The notes beneath the pieces were generated by a model. It was given only the letters and a program-made list of their open reading frames with translations. It made no database searches and had not been told where the DNA came from. A program made the position numbers and the translations under genes. From positions 1 through 64,000 of IMG/VR virus record IMGVR_UViG_3300044970_002959: DNA of 64,000 bases; one strand, 5' to 3'. How positions within the stretch are numbered: position 1 is the stretch's first letter; each line of letters begins with the position of its first letter. Below, piece after piece: positions 1-64,000 of this stretch. Source of the DNA: a virus.

Positions 1-252
1 GAGTTTGATCTTAATAATGTATTAGAGTATCCAGTAGGATCAACAATTCCAAAGAGACTGTGGAGCAAAATTAGAATATCTCCTCAGTACTTACTCAAGC
101 ACATAATAGAACTACAGACCGATCACGGAATTCACGTTATATTTTGTGGTAGCACAAGCAATGCAGAGAAAACTGCTCTAGCGATAATGAAGAGGGTTTT
201 TAAGATGAATCCTCCAGAAGTCAATAACCAAGAGGATTCTAATAATGTATGA
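1..252 (+). CDS. ERCC4-like nuclease, C-terminal fragment (5' end outside window)
   Basis: Open from base 1 in frame 1 to TGA at 250-252, leaving 83 residues. The fragment has the pattern of the end of ERCC4/XPF-type nuclease domains: a Pro-Lys-Arg-Leu-Trp helix start, then 'ISPQYLLKHI', then 'GIHVIFCGS' followed by an Ala-rich helix (NAEKTALAIMKRVF). In that family these pieces follow the catalytic ERK motif, which would lie upstream of the window and cannot be seen. Phage ERCC4 proteins are often encoded near terminase and may act in packaging or recombination. The last codons overlap the terminase start by 8 bases, which suggests translational coupling. Family assignment is by motif recall from a partial sequence. 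Confidence 0.5.
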   Translation, partial: EFDLNNVLEYPVGSTIPKRLWSKIRISPQYLLKHIIELQTDHGIHVIFCGSTSNAEKTALAIMKRVFKMNPPEVNNQEDSNNV

Positions 253-2251
253 AGATGCTTGGCTAAATCTAGGAGATTTATCTAAACTCAAAATAGTTAA
301 TAATCCAATGATCCACAGATCAAAGGAAGAGATAGAGCGTCCCGACATACATTTATTAAGACTACTTATTGATCCAGCAAACTTCGGATCAACATGCAAG
401 CTTTTATTTGATATAGAACTTCACCCAATTCAGATAGCAATACTACAGGAATTTTGGATTCGTCCTTTTCCAATGTTTATCGCTAGTCGTGGCTTTGGTA
501 AGTCTTTTCTAATGGCCTTATATTGTACGCTACGCTGCATACTACGTCCCGGAACAAAGATCGTTGTAGTGGGTGCTGCTTTTCGACAGAGTAAATTAGT
601 TTTTGAATATATGGAAACATTGTGGCGTAATAGCGCGATACTTCGTAGCATATTTAATGGAAACGATGATGGTCCGCGACGAGATGTTGATAGATGCACA
701 ATGAGACTAGGGGATAGCTGGACAATAGCTATTCCAATGGGTGATGGTAGCAAAATCAGAGGTTTAAGAGCACATATTATTATTGCTGACGAGTTTGCTT
801 CTATTAGTCCCGACATCTACGAAACCGTAGTTTCAGGCTTCGCTGCCGTTTCTGCCACGCCAATTATGAACGTGAAGAAAGAAGCAAAGAAACAAGCCAT
901 GAAAGACGCTGGCATCTGGAACGAAGACTTGGAACAACTAAGCCAAACTATGGGTAACCAAGCTATTATTGCTGGCACAGCAGATTATGCTTTTAAACAT
1001 TTCGCTTCGTACTGGAAAAGATATAGTGGTATTGTTAATAGTTGTGGAGATCCTCATAAGCTTAAGGAATTGTTTGGAGAAAATCCACCAGACAACTTTA
1101 ATTGGAAAGACTATAGTATAGTTCGTATTCCATATGAATTGATTCCAAAAGGATTCATGGATGATAAGCAGGTAGCTAGAGCCAAAGCAACTATTCATAG
1201 TGGCATATACAATATGGAATATGCTGCGTGTTTCACAGAAGACAGCGATGGTTTTTTCAGAAGAAGTCTTATCGAAAGTTGTGTGGTAAGTACAGAAAAT
1301 CCAGTTGTTCATAACGGAGAAACAATACTATTTGACGTTAGGATCAAGGGAGATCCGAAACTCAAATATGTTTATGGTATCGACCCAGCATCCGAAAAAG
1401 ATAATTTCAGTATTGTAATTATAGAGTGTCATCCAACCCATAATCGTATAGTATATTCTTGGACTACAAATAGAACTAATTTTAAAGAGCGTCAAAAAGC
1501 AGGGCTTATTAATGAGCATGATTTCTATGGTTTTTGCGCTAGAAAAATACGAAATCTTATGAAGGTTTTTCCTTGTGAGAGAATAGGCTTAGATGCACAG
1601 GGAGGCGGTGTGGCTATTGAAGAGGCTCTTCACGACCCCAGCAAGCTAGAAGAAGGGGAAATTTTGATTTGGCCAGTAATAGAAGAAAAAAGTAAAGACA
1701 CAGATGATCAACAAGGACTTCATATTCTAGAGTTGGTGCAGTTTGCCAGAGCAGAATGGACTAGTTCCGCGAATCATGGACTAAGAAAAGATTTTGAAGA
1801 TAAAGTTTTATTATTTCCCAGATTCGATGATCTAAGCTTAGCTTTAGCTCTAGATAAAGAAAATAAAGACATTCTTACCGCAGATTTAACTCCCATTTAT
1901 GATAGCGAAAGCGAATGCATACTAGAAATAGAAGAACTTAAGAATGAATTAACCACCATAGTAATGACACAAACTAGTACCGGATCAGGAGGTAGAGACA
2001 GATGGGATACTCCGGATGTTAAGTTGCCCAACGGTAAAAAGGGCAAATTAAGAAAAGATAGATATAGCGCATTAGTTATTGCTAATATGTTAGCTAGACA
2101 ACTTTCTAGAGGATTGGCCCCAATAGATTATGATATCATTGGCACAACCACCCAAAACGCTAATCAAAACCAAAGCGGTCAAATGTATAAGGGTCCCGCA
2201 TGGTTTACCGATGGAGCCAACGACGACATATACGGCGGAATATATAAATAA
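245..2251 (+). CDS. terL: Terminase large subunit (TerL)
   Basis: This is the ATP-driven DNA packaging motor with a nuclease that cuts concatemers. The N-terminal ATPase shows Walker A 'SRGFGKS' at residues 81-87 and Walker B 'HIIIADEF' at 177-184 with the catalytic acidic pair D182-E183. The C-terminal RNase H-like nuclease shows 'YGIDPASE' (D380) and 'RIGLDAQGGG' (D450), with a further acidic segment near 'WDTPDVKLP'. At 668 residues it is rather long for the family. The ATG at 245 has AGAGGA upstream and overlaps the preceding stop. No small terminase gene is visible in the window; it may lie upstream. Confidence 0.95.
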   Translation: MYEDAWLNLGDLSKLKIVNNPMIHRSKEEIERPDIHLLRLLIDPANFGSTCKLLFDIELHPIQIAILQEFWIRPFPMFIASRGFGKSFLMALYCTLRCILRPGTKIVVVGAAFRQSKLVFEYMETLWRNSAILRSIFNGNDDGPRRDVDRCTMRLGDSWTIAIPMGDGSKIRGLRAHIIIADEFASISPDIYETVVSGFAAVSATPIMNVKKEAKKQAMKDAGIWNEDLEQLSQTMGNQAIIAGTADYAFKHFASYWKRYSGIVNSCGDPHKLKELFGENPPDNFNWKDYSIVRIPYELIPKGFMDDKQVARAKATIHSGIYNMEYAACFTEDSDGFFRRSLIESCVVSTENPVVHNGETILFDVRIKGDPKLKYVYGIDPASEKDNFSIVIIECHPTHNRIVYSWTTNRTNFKERQKAGLINEHDFYGFCARKIRNLMKVFPCERIGLDAQGGGVAIEEALHDPSKLEEGEILIWPVIEEKSKDTDDQQGLHILELVQFARAEWTSSANHGLRKDFEDKVLLFPRFDDLSLALALDKENKDILTADLTPIYDSESECILEIEELKNELTTIVMTQTSTGSGGRDRWDTPDVKLPNGKKGKLRKDRYSALVIANMLARQLSRGLAPIDYDIIGTTTQNANQNQSGQMYKGPAWFTDGANDDIYGGIYK

Positions 2252-2298
2252 TAGTGTATAATACTATTGCATTTCGATTACAATACTAATGAGAAATC
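2243..2298 (+). promoter_or_regulatory. Putative promoter in front of portal gene (RGTGTA motif)
   Basis: The gap between terminase and portal contains AGTGTATAATAC, in which a perfect TATAAT lies at 2257-2262, directly preceded by TG. No convincing -35 hexamer is seen. The same RGTGTA core followed by A/T-rich sequence recurs in three other gaps of the virion region (7473, 10681, 32993). Call rests on repetition and on position only. Confidence 0.35.
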
Positions 2299-4488
2299 AT
2301 GAATAAAAAATATCCAAAAAGCGAAGCTATACAAAACGCACAAATATCCGAAGAAAAGGCCTATGTAACCTGGGGTGAAGATCTAGATAGCAAAAAAGAG
2401 GCTTTAGATAAAACATCCGGATGCTTAGATGAATATGGCCTATTTAGAAGCAGTGCTGGATATAGAGGTAGAACTAATGATTTTTCAAGTATTATACCCG
2501 GTATATCTAGTCGCCCAGGACTTACTCGCCTAGGATACGACTACTTTCGTCCGGGAGAATCAGTTCCAACACAAATTAAAGAAATCATAAGAAGAGCAGA
2601 TGAAATATACCAGAGTGTTGGGCTCGTTAAAAACGTAATAGATCTTATGGGTGATTTTGCTGTACAGGGAATAAAGCTATCTTGTAAGAGCAAAAGAACA
2701 GAACGATTTTACAGGAAGTGGTTTAAGAAAATCAATGGCAAGGATCGCAGTGAAAGATTTCTTAATAATATTTACAAAACAGGAAATGTTGTAATTAATA
2801 GACAGACAGCAAAGATAAGTCTCAAAACACAAGAATCTTTTTTTAGAGCAACAGCATCCCCAGACACAACAGAGAATGATACAGACACAGTTTCTGTAGA
2901 TAAGAGAGAAATTCCTTGGAGATACACATTTATAGATCCTGTGTATGTTCATGTTGCTGCTGGTGCTTTATCTTCTTTTGTTGGTCAGAAAAGATATGAG
3001 CTAGTTTTACCATCACAACTCAGGAAGGTAATCAACTCACCCAAAACAGAAAATGAACAAGCGATCATTCTTGGGCTACCATCTCAAATCATAGAAGCAG
3101 CAAAAAACAAGAAGCCATACCCTCTAGATCCTCAGAAAACTATTGTTTATCACTACAAGAAGGATGATTGGCAAGCATGGGCATTTCCCATGATTTATTC
3201 TATTATGGATGATATCACAGTTATTGAAAAACTAAAGCTAGCAGATATGGCAGCTTTGGACGGAGCTATTTCCAATATTAGAATATTCAAACTAGGAAGC
3301 TTAGAACATAAGATAGCTCCCACTAAAGCAGCAGCCGCGAAACTTTCTGCTATTTTACAAAACAATGTTGGTGGTGGAACAATGGATCTTGTGTGGGGTC
3401 CAGATATCGAGTTAATAGAGAGCAATACCAATGTACATCAATTCTTAGGCGAAGCTAAATATATTCCACATCTTAATTCTATTTATGCTGGTCTTGGTAT
3501 TCCGCCAACACTAACAGGAACATTCGGGGCGGCAGGCACAACAAATAATTTTATCAGCCTAAAAACCCTAACTCAAAGACTACAGTACGGAAGAGATCTT
3601 CTTGTTTCTTTCTGGGAAAAAGAAATAGAAATTGTTCAAAAGGCTATGGGTTTTAAGTATGCGGCAAAGGTAGAGTTTGACAGAATGGATCTCAGTAATG
3701 AAGATGCAGAAAAAGCTCTATTAATCCAGCTAGCAGATAGAAATCTTATTAGCGATGAATTATTACAGACCCGATTTGGTTTCGATCCAGATATGGAAAG
3801 ATTCAGAATCAATAAAGAAGACAGAGATCGCAAGAATAAGAAAACTCCAGCTAAGGCTGGTCCTTTTTATGATGCGAAGTTTGAAGAAACTCTTAAAAAG
3901 ACCGCACTACAGTTAGGAATAGTAACGCCAAGCCAAGTGGGTCTAGAGTTGGAGAAGAAAAAAGCTGGAGAGAAGAGCGCTCTAGAAATGAAAGGTCCGT
4001 CAGGAGCAAACTCAGTTAAAGATTCCTCAGAATCTTTAAAAGGAGTACCACAGCAAGGCAGACCCAGAAATTCAACAGACACAAAAAAGAGAAAGACCAA
4101 AGAGTTCGCGCCGCAAACAGGAGCAAAGCTTCACCTATGGGCTAATGAAGCCCAGGACACTATAGCGGAATTGATAAACCCCACACTACTCGAATTCTAT
4201 AACAAAAAAAATATGAGAAGCTTATCTAGTGAAGAATACAATGAAGCAGAAACGACAAGGACAAAGCTCCTCCTATCTTCTGCACCATATTCTTTAATAT
4301 CACAAGATAATATTATTAAAACTCTAGCAAATTTAGACAATAATATTAATACCATATATTCTAAATATTTAGACTTTTTACGAGAAACTAAAAATGCTTT
4401 TAATAGAGATTTAACAGTAAACGAATTAAGAGATGTTAAGTCTTATTTTTATTCTATGGTGTATGAAAATCTACAAAATGGAGCATAA
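2299..4488 (+). CDS. Portal protein
   Basis: Dodecameric portal ring at the capsid vertex through which DNA enters and to which the neck attaches. The 729-residue protein sits directly after TerL and shows typical portal features: an N-terminal region with 'GYRGRTNDFSS', a segment 'FLNNIYKTGNVVINRQ' like the clip/stem entry, 'YAGLGIPPTLTGTFG', and the long helix 'FISLKTLTQRLQYGRDLLV' typical of the wing/stem. Residues after about 500 form a charged, lysine-rich linker ('KKTPAKAGP', 'KKRKTKEF') and a helical C-terminal domain not needed in minimal portals. The start has only a weak GAG ribosome site. The next gene begins 3 bases after the stop. Confidence 0.85.
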   Translation: MNKKYPKSEAIQNAQISEEKAYVTWGEDLDSKKEALDKTSGCLDEYGLFRSSAGYRGRTNDFSSIIPGISSRPGLTRLGYDYFRPGESVPTQIKEIIRRADEIYQSVGLVKNVIDLMGDFAVQGIKLSCKSKRTERFYRKWFKKINGKDRSERFLNNIYKTGNVVINRQTAKISLKTQESFFRATASPDTTENDTDTVSVDKREIPWRYTFIDPVYVHVAAGALSSFVGQKRYELVLPSQLRKVINSPKTENEQAIILGLPSQIIEAAKNKKPYPLDPQKTIVYHYKKDDWQAWAFPMIYSIMDDITVIEKLKLADMAALDGAISNIRIFKLGSLEHKIAPTKAAAAKLSAILQNNVGGGTMDLVWGPDIELIESNTNVHQFLGEAKYIPHLNSIYAGLGIPPTLTGTFGAAGTTNNFISLKTLTQRLQYGRDLLVSFWEKEIEIVQKAMGFKYAAKVEFDRMDLSNEDAEKALLIQLADRNLISDELLQTRFGFDPDMERFRINKEDRDRKNKKTPAKAGPFYDAKFEETLKKTALQLGIVTPSQVGLELEKKKAGEKSALEMKGPSGANSVKDSSESLKGVPQQGRPRNSTDTKKRKTKEFAPQTGAKLHLWANEAQDTIAELINPTLLEFYNKKNMRSLSSEEYNEAETTRTKLLLSSAPYSLISQDNIIKTLANLDNNINTIYSKYLDFLRETKNAFNRDLTVNELRDVKSYFYSMVYENLQNGA

Positions 4489-4491
4489 ACA

Positions 4492-5928
4492 ATGATTGTA
4501 TATCCACAAGAAACTGCTGACAATATTGGCGATTTAATCTCAGCAGCTACTACACTAACCATAGCCTCTGTGGCCGAACCATCCAATACCTCTATCTTAG
4601 AGAAGGCTAAGGCTAGCCATCATTTAGCGGATAAGTTTACTACTCTAGCTTCTTACGAGGATAAAGACCTATATTACGTTCAGTCTATCCTGGTTTCTTC
4701 ATCATGGAATAAAAATGATGATATTTTTACTAGTGAAGAGGTCTGGGCAGCAAAAAGAACGCCGGAAGATAAGCCCACCAACTTAGAACATAATGAAAGT
4801 CTTATCATAGGGCATATAGTGGCCAATTGGCCCATAAGTGACGACGGACAGCTATTAGACGAAAATCTAGAAGTCTCTCAATTACCAGAAAAATTTCATA
4901 TTGTTACTGGTTCTGTTATTTATAGGGCTTTTTCAACACCAGAACTAAAAGAAAGAGCAGAGAAATTAATAGCAGAAATAGAGAATGGCACAAAATATGT
5001 TAGCATGGAATGTATGTTTGGTGGATTTGATTATGGTCTAATTAATAAAACAACCGGTGAGTATAAAATATTAACTAGATCTAATGAAACAGCATTTCTT
5101 ACTAAGCATCTTAGAGCCTACGGAGGCAAAGGTGAATATGATAATCATAAAGTCGGAAGAGTCCTTAGAAATATAACATTTTCAGGAAAGGGCTATGTAG
5201 ATAAGCCAGCCAACCCAGACAGTATTATATTCACGAAAGAAAATTTCATCGGATCCTCTATAGCAAAAAATACAGAAAATGATTTATCAGGTGTATCTGA
5301 AATAAGACCAAATTATACGGAGAACAAAATAATGAATTCAGAAGATCTAACCACAGAACTCAATGAGAAGATTGCGGCCCTCGAAGCTGCTCTTAAGGCA
5401 GAGCAAGAAGCTCACTCAGCTCTTCAGAATGAGGTTGCAGAAGCAGCCAAAAAGACTGAAGACGAAAAGAAAACAAAAGAAGACGAAATGCAAAAGATGA
5501 AGGCTGAGATTCTCTCATTAGAAGAGGCTGTAGCCGCATATAAGTCTAAAGAAGAAGAAGCCCTCAAGAAAGAAAAGAAGATGAAAAGAATGGCTTCTCT
5601 TCTTGAGAATGGTCTTGAAGAAACAGAAGCTTCTTTAGCCGTAGAAAAGTTTGAGTCTCTTGAAGATGAGGCTTTTGATGCTATGGTTGCTTTAGTAACC
5701 AGCGCAGCCAAAAAGGCCAAGGTTGAACCAAAAACAGAAGAGACAAAAGTAAAAAGTGAAGAAGTCACCGAAACAGTAGAAGATGCTCTAGACAACGCCG
5801 AACCCGATACTAGCGATATTGATCTTAGCGCTGGTAGCGATGCTAGTGAGAGCATAAATACTACTCGCGCGGCTTTAGTTGATTTTGTATGTGCTAGACT
5901 AGGTAAGAAACTTAATAAGGGAGAATAA
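4492..5928 (+). CDS. Prohead protease fused to scaffold region
   Basis: Residues 1-260 resemble phage prohead proteases of the herpesvirus-assemblin fold. The segment 'KPTNLEHNESLIIGHI' carries H100 and H108, and 'KYVSMECMFGGFDY' carries S171, which would be the nucleophile; the assignment of the catalytic residues is an inference. Residues 281-478 are a highly charged coiled coil (Glu/Lys-rich heptads, 'AALEAALKAEQEAHSALQ') ending in an acidic Ser/Asp tail, as expected of a scaffold. An in-frame ATG at codon 281 with its own ribosome site suggests that the scaffold is also made alone (separate entry). The gene lies between portal and decoration/capsid genes, the classic protease/scaffold position. 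Confidence 0.8.
   Translation: MIVYPQETADNIGDLISAATTLTIASVAEPSNTSILEKAKASHHLADKFTTLASYEDKDLYYVQSILVSSSWNKNDDIFTSEEVWAAKRTPEDKPTNLEHNESLIIGHIVANWPISDDGQLLDENLEVSQLPEKFHIVTGSVIYRAFSTPELKERAEKLIAEIENGTKYVSMECMFGGFDYGLINKTTGEYKILTRSNETAFLTKHLRAYGGKGEYDNHKVGRVLRNITFSGKGYVDKPANPDSIIFTKENFIGSSIAKNTENDLSGVSEIRPNYTENKIMNSEDLTTELNEKIAALEAALKAEQEAHSALQNEVAEAAKKTEDEKKTKEDEMQKMKAEILSLEEAVAAYKSKEEEALKKEKKMKRMASLLENGLEETEASLAVEKFESLEDEAFDAMVALVTSAAKKAKVEPKTEETKVKSEEVTETVEDALDNAEPDTSDIDLSAGSDASESINTTRAALVDFVCARLGKKLNKGE
5332..5928 (+). CDS. Nested scaffold protein from internal start in protease gene
   Basis: Met281 of the protease gene is preceded by ACGGAG at 5317-5322, a strong Shine-Dalgarno sequence 9 bases from the ATG at 5332, and the frame is the same. 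Translation from here gives a 198-residue protein made only of the coiled coil and acidic tail. This is the arrangement of lambda C/Nu3, where the scaffold is produced from an internal start of the protease gene. The site lies exactly at the boundary between the folded protease part and the coiled coil. The structure supports it well; expression is inferred. Confidence 0.6.
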   Translation: MNSEDLTTELNEKIAALEAALKAEQEAHSALQNEVAEAAKKTEDEKKTKEDEMQKMKAEILSLEEAVAAYKSKEEEALKKEKKMKRMASLLENGLEETEASLAVEKFESLEDEAFDAMVALVTSAAKKAKVEPKTEETKVKSEEVTETVEDALDNAEPDTSDIDLSAGSDASESINTTRAALVDFVCARLGKKLNKGE

Positions 5929-5931
5929 CAA

Positions 5932-6387
5932 ATGGCTCTTAAATCAGATCGTATTGAAGCCCTAACAGATATCTCGTTCTTCATGAACACAACTGCCGAG
6001 CGAGGTGGTGTTGTTAGTGCAGTAACAAGTGGTTCTGGCGTTGCAATGGATGACGCTAATGCTGTCGTAGCCTATGCGGCTGCTGCTTCCGGAGCAAAGC
6101 CCGTCGGTGTCCTTCTAAACGATGTTGTTGATCTTGATCTAACAAGACAGCACATCAACTGGCACAAAGACGAAGTTCAGGTTGGCGGTAAGGTCACTGT
6201 TCTACGTCAAGGCCAAGTGGTTACGAACATGCTTGTAAGCGGCGTCACCCCCACAGCCGGCACACCAGCTTATGTTGGTGCAAACGGTTTAATCGGTACA
6301 TCGAGTACAAACGCTGTTCAAATCGGTTCATTCTTGAGCGGTAAAGATGCCGATGGTTACGCCAAGTTATCAGTCAACATTGCCTAA
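5932..6387 (+). CDS. Capsid decoration / head-stabilising protein
   Basis: A 151-residue protein rich in Gly, Ala and Val with beta-strand character ('GGKVTVLRQGQVVTNM', 'GTPAYVGANGLIG'), directly before the major capsid gene. Size, composition and position match phage decoration or head-fibre-base proteins that bind the outer capsid surface. The GGGAG ribosome site (5921-5925) is among the strongest in the window. Like the capsid gene, it has a GC-richer, codon-biased sequence compared with the neck genes, consistent with high expression. No catalytic motif is seen. Confidence 0.6.
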   Translation: MALKSDRIEALTDISFFMNTTAERGGVVSAVTSGSGVAMDDANAVVAYAAAASGAKPVGVLLNDVVDLDLTRQHINWHKDEVQVGGKVTVLRQGQVVTNMLVSGVTPTAGTPAYVGANGLIGTSSTNAVQIGSFLSGKDADGYAKLSVNIA

Positions 6388-6401
6388 TAAGGGAGAAAAA
6401 A

Positions 6402-7412
6402 ATGTCAGTGAATAATAAAGCATTTGAGCCTACTCCAGAACTTACAGATCTTTTGATTCGTTCTGGTTCGTTAAACAAAGAGGAAGCGCTAGCCGCAAAC
6501 GCAGAGTTTGCAAAGGCTCTTGAACTTCCTTTAAGGCAAGGTATTCTAAATGGCGATATTCTAAGCGGCATCTTTGAGCCAATCCAACTCAATCAAGGTG
6601 CTACTCCAGAATTCCCACTCGATTTCCTTGCTCCAGGTACAGAGAAGGATTTCGTAGCCTATACGATTCCTAATCACGGTTATATTCCAGAGCGTCACGT
6701 TGAAGGCGATTACGTCATGGTTCCAACCTATGACGTTGGCGCTTCAATCGACTATCTTCTAAAGTATGCCAGAGACGCCCGTTGGGACGTTGTTGGTCGT
6801 GCTATGGAAGTTATGGAAGCTCAGTTCGTTAAGAAGATGAACGACGACGGCTGGCACACACTGCTCGCTGCTGGCGTTGATCGTAACATCGTGGTATTCG
6901 ATAGCGATGCTGCCGCTGGTCAATTTACCAAGCGTCTAGTTTCGCTAATGAAGACCGTAATGCGTAGAAACGGTGGCGGTAACTCCACATCAGCCAATCG
7001 TGGCAAGCTCACAGACCTCTATGTGTCACCAGAAGCGATGGAAGACATTCGCAACTGGGGCATTGATCAGGTCGATGAGGTTACTCGCAGAGAGATTTAC
7101 GTGGCTGCTGACGGCACTCTTAACCGTGTCTTCGGTGTTAACCTCCACGATCTCGACGAGCTTGGCGAGGGTCAAGAATACCAACTCTTCTATAGCAATG
7201 TTCTTGCTGGTACTCTACCAGCCAGCGACGTTGAGCTAGTTGTTGGTCTTGATATGACCAAGAGAGATAGCTTCATTATGCCAGTTCGCGAAGCTGTACA
7301 AATCTTCGAAGACGATACTCTCCATCGTCAGAAGAGAGCAGGCTTCTACGGCTGGGCAGAGCAGGGCTTCGCGGTTCTCGACAACCGTAGAGTTCTCCTT
7401 GGCTCGCTATAA
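6402..7412 (+). CDS. Major capsid protein (HK97-like)
   Basis: This protein forms the capsid shell. At 336 residues it fits an HK97-like capsid protein whose N-terminal arm may be processed by the upstream protease. Motifs include 'GYIPERHVEGDYVMVPTY' (strand region of the P domain), a long spine-like helix around 'DARWDVVGRAMEVMEAQF', 'LYVSPEAMEDIRNW' and the C-terminal 'REAVQIFEDDTLHRQKRAG'. The start follows GGGAG by 7 bases. Local base composition is clearly GC-richer than the neighbours and many Arg codons are CGT, pointing to very high expression. The gene is followed by a strong terminator at 7441-7471, which also fits the most abundant virion protein. Confidence 0.9.
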   Translation: MSVNNKAFEPTPELTDLLIRSGSLNKEEALAANAEFAKALELPLRQGILNGDILSGIFEPIQLNQGATPEFPLDFLAPGTEKDFVAYTIPNHGYIPERHVEGDYVMVPTYDVGASIDYLLKYARDARWDVVGRAMEVMEAQFVKKMNDDGWHTLLAAGVDRNIVVFDSDAAAGQFTKRLVSLMKTVMRRNGGGNSTSANRGKLTDLYVSPEAMEDIRNWGIDQVDEVTRREIYVAADGTLNRVFGVNLHDLDELGEGQEYQLFYSNVLAGTLPASDVELVVGLDMTKRDSFIMPVREAVQIFEDDTLHRQKRAGFYGWAEQGFAVLDNRRVLLGSL

Positions 7413-7440
7413 TTGAATTGCTGAGATAAGCAAAGAAGAA

Positions 7441-7471
7441 GGGCTGGCCTTAGTGCCGGCCCTTTTTTTTT
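7441..7471 (+). terminator. Rho-independent terminator after major capsid gene
   Basis: An 8-bp stem, GGGCTGGC at 7441-7448 with GCCGGCCC at 7455-7462 (one G-T pair), has a 6-base loop and is followed by nine T residues (7463-7471). It closes the head transcript right after the capsid gene. Confidence 0.92.
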
Positions 7472-7561
7472 AGGTGTATATTAATAGTATGGAGTGGCCG
7501 TCAAAAGCGCACAGACTGACTTACTATTACTAATCAAATAACATAAGAAGGAAATTTAATT
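7471..7561 (+). promoter_or_regulatory. Putative promoter after capsid terminator (RGTGTA motif)
   Basis: Right after the terminator T-run lies TAGGTGTATATTAATAG (core 7473-7478). TAGGTGTAT is shared with the gap before the tail-tube gene at 10679-10687. A new promoter is expected here because the preceding terminator is strong. No -35 is recognisable. The motif lies 84 bases before the next start. Confidence 0.35.
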
Positions 7562-8086
7562 ATGTCTTGGCAAAACGAATTAACAATAATAGTAAGAACC
7601 TTAATTAATGATCTTACCGAACCTTATCAGTTTTCGGATTCCAGAATACAACAGGTCCTAACAGTATCTGGTAAATACGTACAATTTGATGTAAATTTAG
7701 ACCATTCCTATCAAATAGATGTTGTTAATAGTAGTATTAGTCCAGATCCAACAGAAGATAATGATAGTGTTTTTATAAGTTTGGTTTGTTTAAAAGCGGC
7801 ATGTATTATAGATCAAAGTATTTACAGAACCAAGGCTGCTATGGAAGGTATACGAGCTGCCCTAGGGCCAGCTACCTTAGCTATTAGTGGTCAAAGCTCC
7901 GCATGGAGAACAATGCTTGAAAACGGCCCGTGCGCTTCCTATGAAGAGCTTACATCCCACTGGGATGTTAAAGAGGCCACTGCTATTGCGGCAATTCTTA
8001 GTCCCTTTGCAGGGAATAAGTTTGATCCAGAACTACAAAATATTAGAGCAAATAACGGATACCGAAACTCTTTTTATAATCCATAA
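7562..8086 (+). CDS. Head-completion / neck adaptor protein (probable)
   Basis: A 174-residue protein without a recognised enzymatic motif. It is the first gene after the capsid, where siphophages keep the adaptor that binds the portal. Helical stretches ('SWQNELTIIVRTLINDL', 'VFISLVCLKAACIIDQS', 'AAMEGIRAALG') surround a beta insertion, which resembles the general layout of gp6-like connector proteins, but I cannot confirm homology. The ribosome site is AAGGAA. The next gene starts 12 bases after the stop. Confidence 0.45.
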   Translation: MSWQNELTIIVRTLINDLTEPYQFSDSRIQQVLTVSGKYVQFDVNLDHSYQIDVVNSSISPDPTEDNDSVFISLVCLKAACIIDQSIYRTKAAMEGIRAALGPATLAISGQSSAWRTMLENGPCASYEELTSHWDVKEATAIAAILSPFAGNKFDPELQNIRANNGYRNSFYNP

Positions 8087-8097
8087 GGAAACTTATT

Positions 8098-8505
8098 ATG
8101 TCTTTTTGTGTCACTGTATTTAGTGTACTAGAGGATCCACAAGAGAATGACTCTTGCTTTGTTGTACAGCCCACAAACTTAACTATCAATAAAGGTAGTG
8201 CCTACAAGATTGTGTATAAGGCCACAAAGTCTGGAAGCGCAGCTAACCTAAGTGGATATAGCCTAAGAGGACAGATAAGGCCCTCCGCTTCGTCTAGTGA
8301 AATTCTTTTGAATATGACCAGCGCAAACCTATTACTTCAAATAGACCTTTCTCTTGGTGCTATCGTAATGAATTTACCAGAGAGCTTTACCAGAAGAGTA
8401 GCTCAATCTATTGCTTATTATGATATAGAATTAATCAATAGTCAAGCTCAAACAGCAAGAGTTGTTCAGGGTCTTATTACGTTTGTTCCGGAAGTTACTA
8501 GATGA
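8098..8505 (+). CDS. Small Ig/beta-sandwich virion protein (BppU N-terminal-like)
   Basis: The 135-residue protein has the pattern seen in many phage structural proteins: 'INKGSAYKIVYKATKSG', 'LSGYSLRGQIRPS', then 'AQTARVVQGLITFVPEVTR' at the end. These are the strands of a beta sandwich related to the baseplate-upper-protein N-terminal domain. The ending 'G.ItfvPeVTR' is characteristic. Its role is probably a neck or capsid/tail decoration. Its stop overlaps the next ATG (ATGA). Confidence 0.5.
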   Translation: MSFCVTVFSVLEDPQENDSCFVVQPTNLTINKGSAYKIVYKATKSGSAANLSGYSLRGQIRPSASSSEILLNMTSANLLLQIDLSLGAIVMNLPESFTRRVAQSIAYYDIELINSQAQTARVVQGLITFVPEVTR

Positions 8506-9014
8506 ATATCATAACGCCACAACTAAAAGAAATCTATAAGTCTTTTATAGATGAACTATTAAGATCAAACTCTTTATCTTTGCCTTGCAAACTCATATAC
8601 GGATCCTCCTCCATCACTCCATGCCCAAACTGCATTATAGATCCTATTTCTTCTAAGTCTAGCAATAACTATAACTCTCCTAGCGGTCCTATTCCATTTG
8701 CTGATGGTCAAATTTGCCCGTACTGTAGAGGTTTGGGAGGAACATATTCAGAAGCCAATGAAATTGTAGATATGTTAGTTGTGTTTGATTACAAGTACTG
8801 GGTCGGCTTTGATTCTACAGTGCATAAGCCGGAAGGTATGATTCAAACTATTAGCAAATTGCAAGACCTTCCTAAGCTTAATAGTTGTAATAAAATTATT
8901 GTTGATACAAATATTATAAACTATACAGAAGCTTATTTTCAAAGAAACTCGGAACCACAACCAGCAGGATTCGGAGAAAGCTCGTATCTATTCACCTTCT
9001 GGAAAAAAATATGA
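8502..9014 (+). CDS. Neck-region protein with two CxxC pairs (zinc-binding, probable)
   Basis: A 170-residue protein with 'CPNC' near residue 40 and 'CPYCRGLGG' near residue 73. Two CxxC knuckles, the second with a DnaJ-like CxGxG flavour, suggest a single bound zinc ion. A short Cys at 'LPCKLIYG' precedes them. It is located among head-tail joining genes and overlaps both neighbours by 4 bases. A structural or assembly role is inferred from position. Confidence 0.4.
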   Translation: MNIITPQLKEIYKSFIDELLRSNSLSLPCKLIYGSSSITPCPNCIIDPISSKSSNNYNSPSGPIPFADGQICPYCRGLGGTYSEANEIVDMLVVFDYKYWVGFDSTVHKPEGMIQTISKLQDLPKLNSCNKIIVDTNIINYTEAYFQRNSEPQPAGFGESSYLFTFWKKI

Positions 9015-9652
9015 GCAAGCTATCTATTAATTTAAGTTTAGTAGAAACAAATGATAAAATTAGCAGGGATATTCTATCTGCCTTGTTACCGGATATTCAA
9101 GCATTCTTTAATAAAAAAATTAAGGTTGTTGAAGATTCTATAGCAGATATACTTATAAATAGCATAATGTCTGAACCAGAATATGCGTCATTAGTAAGTG
9201 GAACACTACTTCATGAGTTCGGCATACCTAATGCTGCTTCTAGGTTATCAGAAATTCTTAATGCTATCAGATCTGGCAAAAGTACAGAAATTAATTCTCC
9301 AGCTATATCTGGAAGTAGAATAAAGGGCGGTTTTAGACTAAAAATGGTAAAACAAGACTTTTCAGATTTATTATCTCTTGGTGGTGCTTCTTTTACAACC
9401 GAGCAAGGATCCATATTAAATTGGCTTAGGTGGCTATTGATAGAGGGCGATAGCGTTATTATCACCGACTACTCTTATTCTGTTGATGGTCCAGGAAAAT
9501 CAAGAACAGGTCTTGGAGTTATGGTTTCCGGAGGATCGTGGAGAGTGCCACCAGAATTTGCTGGTAATATAAAAAACAATTGGATAACTAGAGCAATAGA
9601 CAAAGCTATGCCACAAATAGAAGCATCCGTCACTAGAATAATGAGAGGATAA
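9011..9652 (+). CDS. Head-tail joining / tail-completion protein (probable)
   Basis: This 213-residue protein has no catalytic motif. Its second half contains 'WLRWLLIEGDSVIITDYSY' and 'RTGLGVMVSGGSWRVPPEF', a pattern I associate with phage neck or tail-completion proteins whose N-terminus is helical and whose C-terminus is beta. It overlaps the upstream gene by 4 bases and is followed after 1 base by the next ATG. Position supports a role at the head-tail interface; the exact component is uncertain. Confidence 0.4.
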   Translation: MSKLSINLSLVETNDKISRDILSALLPDIQAFFNKKIKVVEDSIADILINSIMSEPEYASLVSGTLLHEFGIPNAASRLSEILNAIRSGKSTEINSPAISGSRIKGGFRLKMVKQDFSDLLSLGGASFTTEQGSILNWLRWLLIEGDSVIITDYSYSVDGPGKSRTGLGVMVSGGSWRVPPEFAGNIKNNWITRAIDKAMPQIEASVTRIMRG

Positions 9653-9653
9653 A

Positions 9654-10625
9654 ATGGTATACGACCCAACATTCATGGGTGTTGAAGGCATAGGATCAAC
9701 ACAGATTATTAATGAACTAGAAAATAACTATAAGTCATTTCTGGACTGGGGTTTCTTAAGTGCTGGCGGATTCACTAATGTAAGCATACCCTCAACTAAC
9801 ATATCGGGTTTTGATTTACATAAACTAAAGCCAACAAAAGATAGCACCAAGCCCCAGAATACTGTGTGGCAAACTCCCAGAAAAGACTGGATATATGAAA
9901 GTGGTATTAATTATAATAGCTATTCACCTATAGAAATATCTGGAATTTATGTTAATGGTTCTTTCTATCCTGGACCCACAGGAAATTCTACCATAAGCTA
10001 TACCCTGAACTATCCAGAGGGACAGGTAGTGTTTAATAATCCAATACCACCAAGTAGTTCTGTTGAATTAAATTATAGCTATAGAAATATTCAAGTATAT
10101 AAAATGGAACAATTTCCATATTGGAGAGAGATTCAGTATCGCTCTCTAGAGAATAAAACCGGATTCAACCTGTCCGACAAGGGAGACTTTTCAATAGGAG
10201 CGGAACACAGAATACAGTTGCCTTCTGTTATTATCGAAACGGTCGCTAGATCAAATTCTAGGCCTTATAGATTAGGAGATAAATCTCTATATATCGAACA
10301 AGATATCTTACTTCATATTTTATCTGATAATTCTAAGGATAAAAATAATATTACAGATATACTTAGGCTTCAAGAAGATAGAGTCATATGGTTATATAAT
10401 ACGGACAAAATTATTAAGGGTGGAATTTTTCCACTAAAGTATAATGGAAGCAAAAACTTAACTGGTCAAAATTATGATATAACCATAAATGATACGCAAT
10501 ATCAGTGGATTAAATGTCAATTAAAAAATGTTAGTATTTCTGATATGACATTCACTAATATGAGAATGTATGGTAGCATAGTAAGAGTAACAAATGAGAT
10601 TATTTATACTGAATTTGGTAACTAG
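9654..10625 (+). CDS. Structural protein of neck or tail terminator region, unknown
   Basis: A 323-residue protein, mostly beta-strand ('SYTLNYPEGQVVFNNPIPP', 'SVELNYSYRNIQVYK'), with Pro- and Tyr-rich loops. The segment 'VYVNGSFYPG...YPEGQVVFN' looks like a phage structural beta sandwich in which a number of strands lead into 'VELNYSY'. It comes just before the tail-tube genes, where the tail terminator or a neck-whisker base is expected. I do not recognise the family. It is the last gene before a 130-bp intergenic region. Confidence 0.35.
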   Translation: MVYDPTFMGVEGIGSTQIINELENNYKSFLDWGFLSAGGFTNVSIPSTNISGFDLHKLKPTKDSTKPQNTVWQTPRKDWIYESGINYNSYSPIEISGIYVNGSFYPGPTGNSTISYTLNYPEGQVVFNNPIPPSSSVELNYSYRNIQVYKMEQFPYWREIQYRSLENKTGFNLSDKGDFSIGAEHRIQLPSVIIETVARSNSRPYRLGDKSLYIEQDILLHILSDNSKDKNNITDILRLQEDRVIWLYNTDKIIKGGIFPLKYNGSKNLTGQNYDITINDTQYQWIKCQLKNVSISDMTFTNMRMYGSIVRVTNEIIYTEFGN

Positions 10626-10755
10626 TAATTTGGTCAAATATCAATAAAAATATATCAAAAAAGCATAAATCTATTTCCTAGGTGTATTATAGATTGATCC
10701 TCTATATGAGTCGAAAACGATACATTTAACCCAGTCTGACAGATGGAGATTTACA
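10626..10755 (+). promoter_or_regulatory. Intergenic region with inverted repeat and putative promoter before tail tube
   Basis: AATCTAT (10668-10674) and ATAGATT (10689-10695) form a 7-bp inverted repeat that encloses TAGGTGTAT (10679-10687), the motif also found after the capsid terminator. The tail-tube gene needs high expression, so a promoter is expected here. The rest of the gap shows nothing else that I recognise. Confidence 0.35.
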
Positions 10756-11661
10756 ATGGCAAATAATCGTGTTTTTTATGCTAGTCAGGGCGTAGCAATT
10801 CAGCCCTCGGGCGGCACACAAACAACCGTCCAGGGTGCTCAAAGCGCCGGTGTAACAACAAATTTTAACCTTGAGCAAGCGTTCCAGTTGGGTCAGCTAG
10901 CAATCTATGATAACATCGTTACAGACCCCGAAGTAGAAGTTACTGTTTCTAAGGTTCTTGATGGTCGCCCAACCATCTGGAATCTAGCTACTGGTGGTGG
11001 CTCATTGATCAATAATGCCAATGATTCGGTTTCGGTAGTTATTGGCGTAGGCGATGATACAGAGGATAGTTTAACCAGCACAACAGCCGTGAAATGCACA
11101 GGCATGTTTATCTCTTCTGTGAATTATACCTTTCCTGTTGATGGTAATTTTACAGAGGAAGTTACTTTCGTTGGCAACAATAAAAAGGCTGAAGGCAGCG
11201 TTAGTGCTCCAACCTCTTCTGGTGCAGTAGTGTTGCGCAGACAGAATTTAGCAACCAGTACTCTTCCAACAGAAGTTGCTGGTCAGAACATTACCAATAT
11301 CACAATTAGTGCTGATCTTGGTCGTGAGAGTATGTATAAGTTAGGCCAGTACGCTCCTTTCCATCGTTTCGTTAACTTCCCACTAGAAGTTACAACAGAA
11401 ATCGAGGTAAGTGCGACTGGTATTGATACAACAGCTGTTGATCTATCCACAGTAACATGTACTACTGCTGGTCTTCCAGAAGAGCAGGATATTGTTATCA
11501 ATCTTTGCGAAGGTAGTGGTGGCACAACCTATTATACATTTAATTTAGGTGCTAAGAATCGTCTACAGTCTGTTAACTACAGTGGTGGTGATACGGGCGG
11601 TGGAAATGCAACAATCACATATACCTACGTTACTTATAACGAACTATCAATTAGTGGTTAA
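10756..11661 (+). CDS. Major tail tube protein
   Basis: This 301-residue protein is the probable tube subunit of the tail. It shows the beta-rich layout of tube proteins: 'RVFYASQGVAIQPSGG', a strand run 'DPEVEVTVSKVLDG', 'VKCTGMFISSVNYTFPVDG' and 'NFTEEVTFVGNNKK'. The same framework recurs in the next gene, so the two are paralogues. Ribosome site GGAG, 8 bases upstream. No tail sheath gene is present between it and the tape measure, which argues for a non-contractile tail. Confidence 0.7.
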   Translation: MANNRVFYASQGVAIQPSGGTQTTVQGAQSAGVTTNFNLEQAFQLGQLAIYDNIVTDPEVEVTVSKVLDGRPTIWNLATGGGSLINNANDSVSVVIGVGDDTEDSLTSTTAVKCTGMFISSVNYTFPVDGNFTEEVTFVGNNKKAEGSVSAPTSSGAVVLRRQNLATSTLPTEVAGQNITNITISADLGRESMYKLGQYAPFHRFVNFPLEVTTEIEVSATGIDTTAVDLSTVTCTTAGLPEEQDIVINLCEGSGGTTYYTFNLGAKNRLQSVNYSGGDTGGGNATITYTYVTYNELSISG

Positions 11662-11678
11662 TAATTAACAGACGGTAA

Positions 11679-11701
11679 ACAAACTAAAAGGAAAAGTTTG
11701 T
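11679..11701 (+). promoter_or_regulatory. Hairpin presenting the ribosome binding site in its loop
   Basis: ACAAACT (11679-11685) pairs perfectly with AGTTTGT (11695-11701). The 9-base loop AAAAGGAAA holds the Shine-Dalgarno sequence of the next gene, whose GTG start begins at the base of the stem (11700). Such placement can either expose the site or make initiation depend on translation of the upstream gene. Confidence 0.6.
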
Positions 11702-12596
11702 GTCAGGAAATCAGAGAGTATTTTACTCGTGTTTAGGAGTGTCTGTTGGTGGCGGATCAAGACTAGCCGGAGCAACATCGGTTGGGATTTCCGGATCAAG
11801 AAGCATTTCCAATATATACGCATCTCAGAATAAAAACGCAGTAGCAACCTACGCTAATCTTCCCGAAATAGAAATTAGCGTAGGAAGCTACCTATCTTCT
11901 TTTGTCTCACTAGAGAATGAGCCAGGACTCAACTCGTGGACAACCGTCGAGGTATATGCTGGATCAGACACATGCCCAGTATTGGCAGCTAATCAAAAAA
12001 ATGTATTTAATTATGTACTATTAGATAGTATCAAATATAATTTACCAGCAGATGGATTCTTTACTGTTGAAAGATCCTATAAGGGAATAAACAAAAAGCC
12101 TTGTACCGTTAATGAGACGTGTAATGAAACAGACACAGGAACCGACGGAATAGTTAAAACAAGACAATACTATGTGGATGGTAGGCCTAGTGTTATAGGA
12201 GATAATCCAATATCAAATATATCTATTGATGCTAAAATTAATAGAAATTTTGTAGGAGAGTTTGGAACACGCAAACCATATGCAGCATATATAAATTTTC
12301 CTATAGAGATTGCTTGTACCTATGAGTGTACTGTTCAGGATTTTGACTCTATATCATTTGATCTAGAACAAACAGCATGTAAAAATGGACCGAGCTATAA
12401 AGAATCAATAAATGTAAATATTTGCGGAAGCAGCTTCTCCATTCCGGATGCTCAACTCACAGCTTTTAGTTATAGCGGAGCAGAAGCGGGAGATAACTCT
12501 AATCTTAAATTATCGGTTACATATACAGGATATTCTACGCCAGCAAATATAGCACCCGTTATCATTCTACCAGACAACTTCACTAGCCCATGCTAG
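11700..12596 (+). CDS. Second tail-tube-like protein (paralogue)
   Basis: The 298-residue protein follows the layout of the upstream gene: 'NQRVFYSCLGVSVGGGS', 'LPEIEISVGSYLSS', 'LLDSIKYNLPADGFFTVE', 'RSYKGINKK' and an ending of the type 'SYSGAEAGDNSNLKLSVTYTGY' that matches 'NYSGGDTGGGNATITYTYVTY' upstream. It has more cysteines ('KPCTVNETCNE') than its paralogue. It starts at GTG with a ribosome site inside a hairpin loop, which would lower its output relative to the tube protein. It could be a minor tube variant, a tube initiator/terminator ring, or a decoration. Confidence 0.55.
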   Translation: MSGNQRVFYSCLGVSVGGGSRLAGATSVGISGSRSISNIYASQNKNAVATYANLPEIEISVGSYLSSFVSLENEPGLNSWTTVEVYAGSDTCPVLAANQKNVFNYVLLDSIKYNLPADGFFTVERSYKGINKKPCTVNETCNETDTGTDGIVKTRQYYVDGRPSVIGDNPISNISIDAKINRNFVGEFGTRKPYAAYINFPIEIACTYECTVQDFDSISFDLEQTACKNGPSYKESINVNICGSSFSIPDAQLTAFSYSGAEAGDNSNLKLSVTYTGYSTPANIAPVIILPDNFTSPC

Positions 12597-13654
12597 AAAA
12601 TACATCAACGGAAAATTTGAATAAGCTTTTATATAGAATTATTTTAGGATATTATTACATTTTTATTAATAACCAAAAATACAAAATAGTATATCCTAAT
12701 ATTAATATCAAATACGAAGCTGAGATACTTTATGATTCTGTCATAGAAGAAAATAAATACGATAAGGCTTGGCTTACAGACAAAGAAATAGAATTCCAGT
12801 TGGGTGTTCTTGGGTTGTGGGGAAAAGACAAAGAAAAGACACTAAAGGATCTAGAGACGGGACTAGAGGATACAAAAATTGAGCTTTATCTAAACTTTAC
12901 CAACCAAGACAAGAAAAAGAAACATAAAAAAGAAATACAAAATATTATTAAAAAAATAGCAGAACTTCTTAATCAAAAAAACATCTTTAATCATTTAAGT
13001 ATAAAAGAGTATGCTTTTAGTATTAAAAATGAATTTATTATCATGAACACTATTTATAATAGTAATAATAGATTGCACTTCAGAAACCCACAAAAGAACA
13101 CACATAAATATAAAGAATTGCAGCTTTTTATTAAAGAGATATTAGATAACTCGGTACATCCAACACACATTAGAGAATTAGCAAAGTCTGATATTTGGAG
13201 ATCTTATACCGCAGCAACAGTACTAGAAAAAAATATAGCAGATATTAACGATGATTATAAAAACTTAATCAATATACATAAGATGTATGATTCCGCAAAG
13301 CAGCATCCCGAGGCTCCTTCTGATGATATATTCAAAGATGACGATGCTCTAGACGGATGGTTTATATTTCAGGGTCGTAAATCCGAAAAAGAAAAGAAGA
13401 AAAATGCTATTATGGATCGAATTGGGGGTAATATAAAGAATGCCGGCGAAGTATTTTTGATGACCGACGATAAACAGGAAGCTAAAGACATCTATAGTCT
13501 CAATGATGCGGAAACTAATAACAACATACAGGAAATAAAAAGATTGCAGAAAGAAAAAGGAAGTGTTGAGTGGCAAGATCTTCCTTTTGTAAAGAGACAA
13601 GTGCAACAAAAGATGCAGGCCGAGTCTAAGAATATCATAAGGAAAAAATCATGA
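12590..13654 (+). CDS. Tail assembly protein, unknown (between tube and tape measure)
   Basis: This is a 354-residue, very Lys/Glu/Asn-rich, almost wholly helical protein. A coiled-coil stretch around 'KTLKDLETGLEDTKIEL' precedes 'LQLFIKEILDNSVHPTHI' and a C-terminal charged helix. The tail assembly chaperone cassette is normally found at this position, and soluble helical chaperones fit the composition, but no family is recognised. It overlaps its upstream gene by 7 bases and its downstream gene by 4. The gene is markedly AT-richer than the capsid genes. Confidence 0.35.
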   Translation: MLENTSTENLNKLLYRIILGYYYIFINNQKYKIVYPNINIKYEAEILYDSVIEENKYDKAWLTDKEIEFQLGVLGLWGKDKEKTLKDLETGLEDTKIELYLNFTNQDKKKKHKKEIQNIIKKIAELLNQKNIFNHLSIKEYAFSIKNEFIIMNTIYNSNNRLHFRNPQKNTHKYKELQLFIKEILDNSVHPTHIRELAKSDIWRSYTAATVLEKNIADINDDYKNLINIHKMYDSAKQHPEAPSDDIFKDDDALDGWFIFQGRKSEKEKKKNAIMDRIGGNIKNAGEVFLMTDDKQEAKDIYSLNDAETNNNIQEIKRLQKEKGSVEWQDLPFVKRQVQQKMQAESKNIIRKKS

Positions 13655-13965
13655 ATAATAGACAGTATAAAAAAGGAATTATTAATCAGGTTACCAAAAG
13701 ATTTCAAACCACAATCATTGGTGGCTTAGCAAGATTTGAAGAAAATTTTGGATATTTGTGGGGACACAATTCAGACAAAGACTTAACAGAAAAACAAAAA
13801 GAGTTTGCTGACATGTGGGAGTACGTTAGAACATCTATTCTGAACCATGGAAATAATCAGATGAGGCAAGCAATAGATGAGATTATTGAGCATATAGAGC
13901 AAGAAAACAATCTTTATAGATATCACTTTATTATTAAGAACAAAGAGGAAAGGGGACAGCAATGA
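13651..13965 (+). CDS. Small tail-assembly protein, unknown
   Basis: A 104-residue, mostly helical acidic/basic protein ('GLARFEENFGYLWGH', 'LTEKQKEFADMWEYVRTS'). It overlaps both neighbours by 4 bases (ATGA) and lies in the chaperone position before the tape measure gene. No catalytic motif and no frameshift signal in the right phase was found. It may be the gpG-like partner of the next gene. Confidence 0.35.
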   Translation: MNNRQYKKGIINQVTKRFQTTIIGGLARFEENFGYLWGHNSDKDLTEKQKEFADMWEYVRTSILNHGNNQMRQAIDEIIEHIEQENNLYRYHFIIKNKEERGQQ

Positions 13966-14813
13966 TTACAGATTCATTCAAGATAGTACTAGACGGAAAA
14001 GAAGAGGACTTTACAATTAAGTCGCCATCTTTGGCGGACCAAAGAGAAGCTCAGAAGGTATATAATCAAGCATTCTCTGATGCTGTGAAGTCTGGATGCA
14101 TTGTTAGGGCCAGACTAGACGATCTATTAAAAGAGCAGGGGCTCTGGGACGAAAGTAAACAACTTAAATTTAACACGCTACAGCAAGAGCTGCTAGATCA
14201 CGAAAGAACACTATCAAAGGGTGGTATTAGTCTTAAAATGGCTAAAGAAATAGCAATTAAGATGAAAAACACCAGAGAGGATCTTAGAGAGCTAATTAGC
14301 GTAAGAACCAATCTTGATAATCATACCGCTGAAGGTCAGGCTGATAATGCTAGATTTAACTATTTAATATCAGCATCATTGGTGTATTCCAATAATACGG
14401 ATAAGAAATATTTTCAAGATTATGCTGACTATTTGCGAAGAGCGTCCGAGCCAATTGCTATAAAAGCGGCCCAAGTTCTAGCAAATATGTTGTATGGTCT
14501 AGATAATGATTATGAAAAGAAATTGCCAGAAAATAAGTTTCTTATTAAGTATAGATTTGTTGACGATAAATTGAGATTGGTAAACAAAGATGGTCACTTG
14601 GTTGATGCTGAAGGAAGACTCATAGATGAGTTTGGAAGATTTGTCAATGCGAGTGGCCAGTTTGTAGATAAAAACGGTAATTTGGTAGATGAAAACGGAG
14701 ATTACTTAACAGAATTTAAGCCCTTTACTGATGACGACGGTAATCCGATTTTAGAAGATGGAAATAAGGATGATAACACAAAACAGACAGAAGAGCCAAA
14801 AGCGTCCGAATAA
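13962..14813 (+). CDS. Tail assembly chaperone-like protein with heptad GxLVDxx repeat
   Basis: The 283-residue protein has a helical N-terminal domain ('SPSLADQREAQKVYNQAFSD', 'DLLKEQGLWDE') that fits phage proteins acting before the tape measure in tail assembly. Residues 211-252 consist of six tandem 7-residue units with Gly at 211, 218, 225, 232, 239 and 246 (for example GRLIDEF, GQFVDKN, GNLVDEN), then an acidic tail. The repeat would make a regular beta or extended solenoid-like segment. The gene is the last before a terminator and the tape measure, which supports an assembly chaperone role. Confidence 0.45.
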   Translation: MITDSFKIVLDGKEEDFTIKSPSLADQREAQKVYNQAFSDAVKSGCIVRARLDDLLKEQGLWDESKQLKFNTLQQELLDHERTLSKGGISLKMAKEIAIKMKNTREDLRELISVRTNLDNHTAEGQADNARFNYLISASLVYSNNTDKKYFQDYADYLRRASEPIAIKAAQVLANMLYGLDNDYEKKLPENKFLIKYRFVDDKLRLVNKDGHLVDAEGRLIDEFGRFVNASGQFVDKNGNLVDENGDYLTEFKPFTDDDGNPILEDGNKDDNTKQTEEPKASE

Positions 14814-14843
14814 TATTGCGTCACTTTTTTTAAATAAGCAAAG

Positions 14844-14875
14844 AGACATCATGATGTATTTCGTGGTGTCTTTTT
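14844..14875 (+). terminator. Rho-independent terminator before tape measure gene
   Basis: AGACATCA (14844-14851) pairs with TGGTGTCT (14864-14871) with one G-T pair, a 12-base loop and a T-run to 14875. It lies 18 bases before the tape measure start. It would reduce, and perhaps set, the level of tape measure transcript. The 11-mer ATAAGCAAAGA precedes both this terminator and the one after the capsid gene. Confidence 0.75.
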
Positions 14876-14893
14876 GATTTTATGGAGTAATTA

Positions 14894-17800
14894 ATGGCCG
14901 CATTTAATCTTACAGCAGAACTAAATATTAGAGGGCCGTCGAACCTAAATAGGGTTGTTGCGGATATACGCAGACAGCTTTCCACAGTTTCTTTAGATGT
15001 TAATATAAACCCCAATACTTCTAGGGGTATACAAGCAGTAACTAGAGACGTAAGAGATTTAAGTGCCGCATTAAGAGATGCTCAGTCTAATGCTGTTGCG
15101 CTTGGGGCCGCATTGAGGGGTATTGGTGGCAGTTTTAATAATTTGTCATCATCTGTTAACAACATAGGTAATAGTCTTGGTAGAGTAAGCACATCATCTA
15201 CTGCTGTGTCCACCAGTATAAAAGCGGCATCGTCAGAAATGGCAGAGTTCGGTAAGCAGTCAGCTTTGGCTATTAGAAGATTTGCTGCGTTTAGCGTAGC
15301 GACGGGCGCTGTTTATACACTAGGAAAGGCTATCGCATCAGCATATTCTGAATTCGTAACATTCAATCAAGAGTTTGTTAGACTACAACAGGTAACAGAT
15401 ACTACCAAGGCTGGTCTAGGTGGATTAGCTTCTGAGATTACAAGATTATCGACCAACTTAGGCGTTAGCTCTTCGGAGCTGTTAAATGTGTCGGTAACAC
15501 TAGCTCAGGCAGGCTTAAGCGCCGGAGAAACAAAGCAGGCATTAGAAGCATTAGCTAAATCAGCACTCGCTCCGTCGTTCGATGGCCTTAACGAAACTGT
15601 CGAGGGAAGTATCGCTTTGATGAGACAGTTCGGCATTGGTGCTGGAGAACTTGAATCCGCTCTTGGATCGGTAAACGCCGTTGCTGCAAAATTCGCCGTA
15701 GAAGCCAGCGATATTATTACTGCTATTCAAAGAACCGGTGGTGTGTTTGCCGCTGCTAGTCAAGGAGTAAGTCAGGGGAAAGATGCTCTCAATGAGTTCT
15801 TGGCAGTATTTACAAGTGTAAGAGCCACTACTCGTGAAAGCGCAGAAACTATCGCTACCGGTTTAAGAACTATTTTTACCAGAATACAAAGAACATCCAC
15901 AATAGATTCTCTAAAAGAGTTTGGTATTACTCTAACTGATTTAGAAGGTAAGTTCGTCGGTCCTTTTGAAGCGATTAGGAGACTCTCTGATGGTCTTAGA
16001 ACACTAGATCCTAGAGATCTAAGATTCTCCGAGATAGTGGAAGAGCTTGGTGGTTTCAGACAGATCGGTAAGGTTATTCCTCTTATCCAACAGTTTGCTA
16101 CAGCGCAACAAGCTCTTTCTGTTGCCCAAAAGGGTTCGGGATCGCTCGCTAATGATGCGGCTACAGCCCAAGAAGCACTTGCTGTGAGAATAACAAAAGT
16201 TAGAGAGCAATTCATATCTCTAGTAAGAGACATAGGACAAAGCTCAAACTTTCAAGCGTTCGCAGACGTTTCCTTAAAGCTAGCCAGCGCATTAATATCC
16301 GTAGCAGATGCTGCTAAAGATGTGCTACCCGCTCTTGCTGCTATTACCGCTATTAGGGGTGTTGGCGCTTTGGGTCAGTTTTTTGGTGGTTTTAGCGGAG
16401 GAGTAAGTCGTCGTCCAAGAGGTTTTGCTACTGGTGGCGTTGTTCCTGGTAGCGGAAACGGAGATACTGTTCCCGCGATGCTCACTCCCGGAGAGTTTGT
16501 TATTCGCAAAAAAGCGGTAGCAGCTATTGGTACTAGTAATTTGCATAGAATGAATAAATATGCTGGTGGGGGCAGAGTCAAAAAATTTGCTAGAGGCGGA
16601 ATAGCAAATGCTCCAATGGTAGATGATATTATTCAAACTAGCGGATCAATACTACCAAAACCATCTTCGATACAAGATCTAATAAAAGCTGGCGGTGGCG
16701 GCGTTGATGTAGATAGAACACTCATAAGAACCACAGGAGATAAAGCGTACAGTAGCGCTCCGGGGAGCTCCAAGAATGCTGTTTTATCCAAGTACTTTAG
16801 GGACGACGAGAATAGACTAAAAGATATACAATCATCACCACTAACATCATTTGGTAGAGCACTACAACAAGCTATTCGTGCTGGAGAACTAAAGGCCGCT
16901 AACGTTAGCATTATTAGTAAGTCTCGTAGAACACGAGGCGTTCCAGAATATTTAAGTCAACTTTTTGGCATCCCAGTTCAAAATATGGTATTTACTCAAG
17001 GAGGAGACAAGCAGCCCGCTATGGATGCTATTAGGTCTAAGGGTCCAAGAGCAAACAGGGTCTCTAGATTTGCTCTGGGCGGACTGGTACAAAGATTTGC
17101 ACAAAAGGGGACCGGTTCGTACAGATCTGGTACTGTTAAGCCATTAAGTCCAGAAGAGCAATCCGAACTATCTGGTTTGCTTAGTCTAGAAAAAAGATGG
17201 CAAGACTCGGGACAAAAACTAAGAGCATTTACATCCGATAAACAATCTAGATTATCCCAACTTAAGTCTCGTAAAGAATTAGGCGGCGCGCAATCAGACG
17301 AAATTATTAATGGAATAAAGCTATCTAAAACATTCGGCGTTTCATTTTTAGAGGGTGGAGCACCAGATATCTCTGCTACCATAAGCGATGTATTGGCTAG
17401 AGGTAATGCTACTGGCGTAGACAAGCTTAGGGAATTTATCGGGAATAAACAAAAGGCTAGAGGAGCTAGAATAACAACAGACGGCAAAAGTAGTACTTTA
17501 TCTCCAGGAGGTAAAGATATTTTTGATAGACAAATTATGAATGGATTGCCAGATCTATTTGATAATGCAGTAGCCGCTTTGCCAGAGCCACTAAGACCCG
17601 GAAGAGGGCAAGTATCAACAGATCAACTAATAAGCTCCTCTGCCAGACAAGCAGTAAAGGGCTATTTTTTTGAAGCCTTTATTAGAAGAGCTAGTCAAAA
17701 TCTATTATCAGATAATGACACAACAGACGCAATTTTTGATTTTACTGGGGCTGGCAACAAGGAGGCATTAGGAAGGCTATTTGGCGGTAGATTTGTGACG

Positions 17801-20800
17801 CCAAATGAATTTAAGGTATCTCCCACTCCTGAAAATATTGCTAATGCTATTTCCAAAGCCATAGCTATTAGTTCGCCATCAGCACTCCAATACTTTAATA
17901 GTGGAGGTAGTGTAGAGGACACGGTTCCAGCGCTCTTAACCCCAGGAGAGTTTGTTATTAACAAAAGAGCGGCCTCTAGACTAGGAGCTGCAAAATTAAA
18001 TCAACTTAATAAAGCAGATAAGGTCCAAGGATTCAATAAGGGCGGTGTTGTTCAAAGATTTGCTGGCGGAGGCTCGGTACTCCCAGCCAGACCCGAAAAT
18101 CCCACAAGAGGAAATACTACCGCTGTTGGCGCGGCCATAGCAGCAATCAATGAAATGTCTTCTGCTTTAGAAGCACTAGGTTTATCAGCGTCCGCTTCTT
18201 CTAGACTGATAGAGGCTGGAGGAGCTATTAGTATAGCAGTATCTGAAAGAGCGCTTCAAGCGGATGTTAATAGACTTAGAATGGCTGGCGCCTCTGCTAC
18301 AGATATCTATAGAGCAGAACAACAGCTTGCTAATGTTAGAGAACAAAATGCCAATAAGCTCAATACTCAACAAATTATGAGTGGTGCTACTGGTGGTACT
18401 CTACAAGATATTCAAACCAGAGCAGAAACCGAAAGAGAAAGACTACTAGATGAGCGCCGAACAATTATGGCCTCTCGCGGCAGAACACAACAGGAGATAG
18501 AAGAAACTCTTGCTAATGACACCGGCTTCCAAGACCATGTTAGACGCAGAAGTTACGAAACTGCAACAACAGCAGTAACTGGGGCTCCGGCCAGAAGCAT
18601 GAGAGACGCTGGCGTAACCGGAGCAGATATCGAACAGTATGTTAATCAGAGCATGATGGACAGGAGAACCCTTGCCCAGATGGATGCTCAATTAATACGA
18701 ACAAGAGAACAAGAGCTAAGAAGTAGTGCTGCTTTCGCGTCAGCATCATCTACCGAACAACGAAGAATGCTAGGAGAATTAAGAGCAAGGAATAATGAAG
18801 AAATTAGAGAGAGACGCAATATAGTTAATCAGTTGGCCAAAGACAGGGGCATGACATCTGGCTTAACTGGTGCTGTTGGTAGAGGATTTAGAACAACTGG
18901 CGCTTTGTTCGGTATGGGTACATTTGCTGAAAATGAGAATGTTCCTGGTGGTGGTATGGGTGGTAGACTGAATAGATTTAGTGCTGGCGCGCAAAGAGCT
19001 GGTTTGGGCTTGAGTTTGGCTGGTGGTATGATAGGCAATACTATTGGCGATGCGATAGGAGGCAAAACCGGAGCTGGAATAGGTGCCGCAACATCTGCTT
19101 TTGCTAGTAGTGTTGGAGTTGGCGCTATGTTTGGTCCTGTAGGCGCTCTTGCCGGTGTTGTTACCGGAGCAACAGCAGCTATCAAAGCATGGACAGATGC
19201 TGTATCCGATGCTACCCTAGCAGAAGAAGCTAGTAAAACAGAGAAAGCATCCATTAAGATACAAAAAGGTTTTGAAAAACTAGAAAAAAGTACCACAAAC
19301 GCAGAATCTTCTTCTCTTATCAAAGATATTGTGGATAATCTTAGAAGCACATCTGGTAGCTTTTCTAGGTCTGTAAATAGCACCACAGACAAGATTGCTC
19401 CCGCATCGGGCTGGTCTGGCTTTTTTGCAGACCTTGGTAATTCCACAGCTAATATCACATCAGAAATAGCATCACAGGGTTTTGAGTCTTTAGGAAACAT
19501 ACTCAAGTCCGGATTGAATCTGACTGGCTTAACCAATATGCCTATTCAAGACACACCAGCTAATTTTAACGGCTTCAGAAGAGAAATAGACACAAATCAA
19601 CTAGGTAAAGAAATAGCAGCATTAGCTCGAAATAGTCAAGTTAATAGAGACCTACCACAATTGTTTGAACAAGGATTACGCAAAGGTAGAACATTCGAGC
19701 AAATATCTGCCGAAATTGGACCAGACTCTCTTGCTTCTATGAAGGAAATATTTGCTGTTTCTCAAGGCAATGAGACGATAACAAGTTTGATGGCAGATAG
19801 ATCCGCCGCTAGACAACAGCTTTCTCAGGCCGATACCGATGAGGATAGAGACAGGATAAAGAGAAGAATAGATAATCTTAATAAGTTAATTAGACGTATA
19901 GCAGAAGAATCGTTTAATAATGATATTAAGAAGAGTATTGTTGATAAAATAGCAGCAGAAAAGAAACTAGAACAAGCAGCAGCATCCGCAACCGTTCGCA
20001 TAAATTTATTTGCTAGTGTGTTAAACGACATATCTTCCGCAGTTAATAAGGCTGGTGTGGATTTCCAGGCAGCTCAAAGACAAATAGAAATTAATCTTGG
20101 GAGTGCATTTGGAGATCAGGTTCAGATGGCTGGCCCAGACAGAAGAAACGAAAATGTATTGGAGAATATGAGTGCTTATTCTGTTGAGGCTATTAGATCA
20201 GAGATTGGTAAGATCGGGTCTGATCTTAAGTTTAATCCGGCTGTGGTTCAAGAGGCTCAGTCGGCAGCCACGAATAAGAAAATTTTAGAAACAGAATTAC
20301 CGAAAATACTATCAGAAATTGCGGCTAAAGAAAAGAAGGGCTTCGACCCAGAAGGATCTGCTGCTCAAGTTATTAGAAATAGACTGTCCACAGTGCTAGA
20401 GGGGAAGGTAGATGATCCTAATGCTATAATTAGTAATGTAATAGCTAAAATCACAGAAAAAATCCAAACCAATTCTAGACAGGGACTAACAGTAGAGGAA
20501 TTATCTAAAGACAATAATGCTATTAATGAAATATTGAGCTCTGATACTAAAACACTAGAAATATTTAATAATCTAATTAAAATGGCCAATGATCAAGTGG
20601 CCGCACTAACAGCCTCATTTAATAGATTTTCTGGCCAACTAAATAGATTTTCAGAACTACAAATACAAAAAGAAAATATCGGAATAGAAGGAGAAAATCA
20701 GTTAACACAAGCTCTGGGTGGAAATCTTAGCTTGTTTGATATGAATGAACCTTTTGAGAATGCTATAGATATTCTTACTTCCAGAATCGGTGCTGATGGA

Positions 20801-23800
20801 AGACCAGCTAGAGGCACAGGAACACTAGACCCAGCACAAATAATGCAAAGAATGCTTGAGAAAGAAGCAGAAGCGGCAAATATTCAAAAACAACTAGATC
20901 AAGAGAGGCCATCTGTTGATAGTGCTAGATTCAAAGAACTAAATTCTTCTCTGGCCAGAACAACAGCAGAGGCCAGAAATCTACAAACAGCCCACCAGAA
21001 ACTAGCAACAGACTCTAGTAGAGCCTCCAACGCTCTTGCTAAAATTGGTGAGATTAGACAGCAGAACGAAAATAGACAATCGATGTTTTTAGAAATATTG
21101 AAAAATGCGAACAACCCAGAATGGCAAATGGAGTTCATCAATAGCGTTGATAACTATCAAAGAGTTATGGCTGGGCAAAATGTTGGGCCGGATGGATGGG
21201 CCAGTGCGGTTCAGGGCTTAGAGAATGCTCTAAGAGCAAATCCAAGAGATGCCAAAGACATACAGGAAAAATTTATACAGAATGCTGCGAATCTACAAGG
21301 ACTAGATAAAAATTTCGTTCAAAATATGATGAATTCAATAGGTATTGGGCTTGGAGAACCATCACCAGAGATGAAGGGATTGATAGATGAATTCTATAGA
21401 TTTAATGAGGTGCAACAAGAGGCCATTAATCAGTCGGCAGAAAGGATTATTACTGCCGGTAAAGAATTTTTAACAGCTGTTAATCAGGCTGGCGCGAATT
21501 GGAACGCTACTGTTGGTGCTGGTGGACAAAGAGATCCTTCGGTAGTTAAACCAGCGAATCCACCACGGCTCGCTCGTGGCGGAGTTGTATATGCTCAAGA
21601 CGGTGGACATATGGTTAATTTCCAACCAAGAGGAACCGATACTGTTCCAGCTATGTTAACTCCCGGTGAGTTTGTTGTTAATCGCAAAGCTGCTGCTAAG
21701 AATATGGGTCTTCTTAAGGCTATTAATAGTGGAGCTAAGGGTTATAGTAGGGGGGGTATTGTTTACCTACAACAAGGTGGCTATGTTCCTAAAGACACTA
21801 CAATTGATGCAGATGCTAAGGCATTAGAAGTAGAGATGAATACTGAATATGCTGCTGTTGATCAAAAAATAGCAGAAAATGATGCATTAATGGCTTTATT
21901 AAGGAGTGACTATGCTAATATACCAGAAGGTCCTCAAAAAGAAGCTATTCTAGAGAAGATAAGACAAACATATGTTGCAAATGGCGAATTACAAACCCAA
22001 AGAAAACAAATCGAGGAATCTTTTATACCAAGAATGGACCAAATTAGAGAAAGAAGAGATTTAGAAAGGGACAGAAGAATAGCTGGTACTGGTGAATTAA
22101 ATATGTTCGATATGGAGTCTCTAGATACTACTGATATTCCGGGAGATGAGCTTCGTTTCAAAGGAATGGATTTTGCCACTGGTAGGGTTGATCTTAATAG
22201 GTTGACACTCGAAGAACAGAAACAATACGAAACATATCAAGCAGAGGTAGAGAAGAGAAAACAAGCAAGAATACAAAAGGCAAAAGATCGCGTTGCGTCC
22301 GTAGACGGACCTCCAGCAGCCACATCATCAGCACCACAACAAGAACCCGAACTCACCAAAGACTTCTTAATTGGTGGTTACAAACCAAAACCCATTGGTA
22401 TGGGACCAGACTCAAATAAGCCCGATAGCGGAAAACCACCAATTCAAAGAGGTCCTTACGACCCAAATAAACCGGATGACGGCAGGCCAGCAATGGAGAT
22501 GTTGTCTGGTTCTGATGTAACGCCAGAAGAAAGAATAGCTGCTAGAAGAAATGCTGCTAGGCAAGCATACTTAGCAGATAAAAACCAAAAGAGAGCCAAC
22601 TTCTTAGCAAACAACCCTTTCTATGCAAAGAAAGAACAAGAAAAACAACAGAGAGCACAACAAGAGCAAAAAGATGCTCTAGCATGGAAACAAAAACAGT
22701 TAGGACCAAATGCCAAAATCAGCTCAGAAGAAACACAAGACATTATTAAAGAGCATAGGGCAATGAAGAGGGAGGAGAGAGCCAAGAAGGAAAGACTAGC
22801 TACCTATGGCACGGAAGACAAATTAAGTCCAGAAAAAGCTAGAGAAATATTAGATGAAAAGAGGGGCGCTGCATTAGCAAAAAGATTCGGATGGAAAGCA
22901 GACTCTATTGCTGGAACTTATGAGGGAGGAGACCGTCTTGAGCCACAAGAAGTAACTAGATTACCGGCTAAAGATAGGGAGCTTTTAACGCAATATCAAA
23001 ATGCCCAAATAGCAAAAGCAGCAGAAGCAGAAAGAAATAAGAAAAAATCCGAAATGGTTGCTGCTAGAGAGAAAGAAGACGCAACATTTAGAGCCTCTTT
23101 AGATAAAAAAGCCGAAGAAAGTATGGCTACCTATAGGAGCAACAAAGCAAAAGAAACCCAGCTACAGCAAGAGGCAGATAAAAAGAAACAAGAAGAAGCT
23201 GGCGCTGCTGCTATAGCAAAAAAGGCAGCTGATGAAAAGAGACTACAAGATAGTATCAAGGCACAAAATGCTGAGTACGAAGCTCAAAAACTAGCAAAAG
23301 AACAGAAAAAACTCAAAGAGGAAGCAGAAGCCAGAGACCTTAAAGAAGCACAAGTAACAGCAGTAGAGAATGCCGTACAAATAGATCCTGTATCAAGACA
23401 GATTATTAATATTAATCCAGATCAAGTAAACTCTAGAGTTGCTGAACTAAGAGAGAAAAAGAAGGCAAAGCTTGATCCATTTGTGGCCGGAGGCAAGCGT
23501 TCCGGAGCATCAAAACCACGCACAGAAGCAGATTTAGCAAAAATAGACCCAGAATTTGCTCAATTAAATAAGGAACTAGAAAGAGAAGAATTAGTAAAAG
23601 CTGGTATTGATAGAGCGAGAACTAAATTTGATGAAAAGAGAGCAGAAGAGAATCTTGCCACACAAGACAGATATGAAGAATTAAAATCGCTAGCAGATAA
23701 AAATAAACTTAGTCCGCAAGACTCACAAGAATATGCTACTCTAGCAATCAAGAGAGGAGTTAAGCCATCAGAAATTGCTGGTGGCGGAGCTGTTCGTGCG

Positions 23801-25795
23801 GAAAGAGTTCTAAGAGACGATGCTCTTGGATATGAAACTCGTCAACAACTAGAACAAACCGAATTAGATACCTATAGAAAGAAGTATGGAGAAAGAAAGT
23901 CTGTTATAGATCAAGTTCTAGATGAGGCAGCTGCTAGTGCTGGTAGTGGCGTTGAAGGTCTTACTGGCTCGAAGACACTTGGAACCATAGCTCAAACAGT
24001 AGCAAGAATTGGTGTTGGGGCGCTAGATCCCGCCGAAATGGCTGTGGGTATTGGTACTGGTGGTATTGGCAAAGCATTGTCTGCCGCACAAGATGTTGCC
24101 AACTCTGGTAAGGCAGTAGCTAATGCCAAAGGAATTGCTGCTAGAGCAGCGCAAAATCCATCAAGATACACGCCGGGAACGCTCAGACTACCCAAAAGCA
24201 CAAAAGCTGCCAATCCAAGAAGTGTACTAGATGAAGCTGGTAATTTTAGATCACAAAAAGATGTAGAGGCGGCTAGAGAAGCTCGTAAAATAGAGAGACA
24301 TGCTAGAAAAGATGCTGGAATAGCAAGAGCTGTTAAGGTTGAAGATCAAAAGGCATCGCAATTTTTAGAAGAGGCTGGGGACAGTGTTGATAATAGTGTG
24401 TCCTCATCGCCAAACGAAACAAAGGACTTGTCTCTTTTCGATGGAAGAGAGGTATCTCCAAACTCTGTTCCGTGGGTCGCCAGAGAAAAAACCAGAAGCA
24501 GTCTGGAGTTGGCCTGGGCCGTTGAAGATGGAAAAAAGATGGCAGAGAGTTTCAAAAGACAAGGTATAGAGATGCCAGACTTTACCTCCCCGTCTCCCGC
24601 TACAACAAGTAGAACCACAGCAGCAACAAGAGCAGCATCCACAAAAACAGGAGGCTCTACCAGAACATCGCTATCGCAAGCAATAGCGGAAGCAGACAAG
24701 GATGAGATACTCAAAAAATATGGTAGCGGCGGAGAAGGCAAATATGGTGGTAGCAATAGATACGATTTATCCAAAGAAGCTGCTGAAGGACCAATAACAG
24801 CGAAGGAACGCAAAGAAGCAATTAAGTCAGTTAAAGATGCTAAAAAAACAGCAGAGATTCGGGCAACCCAAAAGGCTTCTGCGGATAGAAGCGTAGAAGA
24901 GCAAACATACGCGGCTTTACAAAGATTAGAAAAAGATAAGTCTAATAGAAGATCTTTAGTTAGGTCTGGTGTCGGTGCTGCGGGAGCTGGAGCAGTAGCC
25001 TATAATAAGGATGCTTTAGCTAATGCTATAGTTTCAGAAGAAGAAATGCGCAGACAAATACGTAAGGCTAGAGGTATGAGTACCGGCGGTGTGGTTTATG
25101 CGGCAAAAGGCCAGTTAATTCCTTTTACCCCAAAGGGTACGGATACGGTTCCCGCTATGCTAACGCCGGGTGAATTTGTGATCAACCGTGCTGCCACACA
25201 AAAACACCTACCCTTATTAAAAGCTATTAATAATAATCAAGTACCAGGATATGCTAAAGGTGGCAAGGTTCGCTATTTTAGCGGTGGGTCAGATGGTCCT
25301 ATATCTCCTTCGTCCGGCGGTTCTGGGGGTGGTGGCGGTGTATCTAATATTAGTTTGGACACATCGGGCTTGGATACCGCTTTTAATTCTTTTGCTACTA
25401 ATGTAGAGTCACTAAAATCTGTAATGGACAGCTTTGCAGCAGCAGCATCTAGCATTAGCGGTGGTTTTAGCCAGTTAAGTCAATTGGAGGCTGGGGCAAA
25501 TAGGATTGGTACAGCAGCTACCTCGATTAGTGCAGCATCACAAACCTTCGGGTCTGTAATCGCTAACTTTAATACGTCGATAGCCGCTATGCAAGAGGCC
25601 TTTTCTAAGATTCCTAGCGCTGTAGATTTTAGAGTAAGTGGTTCGGTACCAATCAATATAACAGTAGATGTTAATGGTGGAGACGGATTACAAGATAGTT
25701 TAGCTCAATTCCAAGACCAAATTTTTACCGAAATTTCTAATGGAATTAGCAACGCAATGCCAGGTGTGAATATAAGTTTTACTCGAACAACTTAG
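14894..25795 (+). CDS. Tail tape measure protein with embedded enzyme-like domains
   Basis: At 3633 residues this protein sets tail length during assembly and is probably ejected with the DNA. Residues 100-500 match the TP901-type tape measure core ('SAYSEFVTFNQEFVRLQQVT', 'SELLNVSVTLAQAGLS', 'ESAETIATGLRTIFTRIQ'). Four segments of the form DTVPA(M/L)LTPGEFV start at residues 524, 1009, 2249 and 3417. Between the first two lie a HAD-like domain (D605, D607, T609, S675, K706) and a PD-(D/E)XK-like domain (E927, D949, E972, K974). Gly/Ala-rich hydrophobic stretches at about 1365-1435 ('GMIGNTIGDAIGGKTGAG') and 3040-3080 may insert into membrane. Residues 2290-3000 are charged helical repeats. 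By the rule of about 0.15 nm per residue the tail could exceed 500 nm, less if inserts do not count. Confidence 0.93.
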   Translation: MAAFNLTAELNIRGPSNLNRVVADIRRQLSTVSLDVNINPNTSRGIQAVTRDVRDLSAALRDAQSNAVALGAALRGIGGSFNNLSSSVNNIGNSLGRVSTSSTAVSTSIKAASSEMAEFGKQSALAIRRFAAFSVATGAVYTLGKAIASAYSEFVTFNQEFVRLQQVTDTTKAGLGGLASEITRLSTNLGVSSSELLNVSVTLAQAGLSAGETKQALEALAKSALAPSFDGLNETVEGSIALMRQFGIGAGELESALGSVNAVAAKFAVEASDIITAIQRTGGVFAAASQGVSQGKDALNEFLAVFTSVRATTRESAETIATGLRTIFTRIQRTSTIDSLKEFGITLTDLEGKFVGPFEAIRRLSDGLRTLDPRDLRFSEIVEELGGFRQIGKVIPLIQQFATAQQALSVAQKGSGSLANDAATAQEALAVRITKVREQFISLVRDIGQSSNFQAFADVSLKLASALISVADAAKDVLPALAAITAIRGVGALGQFFGGFSGGVSRRPRGFATGGVVPGSGNGDTVPAMLTPGEFVIRKKAVAAIGTSNLHRMNKYAGGGRVKKFARGGIANAPMVDDIIQTSGSILPKPSSIQDLIKAGGGGVDVDRTLIRTTGDKAYSSAPGSSKNAVLSKYFRDDENRLKDIQSSPLTSFGRALQQAIRAGELKAANVSIISKSRRTRGVPEYLSQLFGIPVQNMVFTQGGDKQPAMDAIRSKGPRANRVSRFALGGLVQRFAQKGTGSYRSGTVKPLSPEEQSELSGLLSLEKRWQDSGQKLRAFTSDKQSRLSQLKSRKELGGAQSDEIINGIKLSKTFGVSFLEGGAPDISATISDVLARGNATGVDKLREFIGNKQKARGARITTDGKSSTLSPGGKDIFDRQIMNGLPDLFDNAVAALPEPLRPGRGQVSTDQLISSSARQAVKGYFFEAFIRRASQNLLSDNDTTDAIFDFTGAGNKEALGRLFGGRFVTPNEFKVSPTPENIANAISKAIAISSPSALQYFNSGGSVEDTVPALLTPGEFVINKRAASRLGAAKLNQLNKADKVQGFNKGGVVQRFAGGGSVLPARPENPTRGNTTAVGAAIAAINEMSSALEALGLSASASSRLIEAGGAISIAVSERALQADVNRLRMAGASATDIYRAEQQLANVREQNANKLNTQQIMSGATGGTLQDIQTRAETERERLLDERRTIMASRGRTQQEIEETLANDTGFQDHVRRRSYETATTAVTGAPARSMRDAGVTGADIEQYVNQSMMDRRTLAQMDAQLIRTREQELRSSAAFASASSTEQRRMLGELRARNNEEIRERRNIVNQLAKDRGMTSGLTGAVGRGFRTTGALFGMGTFAENENVPGGGMGGRLNRFSAGAQRAGLGLSLAGGMIGNTIGDAIGGKTGAGIGAATSAFASSVGVGAMFGPVGALAGVVTGATAAIKAWTDAVSDATLAEEASKTEKASIKIQKGFEKLEKSTTNAESSSLIKDIVDNLRSTSGSFSRSVNSTTDKIAPASGWSGFFADLGNSTANITSEIASQGFESLGNILKSGLNLTGLTNMPIQDTPANFNGFRREIDTNQLGKEIAALARNSQVNRDLPQLFEQGLRKGRTFEQISAEIGPDSLASMKEIFAVSQGNETITSLMADRSAARQQLSQADTDEDRDRIKRRIDNLNKLIRRIAEESFNNDIKKSIVDKIAAEKKLEQAAASATVRINLFASVLNDISSAVNKAGVDFQAAQRQIEINLGSAFGDQVQMAGPDRRNENVLENMSAYSVEAIRSEIGKIGSDLKFNPAVVQEAQSAATNKKILETELPKILSEIAAKEKKGFDPEGSAAQVIRNRLSTVLEGKVDDPNAIISNVIAKITEKIQTNSRQGLTVEELSKDNNAINEILSSDTKTLEIFNNLIKMANDQVAALTASFNRFSGQLNRFSELQIQKENIGIEGENQLTQALGGNLSLFDMNEPFENAIDILTSRIGADGRPARGTGTLDPAQIMQRMLEKEAEAANIQKQLDQERPSVDSARFKELNSSLARTTAEARNLQTAHQKLATDSSRASNALAKIGEIRQQNENRQSMFLEILKNANNPEWQMEFINSVDNYQRVMAGQNVGPDGWASAVQGLENALRANPRDAKDIQEKFIQNAANLQGLDKNFVQNMMNSIGIGLGEPSPEMKGLIDEFYRFNEVQQEAINQSAERIITAGKEFLTAVNQAGANWNATVGAGGQRDPSVVKPANPPRLARGGVVYAQDGGHMVNFQPRGTDTVPAMLTPGEFVVNRKAAAKNMGLLKAINSGAKGYSRGGIVYLQQGGYVPKDTTIDADAKALEVEMNTEYAAVDQKIAENDALMALLRSDYANIPEGPQKEAILEKIRQTYVANGELQTQRKQIEESFIPRMDQIRERRDLERDRRIAGTGELNMFDMESLDTTDIPGDELRFKGMDFATGRVDLNRLTLEEQKQYETYQAEVEKRKQARIQKAKDRVASVDGPPAATSSAPQQEPELTKDFLIGGYKPKPIGMGPDSNKPDSGKPPIQRGPYDPNKPDDGRPAMEMLSGSDVTPEERIAARRNAARQAYLADKNQKRANFLANNPFYAKKEQEKQQRAQQEQKDALAWKQKQLGPNAKISSEETQDIIKEHRAMKREERAKKERLATYGTEDKLSPEKAREILDEKRGAALAKRFGWKADSIAGTYEGGDRLEPQEVTRLPAKDRELLTQYQNAQIAKAAEAERNKKKSEMVAAREKEDATFRASLDKKAEESMATYRSNKAKETQLQQEADKKKQEEAGAAAIAKKAADEKRLQDSIKAQNAEYEAQKLAKEQKKLKEEAEARDLKEAQVTAVENAVQIDPVSRQIININPDQVNSRVAELREKKKAKLDPFVAGGKRSGASKPRTEADLAKIDPEFAQLNKELEREELVKAGIDRARTKFDEKRAEENLATQDRYEELKSLADKNKLSPQDSQEYATLAIKRGVKPSEIAGGGAVRAERVLRDDALGYETRQQLEQTELDTYRKKYGERKSVIDQVLDEAAASAGSGVEGLTGSKTLGTIAQTVARIGVGALDPAEMAVGIGTGGIGKALSAAQDVANSGKAVANAKGIAARAAQNPSRYTPGTLRLPKSTKAANPRSVLDEAGNFRSQKDVEAAREARKIERHARKDAGIARAVKVEDQKASQFLEEAGDSVDNSVSSSPNETKDLSLFDGREVSPNSVPWVAREKTRSSLELAWAVEDGKKMAESFKRQGIEMPDFTSPSPATTSRTTAATRAASTKTGGSTRTSLSQAIAEADKDEILKKYGSGGEGKYGGSNRYDLSKEAAEGPITAKERKEAIKSVKDAKKTAEIRATQKASADRSVEEQTYAALQRLEKDKSNRRSLVRSGVGAAGAGAVAYNKDALANAIVSEEEMRRQIRKARGMSTGGVVYAAKGQLIPFTPKGTDTVPAMLTPGEFVINRAATQKHLPLLKAINNNQVPGYAKGGKVRYFSGGSDGPISPSSGGSGGGGGVSNISLDTSGLDTAFNSFATNVESLKSVMDSFAAAASSISGGFSQLSQLEAGANRIGTAATSISAASQTFGSVIANFNTSIAAMQEAFSKIPSAVDFRVSGSVPINITVDVNGGDGLQDSLAQFQDQIFTEISNGISNAMPGVNISFTRTT
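16685..17068 (+). other. HAD-like phosphatase domain inside tape measure protein
   Basis: Residues about 598-725. Motif I is 'DVDRTLI' (D605, D607, T609), matching DxDxT; motif II is 'VSIISKS' with S675; and 'GGDKQPAMDAI' supplies a motif III-type lysine (K706). The order and spacing match small HAD domains. The DD motif IV is not evident and the strand before motif I is glycine-rich, so activity is uncertain. Confidence 0.55.
17565..17880 (+). other. PD-(D/E)XK-like nuclease domain inside tape measure protein
   Basis: Residues about 890-995. A helix with E927 ('VKGYFFEAFI') is followed by 'TTDAIFDFTGAG' (D945/D949) and 'NEFKVS' (E972-x-K974), then a helix 'PENIANAISKAI'. This E...D...ExK order is that of PD-(D/E)XK nucleases. 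It lies just before the second TPGEFV segment. Assigned by motif only. Confidence 0.45.
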
Positions 25796-25804
25796 GGAGC
25801 AACC

Positions 25805-28666
25805 ATGTCGATTAAATATTATGCTAATAAAGTACAAGAAACATCTAATACAACTACCACCATTAATCCCGGTGGCAACCTTGTGCTAAATGGCGCATCC
25901 GTAGGCTACAGGAGTTTGTCTGGCACTATAGGACCAAACAACAGCTTATCTTATTATATTTATCGTATAGACGCATCCGCTAATTTTGAATGGGAAATTG
26001 GTATTGGTTATATCTCTAGTAGCGGTGGAGTTAACCAGCTAGTAAGAGAAAAGGTAATAGCCTCTAGTACTGCTGGTGGATTTGTTGGTTTCACAGCAGG
26101 TACGAAATACATAGAACCAATTATTAGTCAAGATAGAGTCAACTCTTCTTTCGTTAACCTAGAAGAAAGATCATCAAGCTTCACAGCCCCGGTAGCATCC
26201 GCCACATATGTAATAGATGCTTCGTCAAATAATATTACTGTTTCTTTACCTAGCGTTTCCGGTATAGAGCCCGTTGTTTTGGGTTTCATGCTAAATAAGA
26301 CCATAGGAAATCAATTCGAACAATCTGGTGCTATTGAACTAGTTCCTAGCGGCACAGAAACCATCAATGGCACAAATTTACCATATGATATTTCTATTAA
26401 AAAAGACTATATACAATTAATATCTGTACCCTCTCAGAGCGGATGGTTGGTATTGGACCCTATCCAGGACTCTACCACAGCTTATGGTAATGTTGGTACT
26501 ATTCAATTTGCTAATAATCAAGCTTTTAGTGGAGTAGCTTCTTTGTCTTGGGAGCCAACCTCTAGCTCTTTATTAGTCGGTGGTTCTGGAACTATATTGT
26601 CCGCGGATGTAATAATCCCAACAGGTACGCAAACAGTTGTATTTAATGAACAATCATTAGATAAAGATTTCAGAGTAGAAGGTAGTGGCAGCACACACTT
26701 ATTATTCGTGGATGCTAGCACAAACAATGTTGGCATAAATACTTCGAACCTTACCGATAAACTAACCATCACATCAACTTCGGGCTCTGGTCTAACCATA
26801 CAAGCTAGTGGTGCTGGTCCCGCAATATCTCTTAAAAATACCGCTCTTAGTGGAGTAGCATCATCAAATACCATAGGAAGCATATCTTTTGATGCTCTAA
26901 ATAACTCGGGCAATCCTGTTCAATATGCAGAGATATATGGTAAAATATTATCTAATAATAGTCTATCAGAAGATTCTGTTGTTAATATAGATGTAAATAA
27001 AGATGGATCTAAAGAAACTGTAGCTTCTTTTAGTGCTAGCGGAGTTACTCTTGGCTTTAATAGCCAAAATGTTGATGGCATTTTGTTGGGTTCTGTTTCT
27101 AGTAATCAAGGAGATAATGTTGTTCTAGGTTACTATAATAATGTTTGCGGTAATAATTCGGTGGTTTTGGGAAATAATGCTGTTTTATCTACTGGCACTT
27201 TTGGTGGTATTATTGGTCTCGACCATACCGCATCTGGTAATAATGTGTGGATCATCGGCGGGTCGGGAGTAACAGCAACGGGCAATAATAGTGTATACCT
27301 AGCATTAAACAACAATACCTATGTAAAAATTGATAATCAGTCTAAGCTAAGATATACAACACAATCTACAGATAATGTTTCTATTGGCATTAATAATACT
27401 GCTATTTTAGCTAGTGGAGTAGAAGAGTCGTTGTCTATGGAGTTCGTGAACTCTTCTGGAGTACAAAAAACGGGCTTGTTAATATCTAGTCAAATAAACG
27501 GCGTGGTTGGCGGTTCGGAGAATACAGCACTAACCGCAAAAATTATTCAAGACGGAACTCAGTCTCAGGTCGTGAGAGTAGAGAAAAATAATGTTGTTAT
27601 TGGTAAAAACGCAACAGTAGGCAACAATGTTATTTATGGTCACGACAATTCTGTTCTATCTAGTGGTAATATAGTATATGGAAAAAATATCAATGCTAGT
27701 GGTACAAATAATGTATTGCTTGGTAAAAATATTAGTGGTAGCGGAAATAATATTACCGTATTAGGATCAGATAATACGTGTGGAGCATCGGGTAATCTTG
27801 GCGTGATAATGGTCGGAAACAACAATCTTGCTAATGAAGACTATGTTGTGGCTATAGGTGATAATAATGCTGCTAGTGGTCTTTATGCTATAGCTTGTGG
27901 ATATAATAACGGAGCACATGCGGAGTATTCTGTTGCTGTTGGCTCCGATAACTTGGCTTTATCTAGAGCTAGTGTGTTGGTTGGCAGAAGCAATAGCGCT
28001 AGTGGCACATCGTTAGATGCTTCTGTATTTGCTGTTGGTATTGGAAATACAGCTAGTATCAGCAACTCTGGAATTTTGGTTGGTTATGGTAATGAGCTTT
28101 ATGGATCTGGTGGCTTATTGTGTGGTACTGATTTGTATGCTTCTGGCAATAATAATATTGTTGTAGGAAGATCTTCTGATGTAGTTGGAACAAATAATGT
28201 AATAGTAGGCCATAATATTGCTTATTCTGGATCTAATAGCGTAGTTATTTCTGGTAGTGGATTGGTATCTTTATCTGTTGGCCCAGCTAGTTTAAATGTA
28301 GTTAGTAGTGGAGTGTTGTATTCTGGATATCCTACCACTGGCGGAGGCTCACCACTAGTAATAGAAAACAATATAATAAAAGCCTCTACCAGTTCCGAAA
28401 GATACAAAGAAAACATAAGGCCATACGACAAAGGCCTTGAAGACTTAATGAAATTGGATCCTGTTTATTTTAATTATAAAGGGAATCCAACAACCAGAGC
28501 TGGCTTAATAGCAGAAAAAGTTTCAGCGTCCGGCCTGGAAGAATTTGTTGTAAGAGAAGACAACGGGACTATAGAAAGCATTAATTATCATCATATGATA
28601 GTTTTATTAATTAATTCAATTAAAGAACTTCAGGCAGAAATTAATGAGCTTAAAAAAAATAACTAA
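25805..28666 (+). CDS. Tail fibre: YadA-like beta-roll shaft with S74 self-cleaving chaperone
   Basis: A 953-residue probable receptor-binding fibre. The N-terminal part is phage-fibre-like. Residues about 427-825 are made of short repeats of the YadA head type (for example 'NNVVIGKNATVGNNVIYG', 'YVVAIGDNNAASGLYAIACG', 'YSVAVGSDNLAL'), which build a trimeric left-handed beta roll. The C-terminus is an intramolecular chaperone of family S74: 'TSSERYKENIRPYDKGLEDL', 'RAGLIAEKV', 'INYHHMIVLLINSIKELQ'. The Ser-Lys dyad would be S863 and K868, five residues apart as in endosialidases, with self-cleavage next to S863. The gene follows the tape measure with GGGAG as its ribosome site. Confidence 0.85.
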   Translation: MSIKYYANKVQETSNTTTTINPGGNLVLNGASVGYRSLSGTIGPNNSLSYYIYRIDASANFEWEIGIGYISSSGGVNQLVREKVIASSTAGGFVGFTAGTKYIEPIISQDRVNSSFVNLEERSSSFTAPVASATYVIDASSNNITVSLPSVSGIEPVVLGFMLNKTIGNQFEQSGAIELVPSGTETINGTNLPYDISIKKDYIQLISVPSQSGWLVLDPIQDSTTAYGNVGTIQFANNQAFSGVASLSWEPTSSSLLVGGSGTILSADVIIPTGTQTVVFNEQSLDKDFRVEGSGSTHLLFVDASTNNVGINTSNLTDKLTITSTSGSGLTIQASGAGPAISLKNTALSGVASSNTIGSISFDALNNSGNPVQYAEIYGKILSNNSLSEDSVVNIDVNKDGSKETVASFSASGVTLGFNSQNVDGILLGSVSSNQGDNVVLGYYNNVCGNNSVVLGNNAVLSTGTFGGIIGLDHTASGNNVWIIGGSGVTATGNNSVYLALNNNTYVKIDNQSKLRYTTQSTDNVSIGINNTAILASGVEESLSMEFVNSSGVQKTGLLISSQINGVVGGSENTALTAKIIQDGTQSQVVRVEKNNVVIGKNATVGNNVIYGHDNSVLSSGNIVYGKNINASGTNNVLLGKNISGSGNNITVLGSDNTCGASGNLGVIMVGNNNLANEDYVVAIGDNNAASGLYAIACGYNNGAHAEYSVAVGSDNLALSRASVLVGRSNSASGTSLDASVFAVGIGNTASISNSGILVGYGNELYGSGGLLCGTDLYASGNNNIVVGRSSDVVGTNNVIVGHNIAYSGSNSVVISGSGLVSLSVGPASLNVVSSGVLYSGYPTTGGGSPLVIENNIIKASTSSERYKENIRPYDKGLEDLMKLDPVYFNYKGNPTTRAGLIAEKVSASGLEEFVVREDNGTIESINYHHMIVLLINSIKELQAEINELKKNN

Positions 28667-28695
28667 TTTTAGTTAGATTATCATAGGATTTATTT

Positions 28696-30138
28696 ATGTC
28701 TATAACAATAGGAGAAGCAACTCTGGACTCAACATCAACGCCTATGGTCAAGGTAGCGTATGATTACTTCAAAAGTAAGTCCGGAGAGGTTTTAGGCGGT
28801 AATACCATCTTTACTATTAGCGGTACGGTTACTGTCGAGGATGGAGGACTGTCTGGTTCTTCGGTAATGACAAAACTAAAAAGCATAAGAGATATGGGTA
28901 AGCAGAGTACCTGTGTGCCTGTGAATATTCCTGGATTTTTTAATGGGCAGGGTAGAATTTCCAATGTAAGCATAGAACAAGGTCCCGATCCAACATGGGT
29001 TAATCAGGGTGGATATAGTATTGAGGTGAGAACACCTATCGAGAATTTGCCCCCTAATAGTTTAGGAATTACAAAAGATGATTGCGTTACAGACCTTAGC
29101 ATATCGGAAAGTATAGAAATAGGTGAAGAATCTCATGGAATTATTATAGATTCTATGGGTAGTTCTTTTGTTAAGTTTACGAACAAGATTAGCGTTACTT
29201 GCAAGCCTTTGTGTTCTAGTAGCGGAACCCCCTTTAGTAAAGCTTTAGGGGTTGTGAAAAGACTCATAAAAATTGGTCCGCAAAATGATATTTTTTCTGA
29301 ATATAAAAACTGGAAAATATGCTTACAAGATAGAACACTAGAAATGAGTTCCGAAGGAAGTTTAAATTTTTCATCTACTATAATAATGCTACCTCCAACA
29401 ACCACACATCTTGCATTAGTAAACTTAAGTTTTGGTAGCAGCAGATCCTATGATTCCGAAACGCAAACAAAAACCATATCCGGAACTATTACTGGCTTGG
29501 CGCCGATATCTTGGTCAGACTTAGTGAATTTGGGAGATACTTGCTCCGCCTCAAAAATAGCCAATGCCGATGCTGCTCTATCAGAGATTAAAGGTAGATA
29601 TAGAGATGTATCTTCTTGGGACGGAATGGATTTGCTTTTAACCAGAACGGCTAACTGTCCGGAAACATCCACTAATATCCCTACCGGCCAATGCGGTAAT
29701 TCTACACAGCCACAGGTAGGATGTTTAGAGCCGTCAAACTCTACTATTTCCAAAAATAGAACAGAAGGATCTATTAATTTTAGTTTTGAGTGGGCGAGCA
29801 CGGAATCTGGTCAGTGTGCGAGCGAAGGAAATAAAACAGAAGTGATTATTGATGTTGATGATCCTCAACCAACACTAGTAGAACATAGTATCATTGGTCA
29901 CGGAACATCTATACAGAATATCAATTGCAAAACAGCCAAGCGCGTGTCTGGTACACTTACCATTACATCTCAAGGAGGAGGATGTCCATCTCCGGCCAAC
30001 TGTTCATCAGGATCAGATAATCTTATGGAGCAGATTAATCAACACACCGGAGACGGTACCTATTATACTATCGGTCATACAGAGACCCAAACACTTAATT
30101 CGTATAGCTTAAAAATAGATCTTATTAAGGGTTGCTAA
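28696..30138 (+). CDS. Tail-tip protein A (paralogue pair), unknown family
   Basis: A 480-residue beta-rich, Cys-rich protein, paralogous to the next gene. It is made of several similar units, each with a strand pattern 'xxxGTxxG' followed by a helix: 'IFTISGTVTVEDGG', 'TKTISGTITGLAPISWSDL', 'RVSGTLTITSQGGG'. The shared start 'VAYDYFKSKSGEVLGG' matches 'TSYEYNKFGEVIIGG' in the neighbour. Downstream of the tape measure this is the place for distal tail or baseplate-ring proteins, so a Dit-like or tail-tip ring role is inferred from position. The stop is separated from the next ATG by 1 base. Confidence 0.4.
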   Translation: MSITIGEATLDSTSTPMVKVAYDYFKSKSGEVLGGNTIFTISGTVTVEDGGLSGSSVMTKLKSIRDMGKQSTCVPVNIPGFFNGQGRISNVSIEQGPDPTWVNQGGYSIEVRTPIENLPPNSLGITKDDCVTDLSISESIEIGEESHGIIIDSMGSSFVKFTNKISVTCKPLCSSSGTPFSKALGVVKRLIKIGPQNDIFSEYKNWKICLQDRTLEMSSEGSLNFSSTIIMLPPTTTHLALVNLSFGSSRSYDSETQTKTISGTITGLAPISWSDLVNLGDTCSASKIANADAALSEIKGRYRDVSSWDGMDLLLTRTANCPETSTNIPTGQCGNSTQPQVGCLEPSNSTISKNRTEGSINFSFEWASTESGQCASEGNKTEVIIDVDDPQPTLVEHSIIGHGTSIQNINCKTAKRVSGTLTITSQGGGCPSPANCSSGSDNLMEQINQHTGDGTYYTIGHTETQTLNSYSLKIDLIKGC

Positions 30139-30139
30139 A

Positions 30140-31591
30140 ATGAGTTCATTTAATTTTGTAAATGTTGGCGGAACCAATCTTAGGCCAGCTCCGTATGTTA
30201 GCACTAGTTACGAGTACAATAAGTTTGGAGAGGTTATTATAGGTGGTGTTTTGCTAGTTACGCTAAACGGAACTTTGGTTGGTGAAGATATTATTAGTCA
30301 AATGAATAATTTAAGTTATAAGCAAATGAACACAAATTGTATTAATGTTATAATTGGGTGTTCTGGTAATAGTGATTTTTTAGATGGTTCTGGCAGAATT
30401 AGATCAATAGACATAAATCCATCGGACCAGCCTTTCGTGGCTACTTATAGTATGCAGATAGCGATAGAAACAATAGGAGGCAAACCAGCTGTTGAGCCAG
30501 ACTCTCAATTTTTAAAAAATAATTGTTTGAAAAACGTAGAATACTTACAAAGCTATAGTGAGACAATTAGTATTCAGGCAGAAGGATCAACTATAGGTTC
30601 TACAGATTCTATTATGAATGTTAGTAAATCATATGTAAAAGCTTCTGGACAAATATCTGTAGCTTCTTATGGTAGAGAAATTTGCGGAGTACCTGAATTT
30701 AAAGGAATAGATCAGTCCCTTGATATCATTAAACAAAGAGCAAATGCTCTATTATCCTTACAGTCATGCGACACCAGCCCCATCTCTACGTTTAGCGGAT
30801 GGTCCAAATGGCTAGACACAAAAAGGTTAGACATAGATACTGGCACAGGTACCGTAACCTGGTCTTTTGATCTATATATGAGCAAAGGAGGATGCGCTCC
30901 ATCAGCATGGGTGGACATAACAACAGAAGATAAATTTGATGAAAAAAAGAAAATGAAAACCAAAATTATCAACGGAACCATCAAGGGTCTGTCCTCAGCA
31001 ACAACAGACTATCTTGGTAATAAAGCCTCTGGTTCTGATAAAATGAGTAATGCTATGTCTGCTTATGGAAAGATATCCTCTTCTATTACTTCTGGTTCGT
31101 GGGCTGGAGATGGTATAGTATTGTCTGGTACCGAGGGTTCTTGCATAGCCCCAGACCCATGCGTAAATAATAAGGTTTGTTATCAACGAATATCTAGCAA
31201 TATTACTAAATCTATTATAAGTGGTGAAATAACTTTTAGTGCAGAATTTGGAGATGTGAGCGCTTGTAAGGCAAACGGAGGAGGTATAGGCACTATTGAT
31301 GTTAGTGTAGAAATTAGCAATCCGTCAGTGAAAATTGTGGAAATTATAGTGCCTAATGGTGTAAATGCTATTGTGCAACCAATAGGGGATACTCCAGCAA
31401 GAGCTACAGTAACAGCCAGAGGAACGCTATCAGGATGCGATCAAAGTAAGATCGCTCAATTAAAAAACTGCGTTCTAACAGAACTCAATAAAAAAGCTAG
31501 TAATTTTAATGGATGGATTATACTTAAGAACAAGGAATCTATTGGAAATTTTTCTTATAGTTTAACTAGAGAGTATATAAGATGCGGCTAG
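30140..31591 (+). CDS. Tail-tip protein B (paralogue pair), unknown family
   Basis: The 483-residue protein has the same length and internal repeat plan as the upstream gene: 'LLVTLNGTLVGEDIISQ', 'VKASGQISVASYG', 'TKIINGTIKGLSSATTDY', 'TVTARGTLSGCDQSK'. Four such units suggest an evolved tandem of one small beta domain. It ends 'SIGNFSYSLTREYIRCG', comparable to 'TLNSYSLKIDLIKGC' upstream. It overlaps the next gene by 10 bases. Two different but related subunits could form a hetero-ring or stacked rings at the tail tip. Confidence 0.4.
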   Translation: MSSFNFVNVGGTNLRPAPYVSTSYEYNKFGEVIIGGVLLVTLNGTLVGEDIISQMNNLSYKQMNTNCINVIIGCSGNSDFLDGSGRIRSIDINPSDQPFVATYSMQIAIETIGGKPAVEPDSQFLKNNCLKNVEYLQSYSETISIQAEGSTIGSTDSIMNVSKSYVKASGQISVASYGREICGVPEFKGIDQSLDIIKQRANALLSLQSCDTSPISTFSGWSKWLDTKRLDIDTGTGTVTWSFDLYMSKGGCAPSAWVDITTEDKFDEKKKMKTKIINGTIKGLSSATTDYLGNKASGSDKMSNAMSAYGKISSSITSGSWAGDGIVLSGTEGSCIAPDPCVNNKVCYQRISSNITKSIISGEITFSAEFGDVSACKANGGGIGTIDVSVEISNPSVKIVEIIVPNGVNAIVQPIGDTPARATVTARGTLSGCDQSKIAQLKNCVLTELNKKASNFNGWIILKNKESIGNFSYSLTREYIRCG

Positions 31592-32967
31592 GACCATCAA
31601 CATATAAAAAGTTTTTTTCTGGGATTTCTAGCAACGAATTTGTTAGAGTATCAGACATAAATAATAATCACAATTATACAGGCTCTGCTTACGACATACC
31701 ACGGTATGATTTTACTAATAACAACGGAGGCTGGACAACCTCTCCCACCTCGGGAACTCCTTTTGTTTGGGAACCAGGAAGATGGTATATAGTTGGAAAT
31801 AACAATAAGCAGGCCATCTTGACCAGCCCCAGCATACCACACAATACTTATAAAGTAGTAGTTGAACATAAATGGAACTTTGAAAACATACTAGACCATG
31901 GAAAACTACAGTGCTCTATAGATAATGGTGTTAATTGGGTTGAGATTCCGTCTGTCTTATTTAGCGAAGGATGGTACAATACAACGAATGGATGGAGTGG
32001 CCTACAAAATAAATATATCCGTAGTGAATGTCTTATAAATCTAACAGGATTGCCGATTGGCCCAGGTTTTAAAATTAGATTTGTTGGTATTTGGAATAAT
32101 AGTACCTTAACACCAAATCCCAACTGGGATATATCCTCTGTTTCTATCGAAGGATTGGGTTCTGTATCGTACACATATCAAATTACTAAATATGAGATTA
32201 CAAATAACGAGTATTGCCTATTTTTAAATAGTGTTGATCCCGCAGGAACTAATCCAAATAGCATCTACACAGCAGAAATGACATCATCCGCAACAGGAGG
32301 AATACAGCTGCTACCATCTGCCCCAAACGGCCATAAGTATATGACAAAGACAAATATGGGAAATAAACCAGTTAATTTTATTAATTGGTGGAGAGCAGCG
32401 AGATATTGCAATTGGCTATATAATGGAGGTAATAAGTATAGAAAAAGCGATAATACTAGTATAGCACCACAAAATTTTGGCGCCTACAATATCGGCACCA
32501 CAACTTCGGGATCTACTCTGTTTAGGCCCTTGAGTAGTAGGTTTAGGATACCAACACTAAATGAGTGGATAAAGGCTGGATACTACATGGGAGATGGTGA
32601 AAACTCTGGATATTGGTCGTATCCGACACAAAAAAATATCACACCAGAATGTATAAGTATTGTTACTTCTGGCGGAGATCCGATAGTGTCACCGACCCAC
32701 TCTACTTTTCTATCTTTAGATGCTAGTATTATTCAGGACTTTAATTTAGAGATTCTTAGTAGTATTTATTCTGATACTATGGTTAGACCCATTCATAATC
32801 AAATCATTCTTAATTCACAAATGTATGAAGATGTGCTTGTAGAAACAAAGGATACCGGAACGATGATTAATTCACAAATGTATGGAGATGTGCTCGTAGA
32901 ACCGAAGGATACCGGAACGATGGTTAATTCGCAAATGTATGGAGATGTGCTTGTGGTTAGTTCATAG
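31582..32967 (+). CDS. Tail adhesin with N-terminal half of an FGE/C-lectin domain
   Basis: A 461-residue protein. Residues 40-190 form a beta-sandwich lectin-like domain ('GKLQCSIDNGVNWVEIP', 'FKIRFVGIWNNST'). Residues 197-371 are the first half of a formylglycine-generating-enzyme (sulfatase-modifying, C-type-lectin) fold: 'YQITKYEITNNEYCLFLNS', 'NKPVNFINWWRAARYCNWLY', 'RIPTLNEWIKAGYYMGDG'. The domain breaks off at 'PIVSP' and its second half begins the gene at 34268. After the break come a phage-type ending 'DTMVRPIHNQ' and 2.7 copies of a 19-residue repeat ('NSQMYGDVLVEPKDTGTM'). Such domains display ligand-binding surfaces; enzyme activity is unlikely. Confidence 0.6.
   Translation: MRLGPSTYKKFFSGISSNEFVRVSDINNNHNYTGSAYDIPRYDFTNNNGGWTTSPTSGTPFVWEPGRWYIVGNNNKQAILTSPSIPHNTYKVVVEHKWNFENILDHGKLQCSIDNGVNWVEIPSVLFSEGWYNTTNGWSGLQNKYIRSECLINLTGLPIGPGFKIRFVGIWNNSTLTPNPNWDISSVSIEGLGSVSYTYQITKYEITNNEYCLFLNSVDPAGTNPNSIYTAEMTSSATGGIQLLPSAPNGHKYMTKTNMGNKPVNFINWWRAARYCNWLYNGGNKYRKSDNTSIAPQNFGAYNIGTTTSGSTLFRPLSSRFRIPTLNEWIKAGYYMGDGENSGYWSYPTQKNITPECISIVTSGGDPIVSPTHSTFLSLDASIIQDFNLEILSSIYSDTMVRPIHNQIILNSQMYEDVLVETKDTGTMINSQMYGDVLVEPKDTGTMVNSQMYGDVLVVSS
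32812..32964 (+). repeat. 57-bp tandem repeat at 3' end of adhesin gene
   Basis: Three units start at 32812, 32869 and 32926 (the last is truncated by the gene end). The units are nearly identical in DNA, so the duplication is recent. Each encodes NSQMYxDVLV followed, in the first two, by ExKDTGTMx. The SQxYxDVL core resembles the C-terminal 'VSQxxxEVL' ending of many phage tail proteins. Confidence 0.85.
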
Positions 32968-33044
32968 GATGCAATTGAACAAAATGAATAATGGTGTAAT
33001 TATAACTATATCAGTCTAAATTTTTAAGTTTTAGGAGATTTAAA
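32968..33044 (+). promoter_or_regulatory. Putative promoter in adhesin intergenic gap (RGTGTA motif)
   Basis: ATGGTGTAATTATAAC (core 32993-32998) resembles the motif in the gaps at 2253, 7473 and 10681. It lies 47 bases before the next ATG, which has an AGGAG ribosome site. Weak evidence: A/T-rich similarity and position only. Confidence 0.25.
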
Positions 33045-34235
33045 ATGGCCATTGTTTTTTATGAGGGATTCAATTATTCTACTAATGATTTGCCAAATAT
33101 AGATACAACATATTGGTCATCCAGCCATCCCCTAGAAATCTCTTATGGCGAGGGAAGAACAAACAATCAAATACGCATACCGGGTCACCCATTTGCGGCG
33201 CCAGTAGAGAAAAGTATAAGTTTATCCAATTTTATAGATCCTCTATCTACTAATAGCTGTTTTGGTCTAGGATTTAGTGCAGCAGGAATCGGTCATTCAC
33301 ATACCGCCTATACTGCAGCTCCACACAGAGTAAAGTACTTGACTTTTACAAATTCTGCTAATAATATTGTATTAGAAATAAATACTATAAGAACTACATA
33401 TAACAATGCTGTTAGTATCGGTCTAGAACTGGTCCAGAGTGGGACTGTGGTTGCCGTTTACGATTTTAGCAGCGTGCTTGGTCGCAGCTGGGGCTATTCA
33501 CATCTCGGTAATGATCAGTATATTATTAATACCTCCATTTATTTAGAGTTTTTTATAGATCCCACAAATAGTAACACTATCCAGATTAGAGCTAGTCAAG
33601 ACGGAGGAACCATACATGGATACTTAAAAAACTTATCTGGCGATACAGTCACATCTATTACTGGATTTAGTTCATTAAAATCGATATCTTTTTATGGTAG
33701 AAGTGATTTTGCCAGTCAAATTCACTCAATTGATGACCTATATTTATCAGCCGGAAATAATATTACTGAGTGTCTTTTTGGGCCTAGTGTTAGAATATAT
33801 AGATTATCACTTACTGGCAATAGTTCTACTACCGAATGGACAGCAAATAACTCAAACAGTCAGCACCTCAATCTAAACAACGCTGATGGAGATTCCAACT
33901 ACATATATTCTCCAATGAATACCCCTGGACAAACATCAATATTTGATATATCTAATATAGCATCTCCGCCAGCTGGAAATTTAGAAATAATACTAAAGCC
34001 TGTAAATATAGTTCGTAAAACCAGCATAAATAGTAATGCTAAGTTTGTCAATGTTATGACAGACGGCACAACCTCAACCGTATATGATTTAGGGCCAGAA
34101 AAAACAGTAGTATCCAATGAATACCGTGTTATTTCTAGTTTTGTAAATTTAAATCCAGCTACATCAAATCCATGGACAATTCAGGATATTAATAATATGC
34201 AAATAGGAATTAAGAATCTAGGCGTAGCTTCTTAG
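33045..34235 (+). CDS. Tail fibre/tip protein with LamG-like lectin fold (inserted between FGE halves)
   Basis: A 396-residue protein. The N-terminal half looks like a concanavalin/LamG-type beta sandwich ('IVFYEGFNYSTNDLPN', 'IYLEFFIDPTNSNTIQI', 'SIDDLYLSAG'). After it comes a second beta domain with the pattern 'GPSVRIYRLSLTGNSSTTEW', 'QHLNLNNADGDSNYIYSP', which I recognise as common in siphophage tail proteins where it follows a LamG-like part. It has its own AGGAG site. It is the complete gene inside the segment that separates the two halves of an FGE-fold domain, so it may have arrived with that segment. Confidence 0.5.
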   Translation: MAIVFYEGFNYSTNDLPNIDTTYWSSSHPLEISYGEGRTNNQIRIPGHPFAAPVEKSISLSNFIDPLSTNSCFGLGFSAAGIGHSHTAYTAAPHRVKYLTFTNSANNIVLEINTIRTTYNNAVSIGLELVQSGTVVAVYDFSSVLGRSWGYSHLGNDQYIINTSIYLEFFIDPTNSNTIQIRASQDGGTIHGYLKNLSGDTVTSITGFSSLKSISFYGRSDFASQIHSIDDLYLSAGNNITECLFGPSVRIYRLSLTGNSSTTEWTANNSNSQHLNLNNADGDSNYIYSPMNTPGQTSIFDISNIASPPAGNLEIILKPVNIVRKTSINSNAKFVNVMTDGTTSTVYDLGPEKTVVSNEYRVISSFVNLNPATSNPWTIQDINNMQIGIKNLGVAS

Positions 34236-34267
34236 AAAGATACTAAAAGATATTTAAAAGGATTATC

Positions 34268-37200
34268 ATGGTCTCCCCAGCAGGAACTAACACAGCAAAC
34301 TTCAATAATTGCGCAAACTGGAATAACCAGAGTGGTAATCTTACAACAGTAGGATTAAATGGGGGTCCTAGTGCTTACGGAACATACGATCAGGCCGGTA
34401 GTGTAGCGGAGTGGACTTCCGATGGATGGTTATTGGGAGGGTCTTACTCTTCTTCTGTTAATGAATTGGGGCTGCCTTCTGGACTACTCAGAGGTTCCCT
34501 TGGCGATAGTAGTAGTACTTCTGGATTTAGGATTACTGGTGAAGACCATACGCACATCAATGTTTCTTTTGATGGTCCTGATTTTTATATACCCTCACAG
34601 CAACTAAACCACTCCTTTACCATTATTAATGACGAGCAATTTACGATCAGTATGGATATAGACTGTCCTCTCGATAGTAAGATTACAACAAATTCTTGGA
34701 GTGTTTCTTATGGTCCTGGCTCATCAGGAATAGTTTCAGGAACAGGAAATCCATCCGGACTTATATCGCTAGGACCACTATCAACTGCTACGTTTAATAT
34801 GATATCAAATACAGATAGTTTAGCAAAAACATCTATAGTTATAGCGGCGAGCCTGTCACTAACGACACAAACAGCCCCACTGATAAATTCTATTTTTTAT
34901 AACACAATACCCGTATCTTTTCAGAAAAGCCCCGTCCCGTCTCTTTATAGTATTTTAGTGGATGGTTCTGGATGGAATCCTGTTGCGCCCAATGAATTTC
35001 TTTTGATAGATGATGCAAATAACGCCCCAACAGCTTCTGGAAAGGGTTCTGTCGGGTATAATTATTTGATGACAAAATATGAAATCACGAATTTAGAATA
35101 TTGTAAGTTTTTGAATTCAATAGATCCTCAGGGAATACAACCCAATGGATTATGGGATTCTTATAATAGAGAGTATTATGATTACCTTATGCTGGGCGGT
35201 ATACTATATAATTCTTTTGCAAGTAATGGGTCGAAATATACCACTAGAGCAGAGATGTCGAACAAGCCGGTTAATCTCGTGAGTTGGTGGGCAGCAGCCA
35301 GATATTGTAATTGGCTTCATAATGGAGGCATTGCTTATTCAACTACACAGACCGGTAATACAGCGCCTCAAAATTCGGGAGCGTATACTCTTGGAGAAAA
35401 CACAACCGGAGCTATGCCTCTACCAAATGCAGGAGCTAAATATCGTATACCAACAAGTAATGAATGGATAAAAGCAGCATACTACTTAAGAGGTAGCACC
35501 AGCGCCGGATACTCAACTTTTGCTACGAGAAGTTCTACTGCTCCTTCTGGCGTATCCGCTAATGAGGCCGGAGACGGGGTTTCAACCATATATAATAATT
35601 CTGTCAATTGTTTCAACCAGGCCATCTGGAACCCAGAAGGCTATAACGAATGGTGGCACGGTCAACAACCAAGACCAACTACTGTTGGTACCAATGGAAC
35701 ACCATCGTCATATGGGTTGTTCGACATGAACGGCAACGTAGAGGAAATAACAGAAGGATCAGATAGAAACTATTTTTATCCCAGAGGACGAGCATACGAT
35801 TCCACTTCCCTAACTGGTATTAACACAGACAACCTGCCTGAGTCTGGCATCGCTTTGGAAACTCATGCGGTTTCATGGAATACGGGATTTCGTATTATTT
35901 CTTTGTTCGAAGGAGATATTACGGTTTCGTCGTCAGTTAGTGATGCTTATTATACACAAAATAAAGAAATAACAGTATCTCTAATTCTTAATAATCAGTC
36001 AATTTATAATATAGATTACGCTACCCTAGACATGAATATATCTGGGCCAGAATTTGAATCAATAGATTGGTTAGCTACATACCCTTCAACATCGTCTGGT
36101 CCTATAAGGGGCCACTCTTCTTTTACTAGCAATATGAGTATAGGAGCAGGAGACTCTATAACTTTTATAGTTAAGCTAGTAACAAAAAACAATACCGTAG
36201 CTCCAATACTGCTTAGCGCCTTAGTAACTCCTCCGGAGCTATTTTCCGACATAAATCTCACTAATAATATCACTACGATAACAATACCTCCGAAACCAAC
36301 CGATGTAAGTATTTCTATTAGTGGTCCGCCATTCTACGAGCAGTCCGAACCTGCAAATTATAATTTAGTAATAAATAATATCGGAGATTCCTATATCGAG
36401 GATGCTACAGTTCTATTTTCTTATTCTGGTGGTATTATTGCCGCATTAGACTGGAGTGCTTCCCATAATCTATCTATCGGTGAAATGTCTGGAGCAAATA
36501 TTCTTTATACAAACATAGCTCTTTTACCCAGCGGACAAACAACATACAATATACAACTAACTCCGTCCGCTACAACCATAAATAATATTCTTTTGTCTGC
36601 TAGTATTGTAGCTCCGTCGTCACTACCAGATCCCAACCTATCAAATAATATCGTTTCATTATCAACTCCAGTTAAGCCAACAGATCTAGGGATTAATATA
36701 ACAAGCCTAGGAGAGTATTATACACAAAATATTATTTTTCCTATTATAGTGCAAATTACTAATACTGGCCAATACAGCCCAGATACGATTTTCAATATTG
36801 CATTTAGTGGTAGTTCTAATGACACTGCCATAAGCTGGACCGCAATATATAGCTCTGGAAGCTCTGGACCTATGTCTGGTGTTGGTAATCCATCTAATAG
36901 CGGCATAAATTTAGCTAATGGTGGATCTTGTGAGCTGAACATATCATATATTCCTGGTGTCAATTCATTAGTTCCGATACAAGTTATAGCGAGTGTTGGC
37001 AGTAAAAGCCCACTAATAGACAATAATATAAATAATAATACTAGTTTATCTTCTTTAGTCTTTTTATCTCCTACTGATATCAGTATATCTGGTTCTTTAG
37101 GATCAAGACCATATTATATAAATAATGAATATATAGACTATTCATTTACTGTTACTAATAATGGACCTAATGCCATTTCCGACATAAGCGTATCTATTCC

Positions 37201-39532
37201 TTCCTCATCAGGATTAATTTCTACAAAATGGACAGCAGCATACACTAATGGTAGCGGACCAGGATTTGGTTCTGGCGATATAAATAGCTATATTTATCTT
37301 GCTTCTGGAGGATCTGCAAAATATACGATTGATGGTACAGCAGCTCCTGGCATGACTTCCCCAATTCTTTCCACAGGAACAGTGTCTTTGCCAAACATTA
37401 GCGGCTTAATGGATCCCGACGAATCCAATAATATCTCTACTGTATCCGTCCCGCGAGCATTATCTATAGGCAATGTTTTGTATTCTCAAAGTACCTGCGA
37501 CGACGATGGTTATATTACGATTAATCTTAATGATGGCGTTCCTCCTTTTAGATATACTATAGGGTCTGTGTTCGCCAACTCTTCAGAAAGAACATATAAA
37601 TTTACAGGATTAAAATCAGGTACATATAATATTGTTGTCATAGACTCAACCAGCTATACTTCTTCTTATTCAGAGGAGATAGTTATAGAGGACTCGACCA
37701 TATCTTTATCCATAAATAACGCCCTACCTCCTGTGCTACTTGATTCTTTCGGCAAGTTAGACTTTACTATAAGTGGAGATGGTCCATTCAGTCTAGTATT
37801 CAGTAATACAACAAATGAAGAAACTATAGAGATACCAGCATTTGAAACCAAATACTTGGTGGATATCACAGGGAATAAATATAACTATATTATAGATGAT
37901 AAAATAACACCTGGCACCTATTCTCTTATGATTATTGGCAGTAATAATTGCAGGCTCTTAGAAACCTTTATTATGCCAAACATAACGCCAATGTCTGTTT
38001 CTGTATCGTCATCTCCAGACGAGCCAATCATAATAAATTCTCCACTAATATCATTAGATATTTTTGATACATTGCTGGTGCCATACAAGCATATCTTGCA
38101 TAATTCTGATCTTTGGTCTCTAATCAAAGAATTTAATATTAAAGACAATATTTATTTATGGATAAATAATGATAGATATGAATTTAGGGTCGTCAGAACA
38201 ATGCTCGATAAATATTGCTTAAATGAAAATAAAATAGAGATACTTAAACTAGGTAACTCATATGAAGACTGGTATTTTTATCTTTATATAGCTCCATCTA
38301 TTAATTTAAGTTCTAATCCTGAGCTTATCAACGCAAAGATAAGACTTGGTACGGCAGACGAAACACAAATGTATGACATTGTGTTAGGACTATCAGAAGA
38401 CGGCAGACTTGAGCAGGAGGCTCCTAGCTTAATTAAGGGCAGTATTATTGTAGACGGAGTATCTTTTCCTGATATTGTGAATGGATCGTCCGCAAATATT
38501 TCTATTGGAGTTAATGAATTAGGCTTAGGATCAAACGACTATGAATTGCTCAATATTAAAAAAACACAATTTTCTAGAATGTATTCAGCCGGAGCTGTTA
38601 CAGCAATTAATTTCTTAGAAAATTTTAATGTTCTTAATGAATATGTGGGGCTTTCTCAGACATCTTGTAATACTAATGAAACAGATTATCAATATTTAAT
38701 AAGAATCAAAAATCTATTAATTACTATTAATAACTTTAATAACCTAAATACTATTTATTTATTTAATAATAATAACATTATTCATACTGGTCAGATCAAT
38801 TGCTTTCCCAGCATACACAGTCCAATGATAACAGATAAAGGATCGATAGATAATAACTTTAATATTCAGTACTTTACATTTAATATTAACGATAAACATA
38901 TACATAAATTTATTAGCAATAATAAAAAAGTAGAAAACGTCACCGTAATGAATGGCCTAGACTCAAGATATGTTATTGCTAGAACTACCGATAATTATGG
39001 AAATATTCCTAAATCAATAGTTTATGATAATATCATAGTGTCATACGATTCCCATTTTATAAAGAGTAAACAAATAATTCAAAATATTAATGCAGATATA
39101 CTGCATGATTTTACTTATGGAGACATCCTGATATTTGTACCAACACCAGAAGAGAATGATTTGCCGAACCCGAACCCAACACCACCAGTAATACCAGTGA
39201 CGCCGACAACCCCTGTTATTACAATACCAACAGTAGAAGTTACTAAAGATGTTACTAACACAAGTTCTTTAACTGTAAATATTTTCCCACTAAATACAAA
39301 GTGCATCATATATGGGCCACACCAATATATGCATACTTTTAGCGGAAATACAAAATTTACTAATATTATTCCTGGTATTTATAGGATTATTGGGGAGCCC
39401 ACAGATATAAAAAATAAAAACTTATACCAGAATGAATATAGAATTATAATAAATAAGAATACAGCGGTATCTCAAAATGTCGAATTTTTCTCATATGCTA
39501 ACATGATTTTTATAAGTAAAGAGGACCACTAA
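34268..39532 (+). CDS. Giant adhesin: FGE C-half, full FGE domain, DUF11-like repeats, SprB-like repeat
   Basis: A 1754-residue tail adhesin. Residues 1-90 are the second half of an FGE/C-lectin domain ('GTYDQAGSVAEWTSDGWLLG', 'TSGFRI') without the first half. Then come an Ig-like DUF11/CARDB-type domain, a complete FGE domain at about 263-545 ('MTKYEITNLEYCKFLNS', 'RIPTSNEWIKAAYYLRG', 'YGLFDMNGNVEEI'), and four more DUF11-like repeats, each opening like 'PTDVSISISGPPFYEQSEP'. At about 1072-1130 there is an SprB-like unit ('DDGYITINLNDGVPPFRYTI'). A Pro/Thr linker near 1632 precedes a final small beta domain. The start codon has AAAAGGA upstream, so this is translated separately from the N-half gene. 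Confidence 0.65.
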   Translation: MVSPAGTNTANFNNCANWNNQSGNLTTVGLNGGPSAYGTYDQAGSVAEWTSDGWLLGGSYSSSVNELGLPSGLLRGSLGDSSSTSGFRITGEDHTHINVSFDGPDFYIPSQQLNHSFTIINDEQFTISMDIDCPLDSKITTNSWSVSYGPGSSGIVSGTGNPSGLISLGPLSTATFNMISNTDSLAKTSIVIAASLSLTTQTAPLINSIFYNTIPVSFQKSPVPSLYSILVDGSGWNPVAPNEFLLIDDANNAPTASGKGSVGYNYLMTKYEITNLEYCKFLNSIDPQGIQPNGLWDSYNREYYDYLMLGGILYNSFASNGSKYTTRAEMSNKPVNLVSWWAAARYCNWLHNGGIAYSTTQTGNTAPQNSGAYTLGENTTGAMPLPNAGAKYRIPTSNEWIKAAYYLRGSTSAGYSTFATRSSTAPSGVSANEAGDGVSTIYNNSVNCFNQAIWNPEGYNEWWHGQQPRPTTVGTNGTPSSYGLFDMNGNVEEITEGSDRNYFYPRGRAYDSTSLTGINTDNLPESGIALETHAVSWNTGFRIISLFEGDITVSSSVSDAYYTQNKEITVSLILNNQSIYNIDYATLDMNISGPEFESIDWLATYPSTSSGPIRGHSSFTSNMSIGAGDSITFIVKLVTKNNTVAPILLSALVTPPELFSDINLTNNITTITIPPKPTDVSISISGPPFYEQSEPANYNLVINNIGDSYIEDATVLFSYSGGIIAALDWSASHNLSIGEMSGANILYTNIALLPSGQTTYNIQLTPSATTINNILLSASIVAPSSLPDPNLSNNIVSLSTPVKPTDLGINITSLGEYYTQNIIFPIIVQITNTGQYSPDTIFNIAFSGSSNDTAISWTAIYSSGSSGPMSGVGNPSNSGINLANGGSCELNISYIPGVNSLVPIQVIASVGSKSPLIDNNINNNTSLSSLVFLSPTDISISGSLGSRPYYINNEYIDYSFTVTNNGPNAISDISVSIPSSSGLISTKWTAAYTNGSGPGFGSGDINSYIYLASGGSAKYTIDGTAAPGMTSPILSTGTVSLPNISGLMDPDESNNISTVSVPRALSIGNVLYSQSTCDDDGYITINLNDGVPPFRYTIGSVFANSSERTYKFTGLKSGTYNIVVIDSTSYTSSYSEEIVIEDSTISLSINNALPPVLLDSFGKLDFTISGDGPFSLVFSNTTNEETIEIPAFETKYLVDITGNKYNYIIDDKITPGTYSLMIIGSNNCRLLETFIMPNITPMSVSVSSSPDEPIIINSPLISLDIFDTLLVPYKHILHNSDLWSLIKEFNIKDNIYLWINNDRYEFRVVRTMLDKYCLNENKIEILKLGNSYEDWYFYLYIAPSINLSSNPELINAKIRLGTADETQMYDIVLGLSEDGRLEQEAPSLIKGSIIVDGVSFPDIVNGSSANISIGVNELGLGSNDYELLNIKKTQFSRMYSAGAVTAINFLENFNVLNEYVGLSQTSCNTNETDYQYLIRIKNLLITINNFNNLNTIYLFNNNNIIHTGQINCFPSIHSPMITDKGSIDNNFNIQYFTFNINDKHIHKFISNNKKVENVTVMNGLDSRYVIARTTDNYGNIPKSIVYDNIIVSYDSHFIKSKQIIQNINADILHDFTYGDILIFVPTPEENDLPNPNPTPPVIPVTPTTPVITIPTVEVTKDVTNTSSLTVNIFPLNTKCIIYGPHQYMHTFSGNTKFTNIIPGIYRIIGEPTDIKNKNLYQNEYRIIINKNTAVSQNVEFFSYANMIFISKEDH

Positions 39533-39534
39533 TT

Positions 39535-42500
39535 ATGCCAACTTCTTGCTCCAATGTAGGAATGCCCGCTTCTCTTCGTTATGCTAATGGTGGTGGCCCT
39601 GTTATAGATGGGGATGTCAAGTTAAGTAATTTTAGCTTGGTTATTGGCATAGGATCTTCTTCTTCTAATTTAGATTTAGAGATGGTATATAATAATTGTG
39701 GTGGTGCTGGTGGCGTTCAGCTACCGCCAATAGGTAGTGCTGTTAGATTTCAGTGCGGAGCACTATATTTTGGAGGTATTGTAAATAGCTGTACATATTC
39801 ACAAAATAGTAATGGTATCTCTTATAAATTTAAAATAATCGACCCACGCAAAGTTTTGGAGATGGTATCAGTGATGCTAAAGGATTACTATTGCGCCTTG
39901 AATGCCCCAAACTTTATAAATGCTATGTACTATATGGAACAGGGGGTTGGGGTTTGTCCTAATCCTGGGAGCGATACCGAAAACTGGCCTAGACTTGGTG
40001 GCTGCGGTTCTTTTGGAAGATCTGGCGGACCAAGTTCTACTTACTTGAAAATGGCCCTAATGGCTGTGCAGACTAGTAATGCACCCATATATACCACATC
40101 GGGTGATATGTTAAGACTAAACATCAGCAGTGTTGTGGCTGCTTGTCCACAGTATGCAACAGTCAGTGGAAGTAGCTCATCACTACTAGGTCTTATTACT
40201 CAAGCGTGTGACGAAGGTGCGTGTGACTTCACCGTAACTTTGGAAGGAAATGCTATAACAGTTTGGACAATAAAGAGATTTGAACAACCCCCTACAAAAG
40301 TTATAGAGAATATTATATCGGCAGCCCAATCAACCGGAACGCTCATTAGCTCGGAAATAGGATTTGAGGAAATGTATGGGTCCGCAAATAAGGTTGTACT
40401 AGGAGAGAAGGTCAGCTATATGACAACGGCCCAAACGCGAGGTCGTGCGTCCATGATGCTAGGATACGATTCTAGTGGTCAGCCAGTTAGGGTTTATGGG
40501 GCTAATTTTACAGCAAATATTGATATCTCCGGATTATCTGAAAGCATGAGATCTCTGGCCGGTGTAGGACTACCAAATATGTTTCCAATCACAGAAGAAG
40601 AAATATTGTGTTCTGGTTCGGTTGAATTATGGAAGCTTTATGGAACTATTAAGCCAGGAAGTTTGGCTGGATATCTACTAAGAGCTCTTGGTATTCAACA
40701 AAAAATGCGTCCAGTGTATGATGCTTTTATGAGACTAATGAGCGGTGGCGATCAAGCCGCTTCCAATCTAAATACTGTTAATAGATCTCCAAGATTTGCG
40801 GCAAAAGAGCCAAAAGTGGTACTTTTTGAATTGGCTCATAAGTGGCTAACAGACTGGGCAGCAGATTGGTATGGGAAAAAATGGCTAATACCTATTAATT
40901 CATTTTGTGTGTCTCCTCTTCCAATGACCAGTGTTATTTCTGATGGCGGCCCATACTATATGTCTGATGCTCCAACAGACGCTGGATGGCCGACTAATGC
41001 TAATTTATTGGGTTTATCATATGGCTCGGATACATCAATATTTGAGTCCTCCGACGGAAAATTGTGTGGGTTTGTTGTGTTACCATTATCAGAGTCTATA
41101 TCACGCAATATTTATGGCAAGAGTATTGATTTCGTTTTATCTCCCGATGGTCTTAGTGGTGACTATTTATTAAAAAATAATAGAGCATACATAAAAGTAA
41201 ATACAGATGGTCCTGTATTTAGAAACGGAAACACTGCTGAGGTGCTTATTACTTCACCATTTATGGGTATGACAGCTAAACTTAATGAAAATCTCTTATC
41301 TTTTGGCCTGACTGCTCTAGCGTGTTTGATGCAGGATGCGAGCGTTTTGAAGCAAATGGAGACAAGACAATCTGGTTACGCAGATATTACCAGCTCAAAT
41401 ATTTATAAAATGGGGATGGCTTCTGCGGGATTTGATTTTGCTACTATCCCTATGAAAAGTAATGTATATGTTTATGGACCATGGACTGGCGGTGCTGGAG
41501 CCATTGGTGGTACCGAGGTAATATCTACAGACTTAAGTCCATGGAACTATGGAACATATGAGGCTATGGAAAGAGTCGGATCAACACTAGCATCAACAGG
41601 CTTTAGGAACTCGAACATAACAGAAACCGGAAGCATGACTGTCGCAGAACCACCCGGCTATAGCATACAGTATTTTTTGGGATTTGGTGTGCTAATAAAT
41701 AGCATTAACGTAAACTATAATAGTGGTGGCGCTACAACCAACTATAATTTTCAAACATATAGTGCTAAATTTGGGCAGTATGGTAAGGCATTAGCAGATA
41801 GTGTTAAGCAGTCGGTTAAAGCTAGAAACGAGATATTCTCATTTGTTAAAGAACAAAGAAGAAGAACTATTGCACTAACTAATACTATGAGAAGTAGCTT
41901 TAGTAGAGCTACTAGTATCAATACTTTTCGTACTGAATATAGATCGAGTATTAACAGCGCCTCTCCAGGAAATGTTTTGGTCGGAGGATACCACGACCCT
42001 TCCGCGCAAAGAAAGGTGATAGAGATAGGTCTAAATTCTAAGAAAGAATACGAAACCGCTGTCGAGGGGGCCGGTTTTCAAAATATGGCTATTATGTCAT
42101 TGGATGGATTATTTATGCCAGTATCCATAAAAGGAAGAAATAACTATCTTCCTAGATATATGGCTAATTTTAAATATGAAAAGGGTAATAAGTCTAGAAA
42201 AACTAGACCATCCATGCCTCCATTAAATGGAGACCAAGACAATACATCAAAAGCTTTTCCCATCAATCAAACATATCTGAATCCCATTCTGAGTTCCAGT
42301 ATGTTTAGCGAATGGACAGACGGAAGAGGCAGATCGTCCAGCACCACCATACAGGCTCTTGGTTTTGGAACAAACTCTCCGTCGCAAGACTTATACGGAC
42401 CAATAGATAGTAAATATGATAGTCAAACAGATTTTGGTTTCTATGCCTTAAGAGGCCCTCTAGTGCTACAGTCTTGGGGATATGATACAGAAAATAAACC

Positions 42501-43587
42501 GATACCGAATGCCGTAGACAGTCCATCTAGCGCGATGGCGGGCCAATTTAATCATGAAAATACAAGAAATAAGTTTTTGGACGATTGGTTAGCCAAGCCA
42601 GAAACATGGCCCATAGGTCCTGTGGATCTTAGATTCGACAGGGATAGGGGTGTATGGGTTTGTCCACCCCCAGATAGAATACTTTTAGCTGAACTAACCG
42701 CAGAGCTTAAAGAGAGCGGATGCGCGGAGGCAAAATTATTAAATCCAACACTAAGCGGTTCGGGCTGTAGCAACCCAAAAGCATTTTATGATCAGTATAA
42801 AATTTGGGGCAGTAATGGCGAAAGTTTAATTGATCAAATAGAAAAACAAAAAATAACAGTTTATAATTTTTTAAATAATACAAGTATATCTAAGGGTGAA
42901 AAAATATATGTAGTATATAATGATGATAAGTATTTAGCCATACCTAAAGGAGGAGGCTCCAAGATCAAGGTTTGCAAATATGAAGGGGAATGGAAAATAA
43001 ATGAAGCAAAAGACGTTACCCCCTATAAGGTTACTGGAGAGAAAAATCATAAAACAGATCCAAGCAAAGGAAATTTAGAAGGAGATGGTGATTATCAACC
43101 GGTAAAGGCATTAAATTTACTCAGGACAGTTAAACCAAATTCTGACGGAGAGGAGACTTGGTGCATAATAGCCGACATCGGATCTTCTTTTCATGTTGTT
43201 ATAGCCTTTGGTAGTGGTTGTCCCTCTGGTCATATGGACGCCGGGCTTATTGATCCTAATGCTGATATGGAAGCCGCTCTAGATAATATAACTCAGGGAA
43301 GCGAGAAGGTGCAAATTTTGGTTAACAACAAAGGGTGTGCTACTTGGTGGAATTTAGAGGCGGTTGATGTTTTAAAAGATGCATCTCTAGAATCCTCAGA
43401 ACTTAAGTTTGATAAGAAAAAAATATTTGCACTTATTTCTAGCGAAGAGATAGAGCCAGCAACCATACCCGTGGCTGCTTGCGAGGAAGAAACTGGTAGT
43501 GGCGTTAGTGCAAGTTCCGATGGGGAATCCCCGGTCGATAGCGAACCACCTCCGGAATTACCTGGAGGTCGAGGGCCACCCTTTTAA
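39535..43587 (+). CDS. Tail hub / tail-associated structural protein
   Basis: A 1350-residue protein, the last of the virion operon. The first 110 residues ('LSNFSLVIGIGSSSSNLDLE', 'VRFQCGALYFGGIVNSCTYS', 'ISYKFKIIDPRKVLEM') have the layout of hub proteins related to gp27/Mu gp44/Tal, which start the tail tip and bind Dit. A large middle part contains 'RKVIEIGLNSKKEYE' and 'LPRYMANFKYEKGNKSRKT'. The end is a Cys-containing domain ('WCIIADIGSSFHVVIAFG') and a low-complexity Pro/Gly tail. No peptidoglycan hydrolase motif is found. The start overlaps nothing but uses AGAGGA inside the upstream gene end. Confidence 0.55.
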   Translation: MPTSCSNVGMPASLRYANGGGPVIDGDVKLSNFSLVIGIGSSSSNLDLEMVYNNCGGAGGVQLPPIGSAVRFQCGALYFGGIVNSCTYSQNSNGISYKFKIIDPRKVLEMVSVMLKDYYCALNAPNFINAMYYMEQGVGVCPNPGSDTENWPRLGGCGSFGRSGGPSSTYLKMALMAVQTSNAPIYTTSGDMLRLNISSVVAACPQYATVSGSSSSLLGLITQACDEGACDFTVTLEGNAITVWTIKRFEQPPTKVIENIISAAQSTGTLISSEIGFEEMYGSANKVVLGEKVSYMTTAQTRGRASMMLGYDSSGQPVRVYGANFTANIDISGLSESMRSLAGVGLPNMFPITEEEILCSGSVELWKLYGTIKPGSLAGYLLRALGIQQKMRPVYDAFMRLMSGGDQAASNLNTVNRSPRFAAKEPKVVLFELAHKWLTDWAADWYGKKWLIPINSFCVSPLPMTSVISDGGPYYMSDAPTDAGWPTNANLLGLSYGSDTSIFESSDGKLCGFVVLPLSESISRNIYGKSIDFVLSPDGLSGDYLLKNNRAYIKVNTDGPVFRNGNTAEVLITSPFMGMTAKLNENLLSFGLTALACLMQDASVLKQMETRQSGYADITSSNIYKMGMASAGFDFATIPMKSNVYVYGPWTGGAGAIGGTEVISTDLSPWNYGTYEAMERVGSTLASTGFRNSNITETGSMTVAEPPGYSIQYFLGFGVLINSINVNYNSGGATTNYNFQTYSAKFGQYGKALADSVKQSVKARNEIFSFVKEQRRRTIALTNTMRSSFSRATSINTFRTEYRSSINSASPGNVLVGGYHDPSAQRKVIEIGLNSKKEYETAVEGAGFQNMAIMSLDGLFMPVSIKGRNNYLPRYMANFKYEKGNKSRKTRPSMPPLNGDQDNTSKAFPINQTYLNPILSSSMFSEWTDGRGRSSSTTIQALGFGTNSPSQDLYGPIDSKYDSQTDFGFYALRGPLVLQSWGYDTENKPIPNAVDSPSSAMAGQFNHENTRNKFLDDWLAKPETWPIGPVDLRFDRDRGVWVCPPPDRILLAELTAELKESGCAEAKLLNPTLSGSGCSNPKAFYDQYKIWGSNGESLIDQIEKQKITVYNFLNNTSISKGEKIYVVYNDDKYLAIPKGGGSKIKVCKYEGEWKINEAKDVTPYKVTGEKNHKTDPSKGNLEGDGDYQPVKALNLLRTVKPNSDGEETWCIIADIGSSFHVVIAFGSGCPSGHMDAGLIDPNADMEAALDNITQGSEKVQILVNNKGCATWWNLEAVDVLKDASLESSELKFDKKKIFALISSEEIEPATIPVAACEEETGSGVSASSDGESPVDSEPPPELPGGRGPPF

Positions 43588-43591
43588 CCGT

Positions 43592-43623
43592 CCGAATAAG
43601 TAGATAATAACTTACTTATTCGG
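43592..43623. terminator. Perfect hairpin at the convergent junction (possible bidirectional terminator)
   Basis: CCGAATAAGTA (43592-43602) pairs perfectly over 11 bp with TACTTATTCGG (43613-43623) around a 10-base loop. It lies 4 bases after the + strand operon stop and contains the stop codon of the - strand operon. No long T-run follows on either strand, so termination would be weak or need a factor; a role in blocking read-through or protecting 3' ends is also possible. Confidence 0.6.
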
Positions 43624-44412
43624 TAAAATCATAAGATGATTATGTAGTGGTTCTTTTGTAAGAAATACTGTTTTTGTGGAGCAAATTTTACGCTCGTCGA
43701 AACCTTTTAATTTTTTTCCATACATGACTATATCTCCATATAAAGACGTTTTATATAGCTTGTGCTCAGGAGACTTTACTATCTCTACAAATTCATAATT
43801 ATTGGTGTCTACTATTAATTCCTTTGCGTGTCGAGGATTTTCTTTTTTTTGTAGTGAAATAATTATTTTAGTTGGGTCTTTTGATAGATATGAAACCTTA
43901 TGAATATATTGATTTAATGAGACTAATGTTTTTTTGGAGCCGTTTCTATGATTTATATAAATATGTATATCATCATTATCTAAAAATTTAGTTCTAACAA
44001 ATAGACAGTTATTTATAAAGCCATGATAAGACATAACATTTGTATCATGCGCTAACGACATATGCTCTAATGAATAACCAAGCATTTTATAAAGCCTGTA
44101 GGTTGGCTTTTCCGGAGTGCTCGCAAGAAAAGAAATAACTACTTGATTGTTTTTATTGATATATCCGGTTGGAGAACACTCTACAGTACCAGAAGGTAAT
44201 CCCGTATTAAAAAGACCCCACTGTTGAGTCACCGCATTAATATATCCAACACGCCAATCTTTTCCTGGAAAATCTGGATTATCAAAACCAATAGAAAATA
44301 ATAGAATTTTATCGCTCAAGATGAAAGGCATATGAGTATTTATTCCTTTCGCATGCAGATCATCTAACACAGAGCAGAAAGGAGTTTTGGTCTCAGTAAA
44401 CAAATTGTTCAT
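43612..44412 (-). CDS. Unknown protein, last gene of the minus operon
   Basis: A 266-residue protein without a recognised family. It is rich in beta strands of about 40-residue periodicity ('KDWRVGYINAVTQQWGLF', 'PTYRLYKMLGYSLEHMS', 'DDIHIYINHRNGSKKTL', 'DPTKIIISLQKKEN'), which may be a small beta-propeller. It overlaps its upstream gene by 20 bases and its stop lies in the loop side of the junction hairpin. The end 'HLMILPNK' is encoded within that hairpin. Confidence 0.35.
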   Translation of the reverse strand: MNNLFTETKTPFCSVLDDLHAKGINTHMPFILSDKILLFSIGFDNPDFPGKDWRVGYINAVTQQWGLFNTGLPSGTVECSPTGYINKNNQVVISFLASTPEKPTYRLYKMLGYSLEHMSLAHDTNVMSYHGFINNCLFVRTKFLDNDDIHIYINHRNGSKKTLVSLNQYIHKVSYLSKDPTKIIISLQKKENPRHAKELIVDTNNYEFVEIVKSPEHKLYKTSLYGDIVMYGKKLKGFDERKICSTKTVFLTKEPLHNHLMILPNK

Positions 44413-44995
44413 ATATCTTACTTTGTTCGTATGCGTACTTGCCTATGGTTTTGCTAAGTTTTCCAATGGCTTCCATTTGATCGGATGGCAGGACCACCTC
44501 TTTCCTTTTATTGCTCTCTGAGAGTCTAAAGGCTTGTTCTAGTCGTAAATTGCAGTTTATCCACAGCGCCTCGTGCATATGCTCAAGCATAAAATATGCC
44601 TGCTTTATTGACTTAAATGGAGCAACAGTGTTTATGGGTACGTCTCTGGTCTGAAAACCAGCATGTGTATCCATAAAGACCCCGTTACTAGCAAAAAAGC
44701 AAACGCGATCTGGTACTGGAGGCTTGAAACTATCTGGAGGGAACTCGTCCAGCTTCTGATTTAGGACTATATTATTCTCTATGAGACCATTTACAAAATT
44801 TTCCATTTGTTCTGTTAGTTTGGTTTTATTCGTAGTAAGAGTTTCTATAAAAATATTATCATCTTTTTTTAAGGTGAGATAATAGCTAACCAAGCAGAGT
44901 ATTTTTCTGATTAGTTTTACATCGCATCTTAAAAGATCTAAGAAATATTCATAAGAAACAATCACACGATCCTGCTCAAAGGTTTGCTCTGCCAT
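44393..44995 (-). CDS. Unknown helical protein
   Basis: A 200-residue, mostly helical protein ('VIVSYEYFLDLLRCDVKLIR', 'EQMENFVNGLIENNIVL', 'AYFMLEHMHEALWINCNLRL'). It contains a conserved-looking segment 'PPVPDRVCFFASNGVF'. No signal peptide or membrane segment. It is co-oriented and overlaps the next gene by 20 bases. Function not known. Confidence 0.35.
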   Translation of the reverse strand: MAEQTFEQDRVIVSYEYFLDLLRCDVKLIRKILCLVSYYLTLKKDDNIFIETLTTNKTKLTEQMENFVNGLIENNIVLNQKLDEFPPDSFKPPVPDRVCFFASNGVFMDTHAGFQTRDVPINTVAPFKSIKQAYFMLEHMHEALWINCNLRLEQAFRLSESNKRKEVVLPSDQMEAIGKLSKTIGKYAYEQSKIYEQFVY

Positions 44996-45022
44996 TGGGT
45001 CCTTTCTTGCTGTTTTTATAAT

Positions 45023-45685
45023 TTATGGCACTATGGGATCTGGCATATTGTCTTCCCATGGTATACCTGGGCCGTTGTGGTCTGCTATGGCTGGCACACA
45101 AGGATCAGGTCCAGGCCATATAACTTTCCCATTTTTTCTACACCCTATTTGAAGCTGTAATACATACCTACACGAAAGATCTCCATCACAGTGTAGTCCC
45201 AAGATAAGACTACCTAGTATCGCTGCTATGGTTTGTGTGTCCAACAGACCCATACTATGAGCTAGATACAACAAGGGAGAGCCCCATAATAAACTAGCAA
45301 AAGTAAAAGGAGAATCCTTTGTGACGCATGGCGGCTCATACGGCATCGGATAACATGCATCATTTGGTAATCCATTTAATTCGCCATTATCAATCTGTCC
45401 TGATTTTATAACCTGACAGGTTGGTAAATTAATAATTCTCCAGTCTGTGCCACCACGACACTCAGACGGAGCGTCTTTGATCTTTTTGTATTTAGAAAAT
45501 CCTTTCGCACACTTGGAAACTCCAGGCCAAACAATAGGTCTGATTAAAGTAACCGTAGTAACAATACAGCCACCCGAGCAACAGCAACAACCCTTTCCGT
45601 CGCTACCAGCAAAAACAAGAGAAGCTCCTCTTTTTAGCAGATTCGAGACCCCGTCTTTACTGAAGATAGTTAATGAGTTGGCCAT
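45023..45685 (-). CDS. Cys-rich protein, unknown
   Basis: This 220-residue protein has fourteen or so cysteines, including the cluster 'GKGCCCCSGGC' at about residues 31-41, and many prolines and glycines. A hydrophobic stretch 'PLLYLAHSMGLLDTQTIAAI' near the middle may be membrane-associated. The Cys cluster could bind metal or make disulfides if it is displayed on the virion. No family recognised; position after the recombination genes gives no hint. Confidence 0.35.
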   Translation of the reverse strand: MANSLTIFSKDGVSNLLKRGASLVFAGSDGKGCCCCSGGCIVTTVTLIRPIVWPGVSKCAKGFSKYKKIKDAPSECRGGTDWRIINLPTCQVIKSGQIDNGELNGLPNDACYPMPYEPPCVTKDSPFTFASLLWGSPLLYLAHSMGLLDTQTIAAILGSLILGLHCDGDLSCRYVLQLQIGCRKNGKVIWPGPDPCVPAIADHNGPGIPWEDNMPDPIVP

Positions 45686-45698
45686 CTTATCTTAATTA

Positions 45699-46028
45699 TT
45701 ATTTACTGGACGAGTCCTTGGACCATTTATGCCATCCCTTATTTGGCAAATAATTACCGTCATCATCTTTGCGCTTAGGGAATAGAGTGCCTCCCTTTTT
45801 GTGCTGACCAAAAGCAAGAAGAGCGCCGCAGTCGTTACACCTTAATTCATAGTAATCATTGCCATCCACATTTCTCACCACAAAACGTAAATTATCCTTT
45901 CCGCACAAGCCACACTTTTCTTCTCCAAAAATTTCTTGTATTAAAGCCAACTCCTTAAAGATCTCTTTTTGACCAGAGCCCTCAAGTTCAAATGCTAGCT
46001 TATTATTAACGTTATATATAACTTTCAT
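45699..46028 (-). CDS. Zinc-ribbon protein, partner of annealing recombinase
   Basis: A 109-residue protein with a zinc ribbon: 'CGLCGKDNLRFVVRNVDG' and then 'YYELRCNDCGALLAFGQHKK', followed by 'GTLFPKRKDDDGNYLPNKGW'. Four Cys in CxxC pairs should bind zinc. Proteins of this type stand next to single-strand annealing proteins in many phages, as here (12 bases downstream of it). A role in DNA binding or in helping the annealing protein is inferred. Confidence 0.6.
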   Translation of the reverse strand: MKVIYNVNNKLAFELEGSGQKEIFKELALIQEIFGEEKCGLCGKDNLRFVVRNVDGNDYYELRCNDCGALLAFGQHKKGGTLFPKRKDDDGNYLPNKGWHKWSKDSSSK

Positions 46029-46040
46029 AGATAATCTCCA

Positions 46041-46742
46041 CTATTTCCAATTACTATCGTATCCCTTTAGCTCTGACGGAATATTTTTAGTATCTTGTTG
46101 GTAAGATGACAAGTTTTTGATAATGTCAACAGCGACACTATGCTCTATATTATAAACATTTTTATCGGTGTGTCCACTAGAATTTAATAATTTTTCCATA
46201 CTAATATCTAGTCTTCTAGCTAATACATCCATAAAATTAAGCTGATTATTACTTACCTTAGAAATATTGGCTCCATCTGGATGGTCTTCTGTTTCCGTAG
46301 CCAATTCGTCAGCAGTTACTACCTTTCTTAGTCTTAGTGCTCGTCTTAGCGCTCTGCCTTCGGCTCGTGTTTCTGCTACCGCTACCGGATGATTGCGAAA
46401 AATCTTATCGCAATTCCCCCAGTAAACATCCGCCGCGCCACTGACCGTTTTTGGATTTCTTTCCTTATCTCCGTTTAAAACATATGCTAGCGTATGAACT
46501 ACTGTTGCTCGTTTTTCATTATCAATAGTAGGAGACTGAACAACATCAGAAATAGAATCAACTATTTCGCAGTTCATTGCTATTTCAAAGATTCTCCTGA
46601 GTCCGTCCGTGGTAGGATTGTCATCTATCTTCTCGTCGTCGTGCAGAAGACCAAGAACATAATCATTCCACTCTATATCATGATATGAGATCTTTTTGTC
46701 TTTTGTATTATTGTCCTTGGATTCTTTTACCTTTTCTGCCAT
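46041..46742 (-). CDS. Rad52-like single-strand annealing protein (probable)
   Basis: A 233-residue protein with the signature 'PVAVAETRAEGRALRRALRL' near residue 125, shared by phage Rad52/Erf-type annealing proteins (A-E-T-R-A-x-G-R-A-L-R), preceded by 'VSGAADVYWGNCDKI'. The C-terminal part is helical ('QLNFMDVLARRLDISMEKLL') and ends 'LKGYDSNWK'. It would anneal single strands in recombination-dependent replication. Its neighbours are a zinc ribbon (downstream) and an endonuclease-like gene (1-base overlap upstream). The family call rests on motif recognition. Confidence 0.55.
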   Translation of the reverse strand: MAEKVKESKDNNTKDKKISYHDIEWNDYVLGLLHDDEKIDDNPTTDGLRRIFEIAMNCEIVDSISDVVQSPTIDNEKRATVVHTLAYVLNGDKERNPKTVSGAADVYWGNCDKIFRNHPVAVAETRAEGRALRRALRLRKVVTADELATETEDHPDGANISKVSNNQLNFMDVLARRLDISMEKLLNSSGHTDKNVYNIEHSVAVDIIKNLSSYQQDTKNIPSELKGYDSNWK

Positions 46743-47536
46743 TAGCAGTCTCCTATTGTTATGAGTCTATTATCAATGTCCGGAAACTTAGTTTCTATTT
46801 GCTTTATTTGTTTCAGAACAGATTCCCAGATGATCCGCCCCCTGGTTGGTGAGTAGTCCTTGGTCTGTTTTATTCTAATCAGAACGCAGCCCTTGCCAAG
46901 GAGTAGTCCAGTTTTCTTGTTGTCATACTTTATGTTTCTGTTAAGAGCATCCTCTCCCCACACTGGTAAAAAATGTGATGGTCCATCTACCTCAATAGCA
47001 ATATTTAAAGACGGAATAAATATGTCTATTTGTAGTTTGGTGTTAAGTATAGACTGTTCTTTATGAAACTCTGGCTTATAACCAGCTTTTAGTAATTCTG
47101 AGAGTAAAAATTTTTCTAATTTTGATCCCTGCTTACTAGTGTCCCTTACGGCTTTATTAGCTGAGTCTATCATGTTTTGTCTTTCGTCTTCCGATAGACT
47201 ATCCCAGTGTTGTTTTGCTTTTTCTTTTCGTTGACGCAAACAAGCCTCATCCATATTTTCCCAACTACTTAAAACCCCCTCCCCTATTTTTCTTTTTGTT
47301 TGCTCTGGCCTATTTTTGCCTTTTGTTGGGTGTTTGTGCGTTCCGGTAGATAGTGCATTTTTTTGAGCTTCACTTTTGTCTCTTATTTGTATATTAAACT
47401 TTTTTGCATCTCTTCTAATTTTATTAGCATAAGTATTATATATCTCAGCTATTTGTTGAAAAGATTTTTTTTCTAAACAATATAGTTTATTAATGATCTC
47501 TGTTTTTTTGCTATCAGACAAGTCTTCGTATTTCAT
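46742..47536 (-). CDS. Homing-endonuclease-like protein (Vsr/EDxHD type)
   Basis: A 264-residue protein in three parts: an N-terminal helix-turn-helix ('SFQQIAEIYNTYANKIRRDA'), a NUMOD3-like DNA-binding segment ('HPTKGKNRPEQTKRKIGEG'), and a C-terminal nuclease core ('LQIDIFIPSLNIAIEVDGPS', then His, and 'VLIRIKQTK'). The D-x-F / ExDGxxH pattern is that of Vsr-like EDxHD homing endonucleases. As a free-standing gene it could spread by cutting related phages that lack it. It is inserted between the transferase genes and the annealing protein with 1- to 2-base spacing. Confidence 0.6.
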   Translation of the reverse strand: MKYEDLSDSKKTEIINKLYCLEKKSFQQIAEIYNTYANKIRRDAKKFNIQIRDKSEAQKNALSTGTHKHPTKGKNRPEQTKRKIGEGVLSSWENMDEACLRQRKEKAKQHWDSLSEDERQNMIDSANKAVRDTSKQGSKLEKFLLSELLKAGYKPEFHKEQSILNTKLQIDIFIPSLNIAIEVDGPSHFLPVWGEDALNRNIKYDNKKTGLLLGKGCVLIRIKQTKDYSPTRGRIIWESVLKQIKQIETKFPDIDNRLITIGDC

Positions 47537-47538
47537 AG

Positions 47539-47913
47539 CTATTGACCTATTTCTTTAATAGATTTGATCTTAATAATCTTTTCGTTGTTTAGTGTTGTTT
47601 CATCATCACCCATATAGAAATATGTGTTGTTTGGAAAAGCAGACAATAGCCAGTCATCATTAATGCTTTCTAAAATAACATTTGCTTTTCCGGACCCAAG
47701 ATAAATAGAATGAAAAATCGGCATGAATAGGTTTTCTCTTAATAGATTGATGTCAGAATAAAGAGCATAAATGTATTTATTTAGATTCTCTTTTTCTGAG
47801 AGCATCGTTTGTAACTCTACGAATCTAGGATCAGTAAGAATGTCCTGAGTAATTTCATTATAATATAAAGCTATATTAATTGGCATGTTTTTTGATGAAT
47901 CTACAGATAGCAT
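47539..47913 (-). CDS. Unknown small protein of the transferase cluster
   Basis: A 124-residue protein that overlaps the upstream gene by 38 bases if the first ATG is used; the second Met (MPINIALYYNEITQDIL, start at 47886) would shorten this to 11 bases. Neither start has a good ribosome site. The central helix 'VELQTMLSEKENLNKYIYAL' may be coiled. No family recognised. It belongs to the sugar/nucleotide-transfer operon by position. Confidence 0.35.
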   Translation of the reverse strand: MLSVDSSKNMPINIALYYNEITQDILTDPRFVELQTMLSEKENLNKYIYALYSDINLLRENLFMPIFHSIYLGSGKANVILESINDDWLLSAFPNNTYFYMGDDETTLNNEKIIKIKSIKEIGQ

Positions 47914-48544
47914 TTTTTTGTCTCATATTGTTAAAGTAAATAAAATCTTTGTCATCTATTTTAGATTTGTTAACCAAAGATCCTGTTTCAACTAATTTAT
48001 TTATCATTTCAAAATATAGTAAATTATATCTTTGATAAAATAATTCATTTTTAATTTTATTGGTTTCTTTTTCAGCTAAGAAAAATATATTACAAAACTT
48101 GTGTTGTGGCAAATCTAGAAACATATGTTCTACCCTATCATTTGCCGTTATACATCCAACTCCAAGATCCGCACACTTATCTGTAGTTATAATAGTAGAA
48201 TTTTCGAATGAGTCTATCTTTTGTAAGATGCTGGGATTAAATAAACATCCATAATCTATAAAGCATACCTTTTCATTTTTAGATTCTTTACATCCCGCGT
48301 ATATAGGATTTAAGTTATTGCTGTCAATAACTTTTATATTTTTACCAAAAGCCTTTTGCAGCTTCTGAAAATCAAAGTCGGCAACTATCACAATCTCTAC
48401 ATTTTTGGCTTTCTTTTTTTTGATCCACGATATTTGATAATCAAGCAATCTATAATTATTAAATGTCATAAGCCCTTTAGAGCCAAAAGATTTCATTCCC
48501 TTGTCTATATGACATGCGACTATAACATATGTAATTTTATGCAT
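47876..48544 (-). CDS. Nucleotidyltransferase-like protein (GT-A/MobA type)
   Basis: A 222-residue protein with the layout of an NTP-transferase domain: an N-terminal strand 'ITYVIVACHIDKGMKSFGSK', the 'GL..F.NYRLLDYQISWI' segment typical of sugar-phosphate nucleotidyltransferases, then 'KNVEIVIVADFDFQKLQ' and 'EKVCFIDYGCLFNPS' in place of the usual metal-binding GDxx strand. The N-terminal GxGxRL loop is degenerate (only 'MKSFGSKG'). It could activate a sugar for the glycosyltransferases in the same operon. Activity is not certain. Confidence 0.5.
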   Translation of the reverse strand: MHKITYVIVACHIDKGMKSFGSKGLMTFNNYRLLDYQISWIKKKKAKNVEIVIVADFDFQKLQKAFGKNIKVIDSNNLNPIYAGCKESKNEKVCFIDYGCLFNPSILQKIDSFENSTIITTDKCADLGVGCITANDRVEHMFLDLPQHKFCNIFFLAEKETNKIKNELFYQRYNLLYFEMINKLVETGSLVNKSKIDDKDFIYFNNMRQKNAICRFIKKHAN

Positions 48545-48971
48545 TGTTTTTGCCGCACTTTATAGAGTATTGGACTCCATTTACAAACTTTGATTCCAAG
48601 ATAACCAATCCAGCATCTTTAAGCAATGTTATTATCCTGCCCATACTGCTAATATTCTTTTTGTGCTGAGAAAATACTAGATTATTATATGTTTCTATGT
48701 CTATTTGATTATTCAATACGGCAGAACTGACCCCATAGATATCCGTAGCCTGAATGCAAAGAACTCCGTCACTATCCAAGCAGCTTGATACCTCTTCAAG
48801 AAAAGAGTTTTTTTGAATATTGTCTATAAAGTCGAGTAGATCTAGTATAAAAATTTCTTTCGCTTTTTTAATCTTCTTGATCTTATTATATTCTATAAAT
48901 TGTAAATCTTGTGGTATTATTGGTAGTTCCGAATGATACACAAAATATTTCTTACTCTTATTGCTCGTCAT
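48537..48971 (-). CDS. Truncated methyltransferase-like protein
   Basis: A 144-residue protein resembling the second half of a class I SAM methyltransferase: 'KAKEIFILDLLDFIDNIQ' and 'FLEEVSSCLDSDGVLCIQA' (strands 4 and 5) and a closing beta pair ('GLVILESKFVNGVQYSIKCG'). The glycine-rich SAM-binding loop that starts such domains is absent, so it probably does not bind SAM in the usual way. It overlaps both neighbours by 8-14 bases. Confidence 0.4.
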   Translation of the reverse strand: MTSNKSKKYFVYHSELPIIPQDLQFIEYNKIKKIKKAKEIFILDLLDFIDNIQKNSFLEEVSSCLDSDGVLCIQATDIYGVSSAVLNNQIDIETYNNLVFSQHKKNISSMGRIITLLKDAGLVILESKFVNGVQYSIKCGKNNA

Positions 48972-49443
48972 TATCTTTTATCTTTACAACCGATTTTATT
49001 AGGTCGTATATCAGATCCCTCCACTGGTTGATTGATTCTGTTTTTGTAGTATCATACAACATAATTTTGTCATGAATTCTCCCCCAAGAATCATAAATAA
49101 GATCACTAATGGCTATCTGTAGTGTTGGTTCTATTTCAATATTATTTTTAGTGTCTATAGTAATATTTCTAGGCTTATGATCATGATCTACTATCAGTAG
49201 GGGACTATGAAAGTATTTTGCTGATTCTATACATTTTTCTAAATGACTAATCCTAGAATTACATATGATGATATCTATAGAGGCAAACCCAAAATATGTG
49301 TGGTCAAATTCTAAAAAGGATGGCTTATCCAAGCACTTATCAATAAAGTTTTTGAACATTATATTGTCTGTTGGCGTCCATAAAACGTTAATAACGTCTT
49401 GTTTTTGGAGAAATTCTCTATGTAATATAGACGATAGTATCAT
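48958..49443 (-). CDS. Small glycosyltransferase-like protein
   Basis: A 161-residue protein resembling the N-terminal Rossmann half of a GT-B glycosyltransferase: 'FASIDIIICNSRISHLEKCI' followed by 'HSPLLIVDHDHKPRN'. The donor-binding half is missing, so it may be a partner subunit or a remnant. It overlaps the larger glycosyltransferase by 4 bases and the next gene by 14. Confidence 0.4.
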   Translation of the reverse strand: MILSSILHREFLQKQDVINVLWTPTDNIMFKNFIDKCLDKPSFLEFDHTYFGFASIDIIICNSRISHLEKCIESAKYFHSPLLIVDHDHKPRNITIDTKNNIEIEPTLQIAISDLIYDSWGRIHDKIMLYDTTKTESINQWRDLIYDLIKSVVKIKDNDEQ

Positions 49444-50552
49444 AGACCCCTCAACATATCAGCAACGGAATCCATAGAACATCTCTTTAATTTCGCTCGC
49501 TGTTTTTCTATTCTTTTTACTTTGTCTGATTCGTTCTCAAGAATAGCCATCTCCATTTTTCGCACCAAGTCGTGCAAGTCTGGCTTCTGCCATTCTTGAA
49601 AGACGGTATTATACATAAAATATGGCTTATGGTTTTCTTCGCAAGGAACTGTCGTAGAAGATACTAACAGTCCAAAACCGTCATCTAAAAGATCTTCTAC
49701 TCCTGTGTTTTCGCTCACAATAATATTATTATCGAATGCTAGAGCCTCTAGCGATGGATAGCCAAAGCTTTCCCCACTAGAAATACTAACTAAACAATCT
49801 CCTCGGTTGTGAAGATGTAATATATTTTTATATTCAGTATTACCAACTATAATTCTTGGCTGCCTTTCATGGTCTTTAGATATTGGAAACACAGTATTAT
49901 TAATTTCTATGCTTTCTTTGATATGACTATTAGATATAATATGCTCAGCTAGATTTTTGTTTTTTGTTTTGATAATCAAGTTAACATAGTCATATCTTGA
50001 ACAAATAATGGCGTGAGCTAGCATGGTTGTTAGCATATTTTTTCTGGTAGAAAAGTCTCCCAAAGAATAGAACGTAAAACCGTCCGACTTTTTCTCGTTT
50101 AGCTCTCTAAAACTACCAAAAAAATCTAGATCTATCGGCTCTGGAACAATATGCAGTGGCTTGTCGCTCACTCCAGCGCCAACAATAGCATCACGACAGG
50201 TTTTGGATCCTACTATTATTTCATCCACAAGCCTAAAATATTGAGCCATATCGTTTGCATAATTATATGACTCTAAATGAATAAGGCCTATTGTTTTTCC
50301 CACCTTATTATTATATTGCATCTGGTGTGGATAACAATGCTGTATGCAAGTATGATATGATGTACTACTATTTTTTTCCAGATCTAGGATTTCTTTTTCT
50401 ATCTCCGACTCTGGATACGGACAAAACGCATTATATATTGGTCTTATAGAAACGTGATGGCCAGCCCTATTTAGGGCTTGTATATATCTTCTAGAAGCAT
50501 TACCCATGCCGCTAAATTCTCTATATGGGCCGATATATAAAATATTACTCAT
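49440..50552 (-). CDS. Glycosyltransferase, GT4-like
   Basis: A 370-residue GT-B enzyme that transfers a sugar from a nucleotide donor. The N-terminus 'ILYIGPYREFSGMGNASRRY' is the acceptor-domain loop. The donor domain carries 'DGFTFYSLGDFSTRKNMLTT' and the E-x7-E motif in 'SGESFGYPSLEALAFDNNII'. It overlaps the next gene by 4 bases and is 1 base from the upstream one. Substrate unknown; a sugar on virion proteins, on phage DNA or on host surface are all possible. Confidence 0.8.
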   Translation of the reverse strand: MSNILYIGPYREFSGMGNASRRYIQALNRAGHHVSIRPIYNAFCPYPESEIEKEILDLEKNSSTSYHTCIQHCYPHQMQYNNKVGKTIGLIHLESYNYANDMAQYFRLVDEIIVGSKTCRDAIVGAGVSDKPLHIVPEPIDLDFFGSFRELNEKKSDGFTFYSLGDFSTRKNMLTTMLAHAIICSRYDYVNLIIKTKNKNLAEHIISNSHIKESIEINNTVFPISKDHERQPRIIVGNTEYKNILHLHNRGDCLVSISSGESFGYPSLEALAFDNNIIVSENTGVEDLLDDGFGLLVSSTTVPCEENHKPYFMYNTVFQEWQKPDLHDLVRKMEMAILENESDKVKRIEKQRAKLKRCSMDSVADMLRGL

Positions 50553-50553
50553 C

Positions 50554-52164
50554 TTATCTGTTTAAAAAAGAATCTGTTAATGTGATTTCGCCACTCCGTA
50601 CTTTTTCACAATATATCTTATTATTCAAATAAATTTCTAGCGTTTGAACAGCCGACTTTTTATCAAAATTATTCATAGAATTACCAGCTACAGAATAACC
50701 CTCATCCATACTGCGAATAAGATTTTGTATAAATGATGTTTTAATTAGCTCTGGCGATTTGATAATATTATTTACTATCCAGTAAACAAACTCTCTGTTA
50801 TTGACTATGTTATTAGGCACTGGTGTTGAGGGGCTTGTAGTCATTGGTGTTCCCCATAGATTTTTGACCGACAGCGAATCAAAAACCTCCATCATTTTTT
50901 GCGCTGTTCTATTCCAGCTATAATTATCAACCAAAAGCCTTCTTGTTCTCTTAGATATCGCCGTCTTTTCTGATTTTGGTAAACTAATCCATTTTTTTAG
51001 TTCAGATACAAGATGATCATTGTCCGGGACCGCCCGCTCTGCTCCGGTCTCTAGTTCTTTACAAAGCCTATTATTGATTTTGATTCCTTGAACCTTATTG
51101 GTTATCTCCTCCATACCGCTATAGTTGACAGCAAAAATCGGAATCCCACATGAGGCAGCCTCTAATTGGGGTATGCCAAGACCTTCACAAATGGCATATT
51201 GGACATAAACATCAAAACAATTATATATCTCATTAAGACACTTATTTGAAACGCCATGTATTACATTGGGAAATATATAAAAAGACTCCGAATCGCCTTT
51301 GGAATATCTTATTTTGGGTCCCTTATATGGAGATATTACTATATCGTTCTTTTCTGGGGAGTAGTATGTGAATAAAACATTATTAGCAACCCCAAACTCT
51401 TGTAATAGTTCTGGTATATTCCATCCCTGAGCTTCCGGAAAAGATGTATGCAAATATAAGTAAATCTTATTGTCTGCACCAATATCATCTAAAAGCTTTC
51501 TTAATGCCCTAAATAGCTCAGGTATTAATTTTCTTTTTTGGTTTCTCATCACAGAGCCTATAATAATAGAGTCTGGTGGTAGACCATATTTTGCTTTGTG
51601 ATAAGCCTTTGTGTAACTAATTGGCTTAAAGGTCTCTGGATCCACAGAGTCTGTAACGCAACCCTGTACGTTTATTGGCCTGCTAAGAGCCCTCAAGTAA
51701 TCGGCAGCCCAATCTGTGTGTGTTAAAACAACATCGGCGTTCTCGTATGTTTTTATCCATTCTGGTCTTTGAGGTATAGAATCTATCGTCGGTGCCACTA
51801 CCCAGTGATAATATTTGCGCAGCGGGGACGTTTCTTGATATGCGAACATCCAGTAGTCCCTAATATCAAAAACAATATCTGGCTTGAAGTGAAGTACAGT
51901 CTTCTCAAATCTCCACTGTCCAAACTGATTTACCGGATTAGACTTATAAAGATCTCTTTCTGGTGTGTTGTCTGACGGTTCGTTCGGATATACTTTCCAC
52001 GGAACATCGCTGTTCTCAGCATCTTCTTTTCTGTAGGATGCGAATTCCGCAATTTCAAAATCTTTGCGCTCGTATAGGCTGGTTAAGATTTCTTTGGTAT
52101 ATCGACCAAATCCAGAATTAACCCCATGATACTCCGCACACATCAAGATTCTTTTTTTTGTCAT
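50554..52164 (-). CDS. Glycosyltransferase, GT4-like (larger)
   Basis: A 536-residue GT-B enzyme. The N-terminus 'KRILMCAEYHGVNSGFGRYT' is typical for the family. The donor domain contains 'IIIGSVMRNQKRKLIPELF' and 'YAICEGLGIPQLEAASCGIP', with the E-x7-E pair. A C-terminal extension of about 110 residues ('PNNIVNNREFVYWIVNN', 'GEITLTDSFLNR') is not part of the catalytic fold. It is the first gene of its cluster, 27 bases after the SSB terminator, with TAGGAT as a ribosome site. Confidence 0.8.
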   Translation of the reverse strand: MTKKRILMCAEYHGVNSGFGRYTKEILTSLYERKDFEIAEFASYRKEDAENSDVPWKVYPNEPSDNTPERDLYKSNPVNQFGQWRFEKTVLHFKPDIVFDIRDYWMFAYQETSPLRKYYHWVVAPTIDSIPQRPEWIKTYENADVVLTHTDWAADYLRALSRPINVQGCVTDSVDPETFKPISYTKAYHKAKYGLPPDSIIIGSVMRNQKRKLIPELFRALRKLLDDIGADNKIYLYLHTSFPEAQGWNIPELLQEFGVANNVLFTYYSPEKNDIVISPYKGPKIRYSKGDSESFYIFPNVIHGVSNKCLNEIYNCFDVYVQYAICEGLGIPQLEAASCGIPIFAVNYSGMEEITNKVQGIKINNRLCKELETGAERAVPDNDHLVSELKKWISLPKSEKTAISKRTRRLLVDNYSWNRTAQKMMEVFDSLSVKNLWGTPMTTSPSTPVPNNIVNNREFVYWIVNNIIKSPELIKTSFIQNLIRSMDEGYSVAGNSMNNFDKKSAVQTLEIYLNNKIYCEKVRSGEITLTDSFLNR

Positions 52165-52180
52165 TATTTTTTATCCTATA

Positions 52181-52209
52181 AACAAAACAAGGGGCAGGGT
52201 GAGTGCCCC
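52181..52209 (-). terminator. Terminator after SSB gene
   Basis: On the - strand GGGGCA (52209-52204) pairs with TGCCCC (52196-52191) around a 7-base loop and is followed by TTGTTTTGTT. It lies 27 bases after the SSB stop and separates it from the glycosyltransferase genes. Confidence 0.75.
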
Positions 52210-52235
52210 CAGTTTTGAATTTATTTTCTACAACA

Positions 52236-52604
52236 TCAGAAAGAAACGGTTTCTTCCGTCTCCTTCTTCTTGATCTTTGTGACCTTAGAGAAGTTATTCA
52301 CTCTGACCTTTAGCGTAGAGTGCTTAACGCCGTCCTTTTCCCAGTTGTCATTACGCAGACTTCCTTCGATCATAACAAGATCACCCTTTTGGAACGAGGA
52401 GCCGATAACCTCTGCTCCGCTATCCCAGGCTTCGCACTGAACATACGAAACGATCTTGTCCTTCGTTCCATTCGCCCTCGTAAAGTCCTTTGATACGGCT
52501 ACTGTGAATGAAACAACAGATGTTTGCTTCTCTCCACTAGAAATAACACGTAGTTCTGGATCACGAGTTAGGTTTCCCTTTAGTAAAACAATATTCATAT
52601 TCAA
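52236..52604 (-). CDS. ssb: Single-stranded DNA-binding protein
   Basis: A 122-residue OB-fold SSB. The N-terminus 'MNMNIVLLKGNLTRDPELR' and 'YVQCEAWDSGAEVIGSSFQK', 'GDLVMIEGSLRNDNWEKDG' match the bacterial SSB family. The C-terminal acidic tip of cellular SSB (DDDIPF) is replaced by 'KETEETVSF', which keeps an acidic stretch and a final Phe and may bind phage partners. It has a consensus promoter and its own terminator, so it is probably transcribed strongly and alone. AAAGGAGA is the ribosome site. Confidence 0.9.
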   Translation of the reverse strand: MNMNIVLLKGNLTRDPELRVISSGEKQTSVVSFTVAVSKDFTRANGTKDKIVSYVQCEAWDSGAEVIGSSFQKGDLVMIEGSLRNDNWEKDGVKHSTLKVRVNNFSKVTKIKKKETEETVSF

Positions 52605-52658
52605 ATCTCCTTTAAGGTTACAAAATTACTAACAAGGTTGAGGTTCGCACCACAGTTT

Positions 52659-52686
52659 ATTATATGGAGGGCGTGTGGCGTGTCAA
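52659..52686 (-). promoter_or_regulatory. Consensus sigma-70 promoter for ssb
   Basis: TTGACA (52686-52681) and TATAAT (52664-52659) are both perfect, with a 16-base spacer. Initiation would be near 52652, giving a leader of about 48 bases to the ATG at 52604. Such a full-consensus promoter suits recognition by host polymerase early in infection. Confidence 0.88.
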
Positions 52687-52689
52687 GAA

Positions 52690-54294
52690 TCAGACCACGA
52701 AACACTTTTTAATCACCGGCGTACTGTTCTTCCCTGACTTTTGGCCGCTAAACATTAAAACTCGTCCGTTCTCTAATAGTTCTTTGTATTCTTCAAACTC
52801 TTCCGGAAACAGCACGGCAGAGTCTAGACTGCCATACGAGTCTGATAGTCTCAGAAAGCACATTTCTTTACCGGGAGTTTTGCCTCTCTTTGTTACTATC
52901 ACGCTCATCTGATCTATCTCAGCAACAACAAAAAACTGCTTATTATTAGGAAAGGTTTTTAGATCCTTACAATCGGTATTTGCGTAAGAAGAATCGTACA
53001 GATCTGTTTTGGTGATTGTTAGAGAGGCTCCTAACAGGTCTCTTTCATTGTTTGAAATCCATTCGGGATCATCATCTAGAGAGTAGGGAGGATTGGTTAT
53101 TTGATTAATAATGCTTAATATCTTTGGTAATCTATTTTTTGTTATTTTTGCTGTGCTTATCAAGGTTCTTAACAATATAGTAATATCTTTGATTTTTTGA
53201 CCATCTATAATCTCAATACACTTCTGCAGTTCTCTTTGAGTTAGTTCGCTAATGAGATTCAAATCAAAAGTCATTTTATTTCTGCTTATTTTTAGATAAT
53301 CCATAGCTCCGGATAATATGAGAGATTTTGCTGCTGATGAGTTTATGTTTACCATAACCCTCACTAGTGTTTCTATCCAAGACATTTTAGATAGATCAAA
53401 CTTTTCTATGATAGATATAAGTTTGGTATATACAGAATCCCCCAATCCCTTTATATTAGTTAGACCAAAATATATTTTTCCATCTACTATCTCAAACTCT
53501 TTGTTCTTGAGTGTTAGATTTGGACCAAATACACTAATATCCATATCTCTGGCATTACTAATTAATTCCAATATTTCTTGCTGTGGATCTATTTTATCTT
53601 TTGCTAATCTAAGATAAGACAAAAAGAATATTCTTGGAAAATGTGCTTTTGCATAGGCCGAGATATATCCGTTGATAGCATAACTAACAGCGTGAGACTT
53701 ATTAAATGAATATCTCTGGCTTTTTTCTATCCATCCGAATATCTGTTCGGCCTCGTCTTGGGTCACTTTTCCTAGCTGTTTGGATCCTTCTAGAAACTTG
53801 GTTTTAATTTTAGCCATCTCTTCGGGCTTCTTTTTTCCAATGGCTTTTCTTAACATATCTGCTTCTTGCAAATTAAACCCAGCTATATCTTTGGCTATTT
53901 CCATCGCCTGTTCTTGATAAACCATCTCTCCGTATGTGTTTTTCAAAATAGGTTCAAGAGCTTCATGAAAGTAATCAATAGACTCCTGGCCATTTTTTTT
54001 ATCAATGTAGTGATTGCTTACGCTTTTTCCGTCTCTAATAGCTTCCAAACATCCCGGTCTTAAAATACTAATTAGAGCAGAAAGCTGTTCTATATTTTCC
54101 GGCATGAGTTTTTTTGCCATGCTTTGACCAAGCCTAGATTCTAGCTGAAAACACCCCTTGGTATTCCCATCGCCTATCAACTCCCAGGTTTTTGGACACC
54201 TAAAATTAATAGTGTTGATATCAAAATCTATAGCTATTAGTTCTTGGTTTTTCTGGGTTGGAAAACAGCAACCACACTCAAAATTAATTGTCAT
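52690..54294 (-). CDS. DNA polymerase III alpha, C-terminal piece
   Basis: A 534-residue protein that continues the polymerase where the piece at 55142-57022 ends: 'CPKTWELIGDGNTKGCFQLE' matches the DnaE fingers region, followed by 'ISILRPGCLEAIRDGKSVS', 'TYGEMVYQEQAMEIAKDIAG', 'SFNKSHAVSYAINGYISAYA' (FNKSHA), a helix-hairpin-helix-like stretch 'FGLTNIKGLGDSVYTKLI' and an OB domain ('EIDQMSVIVTKRGKTPGKEM'). The short N-terminal part with 'CGCCF' may bind zinc. The N-terminal residues lack catalytic Asp residues, so this piece must work with the other one. It overlaps the exonuclease by 11 bases. Confidence 0.85.
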   Translation of the reverse strand: MTINFECGCCFPTQKNQELIAIDFDINTINFRCPKTWELIGDGNTKGCFQLESRLGQSMAKKLMPENIEQLSALISILRPGCLEAIRDGKSVSNHYIDKKNGQESIDYFHEALEPILKNTYGEMVYQEQAMEIAKDIAGFNLQEADMLRKAIGKKKPEEMAKIKTKFLEGSKQLGKVTQDEAEQIFGWIEKSQRYSFNKSHAVSYAINGYISAYAKAHFPRIFFLSYLRLAKDKIDPQQEILELISNARDMDISVFGPNLTLKNKEFEIVDGKIYFGLTNIKGLGDSVYTKLISIIEKFDLSKMSWIETLVRVMVNINSSAAKSLILSGAMDYLKISRNKMTFDLNLISELTQRELQKCIEIIDGQKIKDITILLRTLISTAKITKNRLPKILSIINQITNPPYSLDDDPEWISNNERDLLGASLTITKTDLYDSSYANTDCKDLKTFPNNKQFFVVAEIDQMSVIVTKRGKTPGKEMCFLRLSDSYGSLDSAVLFPEEFEEYKELLENGRVLMFSGQKSGKNSTPVIKKCFVV

Positions 54295-54979
54295 TTAAAA
54301 AAGAGTCCTTAAACTTTACCTTCTGCGATAAATTCCTATGAAGCTTTAGGAACCTAATAAGTATTTTAGCGCAATCCTGTACATCCTTTAGTGCATCGTG
54401 AGCGCCCTCTTTATCTAGACCAAGATAATCTCTAATAGTATCCAATGAATAGCTTTTTAGTTCTGTGCTTTCGAACCAATAAAAAACCAAATTCATAATA
54501 TCTAGAACATCTCTGGGATGAAAGATATTACTATTTTTTTCTTTGGGTTCATAATTTTTATACTTTAGGCATAGTCTATTAACAATTTTTAGATCAAACC
54601 TATGTATATTATATCCCGCTGCAATTGGAGCAGAAAACATACTCTTTTTCTTGCCTCCAAAACAGTGATATTTTTCAAGGTAAGAAACAAAAGCTTTCCA
54701 CGATACTTCTTGTGATGGATAGTTTTGCCATTGCTTATATATTTCTTCCTCTGAACACCCCCTAACCTTAGCATGGAAGCCCAGTATATCTGTTTCGTAT
54801 TTGTAGTCCGCAGATGCTTCCATAACCTCTGGTTTGCAGAAGATATTGAATTCTGAGCCTGGGACCACTTCTAACTTAACAGGATCCACAATAACTGCGG
54901 ATATTTGAACCGGACTACATACGTTTGGATCGGATCCGTCCGTCTCCATATCGAAAACACAGATTTTTTTAGTTAGCAT
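54284..54979 (-). CDS. DnaQ-like 3'-5' proofreading exonuclease
   Basis: A 231-residue DEDDh exonuclease: Exo I 'CVFDMETDGSD', Exo II 'AAGYNIHRFDLKIV', Exo III 'GAHDALKDVQDCAKIL' with the His-x4-Asp pair. It removes mispaired ends and would play the epsilon role for the two-piece polymerase, between whose genes it lies. Its ATG overlaps the stop of the 58-residue gene (TAATG) and its end overlaps the C-piece by 11 bases. This coupling suggests co-translation of the polymerase complex. Confidence 0.88.
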   Translation of the reverse strand: MLTKKICVFDMETDGSDPNVCSPVQISAVIVDPVKLEVVPGSEFNIFCKPEVMEASADYKYETDILGFHAKVRGCSEEEIYKQWQNYPSQEVSWKAFVSYLEKYHCFGGKKKSMFSAPIAAGYNIHRFDLKIVNRLCLKYKNYEPKEKNSNIFHPRDVLDIMNLVFYWFESTELKSYSLDTIRDYLGLDKEGAHDALKDVQDCAKILIRFLKLHRNLSQKVKFKDSFLNDN

Positions 54980-55155
54980 TACTGGTCAATCTTCTCTACT
55001 TCGTCTAGTGGCTTTAAAACTACTTTTTCTGCTGTACCGGCAAGTTCGGCATTGCAAGAGATCTTACAACAACTAACTCTAACTTCTGGAACCTTTACGT
55101 ATTCCTGGTTATTGAACTTGAACTTGTCACCAACCGCAACTTCATGAAATTTCAT
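54979..55155 (-). CDS. Small protein between polymerase pieces (58 residues)
   Basis: A short gene of 58 residues starting 'MKFHEVAVGDKFKFNNQEYV' and containing 'VPEVRVSCCKISCNAE'. The ATG at 55155 is preceded by AAAGGAG with a 6-base spacer, its start overlaps the N-piece stop by 14 bases, and its stop is TAATG with the exonuclease start. Similar small proteins, with 'Kvp.yrvSCC.xxNA' near the middle, are common in phages, function unknown. It was found by hand, being short. Confidence 0.7.
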   Translation of the reverse strand: MKFHEVAVGDKFKFNNQEYVKVPEVRVSCCKISCNAELAGTAEKVVLKPLDEVEKIDQ

Positions 55156-57022
55156 TAGAAACTCCTTTCTTGAGGTAATCTGAAATTAACATAATTTTAT
55201 CTAACATAGCTACACCTAAAATATCAAACTTAACAACTCCTATTGATTCTAGATCTTCCATTTCCATACCAGCGATTCTGGTTTTAGTTTTTGTATCATA
55301 AATCATAGGACATATTGTTGATAAATCGCTGTCTGCGATAACGACTCCAGCAGCGTGTTTTGATTGATTGACTTTGGTGCCCTCTAATCTTATAGCTTGT
55401 TCGAATCTTTTGGCAAGAGGTCCTTGTAATTCATTATTTTCGTCAACGTAGCACCAGTCTTTGAGTTTCTCGGCCTGATTCTCTAGAGCCCATCTAATGA
55501 TAGAGGCATCGCCGGTTTCGTCTTTCATTTCTTGTAGTTCGTCTGCGATCTTAGCTTCGTCCGGTATGTTTCTAGTAATATTATTCATTTCGTCAAAACT
55601 AATATTACCGTATACCCTTAATACGTCTTTAATTGCTCCGCGGCCCTTAATCGTATTAAAAGTCACCATCTGAGATACTTGCTGGTCGCCGTACTTATCC
55701 TTAATATAAGATATAACATTTTCTCTCTTATTAATTGGTACGTCAACGTCTATATCGGGCATACTGACTCTATCCTTGGTATTTCTACCAGAATTATAGA
55801 ATCTATCAAAGATCAGATTGTATTGTAGTGGATCTATTCCGGTTATGCCTATTAGATAAGAAACTAAACAGCCAGCAGCCGAACCTCTACCGGGACCGGG
55901 AAGCCAATTATTGTTTCTAACATAATTAACTATGTCTTGAACTATAAGAAAATAACTAGATAATCCAGCCCCCTGCAAAACATCTAACTCATATTTGATT
56001 CTGTCAATATACTTATCTTGATCTTCTTTGCTAATCTTATCTTGTATTTTATTACGCCAGCCATTTCTGCACAGTTGTCTCAGATACTCGTCTGGAGATT
56101 CGCAATCAAACGGGGGTAGTCTGGGTCTACTCGTTATATCGTACTCTTCACACATATCCGCTACGATATTCGTGTTTTCTATTTCTTCTTCTGTGTGTAG
56201 TCTAGACATTTCTTCTTGGGATAGGATATGAAAATTATCTGATGTAAAAAAGCATCCCATCGGCAAGTCTTCGCCATTATTAATCTTTCTACTAATTTCT
56301 GGCATGGTTGTTTTTAGGTTATTACAAAGAAGTATTCTTTGGTCTGATGCGTCGGACTTTCTAACATAATGAGCATCAGGAGTACATACTACTGTAGTGT
56401 TGGTGTGTTTACCAAGAGCCCTAATTATGTCGGTAAGCTGTTTTTGTATAGGAGTATTCTCATAGTCCATCAATTGGGCTTCAAGAACAAAGTTTTCTGC
56501 ACCAAATATATCTTTTAATCTACCAATTAGATTTATGCCTATATTTTTCCAGTCCGGATTAATTTGATTATTGTCTACAATTTTATCGGCCAATAATGAA
56601 CCTAAGTGTCCGCACATACCTAACATATTGCCATCACAGAACTCACCAAGAGCCTCCAGAGTCAATCTGGGCTTGTGATAATAAAAGTCTGGACGGTTGG
56701 ACTCTGAAACTAAACGAATCAGATTTTGCCACCCCTTGAGGTTTTTTGCCAGCACAATAAAATGGGTCAATTCCTTGTTTGACTTGTCTCTAATTTCTAC
56801 GTCCTGATCACACAAGTAGATTTCACAACCAAGTATTGGCTTTATACCAACGGACTTCATTTCTTTAAAAAACTTAATTGATCCGGCTATATTGCCATGA
56901 TCCGTTAGTGCGCAGGCCCTAGCCCCTATCTCTAAACATCTCTCTGCAATCTGAGATGGCTTACTTAGGCCGTCCAATAAAGAATACATAGAATGACAAT
57001 GCAATGGTATATAGTTTTTCAT
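55142..57022 (-). CDS. DNA polymerase III alpha, N-terminal piece (PHP and palm)
   Basis: A 626-residue protein with the PHP domain ('PLHCHSMYSLLDGLS', 'GARACALTDHGNIAGSIKFF') and the palm/catalytic part ('GPGRGSAAGCLVSYLIGIT', 'MPDIDVDVPINKRENVI'). The catalytic Asp pair is D425 and D427 in PDIDVD; 'QSKHAAGVVIA' follows. It ends shortly after 'SIGVVKFDILGVAMLDKIML', where normal DnaE continues without break. Together with the 534-residue piece it makes 1160 residues, a full-size alpha subunit. No intein sequences are seen at the end. The start overlaps the upstream nuclease gene by 4 bases. Confidence 0.92.
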   Translation of the reverse strand: MKNYIPLHCHSMYSLLDGLSKPSQIAERCLEIGARACALTDHGNIAGSIKFFKEMKSVGIKPILGCEIYLCDQDVEIRDKSNKELTHFIVLAKNLKGWQNLIRLVSESNRPDFYYHKPRLTLEALGEFCDGNMLGMCGHLGSLLADKIVDNNQINPDWKNIGINLIGRLKDIFGAENFVLEAQLMDYENTPIQKQLTDIIRALGKHTNTTVVCTPDAHYVRKSDASDQRILLCNNLKTTMPEISRKINNGEDLPMGCFFTSDNFHILSQEEMSRLHTEEEIENTNIVADMCEEYDITSRPRLPPFDCESPDEYLRQLCRNGWRNKIQDKISKEDQDKYIDRIKYELDVLQGAGLSSYFLIVQDIVNYVRNNNWLPGPGRGSAAGCLVSYLIGITGIDPLQYNLIFDRFYNSGRNTKDRVSMPDIDVDVPINKRENVISYIKDKYGDQQVSQMVTFNTIKGRGAIKDVLRVYGNISFDEMNNITRNIPDEAKIADELQEMKDETGDASIIRWALENQAEKLKDWCYVDENNELQGPLAKRFEQAIRLEGTKVNQSKHAAGVVIADSDLSTICPMIYDTKTKTRIAGMEMEDLESIGVVKFDILGVAMLDKIMLISDYLKKGVSNEIS

Positions 57023-58065
57023 TCGGCGCTTCCGGGTGCTTTATACTTTCCAAAAGAATGGTTGTCTGCTTTATATTCAGAAACCACAGATTTCATACCC
57101 TTTATTTCAACATCGTGTTTAATTTGTTCACACTTTGTCATAAAAGAGTCTTTGTTACAGGTCTGGTGGTCTCTGTACTCTATGATAGGCAAAACCTTGG
57201 TGCTGTCCTGAAATGTTGTTTTTCCAAAATGACACAACTTACTACACATCCATGTTTTGTTAAGTCTGGGCTGTCTTGTTTGTTTGATTATTTCAAATTT
57301 CTTCTGGAGCATCTGCTCTGTTCTTGCTAGGTCTGTTTTATCGAAAAGTATAGAGAATGGACCGCCATCATTGATAAAATAGATGGTTACTATTACATGA
57401 TCATATTGAGGATATAACTGACTAATAGCATAATGGTATATCATTAGCTGAGGATCACTCTGTAATTTTTCTGGTGTTTTTTCCTTACCGGTGGCCCAAT
57501 CCAGTCTACGTCCCGTTTTCCAATCAACTATCTCCAAGGTATTATCGTTGACCTTTGTAATTAAGTCAATAGTCCCCTTTAATGCCAAGTTACCATCAAG
57601 CTTACCTTCGTCTGTATCATAACTATAGGCTGCCCACGGCTTATTGATTACTATGTCGAAGTGTTGTTCTGGACAAACTATTTCTCTGTTTCTTGGATCA
57701 AAAGCTCCTTCATGATATTGTATTGCTTTATATGTCCAGGCGTGGCAATCCTTATAGTCTTTGGGTTCCCATGTATGGTGAGAAAACCTATCTGTATAAT
57801 ACTTGTATGTTTTTTGTATCAGCGTGTCTAGATTATATTTTGATACATTAACGAGCCCAACAACTTCGTCATCAAAAGAAGGAATACTGTCCTGTTGGCT
57901 CTGTTTGATTATAGCTAATAGCTCTAATACTTTATGTACTATGGTTCCTTTATCAGCTTTTTTATTTGATGGGCCTCTTAGTCCTAGCACATATTCAATA
58001 AAATATTGCTGTTCGCACATATTATGTGCATTAAAGGAGCTACTGCGAAAATACGTAATTATAAT
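57019..58065 (-). CDS. Cas4/RecB-type PD-(D/E)XK nuclease, likely non-AUG start
   Basis: A nuclease of the RecB/Cas4 group: 'CEQQYFIEYVLGL', 'KGTIVHKVLELL', 'LKGTIDLITKV', 'LEIVDWKTGR' (GTID...D-W-K) and 'DPQLMIYHYAI'. Later Cys residues ('TWMCSKLCHFG', 'HQTCNKD') could join C2 in an Fe-S cluster. The first AUG (58020) has no ribosome site and cuts off 'YFRSSSFNAHN', which is the SSxxxxxxxCE start expected for the family. Translation from AUU at 58065 with AAAGGA 8 bases upstream restores it. The upstream frame is closed by stops before that, so this is a short extension. Overlaps the kinase stop by 7 bases. Confidence 0.75.
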   Translation of the reverse strand: MIITYFRSSSFNAHNMCEQQYFIEYVLGLRGPSNKKADKGTIVHKVLELLAIIKQSQQDSIPSFDDEVVGLVNVSKYNLDTLIQKTYKYYTDRFSHHTWEPKDYKDCHAWTYKAIQYHEGAFDPRNREIVCPEQHFDIVINKPWAAYSYDTDEGKLDGNLALKGTIDLITKVNDNTLEIVDWKTGRRLDWATGKEKTPEKLQSDPQLMIYHYAISQLYPQYDHVIVTIYFINDGGPFSILFDKTDLARTEQMLQKKFEIIKQTRQPRLNKTWMCSKLCHFGKTTFQDSTKVLPIIEYRDHQTCNKDSFMTKCEQIKHDVEIKGMKSVVSEYKADNHSFGKYKAPGSAE

Positions 58066-58652
58066 GGTAATATTCCTTTATCTGATAGAAAAGCTAGTAT
58101 GTTTTGATTTTTTTGGGCCATTGTCATGGAGCTATTGTTTATGACGAGACTAAATCTTGACCAATCATATACGTCCTTATCTAGTGCCTTTTCACTATTA
58201 GACTGAGAGTTAAATGGGTCTAGATCTAGTCTGATTACATATCCTCCAGCAGATAGAATGGTTTCAATCTCGTTGGGGAATCTACAATCTGGAATAATAG
58301 CTAAATCAGCATTGTCTCTTTGGATTTTTCTCATTGTGGCTTCTACCCAAACTTCGGTATATAGACTACGGAATATGTCTGTTCCTATTACTTCCATAGC
58401 TCTTCTGGCTGTTAGTTTTTCGTTTTCCCATACCAAATTTGTCATGGTGTTCTTGTCTTCATCAGAGCCATAGCACTGATCATACGTAAGACCCAATATA
58501 TTCATACAGATGTCTTCTTTCAAAGGATCGGCAAAATTATAAATCTTATGACTTACCGATAGTCCATTCCCATCTATAATAGACTCTACATACTGAGAGC
58601 CGGTTGTCTTACCGGATTGCTTCCTGCCAGAAAACGCTAAAATTTTTGTCAT
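58059..58652 (-). CDS. Deoxynucleoside monophosphate kinase
   Basis: A 197-residue kinase that phosphorylates dNMPs for phage DNA synthesis. The P-loop is 'AFSGRKQSGKTT' at the N-terminus; 'NFADPLKEDIC' is the typical ADPLK segment of T4 gp1-like enzymes; 'RRAMEVIGTDIFR' and 'LAIIPDCRFPNEIETILSAG' (D-x-R-F-x-N-E) follow. It overlaps the primase gene by 4 bases. Confidence 0.85.
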   Translation of the reverse strand: MTKILAFSGRKQSGKTTGSQYVESIIDGNGLSVSHKIYNFADPLKEDICMNILGLTYDQCYGSDEDKNTMTNLVWENEKLTARRAMEVIGTDIFRSLYTEVWVEATMRKIQRDNADLAIIPDCRFPNEIETILSAGGYVIRLDLDPFNSQSNSEKALDKDVYDWSRFSLVINNSSMTMAQKNQNILAFLSDKGILPL

Positions 58653-59812
58653 ATAATGCTCGCTAGTTTAGGCTTAATTTCTTGTTCTATCTCTTTTACG
58701 CTCATTTCTGCAACATCAGCTTTGGATATATTTATTCTAGTAACTTTGTATGTGTTTTTGCACTTATCCTTAATCGCTTCTGCCGCTTTATTCCCGGCCT
58801 CATCATTGTCCGTTAAGACTATAATATGCATTGCTCCAGAACCATCAAGTATTATTTTCTGTCTATCGCTCAAAGAAGAACCAAACATACCAACAGAATT
58901 ATGAATGCCAGCTTCTTCTAGTCTCCACACATTACCAGGACTTTCTACTAATATCACTTTCGTAGATTCTAGTATATGTTGTTTGGCAAACCAGAAGTTA
59001 TACAGGTGGTTTTGGCTCTTAAATTCATAATTATGTTTCCACTTAGAGTATTTCCACCTATCCGAATCGGACGGACAACTTAGACCAGGATCATGGTATG
59101 ACCCACAATGAGGACATTTTTCCCATACGCTACGAGCAGTACACCCCACTAAATATTTATAGTCATTATCATATATGGGTGCCACAACCCTACCAAACAT
59201 TTCTTTGGTTTTGTTTGTGCATAGTCCGACATCGTACTTGTCTAGTATTTCTTTGCTGAATCCGCGACCGATAAAATATTCTGCTGGTATTTGTAGCGTT
59301 TTTCTAACATGGCTTCTTTTAACCGTTCTTACCATCTTATCGGAATTTGGAATTATGTTGCTGATTATATTAGCAAATTTTGCTTTTTCTACTTCTGTTT
59401 TATTGATTTGGATATCGTCTATCTTATTGTCCAAGAAGTTTTCAACGAACTCTACGGTGTCTTGAAAAGATACTGTCTGGTCTCCTGATTTTGACCAGCC
59501 ATATTTTTTATGAGATAAAACCCCGCGAATAAATCCTATAATAGAAGACCTAAAAACCTTTTCACAATTATGCGTTCTGCATTTCCAGTTACCTCTGTAG
59601 TGGTCGCCTTCTGGGTATATATTAAACGCAGTGGTGTTATCTCCATCGTGTATAGGACAGCGCCCGACAAGCATTTTGCCGTTTTGTCTAATATCCGATG
59701 AGACACCCAAGTATTCCAAAAGATCATCTATATTATCACATAATCTGTCGCATACTACTTTAAGTTGCTTTTGATTATACGAACGGTATTGTTTCTGAGC
59801 TGCCATTCCCAT
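58649..59812 (-). CDS. DNA primase, DnaG-type
   Basis: A 387-residue primase. The N-terminal zinc domain shows 'GRCPIHDGDNTTAFNIYPEG' and 'GNWKCRTHNCEKVF' (CxxH...CxxxxC). The TOPRIM core has 'VILVESPGNVWRLEEAGI' and 'MHIIVLTDNDEAGNKAAEAI' (conserved E and DxDxxG-like 'DNDEAG'). An additional Cys pair 'EKCPHCGSYHDPGLSC' near the middle may bind a second zinc. It is shorter than cellular DnaG because the helicase-binding C-terminus is missing. It overlaps the helicase by 38 bases; the start M1 or M3 is not certain. Confidence 0.85.
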   Translation of the reverse strand: MGMAAQKQYRSYNQKQLKVVCDRLCDNIDDLLEYLGVSSDIRQNGKMLVGRCPIHDGDNTTAFNIYPEGDHYRGNWKCRTHNCEKVFRSSIIGFIRGVLSHKKYGWSKSGDQTVSFQDTVEFVENFLDNKIDDIQINKTEVEKAKFANIISNIIPNSDKMVRTVKRSHVRKTLQIPAEYFIGRGFSKEILDKYDVGLCTNKTKEMFGRVVAPIYDNDYKYLVGCTARSVWEKCPHCGSYHDPGLSCPSDSDRWKYSKWKHNYEFKSQNHLYNFWFAKQHILESTKVILVESPGNVWRLEEAGIHNSVGMFGSSLSDRQKIILDGSGAMHIIVLTDNDEAGNKAAEAIKDKCKNTYKVTRINISKADVAEMSVKEIEQEIKPKLASII

Positions 59813-61250
59813 CTTCTTCTATATTAAATCCATTAGATTTTTTGTCTTTGCCAACGTTATTTGCTATTTCCAGTTTGGTTCTACCCTCTGTAATTTTTGC
59901 GCACCAACCTTTCATATGACAATTAATATAGTCATTATCGTCTAGTCCTCCGCCGTGCCTACTAATTAACGGAATAAGTTTTCTGTTGCCTTCAGTCGGA
60001 CCATCTTCTGCTATTTCCTCATCGCTCTTTCGTTTAAATATACTGAAGTTGCTACAAAGCCAGATGATTCTGTCTGATCCAGACGCTGTATCTGTACTTT
60101 CTTTTGTTATGCCGTCTCTGTTTAGCTGTATAAATGCCACGATAGGTACTCTATACCTAACAGCAAAATTATGTAGTGATGTCATCATAAAGCCGAGAAC
60201 TTGATACTCTTTCATATCCTGGCTTATACCGGCACTATCCATTAGCTTTAAATAGTCATAAAAGATAACACAATCCTTTGCTGTTCCGTCATCATTTAGT
60301 CCAACCTCCTTAACCAACCACCTTCTCATAATAGCGAGCTGATCCTCAAAAGGCTTTCCGGCTATACTTTTGTGATATAGTCTTAAATTCTTAAGCTCCT
60401 GAACAGCCTTTCCTATTTTATTTTTCTTGTCTGGTGAATCAGAAAATCTACCAGTTTCTATCGTATTAATCTCGATCTCAGTACTCATGGCGAGTATACG
60501 ATTAATATGATCCTCCTTGGCCATCTCTGTATCCATATTGAGTACCGGTATTCCCGCCACTGCAATATTTCTACCCATGTTATCGGACAGTAGCGTTTTT
60601 CCTGTTTTTGGTCTAGCGGCTATAACATTTACTGTGCCTTTTCTTAAGCCTCCACCAATAGCCTGATCATATACAGGAAATCCCGTTGGTATGCCGATCT
60701 GATCAACCTGATTCTCTTCTAGAGACTTTACATAGTCTTCTATGGTAGACCCGATCTGTTCTGGACCACTATCAGAATCGCTCAACAAGGAAGTAAAATT
60801 GAAGATGCTATCTTCGGCTAGTCCGATAATAGAAGATATTGGCTCTGTGCCATTTACATCTAAAATTTTATTTTGTGCTAATTCAAGCTGCTCCCTTAAA
60901 AGCCTAGCTATTTCTAATTTTCTGATTTTTGCTGCTAACTTACGAACATTCTCTTTATGTACTGGAAAATCCAATACAGCCCTAAGATGCTGCGTCTCGT
61001 CTTTTCTAGATAGAACATGAGAGACCCCAAGCTCTTGAGCAACAGAGTATATCGACGCTATGTCTATTTTCTTTGCGTTTTGCTTTTCACAAAGCTCTTT
61101 TACGCACTTAAAAATAATACTATTACTATCTATAGTAAAAGAAGAGTCCTGAATAATATCAGCTATATCAAGATATACTTCTTCGCCATATTTACAAATA
61201 CCGGACAATACGGCGCGTTCTGCCGAAGGATCTGCTAAAATTGTTGACAT
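59775..61250 (-). CDS. Replicative helicase, DnaB-type
   Basis: A RecA-fold hexameric helicase. The N-terminal domain starts at 'LADPSAERAVLSGICKYGEE', which corresponds to the conserved opening of DnaB. Walker A is 'ARPKTGKT' and Walker B 'CVIFYDYLKL'; 'IAFIQLNRDG' precedes the arginine-containing end. The ATG at 61250 is preferred because it gives the usual DnaB start; a GTG at 61280 would add 10 residues that overlap the upstream gene. The last codons overlap the primase start, which fits a helicase-primase unit. Confidence 0.9.
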   Translation of the reverse strand: MSTILADPSAERAVLSGICKYGEEVYLDIADIIQDSSFTIDSNSIIFKCVKELCEKQNAKKIDIASIYSVAQELGVSHVLSRKDETQHLRAVLDFPVHKENVRKLAAKIRKLEIARLLREQLELAQNKILDVNGTEPISSIIGLAEDSIFNFTSLLSDSDSGPEQIGSTIEDYVKSLEENQVDQIGIPTGFPVYDQAIGGGLRKGTVNVIAARPKTGKTLLSDNMGRNIAVAGIPVLNMDTEMAKEDHINRILAMSTEIEINTIETGRFSDSPDKKNKIGKAVQELKNLRLYHKSIAGKPFEDQLAIMRRWLVKEVGLNDDGTAKDCVIFYDYLKLMDSAGISQDMKEYQVLGFMMTSLHNFAVRYRVPIVAFIQLNRDGITKESTDTASGSDRIIWLCSNFSIFKRKSDEEIAEDGPTEGNRKLIPLISRHGGGLDDNDYINCHMKGWCAKITEGRTKLEIANNVGKDKKSNGFNIEEDGNGSSETIPFV

Positions 61251-61255
61251 ATTTT

Positions 61256-61648
61256 TTAACCACCAGCCATCGTTGAGCACTTGTTACATTTATATCTATC
61301 CACGGAATCGAGGATAGCAGGATTGACTTTTTCTTTTTTCCCGCATGCTCTACACCTTACCTCAACAGGCTCAAAAGATCTGGTCCTTGGAGAAGGTGGC
61401 TGGGTAGCTAGTTTTTGATCAATTTTAACATCCGCCTTATGCATATTCATTTCGGGCATAGACAGAAACTTATTTTGACGAGCGCCGGGAATTTTGGTGC
61501 TCTTGGTTTTGATATTCGGGTTGTCGAATTCATCAACCTTTCTATCTGTGGTTTGAGTTTTTGATGGCTGTTCTTCTTTTGGAAGCATGCTTTGCAGCAT
61601 ACTAATTAAAAGCTTTATTTGTTCTGGATTGGTTGGATCAAGATCCAT
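61256..61648 (-). CDS. Zinc-ribbon protein of replication operon
   Basis: A 130-residue protein: an N-terminal helix ('DPTNPEQIKLLISMLQSM'), a disordered middle and a C-terminal zinc ribbon 'VRCRACGKKEKVNPAI' and 'RYKCNKCSTMAGG'. Similar zinc-ribbon proteins stand next to the helicase in other phages; helicase loading or single-strand binding can be suggested but is not shown. It overlaps the upstream gene by 11 bases. Confidence 0.5.
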   Translation of the reverse strand: MDLDPTNPEQIKLLISMLQSMLPKEEQPSKTQTTDRKVDEFDNPNIKTKSTKIPGARQNKFLSMPEMNMHKADVKIDQKLATQPPSPRTRSFEPVEVRCRACGKKEKVNPAILDSVDRYKCNKCSTMAGG

Positions 61649-62135
61649 GATGTTTTACCTTTGTTTTTTGAATAGATATTAGTATATCGGACAAATTCTT
61701 GATTGAGGCGGCTAGGAAATAAAGCCTATCTGATCTTTGCTTGGCGTATTTTTTTATTTTATTCAGGGAGTGTGCTTTGTCATTATGCTTTATTGCTTGA
61801 GAGGACTTTTCAGCATACCCATATCCCTTATAATTATTCAGCTCGTCTGCGATTACTTCCTTCATGCTTTCTTCTGCCCAGTTTAGTCTGGCCATTTCTC
61901 TATTTGCTGTTCTTTGAACATGAAAGGCAAATTGACCTAATCTATAAGATATTTGGGCGCAGTCCTCGGGGGATAGTTTTTCTATGGCGGTTCTATCCAT
62001 TGTCAAGTATTGGTTCAGCTCAGTTTCCCCAAAAGTATTTGAGGCGTACTTTGGCAAACCTATTCCCTGTTCGTATTCATCTAGGATATTATCCCAGTAG
62101 CCTACTTGGTCTGATGTTGTTTGTGTAGATGTCAT
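61638..62135 (-). CDS. Conserved phage protein of replication operon, unknown
   Basis: A 165-residue, strongly helical protein ('LSPEDCAQISYRLGQFAFHV', 'RTANREMARLNWAEESMKEV', 'KKYAKQRSDRLYFLAASI'). I recognise the pattern from other phage replication regions, where it stands between helicase and recombinase genes, but no function is known to me. The layout of helices with conserved Arg suggests a nucleic-acid-binding or scaffold role. It overlaps the upstream gene by 4 bases. Confidence 0.45.
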   Translation of the reverse strand: MTSTQTTSDQVGYWDNILDEYEQGIGLPKYASNTFGETELNQYLTMDRTAIEKLSPEDCAQISYRLGQFAFHVQRTANREMARLNWAEESMKEVIADELNNYKGYGYAEKSSQAIKHNDKAHSLNKIKKYAKQRSDRLYFLAASIKNLSDILISIQKTKVKHHGS

Positions 62136-62536
62136 TTTTCAATTCTTTCTGTCCACTGTTCCTGAGTCTCACTATATGGCAATTCAATATACTTGATACC
62201 ATTTATCTCGCACCACTCTCTTTTTTCTCTATCCTTTTTTTGTGCCTTTAGGAATGCTAGCTGATTAGCATGATAAAATGGCGTAAACTTATAGTGTTGC
62301 TCTCCATGCACTTCTATTGCTCGTTTCAATAACGGGATATAAAAATCCAAATATGCAACTTCTGATTTTTTTAATGGTATAGTAACCTCTTCTAGGATCT
62401 GAAGCGTCGGGTATTGCTTTTTGAGCAACTCTCTTGCTATCAAATGGAAAGAGGACTTACGCTCTATTCTAGCGTGGGAGGTGTATCCTGTCAACTGCCA
62501 GTTTTGAACTAAACCATCCAAAGACTGAATCTGCAT
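62132..62536 (-). CDS. PD-(D/E)XK (Vsr-like) endonuclease, probable
   Basis: A 134-residue protein with an N-terminal helix containing 'HARIERKSSFHLIARELL' and a nuclease core 'EVAYLDFYIPLLKRAIEVHG' plus 'EQHYKF', then 'EWCEINGIKYIELP'. D...ExHGxxH is like the Vsr/EDxHD group. Unlike the homing-endonuclease-like gene at 46742, it has no extra DNA-binding domains. It is located between the recombinase and the replisome genes and is probably part of phage recombination or repair. One-base gap from the recombinase stop. Confidence 0.6.
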   Translation of the reverse strand: MQIQSLDGLVQNWQLTGYTSHARIERKSSFHLIARELLKKQYPTLQILEEVTIPLKKSEVAYLDFYIPLLKRAIEVHGEQHYKFTPFYHANQLAFLKAQKKDREKREWCEINGIKYIELPYSETQEQWTERIEK

Positions 62537-62537
62537 A

Positions 62538-63554
62538 TTAATACTTTGTTCCCATCATTTCTTTAACGGACTTTAGCAACTTGCTGTATTCTTCATGGTT
62601 TTCCAAAAAATAAGTTCTAAGCTTTTCTGTTCCTTGAAACTTTTCTTTGACACCATCAATAGTATACCACGCACCTCCCTTATTGATTAATCCTAGATCA
62701 ACAGCAAGACTAATTAATTCCATACATTTGTCTATGCCCTGTCCATATCTAATGTATGATGTTATAGTTGCCCCAGGAGGACCAAGCGCCGAGCAAGCGA
62801 CCTGCCATTCGATCTCTTGCCCGATTTGTGTGTTATCGGCACCAAGGAGCCACGGCTTAAATGTCTTTGCCCTGAGCTTAATATCTGTTTGATAGGCGAT
62901 AGCCTGTCCAGACTTTTCCTTGAATTCAGCACCGTATCCTGTTGGATTTCCCATCAAGTGCGTGATCCCTATCACGATATTTTTATTAACCGGAATAACA
63001 TTAGCAACTTTTCTACAGAATTTTGCCAATAGTTTTGCTCCGTCTGCTCTTTGCATCTTGTCCATATCTGATGTAATTTCAGCTTCGGTACACAGAGCAG
63101 AGTATGAGTCTATAATCAAAACGCTTCCGGGTTCCTCATTAATAATTCTCTCTGCTATCTGTAGGTATTCTTCCGCGTGTAGAATCTTGCCCTGTTGACT
63201 ACCAATAATATCAAATCTAGAAAGATCAAGCCCAGGTATTCCTTCAAGATCTCTCTTTTTCAATCTACCCTCAATATTTAGGTAATACACATGCCTAGGC
63301 TTTTTTAGGTCTCCCTGATATTCTGGTTTTTGTGCTGTAGCGGCGAAGTCTAGAGAGGTTGTTGTTTTTCCGCACTTGGGTTGCCCGGTTAAAATAACAA
63401 AACTTCCTTCAGGCACACCGCCACTCAAGATTATATCTAGTGATGGACTTACCGGAATTATAACATTTTTTCTATCCACGAGAGCACTAGCGGACAGCAT
63501 AATATCTGAACCAAACTGTTTTGTTACGTCGTCTTTTAGGCTGGTTGCACTCAT
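62538..63554 (-). CDS. RecA/UvsX-like recombinase
   Basis: A 338-residue strand-exchange protein. Walker A 'GQPKCGKT' is at residues 57-64; 'ERIINEEPGSVLIIDSYSAL' carries Walker B; 'VNKNIVIGITHLMGNPTGYG' is the L2-region; C-terminal 'LGPPGATITSYIRYGQGID' follows the usual RecA order. Phage UvsX proteins of this size carry out recombination-dependent replication. The phage also codes for an annealing protein, giving two recombination routes. It overlaps the upstream gene by 4 bases. Confidence 0.85.
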   Translation of the reverse strand: MSATSLKDDVTKQFGSDIMLSASALVDRKNVIIPVSPSLDIILSGGVPEGSFVILTGQPKCGKTTTSLDFAATAQKPEYQGDLKKPRHVYYLNIEGRLKKRDLEGIPGLDLSRFDIIGSQQGKILHAEEYLQIAERIINEEPGSVLIIDSYSALCTEAEITSDMDKMQRADGAKLLAKFCRKVANVIPVNKNIVIGITHLMGNPTGYGAEFKEKSGQAIAYQTDIKLRAKTFKPWLLGADNTQIGQEIEWQVACSALGPPGATITSYIRYGQGIDKCMELISLAVDLGLINKGGAWYTIDGVKEKFQGTEKLRTYFLENHEEYSKLLKSVKEMMGTKY

Positions 63555-63958
63555 TCTATTTCCTTTAGTTTCGATAATATATTTTTATTATTTTGGTTCT
63601 GTTTGAATGTTTTTGTTTCTGTTCTGTCGTAATTTTTCGACAAGTCTTTGTTGGCTGCTTCCAGCAACAAAACCTCTTGCTCTATGATAGCGATAAGGTG
63701 TGGCGCTCGCAACGAATATATTTTTTCCGCTTTCTTGTTTTTCAGAGCATTTACTATAGCCTTCTCTGGATATTTGGTAACCAGTTGGTTTGCTGTTGCT
63801 ATCTGATTTCTGTAATATGCTGACCATTCTTTACTAGACCAAAATCTGAAATGAAGATCTTTACCATCTTTTTTTGCTTTATTCTCACAAATAATTTCTG
63901 TGATATATTGGGCAGCGGTAACGGTCTTATTGTTGGAATACTTGGATATGTATTTCAT
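63551..63958 (-). CDS. Conserved small replication-region protein, unknown
   Basis: A 135-residue protein with the segment 'LHFRFWSSKEWSAYYRNQIA' and a helix 'PHLIAIIEQEVLLLEAANKD', ending in a Lys/Asn-rich tail. The pattern FWxxxEW...YR is recalled from other phage proteins near recombinases, but its role is unknown to me. It overlaps its neighbours by 4 bases (ATGA). Confidence 0.4.
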   Translation of the reverse strand: MKYISKYSNNKTVTAAQYITEIICENKAKKDGKDLHFRFWSSKEWSAYYRNQIATANQLVTKYPEKAIVNALKNKKAEKIYSLRAPHLIAIIEQEVLLLEAANKDLSKNYDRTETKTFKQNQNNKNILSKLKEIE

Positions 63959-64000
63959 TTATTGTTTGGTCTAAAAATAGCGTCCTTGCCGGTTCGTGAC
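63955..64000 (-). CDS. C-terminal end of an upstream gene (partial)
   Basis: The frame entering from the right edge reads SRTGKDAIFRPNNK and stops at TGA (63957-63955), overlapping the next ATG by the ATGA pattern used throughout this operon. Only 14 residues are visible, so no function can be given. Confidence 0.5.
   Translation of the reverse strand, partial: SRTGKDAIFRPNNK

Follow-up and report, generated by a model that had tools for sequence, protein, structure and literature searches.

It is an established prediction that large multidomain polyvalent proteins enter the host together with the DNA of the phage (Iyer et al. 2017, PMC5512222). These long polypeptides each combine several unrelated enzyme domains, are encoded in the late or virion region and vary between relatives, and their repertoire includes ADP-ribosyltransferases (ART) and, as a common partner, a zincin-like peptidase. 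The main text of that paper mentions neither tape measure proteins (TMPs) nor the term 'haloacid'. In phage heads, the virion structural domain MuF is fused to exchangeable enzymatic effectors (PMC9503650). In addition, phage T5 has an enzyme domain within its TMP, pb2, and phage T4 injects the ADP-ribosyltransferase Alt, which acts before gene expression.

Here, we analysed a stretch of 64,000 nucleotides (the window) from a 78,716-base uncultivated virus record. Like the polyvalent proteins, the TMP encoded there combines unrelated enzyme-like domains, belongs to the virion genes and varies between relatives, and the slots of its relatives overlap much of their repertoire. However, the carrier is a TMP, and the cargo sits between TPGEFV repeats just after the core. 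Like the MuF fusions, it joins a virion structural domain to exchangeable enzyme-like domains; but in MuF, which is a part of the head, the effectors are C-terminal, whereas the slot lies inside the tail ruler and takes up to several modules in a row. T5 pb2 also holds its enzyme domain within the TMP, but enzymes of that type act on the cell wall during entry, whereas the slot domains resemble nucleic-acid, nucleotide and protein-modifying enzymes. Furthermore, ART domains occur in relatives of the window TMP, which recalls T4 Alt; Alt is a separate head-packaged protein, whereas the slot domains belong to the tail ruler itself and would be delivered with it. We hold, with fair but not high confidence, that the TMP of this phage family doubles as the carrier of swappable enzyme-like cargo in a slot behind its core.

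The TMP gene is a single uninterrupted ORF (Table 1). Its product scored 82 bits against Pfam PF10145, for which the cut-off is 33 bits, and the PHROG families that matched it are tape measure families. Matches to a terminase and a major head protein lie upstream of the gene. TPGEFV occurs at aa 531, 1016, 2256 and 3424, and the four blocks are a 55-nt direct repeat at the DNA level too. A first-pass annotation, made from the sequence alone, had proposed that HAD-like and PD-(D/E)XK-like domains are built into this protein, bracketed by TPGEFV segments. The brackets were found at aa 531 and 1016, and the residues that it had named (DVDRTL at 605, SIISKS at 672, K706, E927, D949 and E972-F-K974) are all where it had placed them. 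Between repeats 3 and 4 there is a second hypervariable zone, which is helical and of low complexity in the window phage and nearly missing from all relatives in blastp.

Table 1. Features of the tape measure protein gene, with positions in the window
Feature	Position	Strand	Basis
Tape measure protein gene, 3,633 aa	14894-25795	+	single uninterrupted ORF; matches to PhageMin_Tail and to PHROG tape measure families
Conserved TMP core, PhageMin_Tail, aa 182-374	15437-16015	+	Pfam PF10145, E 6e-23
DTVPAMLTPGEFV, repeat 1, left slot edge	16463-16517	+	DNA direct repeat
Linker GGGRVKKFARGG	16565-16600	+	before HAD-like domain
HAD-like domain, type B, aa 574-727	16613-17074	+	motifs, model, fold search, profile comparison
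Invariant D577-D578, candidate displaced motif IV	16622-16627	+	alignment; hypothetical
HAD residues D605; D607; SIISKS; K706	16706-16708; 16712-16714; 16907-16924; 17009-17011	+	motif positions
Segment exchanged with the distant phage of L018	16905-17935	+	97.7% identical, about 1 kb
Linker RFALGGLVQRFAQKG	17066-17110	+	between HAD-like and PD-like domains
PD-(D/E)XK-like domain, aa 740-1005	17111-17908	+	signature, family profile, profile comparison
PD residues E927; D949; E972-x-K974	17672-17674; 17738-17740; 17807-17815	+	motif positions
DTVPALLTPGEFV, repeat 2, right slot edge	17918-17972	+	DNA direct repeat
TPGEFV repeat 3	21638-21692	+	DNA direct repeat
Second hypervariable TMP zone, aa 2301-3350, between repeats 3 and 4	21794-24943	+	blastp coverage
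TPGEFV repeat 4	25142-25196	+	DNA direct repeat

Several other genes of the window were noted. Downstream of the TMP gene, two large proteins with FGE-sulfatase-like domains are encoded on the plus strand (31582-32967 and 34268-39532), the first of which ends in a 57-nt tandem repeat (32810-32980). A diversity-generating retroelement was considered for these tail-side proteins, and just this repeat was found. The minus strand holds two neighbouring group 1 glycosyltransferase genes (49440-52164), a DNA polymerase III alpha split over two ORFs (52690-54294 and 55142-57022) with another ORF between them, and a separate PDDEXK_1 nuclease gene (57019-58020) adjoining primase-like Toprim, DnaB and RecA genes.

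The relatives compared here were the best matches of three scans, so frequencies among them are biased, and the sequences of all relatives come from metagenomic contigs. The domain profiles were iterated, which makes drift possible, and their catalytic columns stayed conserved. Linkers were masked in the profile seeds; unmasked, they had made the domain profiles drift.

The first of the two domains, here called type B, has the motifs of a HAD enzyme. In motif I, D605, D607 and T609 were invariant in 20 of 20 distinct type B relatives, and K706 of motif III was invariant in 21 of 21 type B domains. The S/T of motif II lies in the SIISKS block, which is ITKS in L135. An AlphaFold model made with 30 homologues gave pLDDT values of 79-96, averaged by block, over about aa 600-719 (85-96 in the core). 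With this model, Foldseek returned the class B acid phosphatase AphA first (probability 0.98, E 0.007), and nearly all of the best 50 VIA-align rows were HAD-type folds; the best Z, 6.2 over 117-122 residues, is moderate, and the list is consistent. In addition, a second HAD family (type A) occupies the same slot in 21 relatives and keeps the full set of four motifs, with the motif IV acids among them. Profile comparison joined type B to type A (probability 94%, E 1.2e-7), whereas the other families tested gave E values of at least 0.0035. These results support a HAD-like fold for the domain. The first-pass annotation had made its HAD-like reading depend on the conservation of D605 and D607; the invariance of both, the phosphatase matches of the model and the kinship to a four-motif family all uphold it.

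That annotation had also remarked that a clear motif IV was lacking. Indeed, motif IV acids (DD, GDxxxD or similar) were not found after motif III in any type B copy. Upstream of motif I, the pattern Pro-h-h-Asp-Asp (aa 574-578; P-h-h-D577-D578-h) was invariant in the 20 of 20 sequences that cover it, and among 76 non-redundant TMPs, P-h-h-D-D-h was present in exactly the nine with a type B HAD. The pLDDT of the model around D577-D578 is below 50, so the model is unreliable there. The strands of the HAD sheet have the order 5-4-1-2-3, which puts the strand of motif IV next to that of motif I. Because these two strands adjoin, a shift of motif IV to the N-terminal side is possible, and judging from the alignment, D577-D578 may be the motif displaced in this way. 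A broader picture, which we put forward only tentatively, is that the TMP serves a whole family of environmental phages as a standard carrier with interchangeable cargo slots, traded at TPGEFV, and that one of the cargoes is a circularly permuted HAD with a restriction-like nuclease as its constant companion.

The second domain belongs to a family (PD2) for which the iterated profile found members in 55 of the 69 TMPs with a length of 900 aa or more. Across 60 divergent domains, its signature was conserved at E927 (57/60), D949 (60/60), E/D972 (58/60) and K974 (43/60), and these columns were among those of lowest entropy. All four residues are present in the window copy. The catalytic lysine position is T in the other 17 domains, and some of these copies may be inactive. 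Furthermore, the PD2 profile resembled that of PD3, another slot family with an E-D-ExK pattern (E about 1e-5). A similarity between the PD2 and HAD_A profiles (E 1e-4, 27 columns) was discarded as an artefact of overlapping neighbouring segments. With a pLDDT of 68.5, the AlphaFold model of this domain is weak and matched nothing confidently, and fold searches of PDB and BFVD gave nothing above noise besides a faint hint of the restriction enzyme PspGI (Z 3.1, 109 residues). The strong signature supports a PD-(D/E)XK-like assignment of aa 740-1005. What stood of the earlier PD-(D/E)XK-like reading is therefore the signature, with the conservation of E972 and K974 on which it had been staked, together with the similarity to PD3; the fold itself, with its alpha-beta-beta-beta-alpha-beta core, was left unconfirmed by the weak model.

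The back-to-back placement of the two domains, already pointed out in the first-pass annotation, recurs in the relatives. A PD domain stands directly after the type A HAD in 20 of 21 cases and before it in L036. In the complete type B loci, the HAD is without exception preceded or followed by a PD-like partner; most of these partners were called by profile and five by eye. Since the HADs in complete loci consistently have a PD-like partner, the pair is a recurring partnership. In addition, K974 was kept in 20 of 20 PD domains beside a type A HAD versus 19 of 33 without a HAD (Fisher p 0.0004, with kinship among the sequences uncorrected), and T was never seen in this column beside a type A HAD.

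This constant company also fits another explanation, in which the PD domain is an active nuclease and the window HAD a pseudoenzyme whose motifs I-III bind a phosphate ligand or metal and steer or restrain the nuclease. The motif IV acids, missing after motif III in all type B copies and kept in type A, point the same way. However, D605, D607, T609 and K706 would be dispensable in a dead enzyme and are nevertheless invariant, and D577-D578 could supply the acids. We regard a pseudoenzyme as less likely than not.

A large family of TMPs shares a hypervariable slot, and the HAD/PD pair, the only one described in the first-pass annotation, is just one of its contents. Blastp from the window TMP reached 67 of 68 relatives in the core and 68 in the second TPGEFV block, and about 4-16 across most of the cargo zone. 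There were 40 annotated arrangements of the first slot among 69 TMPs. The window TMP has two modules on its polypeptide, and up to seven were annotated in others, such as L086 and L101. For instance, ART domains in the slots of L014, L035 and L046 exceeded the cut-off of Pfam PF03496, and in 15 of 15 slots a P-loop module was followed by a HIGH-type nucleotidyltransferase-like module (e.g. L070:12308-13645, L035, L056). A zincin-like HExxH module, which lacks Pfam support, is present in 10 related TMPs and absent from that of the window. An SNase-like module reached just under the Pfam cut-off in one member, and further slots hold other PD-like families and unassigned modules. The modules are joined by the linker GG-hh-Q/K-+-F-A-x-GG. 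The distance between the bounding repeats ranges from 188 to >1,700 aa, and therefore the slot is unlikely to count in the ruler.

The TMP core had 440 relatives in one collection. Nine contigs with the same core (L108-L116) lie in bacterial MAGs of unrelated phyla and are probably mis-binned phage contigs; host assignment from these nine matches was dropped. L114 and L115 have a PD module in the slot.

Slot content has also moved recently. The window and L018 share 67% protein identity in the TMP core, where silent sites are saturated (dS 2.2), and dS is 1.6 in the N-terminal half of the window HAD. In contrast, dS is 0.06-0.09 in the segment 16905-17935, whose two breaks fall at the conserved SIISKS block and inside the second TPGEFV. 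Because this segment is 97.7% identical while the core is saturated at silent sites, the comparison identifies a recent exchange between distant phages. Meanwhile, L007 has the backbone of the window (74-87% DNA identity) but a different PD module.

Direct Pfam, PHROG and PDB sequence searches gave no match to either window domain, and searches of this type with the PD3 family gave none either. Among isolate phages, tblastn against 50,697 phage records detected no relative of the HAD-like or the PD-like domain, nor of the HAD_A-PD or P-loop-HIGH modules of the relatives, and the TMP core was matched only at 21-29% identity. In the open-access literature, with most subscription papers outside the scope, no description of a swappable enzyme slot in a TMP was found.

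We suggest that the first slot is probably a polyvalent, swappable cargo zone of the TMP, with delivery at DNA entry. Bounded by TPGEFV behind the conserved core, it holds one to several modules on GG-xx-FA-GG linkers, and in the window phage a PD-(D/E)XK-like nuclease domain follows a HAD-like phosphatase domain. Distant phages exchange such cargo, and homologous recombination at the conserved repeats and inside modules that they share is a plausible route. The slot would leave the tail with the DNA, and its domains would be at work in the host within the first minutes. Host or rival DNA might be the target of the nuclease; DNA ends, nucleotides or nucleotide signals might be the substrates of the HAD phosphatase; the job of the pair would be DNA cleavage and phosphate removal. 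The polyvalent make-up of the slot and the swapping of its content are compatible with delivery into the host, and ejected TMPs have been proposed to form a DNA channel into the cell in JBD30 (PMC11445458). However, the bore of the tail tube is about 4 nm (PMC9022992), which leaves little room for the folded domains of three TMP copies and is a difficulty for delivery; the domains would perhaps pass partly unfolded.

The enzyme-like folds could instead be structural or assembly modules, that is, globular spacers, chaperone-binding domains or head-proximal plug domains with no catalytic role in the host. They do belong to a virion structural protein, and both the T in place of the catalytic lysine and the window HAD without motif IV after motif III would suit such a role. 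But the most conserved columns are catalytic-type residues, the slot also accommodates ART, zincin-like, P-loop and nucleotidyltransferase-like modules, whose order and number differ between TMPs, and its variable span is unlike that of a fixed structural part. We consider a purely structural role unlikely. The substrates of HAD, PD-(D/E)XK-like, ART and nucleotidyltransferase-like domains are usually of a cytoplasmic type. This, and the absence of any match to a peptidoglycan-hydrolase family in the slots scanned, make it very improbable that the domains do their work in the cell envelope as the phage penetrates it and not in the cytoplasm, although known TMP-embedded enzymes work on the envelope, such as the T5 pb2 peptidase as cited in PMC11445458.

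Little is known of what tailed phages send into the cell alongside their DNA. If the TMP carries exchangeable enzyme cargo, as we favour, the tail ruler would be a delivery vehicle as well. In that case, the content of the slot could be read from the genome as a prediction of early-infection functions.
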